A stretch of 34,254 bases of DNA, taken from positions 1-34,254 of IMG/VR virus record IMGVR_UViG_3300030090_001699; one strand, given 5' to 3'. Position numbers and translations under genes: made by a program. The notes beneath the pieces are model-generated. The model saw only the letters and a program-made list of their open reading frames with translations. It was not told the DNA's origin and searched no databases. How positions within the stretch are numbered: the first letter of the stretch is position 1; the number at the start of each line of letters is the position of its first letter. Shown piece by piece: positions 1-34,254 of the stretch. Source of the DNA: a virus.

Positions 1-1
1 T

Positions 2-163
2 ATGATAATTAGTTTAGTCATATTGTTAGTTACAGGATTCTTTATATACTACCTTATAAGGCATCCTGTTCGTAGTTTCAAGATTATTCTTTCTGTCTTG
101 GGACTGTTGTTGATAGGTAGTGCAGTCTGGTTTGGACTGTTTGCATGGCTGATGAATTCATAG
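2..163 (+). CDS. Small two-helix membrane protein (53 aa)
   Basis: An open frame runs from an ATG at the very edge of the window to a TAG and encodes 53 residues. Residues 2-19 and about 27-51 are strongly hydrophobic and are separated by a short basic stretch (RHPVRSFK). This predicts a hairpin of two membrane-spanning helices. The stop lies inside the ribosome-binding site region of the next gene (AGGAG at 162-166), so the two genes are tightly packed. The true start could lie upstream of the window, since nothing before base 2 is visible. A holin-like or other small phage membrane role is possible, but no family is recognised. Confidence 0.6.
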   Translation: MIISLVILLVTGFFIYYLIRHPVRSFKIILSVLGLLLIGSAVWFGLFAWLMNS

Positions 164-172
164 GAGATTAAA

Positions 173-427
173 ATGAATATCGGTGACGTTGTGAAGTATG
201 TTGGTGAATTTGGCGAAGCGAAAATCGCGAAAATCACTGCGATTGGGTCTGATAAGGATTCCTATAACGATGTAACTCTGAAGGATGGTGTATTTCTTAC
301 TTACTCTAAGAAGTTGAAGAAGTATGTACCTATTAAGGGTAAGTCTCTTGATTCTGTGTATATCGAGGTTGTAGGGAATGGTGGTTCCTTTGACTTTATT
401 CTGCCTTCTGAGATTCTTGTGGACTAA
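173..427 (+). CDS. Small conserved phage protein, beta-rich (84 aa)
   Basis: The ATG is preceded by a clear Shine-Dalgarno sequence (AGGAG, 162-166, 6-base spacing). The 84-residue product begins MNIGDVVKYVGEFGEAKIAKI and has alternating hydrophobic and charged residues typical of a small SH3-like or other beta-barrel fold. That fold is a guess from the pattern only. There is no signal peptide and there are no membrane segments. It sits just upstream of an oxygenase gene in a block of small accessory genes before the baseplate hub. Function is not recognised. Confidence 0.75.
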   Translation: MNIGDVVKYVGEFGEAKIAKITAIGSDKDSYNDVTLKDGVFLTYSKKLKKYVPIKGKSLDSVYIEVVGNGGSFDFILPSEILVD

Positions 428-437
428 ATAAACCCAC

Positions 438-983
438 ATGAAAGAGTTTGACCCCTTTGTAGTACCAACGGTCCACAGGTATGATGTGGACCGTGTGCTA
501 TTGGAGTGGGAAAGAATTGAAAGTGATATTGCATGGTACACTTCTAATGACGGAAGTAAACAGAGTTCCCTGCAATATGACCCTAATGCTGACGAGGACA
601 TGTCACTCGGTGGTTGTGGGTCTTTTTTAAACACCAGTAAGATAGAGTCAAACTATGACACCATAGTTCCTTTGTACAGTGGGACTATCTTCGAAGAGAT
701 CATAAGTGATTTGAATGGTGTGCGAGCGCGTTTCATGATGAAGCGAATGCATACCACTTACTCGTTACATAAAGATAAAGCAAACCGTTACCATATGGCT
801 CTAATTACGAACCCACATGCGTATATGTTTTTTCCAAATGCACCAGACGGTGGATTGAGAGACAGTAAAACGTTTTCAATACCAGCGGACGGTGTGGTGT
901 ATGAGACAAGAACAACGTCTCTGCACACAGTGTTTAATTGTGGAGAAGATAGAACGCATTTGGTTATCTCAAAAAGGAGTTAA
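438..983 (+). CDS. Asp/Asn beta-hydroxylase-like 2OG-Fe(II) oxygenase
   Basis: The 181-residue product looks like the aspartyl/asparaginyl hydroxylase (AspH) branch of the cupin-fold 2-oxoglutarate oxygenases. The expected iron ligands are visible: H111-K-D113, followed by RYHM at 117-120 and ALITNP at 121-126, then the distal H163 (SLHTVFN). R172 (EDRTHLV) would bind 2-oxoglutarate. Spacing and order match the family. These enzymes hydroxylate amino-acid side chains; the substrate here is unknown and could be a phage structural protein or a small molecule. No Shine-Dalgarno is visible before the ATG, which follows the preceding stop by 10 bases. A second, divergent member is encoded at 28447-29151. 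Confidence 0.75.
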   Translation: MKEFDPFVVPTVHRYDVDRVLLEWERIESDIAWYTSNDGSKQSSLQYDPNADEDMSLGGCGSFLNTSKIESNYDTIVPLYSGTIFEEIISDLNGVRARFMMKRMHTTYSLHKDKANRYHMALITNPHAYMFFPNAPDGGLRDSKTFSIPADGVVYETRTTSLHTVFNCGEDRTHLVISKRS

Positions 984-985
984 TC

Positions 986-1156
986 TTGATTAAGTACAAG
1001 ATCATTGATACTCTGGCGGAACATCTAGACAAACAAGACGCCGAAGAGACTCTTCATCATATGCAACTGTTAAATCCAGACAAGAAATTGGAAATACAGG
1101 AATACAACTGGAGTGCCGAGCAGAAACGCTTAGGTCGCGATCCAGACTTACATTAA
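986..1156 (+). CDS. Small conserved phage protein with TTG start (56 aa)
   Basis: The reading frame starts with TTG at 986, two bases after the stop of the oxygenase gene, and is preceded by AAAGGAG (973-979) at good spacing. It ends at TAA 1154-1156. The product begins MIKYKIIDTLAEHLDKQD and ends in NWSAEQKRLGRDPDLH, a charged helical protein whose C-terminal end I recall from small hypothetical proteins of marine T4-like phages. The strong ribosome-binding site and the exact fit between the oxygenase and the late promoter support it. An ATG-only gene finder would miss it. Function unknown. Confidence 0.7.
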   Translation: MIKYKIIDTLAEHLDKQDAEETLHHMQLLNPDKKLEIQEYNWSAEQKRLGRDPDLH

Positions 1157-1161
1157 TTCAT

Positions 1162-1169
1162 TATAAATA
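1162..1169 (+). promoter_or_regulatory. T4-type late promoter octamer before gp5
   Basis: A perfect TATAAATA. In T4 this octamer is read by the gp55 sigma factor with transcription starting about 13 bases after its first T. Here that would put the start at or next to the gp5 ATG (1175), leaving almost no leader. See the matching finding. Confidence 0.7.
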
Positions 1170-1174
1170 GTTTC

Positions 1175-2662
1175 ATGGAAAAATCTTATTTCATGGGACG
1201 CGACGGGTTTCAGTGGTTTATCGGCGTTGTCGAAGACCGAAACGATCCAGAACAAATCGGCCGTGTGAGAGTGCGATGCCTTGGTTATCATACTGAGGAT
1301 GTTGTTGCACTCCCCACGGCTGATTTACCTTTTGCACATGTTATGCATCCCGTAACAGACCCATCTATGCAGGGAATAGGAACAACACCCTCTTGGTTGA
1401 CACCCGGCTCTTGGGTTGTAGGTTTCTGGCGCGACAATGAGTTTCAGCAACCCTTGATTATTGGCACATTACCCGGCACACCAGATGATTATTCAAATCC
1501 AGCGGAGGGTTTCAACGACCCTCGTTCTGATGCATCTCCACAACAAGACTATTTGATGGACCCTATATACGGTCCATACCCAGGCGATAGAGATAGTGGT
1601 CACGATATCGGTGAACCAGATACTAGTCGCCTTGGGAGAGGTGAGGCATCTGAAAGTCATCAATCACTTGTAGACAGACGCGCACGAAGACTGCGTGGTG
1701 ATCCGGCACCAGCAACAGAACCGACAGACCCTAATGATAAAACAGGTGTTCCCACTGCAACAAAACCTAATCTTGCAAGTGTATCTGATTCATCAGTTAA
1801 TGAAACAAGAGGTTTTTTCGAAGAGCCGCACCCGAAGGGTTTTGCATCTAATATTGATCCATACATCTCTGGTGTTTACCCATATAATCACGTTGTAGAA
1901 AGCGAGTCAGGACACATAATAGAAATTGATGATAGTCCCGGCGCAGAAAGATTATATCGGCAACACCGTACAGGGACATTTGAAGAGATACACGCAAACG
2001 GTGATAAAGTTACCAAGGTTATTGGTGATAACTATGAGATTGTGATTGGTAATGGTAATTGTGTTATTAAAGGTTCGCAGAATATTACGGTGGAAGGTTC
2101 TGTTCGTCATCTGATAAAAGGTGATTACATACTGGAAGTTGAGGGTGACTTCTTTAGAAAGATACATGGTAATGAACGTGTCAAGATTGGTGCAAAGTCT
2201 GATGCCAACGGCAATCCTATCGGTGGTAATCTTGAGGAAGAGATTGTTGGTAACCATGCATACAATATAAAGGACAGTGTGAAAGGTCGCGTTGGTGGTG
2301 ATAGAGTTGTTACCACAGAAAAATCTAGCGTTGATATAATCGCGGGACAGTATAAACTATCCGTTGAAGGTAAGAAGATGGACTCCAATCCAAATGAGAG
2401 AGGTGTGCACATCAAATCATCGAAGGATTATCTGCTTGACGTAAACGGTAACCTATCGCAATCAACTATCTCTGGTATCGTGTCAATCAAATCAGGCTCC
2501 ACACTAAACATGAAGTCTGCAACTGCAATGACTATCAACCCAGAGACAACACTAACGCAAACCGTTGGTACGGCATGGACTTCAACTACAGGAACGACTT
2601 GGAACCATACATCTACAGGTAACGTGCAGATTGTTGGTGCAAGAATCGACTTTAACCCATAG
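1175..2662 (+). CDS. gp5: Baseplate central hub / spike protein gp5, lysozyme-less
   Basis: This 495-residue protein matches marine T4-like gp5, the trimeric cell-puncturing spike at the centre of the baseplate. Residues about 12-125 form the VgrG-like OB-fold (FQWFIGVVEDRNDPEQIGR near 12-30, then HVMHPVTDPSMQGIG). Residues about 130-215 are a low-complexity, charged linker. From about 225 to the end the sequence turns into repeating beta-strand units rich in G, N, I and V, as expected for the trimeric beta-helix needle. No region resembles the T4 gp5 lysozyme domain, which in T4 sits between the OB-fold and the needle; T4 gp5 is 575 aa. It lacks a Shine-Dalgarno and lies immediately after a late promoter. 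The PAAR tip is encoded two genes downstream. Confidence 0.92.
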   Translation: MEKSYFMGRDGFQWFIGVVEDRNDPEQIGRVRVRCLGYHTEDVVALPTADLPFAHVMHPVTDPSMQGIGTTPSWLTPGSWVVGFWRDNEFQQPLIIGTLPGTPDDYSNPAEGFNDPRSDASPQQDYLMDPIYGPYPGDRDSGHDIGEPDTSRLGRGEASESHQSLVDRRARRLRGDPAPATEPTDPNDKTGVPTATKPNLASVSDSSVNETRGFFEEPHPKGFASNIDPYISGVYPYNHVVESESGHIIEIDDSPGAERLYRQHRTGTFEEIHANGDKVTKVIGDNYEIVIGNGNCVIKGSQNITVEGSVRHLIKGDYILEVEGDFFRKIHGNERVKIGAKSDANGNPIGGNLEEEIVGNHAYNIKDSVKGRVGGDRVVTTEKSSVDIIAGQYKLSVEGKKMDSNPNERGVHIKSSKDYLLDVNGNLSQSTISGIVSIKSGSTLNMKSATAMTINPETTLTQTVGTAWTSTTGTTWNHTSTGNVQIVGARIDFNP

Positions 2663-2669
2663 GTGCAAC

Positions 2670-2882
2670 ATGGCAGAGTTTCAGTTTTTATTACATAACG
2701 GTTCTTTTGTTACATATGATGATTGGGAAGATGTACCAGAAGACTTAGAGTTTAGGAATGTTATCAAATTTATGCCTGATTATCCAGAGGCACCACACAC
2801 AGAGGATGAACACGCTGTGATGGCGGTATGGAATGATAGGTTACAAGAACTATTGGAGAGAGAACGTGCCAGCAGCAACTAG
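2670..2882 (+). CDS. Conserved hypothetical protein between gp5 and PAAR (70 aa)
   Basis: The ATG at 2670 follows the gp5 stop by 7 bases. A longer in-frame extension upstream exists but lies inside the gp5 C-terminus and is not needed. The 70-residue acidic product (MAEFQFLLHNGSFVTYDDWEDV at the start, WNDRLQELLERERAS at the end) has a beta-rich first half and a helical end. It overlaps the next gene by 17 bases. Its position within the hub operon suggests a small baseplate or assembly role, but I recognise no functional family. Confidence 0.75.
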   Translation: MAEFQFLLHNGSFVTYDDWEDVPEDLEFRNVIKFMPDYPEAPHTEDEHAVMAVWNDRLQELLERERASSN

Positions 2883-3156
2883 AGTTGGAGATGCAGATGT
2901 GGCTCACTGTTCTGGTATGACCAGAGCACAGGGCTCATCAACTGTATTCGTAAATAGTATCGCATGGTCACGGCAGGGTGACAACAATACATCTCATCTT
3001 CTGCCCGGCGTACCGTGCCCCTCACATGCAGCACCTATTACAACAGGTTCTAGTAGTGTGTTTGTGAATGGCAAAGGTGCGGGAAGAATTGGTGATGCCA
3101 TAACTGGTTGCACATCTGTTGCAGCCGGAAGTTCTAACGTATTTTGTGGACCGTAG
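2866..3156 (+). CDS. gp5.4: PAAR-domain spike tip protein (gp5.4-like)
   Basis: The likely start is GTG 2866, preceded by GGAGAG at 2855-2860; an in-frame ATG at 2833 has no ribosome-binding site and would extend into the previous gene. The 96-residue product is a full-length PAAR domain: VGDADVAHC, then SSTVFVNSI, LPGVPCPSHAAPITTG, SSSVFVNGKGAGRIGDAITGC and a repeat of the SSNVF pattern. Candidate zinc ligands are H14, C15, C51, H54 and C82. PAAR proteins cap the gp5 or VgrG needle with a metal-stabilised cone that first touches the host membrane. T4 carries the equivalent gene (5.4) right after gene 5, so order and sequence agree. Confidence 0.9.
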   Translation: MPAATRVGDADVAHCSGMTRAQGSSTVFVNSIAWSRQGDNNTSHLLPGVPCPSHAAPITTGSSSVFVNGKGAGRIGDAITGCTSVAAGSSNVFCGP

Positions 3157-3165
3157 GAGTAGATA

Positions 3166-4458
3166 ATGGTAGACTTTTCAAATCCTAATCTATGCGGCGC
3201 AAGTCCTCAGATGAACGATGTGTTTGCGAAACTGGAAGCAGCAGCCGATGAGATTGAATCAAAAATAGATGAGGCAGCATCAACTGCTGCATCCGCATTT
3301 CAAGCTGCACAAGATGAAATTAATAATGCAGTTAATCAGTTGCAGACAATCGAGATACCAGAACTACCAAAACTGAATCTTCAAGCAGAGATACAAGACC
3401 TTTTAACATTAACTGAGGGAACCCCCCAGTTTGCTGCTGCGCTTGCAAACATCACAACAGAATTTGAATCTACTCTAACTAAAGCAGGATTTGAATTAGG
3501 AACTCTTATTAAGAATGCAACATCTACTGCTGCATCAGGTGGTAATATTTGTGGTGTTATTCCTAACTTTGAGAAAGAGGCAGGGTCACTTGAAGATGCA
3601 ACACAAAAAGCAGAGGAAGTTTTACAGGCAGCAGTTGCACCATTAACTGAAACTGTATCCACTGTGACACAGAACGCAGATATCACAACGCAAACAGAGG
3701 AAATAGAAGTTGATGTCGCTGCGGCACAAACTCCACTGAAGACAGAGGCAACACCATTAGAAGAGGATGCTGGTGCGTACTCTATGGTGCCTGAGGAACA
3801 GGTCAAAACAATAAGCACTGGTGCTGGTGAAACAAAAGTGGTGACTAAAAAGGTGGAGAAGGTAGAAGAGAGAAAGAATGTTGCACCAAAGTCAAAATCA
3901 GATGGGTTTACCCACCAGACAAGCACAAAACAACAACTCTTCAAGTTCGCAGATGGTGAGGTTACCACAGACAATCAAGGGTTTACGTACTTCACAACAG
4001 AACTTGATCACATACCCCTCTCTGGAACTTTACGTATAACACAATTTAATTTAGACCCTTTCCAAGTTAAAACATATGATACACTACGGATTGTTGATGG
4101 TGAACCAACAACTGGATATGGAGAACGATATGGTGTTCATGGTGAGGACTTAATCTGGCAAGGTCTTGGGATAAGGGCAACGTCACACAAAGGTAAGTCA
4201 GCAAACTTTTCTATAAAGGGAAAAGAAATTACAATCAAAACGCCATATAATATAGAGGCTGACCACCCCGGCAACCTAGAATCATTTATACATAAAATGC
4301 GGAGGGGCACCATACCTTTGTTTTTGGGTAATATGCCAGGACCAAAAACGGGAGGTAGATTACAGTCAAATGAAAGGTTGAACAAAAAATTTAAGGGTTT
4401 TCTCTTTAGGATATCCTACTCATACAGATTAAATTATGATCCAGAGCCATCAACATGA
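3166..4458 (+). CDS. Putative baseplate/hub-associated virion protein with coiled coil (430 aa)
   Basis: The start has a Shine-Dalgarno (AGGAG, 3155-3159) that overlaps the PAAR stop. Residues about 15-150 are Ala/Glu/Lys-rich with heptad-like spacing and probably form helical coiled coils. Residues about 180-250 are a low-complexity, charged linker. Residues about 245-430 form a separate folded domain with many aromatic and beta-type segments (FKFADGEVTTDNQGFTYF, DTLRIVDGEPTTGYGERYGV). This gene follows PAAR in marine T4-like phages as I recall it, but no T4 protein matches clearly. Structural role in the tail or baseplate is inferred from context only. Confidence 0.7.
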   Translation: MVDFSNPNLCGASPQMNDVFAKLEAAADEIESKIDEAASTAASAFQAAQDEINNAVNQLQTIEIPELPKLNLQAEIQDLLTLTEGTPQFAAALANITTEFESTLTKAGFELGTLIKNATSTAASGGNICGVIPNFEKEAGSLEDATQKAEEVLQAAVAPLTETVSTVTQNADITTQTEEIEVDVAAAQTPLKTEATPLEEDAGAYSMVPEEQVKTISTGAGETKVVTKKVEKVEERKNVAPKSKSDGFTHQTSTKQQLFKFADGEVTTDNQGFTYFTTELDHIPLSGTLRITQFNLDPFQVKTYDTLRIVDGEPTTGYGERYGVHGEDLIWQGLGIRATSHKGKSANFSIKGKEITIKTPYNIEADHPGNLESFIHKMRRGTIPLFLGNMPGPKTGGRLQSNERLNKKFKGFLFRISYSYRLNYDPEPST

Positions 4459-4691
4459 TTATAAAAAGAAAATCTATAGTCACACTAAATATACTTTATT
4501 GGATGCCTGATTATCAGGACATTCTGCAAGAGTTTATATGGCAAACACCAGATATTAAACCAGAGTATCCAAGAGTGCACAAGTTTTTGAATTTCTGGCA
4601 TGATAATATTGATGCAGTTATATCAGAGGTTCTTTTATGCGATGAACATGATACATCATACAGGCCAGTGAAGGAGATTTATAATGGCTAA
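4455..4691 (+). CDS. Conserved hypothetical protein in baseplate operon (78 aa)
   Basis: The start overlaps the previous stop as ATGA (4455-4458), a sign of translational coupling. The 78-residue product is aromatic-rich and probably helical (NILYWMPDYQDILQEFIWQ, then PRVHKFLNFWHDNIDA). I recall similar small proteins next to gp25 in marine T4-like phages but know no function. It overlaps the next gene by 8 bases in an ATGGCTAA junction. Confidence 0.7.
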   Translation: MIIKRKSIVTLNILYWMPDYQDILQEFIWQTPDIKPEYPRVHKFLNFWHDNIDAVISEVLLCDEHDTSYRPVKEIYNG

Positions 4692-4956
4692 GAGAAAGAA
4701 GAGTAGAGCACATCAGGAATCTAAGGGTGAACGTTCTAATGTAAATAAAAAGTTGTGTAACGCAATTCGCAATAACACAACCTTATTGCAAAGAACACTG
4801 AACCAGAGAGAAGCTTGGTTGAGGGGTAAGAAAGTCATGTTGACTATTCCTAATCCAAACGACAAAGAAACAAATAAAAAGTTTATCAAAGTGAACGCAA
4901 AAGACATTTGGGGTTCACCTAAGAAGTATATTATGAAACAAACCGCGAGTGAGTAA
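4684..4956 (+). CDS. Conserved basic hypothetical protein (90 aa)
   Basis: A good Shine-Dalgarno (AAGGAG at 4672-4677) precedes the ATG. The 90-residue product is very basic at the N-terminus (MAKRKKSRAHQ) and carries KKVMLTIPNPNDKETNKKF near residues 50-68, followed by VNAKDIWGSPKKY. The basic head could bind nucleic acid or acidic partners. The context is structural (last gene before the gp25 late promoter). Function is not known. Confidence 0.7.
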   Translation: MAKRKKSRAHQESKGERSNVNKKLCNAIRNNTTLLQRTLNQREAWLRGKKVMLTIPNPNDKETNKKFIKVNAKDIWGSPKKYIMKQTASE

Positions 4957-4957
4957 G

Positions 4958-4965
4958 TATAAATA
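4958..4965 (+). promoter_or_regulatory. T4-type late promoter before gp25
   Basis: A perfect TATAAATA, with its first T 26 bases before the gp25 ATG. With the T4 start offset this gives a leader of about 13 bases containing AAAGGA (4972-4977), a usable ribosome-binding site. It lies right after the stop of the previous gene. Confidence 0.8.
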
Positions 4966-4983
4966 ATATAAAAAGGATTACTC

Positions 4984-5442
4984 ATGGCAACTGAAGATAC
5001 ATATCTGAATACTAGTTATTCTGATGGTCAGTCCAGAAATGTTAATACAGGAAGAGATGCACAAATCTATAAAGATTTAGATTTGTTTTTTTCTAAGAAG
5101 AACACATCTGCTGATATATCAAAAGTACAGGGAGTTCAGGCAGTCAAACGTGCAGTAAGAAACCTTATTCTTACTAATACCTATGAGAAACCTTTTCATC
5201 CAGAGATAGGGTCTGGTATTCGTGAACTTTTGTTTGAACCATTAAGTCCTGTCACTGCATTTGTATTATCACAAAAAGTAGAAGACGTAATAGAAAACTT
5301 CGAACCAAGAGCAAGACTAGTAGGTGTGCGGGCCTTACCAGACCTAGACCGCAATTCGTATGAAATAAGTATTGAGTTTTATGTCCAGAATGCTCCTACA
5401 GAATTAGTTGATACCACAGTTCTATTAGAGAGATTACGATAA
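4984..5442 (+). CDS. gp25: Baseplate wedge subunit gp25
   Basis: The 152-residue protein is a member of the GPW/gp25 family. The family core is clear: GVQAVKRAVRNLILTNTYEKPFHPEIGS-type sequence at residues 50-77, ELLFEPLSP at 81-89, and the diagnostic EPR motif at 107-109 (ENFEPRARL). It ends in a beta hairpin (YEISIEFYVQNAP). gp25 is the sheath-initiating subunit of the wedge, bound to gp6 and conserved in contractile tails and type VI secretion (TssE). It is slightly longer than T4 gp25 (132 aa). Its stop overlaps the gp6 start as TAATG. Confidence 0.93.
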   Translation: MATEDTYLNTSYSDGQSRNVNTGRDAQIYKDLDLFFSKKNTSADISKVQGVQAVKRAVRNLILTNTYEKPFHPEIGSGIRELLFEPLSPVTAFVLSQKVEDVIENFEPRARLVGVRALPDLDRNSYEISIEFYVQNAPTELVDTTVLLERLR

Positions 5443-7346
5443 TGGCAACAACACCAAAAAGACTTGACGTAACAGAGTTGGACTTTGATGAAATCAAAGA
5501 CAATCTAAAAGTATTCCTCAAAGGGCAAACAGAATTTACTGACTATGACTTTGAGGGTTCGGGTATGAATATTCTTCTTGACACTCTAGCATATAATACT
5601 CACTATCTTGCATTCAATGCAAACATGCTTGCAAACGAAATGTTCCTTGATAGTTCAGCATTACGTTCCTCTGTTGTGTCACACGCAAAAACATTGGGGT
5701 ATGTTCCACAATCACCCCGAGCTGCAACTGCAACTGTAGAAGTTGCTCTAACCACAACTAATGCAACCGCAACGATGTCTGCCGGAACTGTTTTTAATAC
5801 AACCATTGACGGTACTTCATTTACTTTTGTTAATCCAACAGAAACAACTGCAACTAACATTGGTAACGCAGTTGTATTTTCTAACCTTGTTTTATATGAG
5901 GGAACTTATGTAACATCTAGGTATACAGTGGACACTCAGGATGTTGAACAAAGATTTTTAATCAATGAGGATAGAGTTGATACTCGCACACTTACAGTCA
6001 AAGTTCAGAACTCATCATCTGACTCCACCACCACCACTTACACACTTGCCGATGATATTGCTGCTGTTACATCAACGAGTAATGTTTACTTTCTTCAAGA
6101 AGTTGAAGATGGTAAATTTGAAGTGTATTTTGGTGACGGTGTTCTCGGTAAAGGATTATCTGATAATAATATTGTATTCTTACAGTATGTGGTATCAAAC
6201 AAATCAGAGGGCAATGGTGCAACTACATTTACATCCTCTGGTGCGATTGATGGTGTCACAGATGTGGGTGTTACAACTATTCAATCTTCAATTGGTGGTT
6301 CTGAAGCAGAGAGTATCGAATCAATAAAATTAAATGCACCATTAGATTACTCATCTCAGGGTAGAGCTGTAACTTCAGAGGATTACAAAACACTCGTTAG
6401 ACAACTTTATGCAAACACACAAGCAGTTGCGGTATTTGGTGGAGAGAGTGGTTCTTTTGATACAAGTCTGGGTGTGGTTTCGACACCAGAGTATGGTAAA
6501 GTTTTTATTAGCATCAAATCTACCACAGGTGAAAACTTAACTGAGACTCAAAAAGAACAGTTGAAGACAGACCTTCAACCTTTCACAGTTGCGTCTATTA
6601 CTCCTGTCATTGTTGACCCAGAAACTATGTTCTTGATTTTAACATCAAACGTAAATTTTGACTCTAATGCTACAACAAAAGGTAGTGCAACAATAGAATC
6701 AAATGTTCGCACCACTATTACAAATTATAATACAGATAATCTAAACACATTCAACGGTTTGTTTAGACATTCTAAACTTGTTGGTTTAATTGATAGTACT
6801 GATCCATCTATCACCAGTAATACTCTCAGTGTGTCTCTTGCAAAACTTTTCACACCAGATACTACTCAAGCTAAATCTTATAACCTTTATTATAATAATA
6901 GACTTTTAAATCCTCACACTGAACACAACAAAGAATCTGGTGGTATTATTGCGTCCACAGGTTTTGGTATCAGTGGTCAGACAGGGTTGGAGTTCTTCTT
7001 TGATGATGATGGTTCAGGCAATCTGAGGATATATAGATTAGTCGGCGGTGTGAGAACTTATTATAGTTCTACAGCAGGAACAGTTGATTATACAAATGGA
7101 ACTATATCAATCAACTCTGTTTTCATAAACTCTGTGTCTAACGTTGATGGTGCAACTTCTACTCAAATTCGTGTTACCGCAACTCCAAACTCTCTTGATA
7201 TTGTTCCAAAAAGAAATCAACTGTTAGAGATTGATTTAGTAAACACTACGATAAATGGTTCCGTAGATAGTGCTGCTGTCAGTAATGAGTCTGGTCAGGT
7301 AACTCAAACGACAACCTCTTCAGTATCGTCAACATCAGGTTATTAA
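5442..7346 (+). CDS. gp6: Baseplate wedge subunit gp6 (634 aa)
   Basis: Directly after gp25 and coupled through a TAATG stop-start overlap, this 634-residue protein matches gp6 (660 aa in T4), the dimeric wedge component that forms the inner baseplate ring. The N-terminal signature is the typical VTELDFDEIKDNLKVFLKG...FEGSGMNILLDTLAYNTHYLAFNANM region (about residues 10-63). The central domain has the YFGDGVLGKGL motif (about 229-239) and the ALDYSSQGRAVTSEDYK-like segment (residues about 300-317) shared with gpJ-type baseplate proteins. The C-terminal 140 residues are beta-rich and close with a Thr/Ser-rich tail. Confidence 0.92.
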   Translation: MATTPKRLDVTELDFDEIKDNLKVFLKGQTEFTDYDFEGSGMNILLDTLAYNTHYLAFNANMLANEMFLDSSALRSSVVSHAKTLGYVPQSPRAATATVEVALTTTNATATMSAGTVFNTTIDGTSFTFVNPTETTATNIGNAVVFSNLVLYEGTYVTSRYTVDTQDVEQRFLINEDRVDTRTLTVKVQNSSSDSTTTTYTLADDIAAVTSTSNVYFLQEVEDGKFEVYFGDGVLGKGLSDNNIVFLQYVVSNKSEGNGATTFTSSGAIDGVTDVGVTTIQSSIGGSEAESIESIKLNAPLDYSSQGRAVTSEDYKTLVRQLYANTQAVAVFGGESGSFDTSLGVVSTPEYGKVFISIKSTTGENLTETQKEQLKTDLQPFTVASITPVIVDPETMFLILTSNVNFDSNATTKGSATIESNVRTTITNYNTDNLNTFNGLFRHSKLVGLIDSTDPSITSNTLSVSLAKLFTPDTTQAKSYNLYYNNRLLNPHTEHNKESGGIIASTGFGISGQTGLEFFFDDDGSGNLRIYRLVGGVRTYYSSTAGTVDYTNGTISINSVFINSVSNVDGATSTQIRVTATPNSLDIVPKRNQLLEIDLVNTTINGSVDSAAVSNESGQVTQTTTSSVSSTSGY

Positions 7347-7348
7347 TA

Positions 7349-10300
7349 ATGGCACCCTTTGATGGTAGATATTCACCAGACCTAATCAACAAGGTCAGTA
7401 CGCAGATTGATGGACAGCTTCCAGATTTTGTGGCAGATGACCATCCGATATTCTCAACCTTTCTTCAAAGTTATTACAAGTATCTGGAGTCTGGTGAACT
7501 TGTCGTATCTGCGACAATCGATAACGTGCTTCTTGAACTGGAAACAACAACTCGACTTCTTGATGAAGAAGACAATAGGATTGTTCTTGAAACAGGAACA
7601 GGCACAACTGGTAAGTTTATAGTAGGTGAAACGATTACTGGTGCCACCTCTGGAGCAACGGCTGAGGTTCTTGTTGATGATTTGGGCAATACTACAAAAC
7701 CTAGATTATTCATCACATCTCAACAACAGTTTATCACAGGTGAGACAATCACTGGTGGGACATCTAGTGCGACTGGCACAGTCACTAGTTATCGTGCAAG
7801 TCCTGTTCAGAATATTCAACAACTTCTTGCGTATGCGGATGTTGACAATACAATATTTGATTTTCTTGAAGAGTTCCGTAAGTCGTTTATGAATGCCATT
7901 CCTAGTAGTCTTGCTACTGGATTGGATAAAAGAAACCTAACTAAAAACATTCGTGAACTTTATCGTAGAAAAGGAACACAAGAAGGTCTAAAACTTTTTA
8001 TCCGTATTCTTCTAGACCAAGAGTCAGAAATATTTTATCCTAACACTAGGATGATTCGTGCCTCTGGTGGTGATTGGGACAAACCCACAATAATTCGTGT
8101 GAGTCCTATCGGTAGTCCTGTTCACGCAGAGTTAGCAGGACAAACCATCACGGGACAAAGTAGTGGTGCAACGGCTAGAATAGAGTCTGCTACCACATTT
8201 GTTGACCCATCAGATGCATCTACCATTGTCGAGTTTTCGGTTACATCAATTGTAGGAACATTTACAAAAGATGAAATAATACAAGGTGTGTCTAGTGTTG
8301 AGGATGTTCTTTACACATATAACATAAGACAGATTGTAACAAGTTCAACTGTCACTAACGATGGTATTTTATATTCGGTTGCAGATGTGGTTGACGTTGA
8401 TACCTCAACCAATATTGGTAGTGGTGATGTAACAGCAGTTGTCGGTAATGTTAGTCGAGGTTCAGTCAGTGGTGTTGTTGTCGATGATGGTGGGACAAAC
8501 TATGAGATAGGAGATGTTCTTACATTTACCGATAACTCAAATGAAGCGGGACTTGTTTCTAGCGCGGTTGCGAGAGTGCAGATTGTTCATGGTTCTGTTA
8601 TCATGGAAGATGGAGACACCTTACTACAAGAAAATAATACAATCACAGAGATAGAGTTTTTTAGATTAGTTCAAGAAGATGGTGAAGACCTTTTCTTTGA
8701 GTCAGGAAATGCTGCGTCCTATACGGATGGTATAAACACAGAGGCAGTTCTTGGAGATAGAGTATCATGTGAAGCAGCAGTTCAAGAGATACGGATAGAT
8801 ACAACAAAACGTGATAGTGATGGGTTTGTTTTAGAATCTGGCTCTGGTGACATAACAAAGGTTTTTCTACAGGATGGTGGTAAAGGATACTCTTTACTCC
8901 CTACCGTCACTGTCACATCTAAATTTGGAACAGGAACAAAACTTCTAACTACCACCAATGATATTGGTAGAGTAGAAGATGTAGATATATCGGTAAATGG
9001 ATTTGACTATACAGAGTCACCGTTAGGTGAGTTTCGTGCAAACTTTGTTGTTAAGGATGTAACTGGTTCATTTACAGTCGATGCTGCACTCACAAGCCAT
9101 GAAGGAGCAGTTCGGTCATTTGATAGTGGAACTCAAGTTCTTGAGGTTTCTATTGAGGACAAAGTTCGTATTGATAGTGAGGGCAATACTGCCGAGGGAA
9201 TAAGACTAGAGGAGTCTCTAGTCAATCCTGAGTTTGTAGGCTCTAGTGTCATACTAGACAATGATATCGTTTACGGAGAGAATTTAATATTCGAGGATGG
9301 TGATAATGCTGTGCTCGATGCGTTTGATGCGGTCACTGATTTCATTCTTCTGGAGGATGATCAAGGTGAACTTATTATGGAGTTCGCAGAGGTTCGTGCA
9401 TCTCAGATTCTTCTTGAAGAAGGTGATGGCACGTTTGGTGGTATTGGTGCCGCTGGAAGTATATTAACTGAAGATGGTGACTATGTAGTTTTAGAGGATG
9501 AGGAAACTGAGTTACCATTCTCCTATGGCACACGCCATGTCAAGTTTGTTCAAGAAAGTTCTGACCCTAATATTAAGTTTGGTGTTGGTGATAATATTGT
9601 CGTTGATGACCTTGTGTCTGGCGATAGTTTAGTAACAAACGAAGATAAACTTGTTCTACTAAATGGAATAGACTCTTCTGGAACCGATGATGGCGGTGAG
9701 AATGTAATCGTTCTAGATGGCACAGATGCGAATGGCACAGACGCGGGTGATCGTTTACAGCAAGACATAGAGGACTTTGATGAGATTGTTCTTGACGGCA
9801 CTGACTCAAGTAGTCTTCATCAAAACGAAAACGTAATTTTGGAAGAGACTATAGATTTCTCAAATACAACCATCTCAACTTCGGCTGGTAGTGCGACTAT
9901 TGTAAACGCAGACATTGCAAAAGGCACTTTAGACTTGGGTCTTTCGGCAGACAGGTTTGGTAGATATCCCGGCATTGAAAGTCTTATTGGTGAAGACCTT
10001 ATCCGTATTCAAGACTCTTATTATTATCAACAGTTCTCATACGAGGTTCAGACAGCCTCTGGTGCTTCATCTTATATTGAACCTCTAAAGAAAGCAGTTC
10101 ATCCCTCTGGATTTGAGGTATTCAGTAAAGTTAAGACTTCTACATCTGTGTATGCTGGTATCGCAACACCAACAGGTGCGTCTCTTGGTGATGAATATGT
10201 TGCTGATACTAACACGTTTAGTCCGATACTTGCATCCACATTTGAGACACTATTTGATGAGGTCAATCAAACAAGACACAAAGCATTTGGTCTTGCACCA

Positions 10301-11347
10301 GAACATGTTGAGTTAGAAACTGAAACTGGTGTGGGTGTTATTCGCACTGAAACTGAGTTAGGTGGCATAAAACTTAGTTTAGAGGATGGTACTGTTACAG
10401 GTGAGTATGATAAAAGAGTAATTAGAACAATCACAACGGTGGTTCAGTCAAACCCAAGTCGTGTTGGGGATAGTGCAAACGGACTTACTTTTATCAGTAA
10501 CGTTATACAAGAAAGCACCTTGGGTGACACTCTTGCAATGGAGTTCGGCGCAGCTTTGGGTGTTCAAGGAACTGCTGCTGATATACTTCTTGATAACACA
10601 GCAGACATTGGACTCGCAGATGTGGGTGATAGAATACTCCTAGAAACTTCTGAAGATGTTAATAATGGTGAGGGTATAACATTTAGAGATTATGTCATTT
10701 TGAGAAATGATACTGTGGTTCAAGAGGATGGTGATAACCTACTGCTGGAAACTGGATTTAATCTAAAGATTGAGGACGAAGAGGCAGGGCCACCTGTTGT
10801 AAGTGAACTGTCTGTTGCTGATGGACTTAACATTGCTGACGATCATTCTGTGATTAACATCTTGGACGAACAGAGTGACACTGGTTCAATCATGCAAGAG
10901 GATGAAACCACAGTTGCTACAACTCATGGAGATGAGTTCTTATTAGAGGACGCGACTGCTTTGTTACGCGGTGGAAAACTATCTGTAGAAACTCAGACAA
11001 TTGCACTTGAGGATGATACATCTATAGGTAGTATGCCCACAGAAAACTTTGATGGAGATACAAGAGTTCCAAGGTTTGCTAGGTCTTCTGAGATATTTGT
11101 TAGTCAGATTGGTAGGCTTGTATATGAGGATGCTCTAGATGGTGGAAATGTTGAAATAATATATGAGGCAAATACAACTGACTTGAGTGGTGTAAATATT
11201 AGTGGTGAAAACATTCAGTTAGAAAATGGAACACAACAATCTGTCCTTGACGGAATCTATGGTGATGGACTCTTCCAAGGATTTGATGCAACTGTTGAAG
11301 GATTTGATACTACAGCACACACATTTGATATGACAACACCACAATGA
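7349..11347 (+). CDS. Giant baseplate/virion structural protein at the gp7 position (1332 aa)
   Basis: The gene starts 2 bases after the gp6 stop. Its 1332 residues begin with a domain seen in marine phage structural proteins (QLPDFVADDHPIFSTFLQSY at about 24-43). Two GETITG/SGATA modules lie at about 86-150, followed by a helical segment (LTKNIRELYRRKGTQEGLKL at about 197-216), then another TITGQSSGATA module near 265. Residues about 410-1240 carry many short acidic units of the type EDGD.LLLE and DGTD..GT.AGD. A separate domain near residues 860-935 has the GEDLIRIQDSYYYQQFSYEV motif and a KKAVHPSGFEVF motif. T4 gp7 (1032 aa) occupies this slot, but I cannot show homology to it by eye. Confidence 0.85.
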   Translation: MAPFDGRYSPDLINKVSTQIDGQLPDFVADDHPIFSTFLQSYYKYLESGELVVSATIDNVLLELETTTRLLDEEDNRIVLETGTGTTGKFIVGETITGATSGATAEVLVDDLGNTTKPRLFITSQQQFITGETITGGTSSATGTVTSYRASPVQNIQQLLAYADVDNTIFDFLEEFRKSFMNAIPSSLATGLDKRNLTKNIRELYRRKGTQEGLKLFIRILLDQESEIFYPNTRMIRASGGDWDKPTIIRVSPIGSPVHAELAGQTITGQSSGATARIESATTFVDPSDASTIVEFSVTSIVGTFTKDEIIQGVSSVEDVLYTYNIRQIVTSSTVTNDGILYSVADVVDVDTSTNIGSGDVTAVVGNVSRGSVSGVVVDDGGTNYEIGDVLTFTDNSNEAGLVSSAVARVQIVHGSVIMEDGDTLLQENNTITEIEFFRLVQEDGEDLFFESGNAASYTDGINTEAVLGDRVSCEAAVQEIRIDTTKRDSDGFVLESGSGDITKVFLQDGGKGYSLLPTVTVTSKFGTGTKLLTTTNDIGRVEDVDISVNGFDYTESPLGEFRANFVVKDVTGSFTVDAALTSHEGAVRSFDSGTQVLEVSIEDKVRIDSEGNTAEGIRLEESLVNPEFVGSSVILDNDIVYGENLIFEDGDNAVLDAFDAVTDFILLEDDQGELIMEFAEVRASQILLEEGDGTFGGIGAAGSILTEDGDYVVLEDEETELPFSYGTRHVKFVQESSDPNIKFGVGDNIVVDDLVSGDSLVTNEDKLVLLNGIDSSGTDDGGENVIVLDGTDANGTDAGDRLQQDIEDFDEIVLDGTDSSSLHQNENVILEETIDFSNTTISTSAGSATIVNADIAKGTLDLGLSADRFGRYPGIESLIGEDLIRIQDSYYYQQFSYEVQTASGASSYIEPLKKAVHPSGFEVFSKVKTSTSVYAGIATPTGASLGDEYVADTNTFSPILASTFETLFDEVNQTRHKAFGLAPEHVELETETGVGVIRTETELGGIKLSLEDGTVTGEYDKRVIRTITTVVQSNPSRVGDSANGLTFISNVIQESTLGDTLAMEFGAALGVQGTAADILLDNTADIGLADVGDRILLETSEDVNNGEGITFRDYVILRNDTVVQEDGDNLLLETGFNLKIEDEEAGPPVVSELSVADGLNIADDHSVINILDEQSDTGSIMQEDETTVATTHGDEFLLEDATALLRGGKLSVETQTIALEDDTSIGSMPTENFDGDTRVPRFARSSEIFVSQIGRLVYEDALDGGNVEIIYEANTTDLSGVNISGENIQLENGTQQSVLDGIYGDGLFQGFDATVEGFDTTAHTFDMTTPQ

Positions 11348-11352
11348 TTTGT

Positions 11353-11360
11353 TATAAATA
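11353..11360 (+). promoter_or_regulatory. T4-type late promoter before fibre-like gene
   Basis: A perfect TATAAATA, 30 bases (first T to ATG) before the gene at 11383. The inferred leader of about 17 bases contains AAAAGGAA (11369-11376). Confidence 0.8.
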
Positions 11361-11382
11361 ATAGTAAGAAAAGGAATAGAAG

Positions 11383-12000
11383 ATGGCATTTCAATCAATT
11401 GGTTTAGGTTCCACTGCTGATGACGGCACCGGCGATACAATTCGTGTGGGTGGTGACAAGATAAATGACAACTTTACTGAGATTTATACTTTACTAGGAA
11501 CTGGGACAGCATTAACATCTGGTCTTAGTGCGACATCCTCTGTGGTCACTCTTGCTGGTCCATCTATTACAGGCGTTGCGTCATTTGCAGATGGTAGTGC
11601 ATCTGCTCCATCAATTACAAACACGGGTGATACGAATACTGGTGTATTCTTTAGTGCAGCAGATGAGGTTGCGATTGCCACAGGCGGAACGCAAAGATTT
11701 AAAGTGACTGCTAGTGGTATCGAAATTGCAGACGGTGGTAACATTGGCTCTGCATCAGACACAGATGCCATGTCGATCTCCTCTGGGGGTGTTGTGGCAT
11801 TTAGTGCTAGTTTACAAGTAAAGAACGGTGCAACCTCTGCCGGTTTTATAGAATTCTTTGAAGACAGTGATAACGGAACAAACAAAGCAACTTTGATTGG
11901 CCCTGCGTCAACAGCAGATGTAACTCTTACTTTACCAGCAGTAACCGACACTGTTGCGGTGGTAGGAGATGTTATAGCATTAGGAATCGCTCTAGGGTAA
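11383..12000 (+). CDS. Tail-fibre-like virion protein (205 aa)
   Basis: The N-terminus (residues 1-36) carries the TADDGTGDTIRVGGDKINDN motif common at the start of phage tail-fibre and collar-like proteins. The middle is beta-rich and Gly/Ser/Thr/Ala-rich. Residues 116-142 and 144-185 are two modules that recur, in the opposite order, in the large fibre protein at 21118-23373. The last 20 residues are hydrophobic (VAVVGDVIALGIALG) and probably pack in a trimer rather than cross a membrane. A Shine-Dalgarno and a late promoter precede it. A structural protein exposed on the virion is likely; the exact location is not known. Confidence 0.75.
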   Translation: MAFQSIGLGSTADDGTGDTIRVGGDKINDNFTEIYTLLGTGTALTSGLSATSSVVTLAGPSITGVASFADGSASAPSITNTGDTNTGVFFSAADEVAIATGGTQRFKVTASGIEIADGGNIGSASDTDAMSISSGGVVAFSASLQVKNGATSAGFIEFFEDSDNGTNKATLIGPASTADVTLTLPAVTDTVAVVGDVIALGIALG

Positions 12001-12003
12001 TGA

Positions 12004-12011
12004 TATAAATA
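12004..12011 (+). promoter_or_regulatory. T4-type late promoter
   Basis: A perfect TATAAATA, 30 bases before the ATG at 12034, with GGAG (12022-12025) in the inferred leader. It overlaps the region just after the stop of the preceding gene. Confidence 0.78.
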
Positions 12012-12033
12012 CTCTCAATATGGAGAAAAATAA

Positions 12034-12399
12034 ATGGCTAATACTTTTAAAGTCTTTACAATCGCAGATGTTGCTATAGACAGCGGTACTTTTAGCACGA
12101 TATACACTGTTGCTGGTTCAACGACAGGAATCGTTCTTGGTCTAAACATTTGTAACAAAGATGCCACTGATAGAGACGTTACAGTTAAAATTACAAGTAA
12201 CACTGGAAACAGGACAGGCGCAAACGATGCTGCTAACGTAAACGTTACACTACTCAATGAAGTTGCCGTTCCAGCAGACTCAACACTTGAAGTCTTTGGT
12301 GGACAAAAACTAGTTCTGGAAGCAACTGATGTTCTAACGATAGGTGCATCTGCCGGTAGTGTGTTGGACGCAACGTTGAGTGTGTTGGAGATAACCTAA
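12034..12399 (+). CDS. Small virion structural protein, beta-sandwich type (121 aa)
   Basis: The 121-residue protein has the MANTFK start and alternating beta pattern (TTGIVLGLNICNKDATDR, then VPADSTLEVFGGQKLVLEATD, then DATLSVLEIT) seen in small phage head or tail decoration proteins. It has its own late promoter and Shine-Dalgarno. Its stop overlaps the next start as TAATG. I recognise the general type but no experimentally named family. Confidence 0.72.
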   Translation: MANTFKVFTIADVAIDSGTFSTIYTVAGSTTGIVLGLNICNKDATDRDVTVKITSNTGNRTGANDAANVNVTLLNEVAVPADSTLEVFGGQKLVLEATDVLTIGASAGSVLDATLSVLEIT

Positions 12400-12992
12400 T
12401 GCCTTACTTTGGTACAGTGCCATCTACTGCTAGTTTTATAAAGCAAGAGAAAGACCCTATTTCAAGAAGGCCGGGTATAGACACAATCTGGGTTCCTTCT
12501 GGAGCAATGCGACCAACTGTATCAAATGGTTGTGCAAACATAACAGATGTAGAAACAACTGCCGGTCGTCCAGACATGCAAGTTCTAGACTTTGATGCAA
12601 GTTCTGATGAACACGCACAGTTTTCCATTGCATTCCCCAAGAGTTGGAATGAAGGAACGATTACGTTTCAAGTATACTGGACTACAACCGCAACCGATAC
12701 AGATGGTGTTGCTTGGGGATTACAGGGTGTTGCAGTTTCAGATAATGATACGATTGATGTCACGTATGGCACCGCTGTTGTAGTAACAGATGATGCGTTA
12801 AGTGCTGCAGAAGACCAGTGTGTGACAGCGGAGAGTGGTGCTGTTACTATTGGTGGAACCCCTGCCGTTAATGACATCTGTTACTTTAGAATTTTTAGAG
12901 ATGTCTCAGATTCTAATGATGATATGACAGAGGATGCAAGACTTATTGGTATAAAGATATTCTTTACTACTGATGCAGCGAATGACGCATAA
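12399..12992 (+). CDS. Virion structural protein, jelly-roll-like (197 aa)
   Basis: The product contains a conserved block I associate with marine phage structural proteins: TIWVPSGAMRPTVSNGCANI (residues about 29-48), TAGRPDMQVLDFDA (54-67), a central FPKSWNEGTITFQVYW segment and the C-terminal DDMTEDARLIGIKIFFTTDA. The strand-rich pattern suggests a beta-sandwich. It is translationally coupled to the previous gene (TAATG at 12397-12401). A receptor-contacting or decoration role is possible but is only inferred from its place between fibre-like genes and gp8. Confidence 0.72.
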   Translation: MPYFGTVPSTASFIKQEKDPISRRPGIDTIWVPSGAMRPTVSNGCANITDVETTAGRPDMQVLDFDASSDEHAQFSIAFPKSWNEGTITFQVYWTTTATDTDGVAWGLQGVAVSDNDTIDVTYGTAVVVTDDALSAAEDQCVTAESGAVTIGGTPAVNDICYFRIFRDVSDSNDDMTEDARLIGIKIFFTTDAANDA

Positions 12993-12996
12993 ATAA
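12989..12996 (+). promoter_or_regulatory. Variant late promoter (CATAAATA) before gp8
   Basis: CATAAATA differs from the T4 octamer at the first base only. It overlaps the stop codon of the previous gene and lies 30 bases before the gp8 ATG, the same distance as two perfect copies (11353 and 12004). The leader contains AAAGGA (13007-13012). Position makes it credible despite the mismatch. Confidence 0.6.
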
Positions 12997-13018
12997 AGAT
13001 AGGTTAAAGGAATAAAAA

Positions 13019-14521
13019 ATGACCGCAATCATAACAGAAAAATTTAGATTACATAACGCTACTCAGTTTTTCGAGTCATTCTCTGAGGCAGCAGCAAACA
13101 AATACTACATGCTTATTGGTAAGGCAACCCCATTTACTGCGGCAACTAGTGGTGGCACAGACTCCTCTCCACCAACTCCCGTCGATGATGTGTCCAGTGA
13201 GTTCTATGTTTGGGATCAAACAATCGCAGGGAAGAATATATCATCAACCGATATCTCGCGTGTTCTTCCTCGTAGAGATTGGGCTAACTCCACAACATTT
13301 GACATGTATGATGATACGATTAGTTCATCAAACACAACAACATCTGGGGCAACAAACCTTTATGACTCAACCTTTTTCTTCAGAACTTCAGATAATAGAG
13401 TGTACAAGGTTCTAGATAATAACGGAGGAACTGCTTACTCTGGTTCAGAACCAACCTCTGAATCCACATCTCCTTTTGCATCTGGTGGATACGTTCTAAA
13501 ATACATGTACGCGATAACTGCATCTGAACAGACAAAGTTTTTGACAACTGACTTTATGCCAGTGTCCACAGACAGCACCGTAAGTGCAGCCGCGACAGAT
13601 GGTAAGATTGAATCTTTGGTTGTCACTGGTGGGTCTGGATATACCAACGGAACTTACTATGCCGCAGTCCACGGTGACGGTGCAAACGCGGGAACATCTT
13701 CTGGTGCAGTCATAAGGATTACAGTTAGTGGAAATGCCATTCAGTCTTTTGGTCTTACTGCTGGAACTGACACAACAATCAACTCAGGTGGCTCTGGATA
13801 TACATTTGGAACAGTTAACCTTGGGAGTGGATTTACATTCTCTGATGCTTCACTGTCGTCTGCCTCTGCAATGGGTGGTTCTGGTGGTTCTATTCGTGTT
13901 ATCATTAGTCCGAAAGAGGGACATGGTAATGATGCAGTAGCAGAACTCGGTGGACACTATGTCATGATGAATACATTGTTTATCGGTGCAGAACGTGACG
14001 ACCTTCTCACAGGAAACGATTTCCGTAACATTGCAATCGCAGTTGACCCAACAACCTTTGGAACATCGACAGTTGCAACAGACAGCACCATTCGTCAGAC
14101 ATATGCACTCAAGCTCGCAAGTAGTGGACTTAGTGGAACATTTACAGCAGACGAAAAGATTACACAGGCATCGACAGGTGCGGTTGGTAAAGTCGTTGAG
14201 TGGGATTCAAGTTTAAGTATTCTCTATTACCAACAAGAACGTTATGGTGACTTTGGAACCGTTTCGTCCTCTGGTGCTTACATAGCATTCAGTGGTGCAA
14301 ACGCGGTGACGGGTGCAGACTCAAGTGCGACAGGAACACCTGATGCAGATGCAGATAGTGCGGTCACTCTCGCAAACGGACAGTCAATCACATTTACAAA
14401 CGGTTACGCAAATCCAGAACTGGAACCAGATAGTGGTAACATCATATATAATGAGAACAGGTCACCTATCTCTCGCGCAACAGACCAAACAGAAGATATC
14501 AAAATTATAGTGGAATTCTAA
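13019..14521 (+). CDS. gp8: Baseplate wedge subunit gp8 (500 aa)
   Basis: The N-terminus, MTAIITEKFRLHNATQFFES, with the following NKYYMLIGKATPF and the VYKVLDNNGGTAYSGSEPTS region, is that of gp8 in marine T4-like phages. gp8 forms a dimer in each wedge and contacts gp7 and gp10. At 500 residues it is longer than T4 gp8 (334 aa). The extra length includes a Gly-rich beta region near 205-275 (VTGGSGYTNGTYYAAVHGDG and a related GGSGYTFGTVNLGSG) and a module near 367-392 (LSGTFTADEKITQASTGAVG) that also occurs in the neighbouring wedge proteins. It ends in a short NPELEPDSGNIIYNENRSPI segment typical of gp8. Confidence 0.88.
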   Translation: MTAIITEKFRLHNATQFFESFSEAAANKYYMLIGKATPFTAATSGGTDSSPPTPVDDVSSEFYVWDQTIAGKNISSTDISRVLPRRDWANSTTFDMYDDTISSSNTTTSGATNLYDSTFFFRTSDNRVYKVLDNNGGTAYSGSEPTSESTSPFASGGYVLKYMYAITASEQTKFLTTDFMPVSTDSTVSAAATDGKIESLVVTGGSGYTNGTYYAAVHGDGANAGTSSGAVIRITVSGNAIQSFGLTAGTDTTINSGGSGYTFGTVNLGSGFTFSDASLSSASAMGGSGGSIRVIISPKEGHGNDAVAELGGHYVMMNTLFIGAERDDLLTGNDFRNIAIAVDPTTFGTSTVATDSTIRQTYALKLASSGLSGTFTADEKITQASTGAVGKVVEWDSSLSILYYQQERYGDFGTVSSSGAYIAFSGANAVTGADSSATGTPDADADSAVTLANGQSITFTNGYANPELEPDSGNIIYNENRSPISRATDQTEDIKIIVEF

Positions 14522-14522
14522 T

Positions 14523-17500
14523 ATGGCACAAAAAACTAATCTCAACTCTGCTCCTTACTACGATGATTTTGATAAGGACAAAAATTTTGTTCGCACATTG
14601 TTTCGGCCTGGCTTTGCAATTCAGGCAAGAGAACTCACCCAACTTCAAAGTCAGTTGCAGTTTCAGATTGAGTCACATGGTAGTCATATATTTAAAGAGG
14701 GCGCGATGGTTGTGCCCGGTGCAAATAATGTTGAAACTTACTATTCACTAAAACTTGCTACTCAGTTTGGTTCTGAGAACGTAGACCCATCAAAGTATTA
14801 TAACGCAACCACACCAGTTACGATTACAGGTGCAACTACTGGTGTTCAAGCAGAGGTTATCGGTTTTCAAGCAGGCACCACCACTGAGCAACCTCTCTTG
14901 TTTTTGAATTATACAAGGGCAGGCACAGACAATATTTCAACTGTTTTTGCGGATGGGGAAAACATTTCTGCTGATGTTGCAATTCAACACTCCTCAATAT
15001 CATACTCTGCTAACGTTGCATCCTCAACTACGTTTACTGCTACCTCTACGGATGTGAAAAGTGCAACTGGTCCTGCCTCTAGAAAAGGCTCTGCATATTT
15101 TGTCCGGCCGGGTGTATTTTATGTAAGAGGGTTCTTTGTTGCTGTCACTAATCAGGTTCTTACTCTCGACCCATATGATAGAGAGTTTAGTGGTTTCGTT
15201 GGTTTTGATATCACCGAAACCTTGACCACACCCGAAACCGATACGACACTTTTAGACAACGCACAAGGATCATCAAACTTTGCTGCAAAGGGTGCACATC
15301 GTCTTCAGATAAGTCTTACTCTTGCTAAGAAAACAACCTCTACTAATTCAGATTTTATTCAACTCGCACAACTCAAAAGTGGTGTCTCTGTCGCACAAGG
15401 TAGAGACACAGAGTATAATGTTTTATCTGATGAATTTGCAAGAAGGACATTTGATGAGTCTGGTAACTATACAGTTCGTCCTTTCCAGTTTCAAGTTCAA
15501 GAATCTGTAACCGTAAATGAAAACACTGGTAGATTTACTGCTGGTGCCTCCACGGATGATGGTAATGTTGCGAGCACAGATTTACTTGCAATTAAAGTTT
15601 CGCCGGGTAAAGCATATGTAAATGGTTATGAGATTGAAAAGAATGTCCCATCAATCAAAGACCTCAATAAAGCTAGAGACTTTGAAACAAAGAACTCGGA
15701 CATTACCATTTTTGATAGTGGTAACTTTGCTTTAATAACAAACATATATGGCACACCAGACATCTCAGAAATTTCTGGTGAGACAACTCCATTTAAGGAA
15801 GTTCAGTTTTATGATACTCCAACATCCACGCGAGGAACAGCAAATGGAACTTTGATTGGTGTTGGGCGTGCAAGGTCCATGCAGTTTAATGCTGGTGTTG
15901 CGGGTTCATCTTCATCAAACAACACCTCAGTGTATAGATTACATCTATTTGACCTTAGACCATTTACTATTATAACTCTGAGTGATACACCAAGTCCTTT
16001 GTTGACTGCAACTCATGCTGATGGTGTTCAAGTAAAAGGTGTTACCAGTGGTGCTACTGGATTTGTATTCGGAGAGGGAACAAGCGCAACAAATGTCAAC
16101 CTTACAAATGTGGTTGGTTCTTTTGTAGCTGGAGAAAAGATTACATCATCTGACTCTGCTGAGTCGGACGATATAGTAGAAAACTCTAGTAATGTAGACC
16201 TCACAATTAGTTCGGTGGTCACCAAATCCTTTGCTGACTTCCGACAAGTCTTTATGGACGACCCAACAAATGCAGATGAAGATTTTACTGCTGACTTAGT
16301 TACAGAGGCAGAGGCACAAGTTGACTTTGTTCTTCTTGAAGACAGTGTTACCCGAGCTGATGGTTCAATTGTTTTAGAAGAAGATAACTCAACAGTTGTA
16401 TCTCTTGAGAGAGTAGAAAGTGCAAAACTTAAAGATGCAGAAAAAAATATCGTGTTGTTCAAACCAAGTAAAAAGGTTATCAAAACATTTCTAACAGCAA
16501 CCAATAGTGGTGCGAGTGACACATCTTTTACAATTAGGAGACAGTTCATAGGCACTACAGATGCATCAGGTGTTGTGTCATTTACTGCTGGCACGGGTGA
16601 AACATTTAATGGGTTTGCTGAGTCAGATTATACTTTATCAGTTCTTGATATTGGTAGTGGTGGTACTCATGCTGACGGTGATATTGTGAGTGTTAGCGGT
16701 AAGATTTCTGGAACTGGTTCGAACCAAATAACAATCACTGATTCTCTTTTCAATGGTTCAAAGGTAAAACTTCTTGCAACGACAACAAAAACCTCTGTTA
16801 CTCAAAAGAACAAAACTGTGAATTTGATGAAACAGTTGAAAGTAGTTGCTGGTGACACAGACGCATACGGGACAAGACCAACTGATAAAGACATTTCACT
16901 TGGTAGGGCAGATGCATTTAAACTCGTTGCTGTGTTTGATTCAGAAGATAGCTCTACAGACGCATCTGCACCAACTTTAACTTTAGGAACAATCACTGGA
17001 ACATTTACCAGAGGTGAAAAGATTACAGGTTCATCTAGTGGTGCAACAGCAAGAATTATTGATATCACTTCTCCAGCAAGTTATGTTCTCACATCTGCAA
17101 TTGATTTTACAACTTCAGATACAATCACTGGTGAGTCCTCTAGCGCAAGTGCGGCAGTTTCCGCTGTAACAGGTGGAAGTGTTACCATTACATCTGATTT
17201 TGAATTAGACACAGGGATGCGTGATAACTTCTATGATATATCTCGTCTAGTTAGAAAAGGAAGTGCACCAATTCCACAAGGTCGTTTGTTAGTCGTTTAT
17301 GATTACATGGATCACGGAGTGGGTGATTTAATGACTGTTGACTCTTACACTGATGTTGCAAATCAAATGGATTACGAAGACATTCCATCTTATACTGCTA
17401 CAAAAGTTGACCCAGATGATCCAGAACCAATTGGTGCGTTTCCACTTTATGAGACATTAGATTTTAGACCAAGAGTTGCAGACATTGCTGGTGCGAGCAC

Positions 17501-20500
17501 AACCCTCACAGCGGTGGACGAAATTACAGGCAACTCCTTTGACTTTACATCTAGAGTTTATAGTGGAACTGGCGCATCGTTTTCTAATTTTGGAAAGCCA
17601 GGCTCAAATATTCAAACAGACTTTGAATATTACCTTCCAAAACGTGCATCCATCTTTTTAGATAATAGGGGTTCTATTATTGTAAAAGAAGGAGCATCAA
17701 GTGAGTCACCACAACTTCCAACTCCTGTTGATAATTCAATGAAACTTGCAGACCTTCGTATCCCTGCATTTACATTCAAACCACAAGATGTATCTCTTGT
17801 CAGACAGAAAACTCAAAGATTTACAATGCGTGATATTGGTAAGATAGAAGAAAGACTTACCAACGTTGAAAGAACCACTACACTCTCTCTTCTTGAAAAA
17901 GACACACAATCATTCGAGACTACGGATGCAAACGGACTAAACAGATTTAAGTCTGGTTTCATTGTTGATCCATTCCGTGGACACTCTGTTGGTGATGTTA
18001 AACATCCAGACTATAGAAATTCTATAGATATGCAGAGAGGTGAACTAAGACCAATTCATAAAACAAAGGGTATTGACTTAATTGAACAAGCTACAACAGA
18101 TGCTGCAAGAACAACTGCTGGTTATCAAAAGACAGGCGACCTTCTGACACTTCCATACACAGAAGAGGTCATTTCTGAAAACCCATTTGCAACAACTGTT
18201 GAAAGAGTAACACCATTTCTAACTGCCTCATGGAATGGTAAGATAGAGCTTGACCCAGACCAAGACTCTTGGTTTGAGACAGAGGTTGCACCAGAACTTG
18301 TTGTAAATGTTGAAGGAAACTTTGACGCGGTTCGCGCAGCAAATAGAAATCAATTAGGAACAGTTTGGAATTCTTGGCGAGAAACTTGGAGCGGGCGTTT
18401 AATTTTTACAGTAACGGAAAATCGCGGCGCTGACGAAGAGGACTTTATAACTCGCCAACAAGAGGTAGGAACTCGACGTAGAACTGGAACAAGAACTTTT
18501 GTCGAAGAACAGATTGATAGAGAGAGCCTAGGATTTAAAACCCTCTCTAGAGTTGCAATTCCAGTTGTTCGTGCAAGAAATATTAGTTTCACTGCAACTG
18601 GTGTAAGACCATTTACGAGAATGTATGTATTCTTTGATAAAGTAGATGTTAATGCGTTTGTAACACCTGATGCAGACTCAACCACAGATACAACTCCCGT
18701 TGCTGGGAGTCCAATAATTGTTAAGTCTGATAGTCGGTGCTCTGGAACCTTTGCAATTCCAGACCCGAAAGTTTCTGGTAATCCACAGTTTAATACCGGC
18801 GACCTTCTATTCAAGTTAACTGCTAGTAGCACCGATGCGTCAAACCCAGCAAGTTTTGCACAAACAACTTATAGTGCTCAAGGGATTCTTGAAACGCAAC
18901 AAGAAACTATTATTGCAACTCGCAATGGTAGGGTGGTTCAAGAAAATGTTTCAGAATCTTCTCGTTTATTTCGTGATCCCATATCCACTGCTGAAGGAGA
19001 TGATGCTGGTGACGGCGATCCCTTAGCACAAACTTTTATTATCGCTGATGAACAAAATCAATTTAAGTCTGACTTGGGAGGAAGCTCCACTGATGCTGGT
19101 AGATTTGTAACATCTATGGATTTGTTCTTCTCTGCTAAACATTCAACATTACCTGTTAGTATAGAAATCCGTAATGTGGTAAATGGTTATCCCGGCCCAA
19201 AGGTTGTACCTTTTAGTCGAGTAACAAAATTGCCTGCTGATGTTAATACTTCTTCTGATGGTAAAACTGCAACAAAATTTACTTTTCCGTCTCCTGTTTA
19301 TCTACAGTCCATGGCAGAGTATTGTTTTGTTGTTAAATCAAACACACCAGAATATATCATGTGGATTTCTGATTTAGGTCAAGAGGATTCAGACGGAAAC
19401 TTTGTCTCTGAACAACCACACATTGGTGTTCTCTTCAAGGGACATAACAACCGCACTTGGGCTCCTGCACCAACACAGGACGCGAAGTTTACACTTCGTG
19501 CTGCAAAGTTTGATACGACTGCTGCTGGTGCAGTGACCCTCACTAATGATGAACTTCCAATAGCAACTCTTGGTAAGAACCCATTGGTGATGACAAATAG
19601 TAATACTGAATTAAAAGTAAATCACTTTGATCATCATATGTACTCTACTGCAAACAACGTTACAATTAGTGGAGTCAAGTCTGGTGCGGAGACTACATTA
19701 AACGGTGCAATCGGTAGCGCTGCCACCACAATTACTCTTACCTCTGGAACTAACTTTGATGATACATCTGGAAAGTTTTCTAGGAACGCATCAAATGTTT
19801 ACTTTATTAAAATCGGTGATGAGGTTATTTCTTACACATCGATATCAGGTAATGTCATCTCAGGTGCGACAAGAGCTGTTGAAGGAACTGCTGCATCACA
19901 CGCAAATGGTGCAACTGTAGAACTTTATATGTTACACAAAGTTCCGTTCACTGAAATTAACAAAACCCATACTAGTATTGCGAACATAGGAACAGACTAT
20001 TATACTGTTACTCTTTCAACCACACCAGTTGTTGCTAGTGGTGGTGATTCTCAATTCGGCGGTACTGTTGTTAAGGCAACAGAAAATGCTCAGTACGATG
20101 TAAATGGCACTATCATGGGAACACTCTTTCCACCAGACACAAGTGTTGTTGCCAAGATTAGACATACGACAGCAACAAGTCCAAGTGGTACTCAGACCTC
20201 ATTCGCACAAACTTCATTAGCAGATGCTGAAACAATTCCTTTGAATGATGACTACTATTACGATAGGTGTTATATGATTGCATCTGGTATCAATGAAACA
20301 AATGAAATGTCTGGTAGTAAGTCTCTCATTATGCCATTAACACTTTCTTCAACAAACTCTCAGGTTTCTCCTGTGATTGATTTGAAAAGAATGACATTCT
20401 TAGCTATTGCAAATAGAATTAATCAGATTGACTCATCAGCAGATGTGTATCCGACAACTATCTTTGATCCAATGACGGACCCAGAAGGTGATGACCACGA

Positions 20501-20894
20501 TGCAATTTATTTGACTAAACGTGCGACACTACAAAATCCCGCGACATCTCTTAGAGTTCTTTTTGATGCAAATAGAGAAAGCACTGCCGACATTAAAGTT
20601 CTTTTCAAAATTCTAAGAACTGATGATGCGAGTGACTTTGATGAACTAGACTTTAAATTCTTTAATGATGATGGAACTGTTACTGGTTCTGGTGGACCTG
20701 ATGTAAGTGTGAACCCCTCACTCGGTCTTGATCAATTCAATGAATACGAATTTACGGCGGGTGTCACAGATGATGGTATCGGCACACCACTTGATGAGTT
20801 CATTGCTTTCCAGATTAAGATTGTCTTACGAGCAACAAACTCTGCAAGACCACCAAGGATTAAAGACCTTAGAATTCTAGCACTGGCAACATAA
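14523..20894 (+). CDS. Giant DUF4815-type baseplate/fibre-connecting protein (2123 aa)
   Basis: The first 60 residues (NLNSAPYYDDFDKDKNFVRT, then LFRPGFAIQARELTQLQSQL) are the hallmark of the DUF4815 proteins of marine T4-like phages, which sit where T4 has gp9 and gp10. Residues about 93-115, 505-550 and 820-880 carry GEKITG/SGATA-like modules. Residues about 602-630 hold a LLEDSVTRADGSIVLEED unit like those of the protein at 7349. The region near 1120-1180 contains a short helix (IGKIEERLTNVERTTTLSLL). The C-terminal third is beta-rich and resembles a sugar-binding or fibre-attachment region. By position it probably links the wedge to the fibres. At 2123 residues it is the largest protein in the window. 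Confidence 0.85.
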   Translation: MAQKTNLNSAPYYDDFDKDKNFVRTLFRPGFAIQARELTQLQSQLQFQIESHGSHIFKEGAMVVPGANNVETYYSLKLATQFGSENVDPSKYYNATTPVTITGATTGVQAEVIGFQAGTTTEQPLLFLNYTRAGTDNISTVFADGENISADVAIQHSSISYSANVASSTTFTATSTDVKSATGPASRKGSAYFVRPGVFYVRGFFVAVTNQVLTLDPYDREFSGFVGFDITETLTTPETDTTLLDNAQGSSNFAAKGAHRLQISLTLAKKTTSTNSDFIQLAQLKSGVSVAQGRDTEYNVLSDEFARRTFDESGNYTVRPFQFQVQESVTVNENTGRFTAGASTDDGNVASTDLLAIKVSPGKAYVNGYEIEKNVPSIKDLNKARDFETKNSDITIFDSGNFALITNIYGTPDISEISGETTPFKEVQFYDTPTSTRGTANGTLIGVGRARSMQFNAGVAGSSSSNNTSVYRLHLFDLRPFTIITLSDTPSPLLTATHADGVQVKGVTSGATGFVFGEGTSATNVNLTNVVGSFVAGEKITSSDSAESDDIVENSSNVDLTISSVVTKSFADFRQVFMDDPTNADEDFTADLVTEAEAQVDFVLLEDSVTRADGSIVLEEDNSTVVSLERVESAKLKDAEKNIVLFKPSKKVIKTFLTATNSGASDTSFTIRRQFIGTTDASGVVSFTAGTGETFNGFAESDYTLSVLDIGSGGTHADGDIVSVSGKISGTGSNQITITDSLFNGSKVKLLATTTKTSVTQKNKTVNLMKQLKVVAGDTDAYGTRPTDKDISLGRADAFKLVAVFDSEDSSTDASAPTLTLGTITGTFTRGEKITGSSSGATARIIDITSPASYVLTSAIDFTTSDTITGESSSASAAVSAVTGGSVTITSDFELDTGMRDNFYDISRLVRKGSAPIPQGRLLVVYDYMDHGVGDLMTVDSYTDVANQMDYEDIPSYTATKVDPDDPEPIGAFPLYETLDFRPRVADIAGASTTLTAVDEITGNSFDFTSRVYSGTGASFSNFGKPGSNIQTDFEYYLPKRASIFLDNRGSIIVKEGASSESPQLPTPVDNSMKLADLRIPAFTFKPQDVSLVRQKTQRFTMRDIGKIEERLTNVERTTTLSLLEKDTQSFETTDANGLNRFKSGFIVDPFRGHSVGDVKHPDYRNSIDMQRGELRPIHKTKGIDLIEQATTDAARTTAGYQKTGDLLTLPYTEEVISENPFATTVERVTPFLTASWNGKIELDPDQDSWFETEVAPELVVNVEGNFDAVRAANRNQLGTVWNSWRETWSGRLIFTVTENRGADEEDFITRQQEVGTRRRTGTRTFVEEQIDRESLGFKTLSRVAIPVVRARNISFTATGVRPFTRMYVFFDKVDVNAFVTPDADSTTDTTPVAGSPIIVKSDSRCSGTFAIPDPKVSGNPQFNTGDLLFKLTASSTDASNPASFAQTTYSAQGILETQQETIIATRNGRVVQENVSESSRLFRDPISTAEGDDAGDGDPLAQTFIIADEQNQFKSDLGGSSTDAGRFVTSMDLFFSAKHSTLPVSIEIRNVVNGYPGPKVVPFSRVTKLPADVNTSSDGKTATKFTFPSPVYLQSMAEYCFVVKSNTPEYIMWISDLGQEDSDGNFVSEQPHIGVLFKGHNNRTWAPAPTQDAKFTLRAAKFDTTAAGAVTLTNDELPIATLGKNPLVMTNSNTELKVNHFDHHMYSTANNVTISGVKSGAETTLNGAIGSAATTITLTSGTNFDDTSGKFSRNASNVYFIKIGDEVISYTSISGNVISGATRAVEGTAASHANGATVELYMLHKVPFTEINKTHTSIANIGTDYYTVTLSTTPVVASGGDSQFGGTVVKATENAQYDVNGTIMGTLFPPDTSVVAKIRHTTATSPSGTQTSFAQTSLADAETIPLNDDYYYDRCYMIASGINETNEMSGSKSLIMPLTLSSTNSQVSPVIDLKRMTFLAIANRINQIDSSADVYPTTIFDPMTDPEGDDHDAIYLTKRATLQNPATSLRVLFDANRESTADIKVLFKILRTDDASDFDELDFKFFNDDGTVTGSGGPDVSVNPSLGLDQFNEYEFTAGVTDDGIGTPLDEFIAFQIKIVLRATNSARPPRIKDLRILALAT

Positions 20895-20895
20895 A

Positions 20896-21117
20896 ATGGG
20901 AATTAAAGTTGAGGGACATAGTGATTTAGTTCGTGATGAAAGTTCAAATGCAATTGTTAACACGAATAAGTCTGCTTATTTAATGGCTAAGAAACGTGCG
21001 GATGAAGCGCAAAGACAGCGCGATGAAATTCGTCAGACTGCGAGGGAACTAAATAGTCTTAAATCAGAGATGCATGAGATTAAAAACATGTTACTAAAAC
21101 TGGTAGAGGATAAGTAA
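20896..21117 (+). CDS. Small coiled-coil virion-associated protein (73 aa)
   Basis: The 73-residue product opens with GIKVEGHSDLVRDESSNAIV, a pattern I recall from small proteins in marine T4-like phages. It continues as one long charged helix (residues about 27-72: KRADEAQRQRDEIRQTAREL, then LKSEMHEIKNMLLKL) with clear heptad spacing. It starts 2 bases after the DUF4815 stop and ends directly against the next ATG, so it is embedded in the structural operon. A small structural connector is likely; function not shown. Confidence 0.75.
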   Translation: MGIKVEGHSDLVRDESSNAIVNTNKSAYLMAKKRADEAQRQRDEIRQTARELNSLKSEMHEIKNMLLKLVEDK

Positions 21118-23373
21118 ATGGCAGACGTAACCGCGACACAAATTTCTCTTGATAGTTCTCTTGAGCAGTTTAAGGAACAATTTAATAATCTTCAAAGTGA
21201 TGTAGGTGGTATTACCTTAACGTCTTTGGGTGGTGGTAATAGTATTGTCTTTGAAGGTTCAACAGCAGATGATAATGAAACAACTCTTAGTGTGGTTGAC
21301 CCTACCGGAGATAGAACCGTTCTACTGCCAAACGCATCCACCACTTTGGTTGGAACAGACACAACTGACACTTTAACAAATAAAACACTCACCACACCCA
21401 CACTAACAACGCCTATAGCCAATGCGGGTATACAGTTGAAGAACGGAGCAACGAGTGCCGGTTTTCTTGAATTTTTTGAGGATAGTGATAACGGAACCAA
21501 CAAGGTAACTCTTATTGGACCAGCATCCACAGCAGATGTTACCATTACACTCCCATCGTCAGCAGGAACATTAGCTTTATCAGGTGCAAATATTACAGTT
21601 GCTGACGGTGGCACAATTGGGTCAGCTTCAGACACAGATGCTATCTCTATCTCATCTGGTGGTGTGGTTGCTCTTAGTGCGACTACAGCAAACACGAATG
21701 CATCCGATGGTGCGTTGACAGTAGCAGGCGGATTAGGTGTTGCATTAGATGCATCTATTGGTGACGACCTTAGAATGATTTCTGATGCGGCTGTTGTTTC
21801 GTTTGGTGCAAACTCAGAGATTACTTTAACACACGTTCATGATACTGGACTTAATCTAAAACACACTGCCACTGGTGATGATAAACCAATCATACTTACC
21901 CTACAAACAGGCGAGACAGATATTGCTGCTAACGATGTTATCGGTGCAATTAACTTCCAAGCACCAGATGAGGCATCTGCGACAGGCGATAATAAATTAG
22001 TTGCTGCTGGTATCGAAGCGGTATCTGAAGGTGATTTTAGTAATACAAGTAACGCAACCAAGTTAAGTTTTAAAACAGGTGCAAGTGAAGCTGCTGCCGA
22101 GAAAATGTCTCTGAGTTCTGCTGGTCTTCTAACCATTGCAGATGACCTAATAATCAAAGATGGTGGCACTATCGGTGCTACCTCTGCAGCGACTGCAATA
22201 ACAATCGCATCTACAGGTATCGTGTCGTTTGTGGATGATATCACGATTAAAGATGGTGGCACGATTGGGTCAGCATCTGGACCTACTGCGATGACAATTG
22301 ATGCATCTGGTAACGTTACATTTGCTGCAAACCTAACTGTTAATGGTTCAACTGTTACGAACTCAGCGACTAACACAGTCATTGAAGACCAGTTAATAGA
22401 ACTTGGTAATGGAAGAACTGGTAGTGCATCTGGTGATGCTGGTATCGTTATTGAACGTGGGGATGATGCAAACGTATTCATAGGATATGATGAATCGGCT
22501 GATAGAATTCTTTTTGGGACAGGATCATTCACAGGTGCATCAACTGGTGATTTAACAGTAACAACAGCAGGGGTAACTGCTGGATCACTAATTATTGATG
22601 ATGCGGGAACAATCGGTTCTGCAACTGACACTGATGCTATAGCAATCTCTTCTGGTGGTGTTGTAAGTATCTCTGCTACGACGGCAAATACAAATGCCAC
22701 TGATGGTGCATTAACTGTTGCTGGTGGTGTTGGTATCGCCTTAGACGCAAGTATTGGTGATGATCTCAGAATGATCTCTGATAGTTCGGTGATATCTTTT
22801 GGTACGAACTCTGAAATAACCTTGACCCATATTCACAATAGTGGAATCGCACTGAAACATACTGCAACTGCCGATGATCAACCTGTCGCTTTTGTTTTAC
22901 AAACTGGGGAAACAGACATTGCTGCTGACGATGTTATAGGTAGAATTGAGTTTCAGGCACCAGATGAAGGCACAGGAACAGATGCTGTCGCAGTCGCGGC
23001 TGGAATATCTGCTATCTCTGAAGGGGACTTCAGTGCTAGTAATAATGCAACCAAACTTTCATTTAGAACTGCTGTCTCTGAAGCTGCGGTTGAAAAAATG
23101 ACCTTATCATCTAGAGGTGCACTAAAAGCAGAGTCAGGTAAGGCAGAGTTCGGTGGTGACTTTATTGTGATGGATAGTACAGATGGCACTGCTAACGCGG
23201 GTGACAACATCATAATAGAAGATGGTGGCACGGACGGTAGCGGAACTAACGCTGGTGATAATATGTTATATGAGTATTATACATCTTTCACAAATAGTCA
23301 ATTACTCATTAAAGACTCAAGCGGTGCAATAGTTAGAGCAATTTATGGTGTTGGTGGTGATGGAGCAGTATAA
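21118..23373 (+). CDS. Tail-fibre-like protein with 177-aa internal duplication (751 aa)
   Basis: Residues 1-30 are helical (LDSSLEQFKEQFNNLQSDVG). Residues 43-100 carry the phage fibre unit NETTLSVVDPTGDRTVLLPN and DTLTNKTLTTPTLTTPI, typical of trimeric fibres. Residues 105-146 form a module also found in the gene at 11383. A block at 161-337 is repeated at 493-669. Between them lies the segment VIEDQLIELGNGRTGSASGD at 421-440 with the following ER/FIGYDESADRILFG block, common in phage fibres. The C-terminus has DSTDGTANAGDN and GTDGSGTNAGDN, an Asp/Gly motif shared with the protein at 7349. It is likely an adhesive or spacer fibre subunit; its receptor is unknown. Confidence 0.8.
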   Translation: MADVTATQISLDSSLEQFKEQFNNLQSDVGGITLTSLGGGNSIVFEGSTADDNETTLSVVDPTGDRTVLLPNASTTLVGTDTTDTLTNKTLTTPTLTTPIANAGIQLKNGATSAGFLEFFEDSDNGTNKVTLIGPASTADVTITLPSSAGTLALSGANITVADGGTIGSASDTDAISISSGGVVALSATTANTNASDGALTVAGGLGVALDASIGDDLRMISDAAVVSFGANSEITLTHVHDTGLNLKHTATGDDKPIILTLQTGETDIAANDVIGAINFQAPDEASATGDNKLVAAGIEAVSEGDFSNTSNATKLSFKTGASEAAAEKMSLSSAGLLTIADDLIIKDGGTIGATSAATAITIASTGIVSFVDDITIKDGGTIGSASGPTAMTIDASGNVTFAANLTVNGSTVTNSATNTVIEDQLIELGNGRTGSASGDAGIVIERGDDANVFIGYDESADRILFGTGSFTGASTGDLTVTTAGVTAGSLIIDDAGTIGSATDTDAIAISSGGVVSISATTANTNATDGALTVAGGVGIALDASIGDDLRMISDSSVISFGTNSEITLTHIHNSGIALKHTATADDQPVAFVLQTGETDIAADDVIGRIEFQAPDEGTGTDAVAVAAGISAISEGDFSASNNATKLSFRTAVSEAAVEKMTLSSRGALKAESGKAEFGGDFIVMDSTDGTANAGDNIIIEDGGTDGSGTNAGDNMLYEYYTSFTNSQLLIKDSSGAIVRAIYGVGGDGAV
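21598..22131 (+). repeat. Copy 1 of internal fibre repeat
   Basis: Codes for residues 161-337 or so of the fibre protein. It matches copy 2 (22594-23124) through landmarks such as TIGSASDTDA, TANTNASDGALTVAGG, ASIGDDLRMISD, NSEITLTH and LQTGETDIAA. The copies differ by one residue in length and at many synonymous positions. Confidence 0.85.
22594..23124 (+). repeat. Copy 2 of internal fibre repeat
   Basis: Codes for residues 493-669 or so. It has the same landmark order as copy 1 (TIGSATDTDA, TANTNATDGALTVAGG, ASIGDDLRMISD, NSEITLTH, LQTGETDIAA). The offset from copy 1 is about 331-332 codons. Confidence 0.85.
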
Positions 23374-24338
23374 TGACAGTAAGAACGCCACTATGTTTTG
23401 ATGGCTCTGCTTTGAGGCCAATGACTCTGGCTGAAATCAATGAGTGGAAAGCATATACAGCATACCTTTATAGTACTGCACCAACTGTTACTGTAACAGT
23501 CGTTAGTAGTAGTGGTACTTTATCACCAACAATGGCAGACACTAGACTTCAAGCTGGTGCGGCAACAACAGGTCGCGCATCCTCATTTCTTAATGAAGCA
23601 GGGACAGCGGAACCCTCAACTGTTACTGTCAACTTTGATAAACTTACAGGTCCAACCTATGACACATCATTAAGTGCAACTGCTGATCAGGGAGTGCTAG
23701 GATATCCAGTGTATCTTGACAGTGATAATAATATTCGAGCGATGTCTGAAACAGATTATAGAGACACGTTCATATATGCGACACTGACTGACATGGTATC
23801 AAGTAGCGAGAGTTCACTTACGAATGGTACTTTCACTATTACCACCTCTGCTTCTGTTTCAAATTACACTGAAGTCTCTGGGAGTAATACAGTTATTTTT
23901 GCTGATACTCGCGCAGATACCTCAGCGTACAGTGCAGCAGGAATCCCAGAGACACTCGACCAACCAACCACTATCACAAATTATTATCTACAAAGACGTA
24001 GTGATGCAAGGTCTTTTCCATCACAGGCGCTTTTGTTTGCAGATACAAATGGAAATTTTGACCAGTCTGACTTAACTTCAGATACGAGTTCATTTAACGC
24101 TATTTTAAAAAATGATATTCGTTTCTATGCGGCAGAGGATTCTGCTGGAAATAAACTATCGTACAATATAAATGGTAGTGGTAACTCTAGAGGGACAGCA
24201 ATGGTTGACACTAGACTGAACGGAAGTGGTAATTATCAGACTTTGCTGGCTGGTCTTGATGATTATCGTTCACAAGAATTTCCAGATGGTTCTCCCGCAA
24301 CCATAAATACATATACGTTCAAAATCACTCAAGTGTAA
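23373..24338 (+). CDS. Virion structural protein (321 aa)
   Basis: The start overlaps the fibre stop as TAATG. The 321-residue product opens MTVRTPLCFDGSALRPMTLA, a beginning I recall from structural proteins of marine T4-like phages (M.RTPL.....L..M). It continues with beta-rich sequence (QGVLGYPVYLDSDNNIRAMS, residues about 108-127) and ends with a small RSQEFPDGSPATINTYTFKI domain. It is the last clearly structural gene before the accessory cassette. Location on the virion is unknown. Confidence 0.75.
   Translation: MTVRTPLCFDGSALRPMTLAEINEWKAYTAYLYSTAPTVTVTVVSSSGTLSPTMADTRLQAGAATTGRASSFLNEAGTAEPSTVTVNFDKLTGPTYDTSLSATADQGVLGYPVYLDSDNNIRAMSETDYRDTFIYATLTDMVSSSESSLTNGTFTITTSASVSNYTEVSGSNTVIFADTRADTSAYSAAGIPETLDQPTTITNYYLQRRSDARSFPSQALLFADTNGNFDQSDLTSDTSSFNAILKNDIRFYAAEDSAGNKLSYNINGSGNSRGTAMVDTRLNGSGNYQTLLAGLDDYRSQEFPDGSPATINTYTFKITQV
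24302..24309 (+). promoter_or_regulatory. Possible variant late promoter (CATAAATA)
   Basis: The same one-mismatch octamer as the gp8 promoter lies inside the end of the preceding gene, 48 bases before the ATG at 24350. The spacing differs from the other sites (26 or 30), so this may be chance. If active it would drive the accessory cassette. Confidence 0.25.
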
Positions 24339-24349
24339 GGAAAATCAAC

Positions 24350-24916
24350 ATGGCATATTTTTGGGAAGGTAAAATTGCAGACGTTGTTTATGCAAATCCA
24401 GAATTAGACACAGTAAAGATTCTGTGGAAAGATGAGGGTGACGATTATCACGAACACTATCTTGAGGTTAATGAAGAAGATGACCAGTTTAAGGCACTTT
24501 TAGAAAAGGTTGGATATGATGATATTGACGAGAGAACGAAAGCTGCAAATGAAATAGTTCGTCAAGAGTTCAAGACCGCATTTACAGATTATGCTGAACG
24601 CATGGGGATGAACATCGATAATGTAAAAAACCCAGAGTACAAAGATGCAGACTATTTCAAATTTTTTGTCTCCTTTAGCCCAGAGAATCCAGAGAACAAA
24701 GAAAGATTGTTTTCACTTAAACTTAATATATTTGAACAGGTTGAGGTAAAAAACTCTGATGTATCCGAAAAGACAAAAAGTGCAAAGACTGCTATTAGAA
24801 AATCAAATGACCCCATAGAAGCTCTTGCGTCTTATCAAATTTTTAGAAATGATAAAAGTGAAATTAAGAAAGATGATGAAGGTAACGTTATTGGAGTTTA
24901 CGTTTCTTTTGAATGA
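24350..24916 (+). CDS. Conserved hypothetical protein heading the accessory cassette (188 aa)
   Basis: A Shine-Dalgarno (AAGGAAA, 24338-24344) precedes the ATG. The product is highly charged and acidic. Its first third is beta-like (EGKIADVVYANPELDTVKIL), its middle is helical (DIDERTKAANEIVRQEFKTA), and its C-terminus is a second mixed domain (PIEALASYQIFRNDKSEI). I recall comparable proteins next to fibre genes in marine T4-like phages but cannot name a function. It overlaps the carbamoyltransferase start as ATGA. It may belong to the structural operon rather than to the cassette. Confidence 0.7.
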   Translation: MAYFWEGKIADVVYANPELDTVKILWKDEGDDYHEHYLEVNEEDDQFKALLEKVGYDDIDERTKAANEIVRQEFKTAFTDYAERMGMNIDNVKNPEYKDADYFKFFVSFSPENPENKERLFSLKLNIFEQVEVKNSDVSEKTKSAKTAIRKSNDPIEALASYQIFRNDKSEIKKDDEGNVIGVYVSFE

Positions 24917-26235
24917 TTATAGGTATATCAGAAGGTTTTCATGACGCTGCTATTTGTGTCCTAGATGATAACAAGATTGTTTTTGCATCTCACGCAGAAA
25001 GACATAGCAGAAAGAAGGGTGACAAATATCTCCACGAAAATCAATTGTCAAAGATACGAGACAATCGTGATGCAATAGTCTCATACTATGAGAAACCATT
25101 TTCCAAAAATATAAGACGACTCTATGCTGGTCAGAGATGGAAGAAACCACGTTTGAAATATGATGTGAGTTTTAATCATCATGAATCTCACGCTGCCGCA
25201 GGGTACTATACCGCACCATTTGATGACTGTAATATTATTGTTGTTGATGCGATTGGTGAGTGGGACACTGTGTCTATCTGGGACAATATGAAAAAGGTAA
25301 AGTCTTGGAAGTATCCATATTCGCTGGGACTTTTATATTCTGCAATCACACAACGTATCGGTTTGAAACCCAATGAGGATGAGTATATTACGATGGGTAT
25401 GGCTGCATTTGGTCAACCCATATATGATTTAGAACCTTTACTGTGGCAAAATAATCATCGTGGAGTTGGTAACGTCTGGAAAGATGCATGGAAAGTTGAC
25501 CTTGCTGCATCTGTGCAAGCTCTATACGAGAAAAAACTTCTAGAACTGGTTGATATGTGCCCCAAGGAAAATATCATTCTGATGGGTGGATGTGCGCTGA
25601 ACTGTGTTGCAAACAGTAAAATACAGGGAAAGAATATCTGGATAATGCCGTCGCCTGGCGATGCGGGTTCTGCATTAGGTGCTGCTGCACTAGTAAACAA
25701 AAGAAAGTTACAGTGGGAAGGTCCATATCTTGGAACTGATATTGACCGTCCAATATGGGTTCGTGGTGTTATTCAAGAAATTCTGAAGAATAAGGTGTGT
25801 GGTGTTGCACATGGTCGAGCAGAGTTTGGACCTCGCGCACTTGGTAATCGTTCTCTGTTAGGTGACCCAAGATACAATATCAAAGACACAGTAAATGATA
25901 TCAAAAGACGACAGAGGTTTCGTCCTTTCGCACCAGCTATCTTAGAGGAGTATGCGGATGAATACTTCGAAGGACCAATGAACGAATATATGCAATTTGT
26001 TGCCACCGCGAAACACGATTACAAGTCTGTCACTCACGTTGATGGAACTGCAAGAGTACAGGTTGTAAAGAAGAACTGCAAGTCTGTCATTCGTCCTATT
26101 TTAGAAGAGTGGTATGATGCGACAGGGTGTCCAATGCTTTTGAATACGTCACTAAATATTAAGGGTGAACCGATAGTTGACTCGCCGCGTGACGCTGCTA
26201 GATTTATGGAAAAATATAATGTTCAAGTCTTCTAG
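24913..26235 (+). CDS. NodU/TobZ-family O-carbamoyltransferase (440 aa)
   Basis: All the family landmarks are present. The Kae1-like domain has GISEGFHDAAICVL (4-17), the metal-binding HHESHAA (89-95; H89 and H93), VVDAIGEWD (110-118), MGMAAFG (161-167), LMGGCALNCVANS (223-235) and SPGDAGSALGAAAL (247-260). The C-terminal carbamoyltransferase domain has GRAEFGPRALGNRS (301-314), FRPFAPAILEE (336-346) and LLNTSLNIKGEPIVDSP (409-425). The family transfers a carbamoyl group from carbamoyl phosphate, through carbamoyladenylate, to a hydroxyl of a sugar or small molecule. At 440 residues it is shorter than NodU or TobZ (roughly 570), yet no core motif is missing. It is coupled by ATGA to the preceding gene. 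The acceptor is unknown. Confidence 0.9.
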   Translation: MIIGISEGFHDAAICVLDDNKIVFASHAERHSRKKGDKYLHENQLSKIRDNRDAIVSYYEKPFSKNIRRLYAGQRWKKPRLKYDVSFNHHESHAAAGYYTAPFDDCNIIVVDAIGEWDTVSIWDNMKKVKSWKYPYSLGLLYSAITQRIGLKPNEDEYITMGMAAFGQPIYDLEPLLWQNNHRGVGNVWKDAWKVDLAASVQALYEKKLLELVDMCPKENIILMGGCALNCVANSKIQGKNIWIMPSPGDAGSALGAAALVNKRKLQWEGPYLGTDIDRPIWVRGVIQEILKNKVCGVAHGRAEFGPRALGNRSLLGDPRYNIKDTVNDIKRRQRFRPFAPAILEEYADEYFEGPMNEYMQFVATAKHDYKSVTHVDGTARVQVVKKNCKSVIRPILEEWYDATGCPMLLNTSLNIKGEPIVDSPRDAARFMEKYNVQVF

Positions 26236-27025
26236 AAAAAAACTAATTGCAGTTGGATGTAGTTTTACAGATCACTATTTAGTTTCATCTCAAAGTCCTC
26301 ACGTAGACCATGATTTTATAAGATGGCCGCAATACCTTGCAGAGATGCTTGATATGGGGTTTATCAACCTTGGTCGTAGTGGTGCCGGTAACGACCAAAT
26401 TTTAGCAAAAACTCTTGATGCTATGTTAAAGGAAAAAGATGTTGGATTAGTTGTTTTAATGTGGAGTGAGTGGCAAAGAATAGGATTTCAACGAAATAAA
26501 ATCTGGGATATATGGCATCAAGTTACTCCTCATATGTCTGATGATTATGCGTTAAAATTATTTGAATTGCAAAATCCTCGTCACGCAACTCGAAATGCAC
26601 TTAGGACATTTATACATGCAGAAAAACTTTTAAGAGATGTGCCTTACATGTTAATTCAAGGGACTAACTTTATGACTTATTATAATACGGAAACGTCAAA
26701 AGGAATTGATTGTTCACAAGGCACCCCACACGAAAATGATAATTTTTTTAAGTTAAATGATAGTCGCACTGTAGCAGCAAAAGTAATGTTTGCATGTAAT
26801 GACTATTTTAATTATATCGAAAATAATATAGGAGATAAATTCATAGGTTGGCCTATTTTGAGAGAAATTGGTGGATATTGCATTTCAGATATTCTTGAAA
26901 AGGAAGACCCATCAAGAACGACATTAACAATTTCTCAAGATGATTCCCATCCTAACGCAGCGGGTCACAAGCTTATTGCAGACTTTTTATACGGTAAATA
27001 CAGAGAGATATATAATGACCATTAA
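26219..27025 (+). CDS. SGNH/GDSL hydrolase-like protein, copy 1 (268 aa)
   Basis: I place the start at ATG 26219 (17-base overlap with the carbamoyltransferase). An in-frame ATG at 26177 lies deeper in that gene and has no support. The SGNH blocks are visible: AVGCSFTDHY (11-20) with S15 as likely nucleophile, NLGRSGAGND (50-59) giving the Gly and N58, and DDSHPNAAGH (241-250) with the D/H pair. The family includes esterases, lipases and O-acyltransferases that act on acylated sugars. It shares a FIGWPI..EIGG segment (208-219) with the second copy at 29144. There is no signal peptide, so it should act in the cytoplasm. Base composition looks AT-rich. Confidence 0.75.
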   Translation: MFKSSRKKLIAVGCSFTDHYLVSSQSPHVDHDFIRWPQYLAEMLDMGFINLGRSGAGNDQILAKTLDAMLKEKDVGLVVLMWSEWQRIGFQRNKIWDIWHQVTPHMSDDYALKLFELQNPRHATRNALRTFIHAEKLLRDVPYMLIQGTNFMTYYNTETSKGIDCSQGTPHENDNFFKLNDSRTVAAKVMFACNDYFNYIENNIGDKFIGWPILREIGGYCISDILEKEDPSRTTLTISQDDSHPNAAGHKLIADFLYGKYREIYNDH

Positions 27026-27119
27026 GAAATTTATTTACAGGGTAAGATTTTTCTTATCCCGTTTTAAAAAATACGAACATAAAGAACACAATTTTATTTA
27101 TGAACAGGATGATGAATAA
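27015..27119 (+). CDS. Possible small basic-acidic peptide (34 aa)
   Basis: A 34-codon frame starts at ATG 27015, inside the end of the SGNH gene, and ends at TAA 27117-27119. The product is basic first (MTIKKFIYRVRFFLSRFKKY) and acidic last (FIYEQDDE). GAGAG (27003-27007) could serve as ribosome-binding site. It overlaps the previous gene by 11 bases and the next by 8, which would close the only gap in a chain where all other genes overlap. A hairpin lies within it, so the stretch might instead be untranslated. Confidence 0.5.
   Translation: MTIKKFIYRVRFFLSRFKKYEHKEHNFIYEQDDE
27040..27065 (+). terminator. Possible intrinsic terminator or attenuator hairpin
   Basis: GGGTAAGA (27040-27047), a TTTT loop and TCTTATCCC (27052-27060) form an 8-bp stem with one bulged T (27057). 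It is followed by GTTTT and then A residues. The U-run is short, so termination would be weak. It overlaps the candidate 34-aa gene, and the two readings compete. Confidence 0.35.
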
Positions 27120-27828
27120 TATATTTTGTATAAAGTGGGGTGATAAATATGATGACTCTTATGTTGAGAAACTAAAAGAGCAATGTGAGAAAAACTGTTC
27201 TGTTGATTTCAGCTTCTATTGTTTTACTGACAACCCGATTCGTGATTATGATATCCAACTTCCGACATATCTAGACAAACACTACGATCAGGACAAAGGT
27301 TTCTTTTGGGCCTGGCGTAAGTGTTACATGTTCAGTGATGACTATGTTGAGGGTAACAAGTTTCTTTTTCTTGACCTTGATGTTATCATTCACCAAGACC
27401 TCAAATATTTCTTTGAGTTGCCAATGAACAAACCTTGGATTGTCCGTGGGTGGTGGAATAACATGGAAACAGTCAAGAAAAACTATGCTCGTTATAAATC
27501 AACACCACTTAACTCGTCTGTCATTCGATGGAACAGGGGTCAAATGATTCCTGTCCTACAACATGTTAGAGATAATGCGGAGGTTATTTTCTTTACATAT
27601 CCTAGTTTAGATAATTACTTTGCACACCATTGGTATAATCCTTGGGAAGACAGTGGTTATGTTCAAGGATTTCCACAAGGTGATATTTACTCTTGGTATA
27701 AAGGTAATGTGTTTCCTGATGATATGGAGAGTAATATACTTAGACCTGACTACAAGATTTGTTTGTTTAATAATAGTGGATTTACAGAGGGCAAGAATGA
27801 TGATAAATGGAATTACATTAACACCTGA
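27112..27828 (+). CDS. GT-A type glycosyltransferase-like protein, copy 1 (238 aa)
   Basis: The 238-residue product begins NNIFCIKWGDKYDDSYVEKL, closely parallel to the start of the second copy (MDIVCVRIGDKYGPEYEEYL, 32280). This supports the ATG at 27112 over those at 27100 and 27109. The metal-binding DxD is DLD at 88-90 in KFLFLDLDVII, after a strand typical of GT-A nucleotide-sugar transferases. A later region (LNSSVIRWNRG, 133-143) would form the acceptor side. Sugar donor and acceptor are unknown. It overlaps the methyltransferase gene by 32 bases. No membrane segment is visible, so cytoplasmic action is expected. Confidence 0.75.
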   Translation: MNNIFCIKWGDKYDDSYVEKLKEQCEKNCSVDFSFYCFTDNPIRDYDIQLPTYLDKHYDQDKGFFWAWRKCYMFSDDYVEGNKFLFLDLDVIIHQDLKYFFELPMNKPWIVRGWWNNMETVKKNYARYKSTPLNSSVIRWNRGQMIPVLQHVRDNAEVIFFTYPSLDNYFAHHWYNPWEDSGYVQGFPQGDIYSWYKGNVFPDDMESNILRPDYKICLFNNSGFTEGKNDDKWNYINT

Positions 27829-28450
27829 TTTATTATATCTTTGGAAAAAATCCCTTGTGGGTGCCATGAGAGATTCACCTCACGCTTTTGATAGGGTGAT
27901 ATCTTCTATCAATGCATCACAACTACAAAGTAAATTATGGATTGTTAATGAATTAAATAACCTCAATATCCATCAAAAGTCAGCGGCGCTTCTAGGTGGG
28001 TGGTATGCTCACTTCACTGTCCCTCTTTTACTAGAACAGGGTGTTGAATTCGTTCATAACTTTGAAATAGATGAAGATGTTAAAAGAATTAGCTACAAGT
28101 TTAATAAAGAACATAAGGATAATGACCGATACAAGTGTGACATTGTAAATGTTATGTTTGAACCTATCTGGAAAAAACAAAAGAAAACAGATAAGGTTTT
28201 TGATTTGGTGATTAATACATCATGCGAACACATGTTTCCTATGAAACAATTTCACAAACTCAACAGGGGATTTCTAGACAATCCAATTTTTGTGTTACAG
28301 TCAACCAATGAGAATAAATATGAGGACCATATAAACTGTGTGAACGGACCAGAGGAACTTGCAGAGCAATCAGAACTGGTAGACATTATGTACAGCGGAG
28401 CGAAAACGTTAGACAGCGGTATGCAGAGGTTCATGGTGATAGGTAAATGA
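27797..28450 (+). CDS. SAM-dependent methyltransferase-like protein (217 aa)
   Basis: I place the start at ATG 27797, with AGAGGG (27785-27790) as ribosome-binding site; the frame is open further upstream but lies inside the glycosyltransferase gene. A class I Rossmann pattern can be followed: AALLGGWYAHFTVPLLL (63-79) as motif I, HNFEIDEDVKRI (87-98) with the acidic end of strand 2, then FDLVINTSCEHM (135-146) as motif IV. The Gly-rich loop is unusual (GGWY rather than GxGxG). A carbon, oxygen or nitrogen methylation of the cassette product is plausible; the substrate is not known. It is coupled to the next gene by ATGA. Confidence 0.65.
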   Translation: MMINGITLTPDLLYLWKKSLVGAMRDSPHAFDRVISSINASQLQSKLWIVNELNNLNIHQKSAALLGGWYAHFTVPLLLEQGVEFVHNFEIDEDVKRISYKFNKEHKDNDRYKCDIVNVMFEPIWKKQKKTDKVFDLVINTSCEHMFPMKQFHKLNRGFLDNPIFVLQSTNENKYEDHINCVNGPEELAEQSELVDIMYSGAKTLDSGMQRFMVIGK

Positions 28451-29151
28451 GTCACAAACAGATTGTAGATTGGTGTAGAGACAATGATGTCTGGTATCTC
28501 AAGATGGATATAGAGATACCAGAGGTTTGTATTCAAGAGGCACAGGCTGTATATGATGAGGGGTTCTTTGTAGAACATCGTTTTGGTAATGGTGGTCATG
28601 GTGGTTGGAAGTCTGCATCTATTCATAGTTTTGTGGAGAAGGGTAAAGACCTAGACATGGGTTGGTTTCACACTAAGAACCCAGAGGGTCATGGATTGCG
28701 AGAGGATCAAGTTGATTGGGGTTGGACAGAGATTGCTGAAGTATGCCCAGAGACAAAGAGATGGTTAGAGGACTTTCCACACAAATCATATCGACGTTTG
28801 CGTTTCATGTTATTAGAGCCGGGTGCAAGTATCGACGCACATAACGATGCAAGTCCACAAAGAGTTCGTGAAGGTAGAATTAGAAATATTGCTGGTGCAA
28901 TCAATATTGCATTTTATCAACCAGAGAACTGTTATCTAAGACGTGCAGATACAAAAGAAGAGTTGCCATTTGATAACTGCACTGGTTTCTGGTTTGACAA
29001 TGGTGTGGAACACGAGGCACTAAACAGTTCGAATGAGAACAGATATCACTTCATTATGCATGGTGGTTTTAATAAAGAGCGTGAGGAGCTAATGAGAAAG
29101 TCTCTCGTAAAACAGTTTGGTAAAGATGTTTTGAAAGAGATTGATGGCTAA
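28447..29151 (+). CDS. Asp/Asn beta-hydroxylase-like 2OG-Fe(II) oxygenase, copy 2 (234 aa)
   Basis: The start overlaps the previous stop as ATGA. The cupin core of the AspH family is clear in the C-terminal half: FMLLEPGASIDAHNDASP (120-137) supplies H132-N-D134, then IAGAINIAFYQPENCYLRR (148-166), GFWFDNGVEHEALNSS (180-195) with distal H189, and NRYHFIMHGG (198-207) with R199 as likely 2-oxoglutarate ligand. The N-terminal 110 residues are a separate domain with several conserved-looking Trp and His. It probably hydroxylates a side chain or small molecule made by the cassette. It is longer than the oxygenase at 438 and is not a recent duplicate of it. Confidence 0.8.
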   Translation: MSHKQIVDWCRDNDVWYLKMDIEIPEVCIQEAQAVYDEGFFVEHRFGNGGHGGWKSASIHSFVEKGKDLDMGWFHTKNPEGHGLREDQVDWGWTEIAEVCPETKRWLEDFPHKSYRRLRFMLLEPGASIDAHNDASPQRVREGRIRNIAGAINIAFYQPENCYLRRADTKEELPFDNCTGFWFDNGVEHEALNSSNENRYHFIMHGGFNKEREELMRKSLVKQFGKDVLKEIDG

Positions 29152-29887
29152 AAAAATATTAATTGCCTCTGGGGATAGTTGGACAGGAGGCACCCATAGG
29201 GATAAACCAAACTCTTATCCGTATTGGCCTGAAATTTTAGCAGACAAACTTAATATGGATTATATTAATTTCGGTAGAGGGGGAAAAGGTAATGAATTTA
29301 TATACAACAAAATGGTTGATGCTTTATGTGTAACCAAGACTAAACGGGTGGGATTAGCAATTTGTTTATGGTCAAAATTTGATAGATGGGATTTATGTAA
29401 ATGGACATTTAGAAGTCCCGGCATTAATGACCCACAAGCACACTACCCTTACATGGTTGAGCAACAATTTAGAACAGAAGTAGAACTGCTTCGACGTGAC
29501 AAATTTGTAAATGCTATCTATGAAAACAAAGATTTAGTGAATGAAACTTATAGTTTATTAAAAAGCATACGGTGGTTTCATGCGTTTCAAAATCATTGTG
29601 AATTACAAAATATACCATATCTACAAATGCAAGGTTTTCGTCCTACACACATTATAAAAAAAGAATTTTTTGATTGTCCTCAATTTGATTTTATTGATGA
29701 TAATAAATTTATAGGGTGGCCAATATATGAGGAGATTGGTGGTAAAAGTATGTGGGATAAACTTGATGAGGTTGACCCGAAACAAGTTGAATTAAGAGTA
29801 AGTAAAGAGGACTTACACCCTAACGATAGAGGTCATGAATATATGGCAGAGGTATTTTATGAAAAATACAGTAAAAGTTATGGTTAA
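29144..29887 (+). CDS. SGNH/GDSL hydrolase-like protein, copy 2 (247 aa)
   Basis: The start is ATG 29144 in an ATGGCTAA junction with the previous stop. The blocks are LIASGDSWTGG (6-16) with S12, NFGRGGKGNEF (42-52) with N50, and KEDLHPNDRGHEYMAE (221-236) with H225. The FIGWPIYEEIGG segment (189-200) matches the first SGNH protein at 26219. The two are therefore paralogues of about the same size (247 and 268 aa), though diverged. Where copy 1 has D at the DxxH position (D241-x-x-H244), this copy has E222. The DNA is markedly AT-rich. An esterase or O-acyltransferase role on the cassette product is an inference. Confidence 0.73.
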   Translation: MAKKILIASGDSWTGGTHRDKPNSYPYWPEILADKLNMDYINFGRGGKGNEFIYNKMVDALCVTKTKRVGLAICLWSKFDRWDLCKWTFRSPGINDPQAHYPYMVEQQFRTEVELLRRDKFVNAIYENKDLVNETYSLLKSIRWFHAFQNHCELQNIPYLQMQGFRPTHIIKKEFFDCPQFDFIDDNKFIGWPIYEEIGGKSMWDKLDEVDPKQVELRVSKEDLHPNDRGHEYMAEVFYEKYSKSYG

Positions 29888-31019
29888 AAAACTTGAGGAG
29901 TATGAATGGTTTTGTCCAGAACCTTTCACAAATATTACAAACTCCATAACTGGTTTAGGTGAGATGGATATACCCTGTTGTCATATTAATCATATTAAGT
30001 GGAATAGGAGAGGTGAAGGTGAAGACATAAAATCTTTCAGAAAAGAATTTATAAATGGTGGTGGACCTTTAATAGATAAGTTCTGTACTCGGTGTATTAA
30101 ACAAGAAGAATCTGGAAATAAAAGTTTTAGACAAAATTATTTAGATAATTTTGGTGGTAAGTTTGCACACAAGAAAAAGGAGTTAGAAGAAAACTTAGAT
30201 AACCCACCACTACTCACTATGGAATTTAAAGCACATGACAATTTATGCAATCTAAGATGCAATATGTGTAAATCAATATTATCTTCAAGTCTAGCAAAAG
30301 AAAACTTGTCGTTAGGAAAACCAATTCATCATAGGTTGAATAATAATCCTCATTTTAAAAAAGAGTCTAAGATTCCTAACTTGAAAAATTTACTAGAGTT
30401 AAAACTTGTTGGTGGGGAGACGCTAGCTATTTCTGATAACTATAAAGTGATGGAAAAATGTTCAGATGATGTAGTTGTTAGAATTACAACTAATGGAACT
30501 GTAACTCCAAAATTTAATGGTAAAGATATCTTTGATTATATTCCGAAATTTAAAAAGTTTATTATAAATGTTTCTATAGAGTTTTGGGGAGAGAGAAACA
30601 ACTATTTACGATTTCCATCAAAGTGGGAGCGTATCATAGGGAATGTTAAGAGGTTCAAGTCTTTTGATAACTGTGAGGTAAATTATCATTCTACAATAAA
30701 TGCATTGAATGTGGGTTACATGTTAGATATAATTGACAATGCTGATTGTCCATTTAGCTTAGACAATCTAGTGTATGGTGATAATGAAATTTACTCTATC
30801 GTCTCAGTTCCACCAGATATAAGAGAACAATACTTAGAGAGGTATTATCTTGATTACAGAAAAGAAACAGACACTATAATTACATACCTTGAAAATATTG
30901 AACATGATGAGTTTCAAATGACTCGCATGTTACAAGACATCAAGGACAGAGATAAATATCGTGGAACGTGTTTAATTGATTTATTTCCCGAATGGAAAAA
31001 ATATTATGAAAAACTTTGA
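29880..31019 (+). CDS. Radical SAM protein with extra N-terminal cysteines (379 aa)
   Basis: I choose ATG 29880, in an 8-base ATGGTTAA junction like those at 4684 and 29144; ATG 29859 with AGAGG upstream is a close alternative and adds 7 residues. The radical SAM cluster motif CNLRCNMC gives C123, C127 and C130. GGET (178-181) matches the SAM-binding motif, and NVSIEFWGERNN (230-241) fits the barrel. N-terminal cysteines C12, C33, C34, C69 and C72 (in CTRC) resemble the auxiliary cluster or twitch-type region of peptide- and sugar-modifying members. Such enzymes generate a deoxyadenosyl radical to modify unactivated carbons. The substrate is unknown. Confidence 0.8.
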   Translation: MVKKLEEYEWFCPEPFTNITNSITGLGEMDIPCCHINHIKWNRRGEGEDIKSFRKEFINGGGPLIDKFCTRCIKQEESGNKSFRQNYLDNFGGKFAHKKKELEENLDNPPLLTMEFKAHDNLCNLRCNMCKSILSSSLAKENLSLGKPIHHRLNNNPHFKKESKIPNLKNLLELKLVGGETLAISDNYKVMEKCSDDVVVRITTNGTVTPKFNGKDIFDYIPKFKKFIINVSIEFWGERNNYLRFPSKWERIIGNVKRFKSFDNCEVNYHSTINALNVGYMLDIIDNADCPFSLDNLVYGDNEIYSIVSVPPDIREQYLERYYLDYRKETDTIITYLENIEHDEFQMTRMLQDIKDRDKYRGTCLIDLFPEWKKYYEKL

Positions 31020-32289
31020 TGAATTTGTTGCACTATGGATGACGGAAACAAGTAATAAAAAAACATACAAAGAACTAAAACATTTGTTGTTTCTAGTAGT
31101 TTATCCTGATAAACTAAAGTGGGATTTTGGAATAGAGAAACAAACTCAAACCACAACATTTATGGTATCAGGTGGTGCCACTGGAGCCAATGGTAAACAT
31201 GATGTTCGTTTTTGTTATGGAAGTGAAGTTCATGATATTCTTTTAAATTGTGATCATACCCATGCCATGATTGTATCTGTTGGAATGGTATTTGATATGG
31301 TATCTGCCGGGCCTGAAAAACGACAAACATCTATAACAGACTTTTATGACTTCGTAGAAAGTGGTCAGTTTTGCAAAGCACACATAATGGCAAGACCAAA
31401 CCGTAGAGCGTATTTTCATCACCAACATATGAACTTAAATTTGACAATGTGGAAAGATATTGGTGCTCCTGACATGTCGAAGAGATATGATGTTATTAAA
31501 CGGTCCTCTGATAATTTTCATGATGACTACACCCCATCATGGATAGAGGTAGAGGGGATGCCCACTGTCATAAATTTTACGAAAGATGAAAGGTCAAGGA
31601 AATCCTTTTCATACTACAGAAATCATCAAACTGAATCTTGGAAAAACCTTGATAGGATAGATAAAGATGATTACTATTTTAGTAGATTCATGACAAGAAT
31701 ACGAAAGCAGTTTTACATAGAGAATACAGAAAGTTTAGGAAAATTACCCAATGAAAAATTTAATATTATATTTTCTACTACGGCAGGATATCGTGCTGCG
31801 CTACTTGCAGATAAATTAGAGTTTGATGGTGAAGTCATACTATTTGATTATTGTCAAGAAAATCTAGATATAAAACAAATGATTGTAGAAATGAATATGT
31901 CTTTAGAGGAGATTGATTATTATAATAAAATGATTGACCATGATATGGTAATGCCAGATTCTATCGCGTCTGAAAATGCAAATAAAGATATGCCACCATT
32001 TGAAGATTTGAGAAAATTAGAGGAAAGGATGCAAAACAATTGTGATATTGAATACTGGTTGATGGACTTAATATCGCCAGACTATGATAAAATTATGGAA
32101 AAAATTAAAGGCAAAACTGTATTTTTTGATATAACTAATATCTTCAGTTATCACATGTCACACGCATATTACACTCTAGATGAATTAGTCAATTCATATA
32201 ATAAATTGATTGATGTTTTAAAACATGCAGATGGTGCTTACTTACGAGGTCATCGACCAACGAAGCAGAGATTTGATAGATGGATATAG
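31006..32289 (+). CDS. Bipartite protein of unknown function with Rossmann-like C-terminal half (427 aa)
   Basis: The start is ATG 31006, 14 bases before the radical SAM stop. Residues about 49-185 form one domain: FMVSGGATGANGKHDVRFCY, HAMIVSVGMVFDMVSAGP, then MARPNRRAYFHHQHMNLNLT, reminiscent of glycan-active proteins in marine phages but with no clear DxD. Residues about 252-427 look like a Rossmann-fold methyltransferase: FNIIFSTTAGYRAALLADKL (252-271) as motif I, EVILFDYCQENLDIKQMIVE (276-295) as strand 2, and GKTVFFDITNIF (369-380) as strand 4. The canonical GxGxG is absent. It may be a fused transferase of the cassette. No function is assigned. AT-rich. Confidence 0.72.
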   Translation: MKNFDEFVALWMTETSNKKTYKELKHLLFLVVYPDKLKWDFGIEKQTQTTTFMVSGGATGANGKHDVRFCYGSEVHDILLNCDHTHAMIVSVGMVFDMVSAGPEKRQTSITDFYDFVESGQFCKAHIMARPNRRAYFHHQHMNLNLTMWKDIGAPDMSKRYDVIKRSSDNFHDDYTPSWIEVEGMPTVINFTKDERSRKSFSYYRNHQTESWKNLDRIDKDDYYFSRFMTRIRKQFYIENTESLGKLPNEKFNIIFSTTAGYRAALLADKLEFDGEVILFDYCQENLDIKQMIVEMNMSLEEIDYYNKMIDHDMVMPDSIASENANKDMPPFEDLRKLEERMQNNCDIEYWLMDLISPDYDKIMEKIKGKTVFFDITNIFSYHMSHAYYTLDELVNSYNKLIDVLKHADGAYLRGHRPTKQRFDRWI

Positions 32290-32981
32290 TGTGTGTTCGT
32301 ATCGGTGACAAGTATGGACCAGAGTACGAAGAGTACTTAGAGAGAAAGTTATCGAAGTACAACATCATCTGGATACGAGAGCCATATGATGACAGGGTAA
32401 CTCTACAGTGGAATAAAATGTGGGGTATGCAGATGGAGATAGATGAACCTATCTGTGTGATGGATATTGACGTTCTTCTCATTAATGACTACAAGAAAAT
32501 CTTTGACTACCCGATTGAACGAGGACAGTTTGTTGCGATGCCGGGATGGTGGAGAAATGATGTCAATGAGTATCGTATCAATGGTGGGTTTTTTAAATAC
32601 TACCCAAAGGACTGTCGATATATCTACGATAAGTTTATGAGTGACATTCATCACTGGCAGAAGTTCTACATTGAGAACGGAACGACAACAGGACCAGTGA
32701 ACGGAGAACAGTATTTTGTGGAGGATAGTGTCAAGGAACAACTTGACCTTGTAGTTCTACCAAACGAGTGGTTTACAAGGTGGGTTGTTAGTGATGAAAT
32801 AGTCTCTGGTAATGTGAACCAATGGAACTATAAGATGACACAGAAGTATGAACAACTCACGGGGAACGACTACATATATATGGGTGGAGAGTTTCATCCT
32901 GATATAAAGTATGTTCACTTTACTAATAGACTAAACAAGCCACATGAGTGGAGAGACTATGAAAATTTTTGCAGCAACTAG
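32280..32981 (+). CDS. GT-A type glycosyltransferase-like protein, copy 2 (233 aa)
   Basis: The start overlaps the previous stop by 10 bases. The 233-residue product opens MDIVCVRIGDKYGPEYEEYL, aligned with the glycosyltransferase at 27112. Its DxD is DID at 62-64 (CVMDIDVLLI). NGGFFKYYPKD (101-111) fits the acceptor-loop glycine pair of this kind of transferase, and the C-terminus has YVHFTNRLNKPHEWRDY. The paralogue pair suggests two successive sugar transfers or two acceptors. Composition is less AT-rich than in the two genes just upstream. Confidence 0.75.
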   Translation: MDIVCVRIGDKYGPEYEEYLERKLSKYNIIWIREPYDDRVTLQWNKMWGMQMEIDEPICVMDIDVLLINDYKKIFDYPIERGQFVAMPGWWRNDVNEYRINGGFFKYYPKDCRYIYDKFMSDIHHWQKFYIENGTTTGPVNGEQYFVEDSVKEQLDLVVLPNEWFTRWVVSDEIVSGNVNQWNYKMTQKYEQLTGNDYIYMGGEFHPDIKYVHFTNRLNKPHEWRDYENFCSN

Positions 32982-33720
32982 TTCTTCCTCAGATAGTGTC
33001 GCTATGTTGTATAAACTTCTCACTGAAACCACGGATGAAATAGTGTCAAGAATACTTCATCTTGACGCATCTAATCAGGACTTAGAACAGTATCCCATTG
33101 TCTGTGGTTGGTTAAAAGAAAACATTCGTGATTTTGATTTTGGTCTTTCAGAGTTTGAAGATCGTGTTGACGATACCAAATTAGAAACTATAAGGTCAAA
33201 AAATTATAATGTTGCATTGTTGTCAGAGACGCACAATGTTGATTTAATATGCCTTGGTATAAATACATATAATTGGAGTCACGCTACTTGGTATTTCCAA
33301 ACAACAGAACCCACTGAAAATTTTTATGCAAAAGATAATCGGTACTCAAGGATAGACCATTCTATCCTTAGAGATTACACAGATATCTCTATCGACTGGC
33401 CTCTAATGAATCGTAAAACTAAACCTATGGGACGATGGCAAACATGGGAAACCATACCACAAGAACTACAAAAGTTGGTTTCTATGTGCCCTTGTAGAAA
33501 GTGCGCTAAGTGTAAATGTTGGGATTGGTATAATAAAAAGAAACAAGAGGGATTTAGTGCGGAGGAACTTGATGATATAATTATGAAAGAAGGGAAATAC
33601 GGAAAATATTATACAAAAGATAGTGTTACAGAAACCAGACATGATGCTTACACTGACCAAAGATTCCCAGTGTGGAGTGCGGCTTATCAACCATTACCAA
33701 CGAAACCTCACAATAAATAA
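32959..33720 (+). CDS. QueC-like PP-loop ATPase with degenerate P-loop and Cys cluster (253 aa)
   Basis: ATG 32959 is preceded by GGAGAG (32950-32955), inside the glycosyltransferase end; an in-frame ATG at 32944 lacks a site. The PP-loop family motif SGGxDS appears as SSSSDS (8-13) in KIFAATSSSSDSVAMLY. SIDWPLMNRKTKPMGRW (144-160) and IPQELQKLVSMC (166-177) match the region before the zinc site in QueC. The Cys cluster C177, C179, C182, C185 and C187 follows. QueC makes preQ0 for deazaguanine modification; WbpG-like PP-loop proteins amidate sugars. Either reading is possible, and loss of the glycines leaves activity uncertain. Last gene of the cassette. Confidence 0.7.
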   Translation: MKIFAATSSSSDSVAMLYKLLTETTDEIVSRILHLDASNQDLEQYPIVCGWLKENIRDFDFGLSEFEDRVDDTKLETIRSKNYNVALLSETHNVDLICLGINTYNWSHATWYFQTTEPTENFYAKDNRYSRIDHSILRDYTDISIDWPLMNRKTKPMGRWQTWETIPQELQKLVSMCPCRKCAKCKCWDWYNKKKQEGFSAEELDDIIMKEGKYGKYYTKDSVTETRHDAYTDQRFPVWSAAYQPLPTKPHNK

Positions 33721-33723
33721 TGT

Positions 33724-33731
33724 TATAAATA
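33724..33731 (+). promoter_or_regulatory. T4-type late promoter before neck protein
   Basis: A perfect TATAAATA, 26 bases before the ATG at 33750, the same distance as for gp25. The inferred 13-base leader contains AAGGGGAG (33738-33745). Confidence 0.82.
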
Positions 33732-33749
33732 TAGATAAAGGGGAGTTTC

Positions 33750-34254
33750 ATGGCCACACCCAACTCAAGAACAACATTTAAGAATTATTGTCTACGTTCT
33801 CTAGGTTCTGGTGTCATTGATATTAACGTATCTGATGACCAAGTTGATGACCGTATAGATGAAGCACTTCAGTATTTTGCAGAGTATCACTACGATGGAT
33901 ATGAGAGAATGTATCTCAAGCATCTAGTTACCGAGGCGGATGTCACCCGTGCTAGGGATAACATAACAACCTCAGTAACAGATATCGGAGATGGGACAAT
34001 AACTGCTGACTGGCTAGAGGGAAAGAACTGGATACCCGTTCCAAACACTGTTTTATCCATTGTACAGGTGTTTCCTTTTACGGACACTGGTGGTGGTTCG
34101 AATATGTTCGACATTCGTTATCAGTTACGTCTAAATGATTTGTTTGACCTATCATCTACCTCTGTCATTCAATATCAGATGGCTATGGATAATCTAGACT
34201 TCTTGGAGCACATTCTTGTAGGCGAGACTCCTATTCGGTTCAGTCAACACCAAG
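33750..34254 (+). CDS. gp13: Neck protein, gp13-like (5' part, cut by window end)
   Basis: The frame stays open for 168 codons to the end of the window, so only the N-terminal part is seen. MATPNSRTTFKNYCLRSLGS, INVSDDQVDDRIDEALQYFA and HYDGYERMYLKHLVTEADV are the pattern I know from gp13 of marine T4-like phages. YQLRLNDLFDLSSTSVIQYQ and HILVGETPIRFSQHQ follow. gp13 closes the head-tail neck with gp14. In T4 it also follows the wedge and fibre genes, so order supports gp13. gp14 is the main alternative name. It has its own promoter and ribosome-binding site. Confidence 0.82.
   Translation, partial: MATPNSRTTFKNYCLRSLGSGVIDINVSDDQVDDRIDEALQYFAEYHYDGYERMYLKHLVTEADVTRARDNITTSVTDIGDGTITADWLEGKNWIPVPNTVLSIVQVFPFTDTGGGSNMFDIRYQLRLNDLFDLSSTSVIQYQMAMDNLDFLEHILVGETPIRFSQHQ

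Follow-up and report, generated by a model that had tools for sequence, protein, structure and literature searches.

The gene run and its setting

The window analysed here, a stretch of 34,254 nucleotides in all, comes from an uncultured marine T4-like phage (myophage). Between positions 24913 and 33720 it holds ten plus-strand open reading frames in a row and one conserved 34-amino-acid micro-gene, flanked by fibre-module genes on one side and the neck gene gp13 on the other, as an earlier note on this DNA had described. Neighbouring frames overlap by 4-23 nt, with the single exception of a 74-nt gap that holds the micro-gene. The features are as follows.

14523..20894, +, VrlC baseplate protein, bounding the host recognition cluster on the left (phmmer E=0 against the VrlC annotated in HTVC008M and Mosig)
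21118..23373, +, repeat-containing fibre protein (phmmer match of 1e-61 to the gp064 region of HTVC008M, where the annotation reads 'baseplate wedge initiator')
23373..24338, +, x23373, conserved fibre-module orphan that may act as acceptor for the cassette or as its partner (bait analysis)
24303..24309, +, late-promoter-like CATAAATA upstream of x24350, a weaker form of TATAAATA
24350..24916, +, x24350, orphan protein whose gene opens a putative late operon entering the cassette (bait analysis)
24913..26235, +, A, predicted NodU/CmcH-type O-carbamoyltransferase, optional module 1 (PF16861 1.5e-50, PF02543 2.6e-38)
26213..27025, +, B, SGNH/GDSL protein resembling hydrolases or acyltransferases, optional module 1 (PF00657 7.5e-5, just under cut-off)
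27015..27119, +, 34-aa micro-gene, basic amphipathic helix with a FIYExDD tail (HMM matches, dN/dS)
27100..27828, +, C, GT8-like glycosyltransferase of GT-A type, core (PF01501 0.0044, sub-threshold; alignment; DLD at residue 92)
27824..28450, +, D, class I SAM-methyltransferase fold, core, variable (AF2 model, Foldseek, alignment)
28447..29151, +, E, AspH/LpxO-family 2OG-Fe(II) oxygenase, core (PF05118 2.7e-10)
29144..29887, +, F, second SGNH protein, optional (PF00657 8.2e-6, over cut-off)
29880..31019, +, G, twitch-domain radical SAM protein, optional (NF033640)
31006..32289, +, H, 427-aa protein with GT-A-like N-half and methyltransferase-like C-half, core, variable (AF2 model)
32280..32981, +, I, GT-A glycosyltransferase-like with DID and H-x6-KP, core, strongly conserved (alignment, motifs)
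32962..33720, +, J, PP-loop-like protein with a degenerate loop, optional
33724..33731, +, T4-type late promoter TATAAATA of gp13, marking the end of the cassette (relatives)
33750..34254, +, gp13 neck protein, truncated by the window end (phrog_211 1.4e-17)

Fibre and glycosyltransferase-like genes thus lie between VrlC and gp13, the arrangement of the host recognition cluster of pelagi- and cyanomyophages, a known site of decoration genes. Glycosyltransferases and radical SAM cassettes have already been published there for pelagimyophages (PMC7029224), so decoration genes at this site are not new. The gp13 protein is 63-64% identical to those of phages Melnitz and HTVC008M; at the DNA level the window gave no match to cultured phages. 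A tRNA search of the window found none, Rfam gave no match, and counts from a sigma-70 promoter and terminator scan did not exceed those of shuffles.

A, the carbamoyltransferase of the earlier note, has the NodU/CmcH domains and keeps the motifs HHESH, GGCALN and GPRALG across 60 aligned sequences. The two SGNH proteins, B and F, keep the catalytic S and DxxH/DxH (B retains GCS and DDSHP), with F over and B marginally under the Pfam GDSL cut-off, and G, the radical SAM protein, carries CNLRCNMC and scores 204.8 bits against a twitch-family cut-off of 170. For J the PP-loop reading is weak: its loop SSSSDS departs from the SGGxDS of PP-loop ATP pyrophosphatases, paralogs elsewhere in related contigs have SGGINS, and PDB profiles gave sub-threshold matches only. 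The two glycosyltransferase-like proteins, C and I, both have DxD, and I has a GT8-like H-x6-KP motif and 57-95% identity in most relatives; C reaches 17.1 bits in PF01501 (GT8) against a cut-off of 24.3 and I has no match to that family, and both are therefore named only GT-A-like. The predicted structure of the methyltransferase-like D (pLDDT 89.5) has a Rossmann methyltransferase fold (Foldseek 2e-8; 1347 PDB matches at E<=1e-3), with LGGWYA/AGWFA in the motif I region in place of the classical GxGxG loop.

E, which the earlier note called AspH-like, scores 40.8 bits in its family against a cut-off of 22.6, matches AspH at 4e-9 by profile, and has H132-x-D134...H189 and R199 invariant in the alignment, retaining the Fe-binding HxD...H. 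H, noted earlier as having a Rossmann-like half, is confidently modelled as two domains (pLDDT 92.2), with weak Foldseek matches of about 1e-3 (NNMT 1.4e-3, XXT1 5e-3). At the place equivalent to the GT-A nucleotide-sugar site its N-half has no DxD and carries instead an invariant HDDYTP. It has no match in Pfam, PHROG, NCBIfam, cultured phages or PDB sequences, and appears to be an undescribed family. The idea that its C-half derives from D has no support, profile comparison having detected no homology between H and D; between H and I likewise none was detectable.

A fixed core with optional modules

The earlier note proposed to ask whether the genes co-occur at one locus. They do so in different contigs, under several baits and far above chance. 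C, D, E, H and I are together in all 22 dereplicated IMG/VR groups with E as bait, in 10 of 10 with I and in 19 of 20 with x24350, and their order is constant in 26/28. The cassette is not the single eleven-gene unit of the earlier note, contiguous though the genes are, but a fixed core tied to x23373 and x24350, to which are added an optional carbamoyltransferase-SGNH-micropeptide module and further optional genes for radical SAM, SGNH and J proteins. A quintet so tied appears not to have been described before. The site is hypervariable, with A, B, F, G and J gained and lost among relatives (G as sole bait returned 3 loci only). Among close relatives D (54-97% identity) and H (53-87%) are the most divergent, against 91-99% for E.

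E and H are adjacent in unrelated phages and fused in both orders in Bdellovibrionota, as H-E of 681 aa and E-H of 716/720 aa, and they also occur within one protein of 1072 aa there. In distant phages the pair lies beside recombination (SbcCD-like) and sigma-factor genes, with no fibre neighbours. Such an E-H unit appears undescribed. The hypervariability of the site, where A, B, F, G and J come and go, could suggest that unrelated accessory genes have piled up there with no common function, but the quintet constant under several baits, its constant order and the E-H fusions show that the core is no random assemblage. For the cassette as a whole we hold such a pile-up scarcely likely; it is contradicted for the core and possible for F, G and J. 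The cassette is a real, repeatedly inherited enzyme set.

The 34-aa peptide, listed earlier as possible, is judged real from its conservation: HMM matches occur in 31-32 groups (about 30 distinct homologs in 31 groups), and dN is 0.05-0.07 against a dS mostly of 0.44-0.64, giving dN/dS of about 0.1 in most pairs. Radical SAM enzymes and Asp hydroxylases are known to modify RiPPs, and the micro-gene stands immediately 5' of G in several loci, so that a conserved peptide of this kind might be matured into a RiPP-like product by G and E together with the transferases. The micro-gene, however, accompanies the SGNH and carbamoyltransferase genes, positioned after one or the other, and of 20 core cassettes that have neither only a single one contains it. 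G is in the locus of only 7 of 31 micro-gene groups, which fails the pairing of a precursor with its maturase, and conservation spans the whole peptide, end included. We rejected this reading as highly improbable; the basic amphipathic sequence suggests membrane association.

Expression, linkage and the probable target

The core is tied to two orphan genes of the fibre module. Searching with x23373 returned 473 relatives, and among the 25 dereplicated groups analysed D lies downstream in 23, I in 22 and x24350 in 23. With x24350 as bait, C, D, E and H are downstream in 20/20 groups, and in 27/27 the first gene recognised after it belongs to the cassette; in one related locus (L040) fibre gene, x23373, x24350 and cassette are grouped together ahead of gp8. 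A homolog of x23373 is found in the cultured SAR11 phage Mosig; HTVC008M gp065/066 were dropped as homologs of the two orphans, only Mosig having matched. Since x23373 lacks any structural annotation and matches nothing in PDB, PHROG or Pfam, it is its position that suggests virion status.

The motif TATAAATA precedes gp13 in 52/57 and 21/22 relatives (over 90%) and x24350 in 10/24 and 21/55 (about 40%), and it was found at none of about 350 cassette-gene starts. This layout points to late expression and argues against modification of phage DNA. Radical SAM proteins and glycosyl-, methyl- and carbamoyltransferases are among the enzymes proposed for phage base modification, and E-H adjoins SbcCD-like recombination genes in distant phages, but hypermodification of DNA by this cassette is very unlikely given late promoters only, the link to fibre-module genes and the failure to find thymidylate-synthase-family genes in 9 of 10 contigs, including ones of 148 and 115 kb (possibly incomplete contigs). 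The earlier proposal, a set that makes or attaches some decorated group, finds support in its co-occurrence at one locus; of the targets left equally open there, DNA is disfavoured and virion and host surface are favoured by the late promoters and the fibre-module linkage. What the set decorates, late in infection, is thus probably either a surface protein of the phage or a sugar on the surface of the host.

Our best reading, put forward tentatively and at somewhat less than an even chance, is a late-expressed cassette that decorates a fibre-module protein of the virion, with x23373 or the neighbouring fibre protein as the likeliest acceptor. Transcription would probably begin at late promoters that lie at x24350 or ahead of it, jointly with the fibre-module genes. 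C and I, the methyltransferase D, the oxygenase E and H, acting in tandem with E, would build a hydroxylated, methylated glycan-like group on that acceptor, while A and the SGNH proteins, perhaps tethered to the membrane by the micropeptide, might attach carbamoyl and acyl groups or cut them back; differences among D and H alleles would give close relatives different surface chemistry. Core co-occurrence, the orphan linkage, E-H fusion, promoter layout, D/H divergence and the kept motifs of E and A count for this reading. Gene content, co-inheritance, fusion, promoter layout and orphan linkage are observed, and the chemistry, the target and a role in adsorption or evasion are inferred. Against it count the missing PDB and PHROG matches of x23373, the lack of a DxD at the expected place in H, fold matches of only about 1e-3, the distant-phage E-H pairs away from fibre genes, and Bdellovibrionota E-H loci whose GT2, amidotransferase and carbamoyltransferase genes fit surface glycans or small molecules too.

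The main rival, possible though rather doubtful, is that the target is a glycan of the host surface (LPS O-chain or capsule precursor), which the cassette would remodel in the course of infection, blocking coinfection or the binding of progeny to debris. NodU-type carbamoyltransferases, SGNH proteins and GT8-like enzymes belong to the typical equipment of polysaccharide tailoring, there is a DegT/ArnB-type aminotransferase in the Mosig cluster too, and the suggested membrane association of the micropeptide and the GT2 and carbamoyltransferase genes of the Bdellovibrionota loci point the same way, as does the published reading of GT8-rich pelagimyophage clusters (PMC7029224). Yet a late operon comes late for coinfection exclusion, the model does not need the orphan linkage, and a nucleotide-sugar DegT aminotransferase is in 0/10 contigs carrying the cassette or its parts.

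A broader proposal, which we consider unlikely, is that E and H form an undescribed two-enzyme modification system common to marine phages and predatory bacteria: E would hydroxylate an acceptor, and H, through its DxD-less transferase-like HDDYTP domain and its methyltransferase-like domain, would build on that hydroxyl, the pair having been wired in T4-like phages into a late fibre operon that diversifies the virion surface.

T4-like phages are abundant in the sea, and no part of their genomes varies more than the host recognition cluster, whose contents tend to be classed as miscellaneous auxiliary genes. A probably late-expressed set of five enzymes, constant and linked to two orphans of the fibre module, makes of it a single pathway open to testing, points to a candidate acceptor that has a homolog in a cultured SAR11 phage, and brings to light an enzyme family, H, with its oxygenase partner.

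Comparison with known systems

With the published host recognition cluster the locus shares its position from VrlC to the neck gene, fibre genes, GT8-like genes, radical SAM cassettes and variability; no fixed quintet, H family, E-H unit or late-operon link to x23373/x24350 was found in that paper as searched here (PMC7029224). Pelagibacter phage Mosig EXVC030M (MT647606), at 36-82 kb, also has x23373- and x24350-like genes, SGNH and carbamoyltransferase genes, homologs of D (5e-29) and of I/C (2e-26) and PF05118 oxygenases, whereas no H was detected in it, gene order and strands differ, and there are extra aminotransferase (DegT/ArnB-type) and MoaA-like genes. A has both Pfam domains and the conserved motifs of NodU/TobZ-type O-carbamoyltransferases, but is shorter (440 aa) and optional in the cassette. 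E matches human AspH and bacterial LpxO (PF05118) in family score and in the HxD...H core, and differs from them by its constant partner H. The Bdellovibrionota loci (L149, L150, L362-L364) are chromosomal, with no C/I homologs in the stretches read and, in two of them, GT2 and amidotransferase genes instead; several have a twitch radical SAM or carbamoyltransferase gene nearby, and in all E and H are adjacent or fused, as the pair stands in the cassette.

Layout and gene identities

The window (a 34,254-bp IMG/VR record) derives from a T4-like myovirus, and its neck protein gp13 shares 63-64% identity with gp13 of the methylophilales phage Melnitz and of the pelagiphage HTVC008M. The gene at 14523 (2123 aa) encodes VrlC, which places the cassette at the neck end of the host recognition cluster, as Zaragoza-Solas et al. 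2020 (PMC7029224) term it. The gene layout that the earlier note had drawn for 24913-33720 is borne out, with ten plus-strand ORFs (A to J), nearly all overlapping, and one micro-gene.

x23373 and x24350: two genes upstream of the cassette
27015-27119, + strand: micro-gene, 34 aa, in the sole gap between the ten cassette ORFs

The carbamoyltransferase A has intact motifs, the SGNH proteins B and F have their catalytic residues, and C and I both carry a DxD motif, joined in I by a GT8-like H-x6-KP; C scores below the Pfam GT8 cut-off. For D a methyltransferase fold is predicted; E, with its invariant HxD...H, belongs to the PF05118 oxygenases, and G is a radical SAM protein of the twitch-domain type. 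With its degenerate PP-loop (SSSSDS), J (32962-33720) looks like a duplicated PP-loop gene with a decayed ATP loop; paralogs elsewhere in the same contigs (e.g. L025 16733-17713) retain SGGINS. Database searches found no annotated relatives of H (427 aa). Its AlphaFold model is confident (pLDDT 92), and in this predicted structure the N-terminal half weakly resembles GT-A enzymes and the C-terminal half NNMT-type methyltransferases, while the whole fold is common to three uncharacterised phage proteins in BFVD (TM 0.68-0.72). HDDYTP is invariant in H, and DxD is absent from the expected place. One phage contig (L055) carries two diverged H genes (3869-5056 and 5447-6619), the second overlapping an E gene.

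A conserved core and the E-H unit

Relatives were collected with seven baits (A, D, E, H, I, x23373 and x24350), plus G, and loci with exact 60-mers in common were merged into groups before counting; each search retains the best 80 loci, so the counts describe a sample of close relatives. Within those 80, C, D, E, H and I occur together in 22/22 groups with bait E and 10/10 with bait I, and bait x24350, itself no cassette gene, returned C, D, E and H in 20/20 groups and all five in 19. The 25 groups found with x23373, among its best 80 loci, contain D in 23, I in 22, C in 19, and E and H in 16. Co-occurrence at one locus, the check that the earlier note had suggested for the whole set, holds for these five genes and not for A, B, F, G and J, which are optional across relatives. 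Gene order is C-D-E-H-I in 26 of 28 groups and D-C-E-H-I in two. A wider D search also found D without E and H, often beside a radical SAM protein (32/47), and other cassettes have extra genes (GNAT, APH-type kinase, SPASM radical SAM or more 2OG oxygenases).

In distant large phages E and H are paired with C and I absent, H there having ~20-30% identity. One genome scan and an order-wide search located further pairs in Bdellovibrionota, as overlapping genes (L149), an H-E fusion of 681 aa (L150), E-H fusions in two genomes (716-720 aa), and, in another, a 1072-aa protein containing both domains. Because fusion is found in both orders, there is strong evidence from gene arrangement that E and H would act consecutively or in complex. 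Near several of these loci lies a gene for a twitch radical SAM protein or for a NodU-type carbamoyltransferase. Among the chromosomal loci L149, L150 and L362-L364, three have a third domain (~315 aa, of no recognised kind) adjoining or fused to E-H; the phage loci L332, L300/L302 and L320 contain distant matches to it.

Among relatives whose I is at least 85% identical to that of the window, E (91-99%), C (82-94%) and I (87-96%) are conserved and D (54-97%) and H (53-87%) variable; in the clearest case, L025, D, E and I stand at 97, 97 and 95%, yet H at 62%. Such exchange or rapid divergence inside a stable frame suggests that D and H determine the variable chemistry.

The micro-gene has ~30 distinct homologs, which have in common an (F/Y)IYExDD tail and an amphipathic, basic helix whose hydrophobic moment is 0.41-0.52 and whose net charge runs from +6 to +10; dN is 0.05-0.07 against a dS of 0.44-0.64 in most comparisons (0.15 in one pair). 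An SGNH gene precedes it in 19/32 placements, and it occurs in 23 of the 38 groups that have both A and SGNH, versus 1/20 core cassettes lacking both. We infer that its product may be a membrane tether or docking peptide for the carbamoyltransferase-SGNH module.

Predicted timing and candidate targets

The T4 late promoter TATAAATA has six copies in the window, all on the plus strand; five lie a short way ahead of a gene start, gp13 among them.

1162, 4958, 11353, 12004 and 33724, + strand: TATAAATA late promoters, 13-30 nt before the gene starts 1175, 4984, 11383, 12034 and 33750
12989: further ATAAATA, preceding 13019

In two sets of relatives a late promoter precedes gp13 in 52/57 and 21/22, and x24350 in 10/24 and 21/55. 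The first set offers ~350 starts of A-J for comparison, the second ~220 of A, C, D, E, H and I, and none of these has the promoter in front. The simplest reading of these motifs, from which timing is deduced, is that transcription of a late operon starts at or upstream of x24350 and stops short of gp13.

Our first choice of target is a virion protein of the fibre module, since almost all sampled arrangements link the cassette with x23373 and x24350, and it would be expressed late. In L040 the fibre gene, x23373, x24350 and the cassette lie together ahead of gp8. No annotation was found for x23373, which from its position is a putative virion protein. Close behind comes a glycan of the host surface, as already published for the host recognition cluster (PMC7029224), although a late operon would weaken any role in early coinfection exclusion. 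The same predicted timing disfavours modification of phage DNA. In a 91-kb contig with C, D and I homologs, one match to the thymidylate-synthase family contains an in-frame TAA (L366, G133:C1:53858-54373). The fibre proteins at 11383-12000 and 21118-23373 have near-identical repeat blocks in common (NGATSAGF.EFFEDSDNGTNK, GGTIGSASDTDAISISSGGV-like).

Comparison with known phages

Decoration genes at this site are already known; for the H family, the E-H unit and the fixed quintet we found no description in open PMC papers. The fibre-neck site of HTVC008M (L152 18403-21682) is occupied by four 2OG-Fe(II) oxygenases plus a ferrochelatase-like gene on the opposite strand. Mosig, a cultured SAR11 phage, shares x23373, an x24350-like gene, SGNH, carbamoyltransferase, D and I/C homologs and PF05118 oxygenases, but H was not detected in it; its homologs make part of the cassette model testable.
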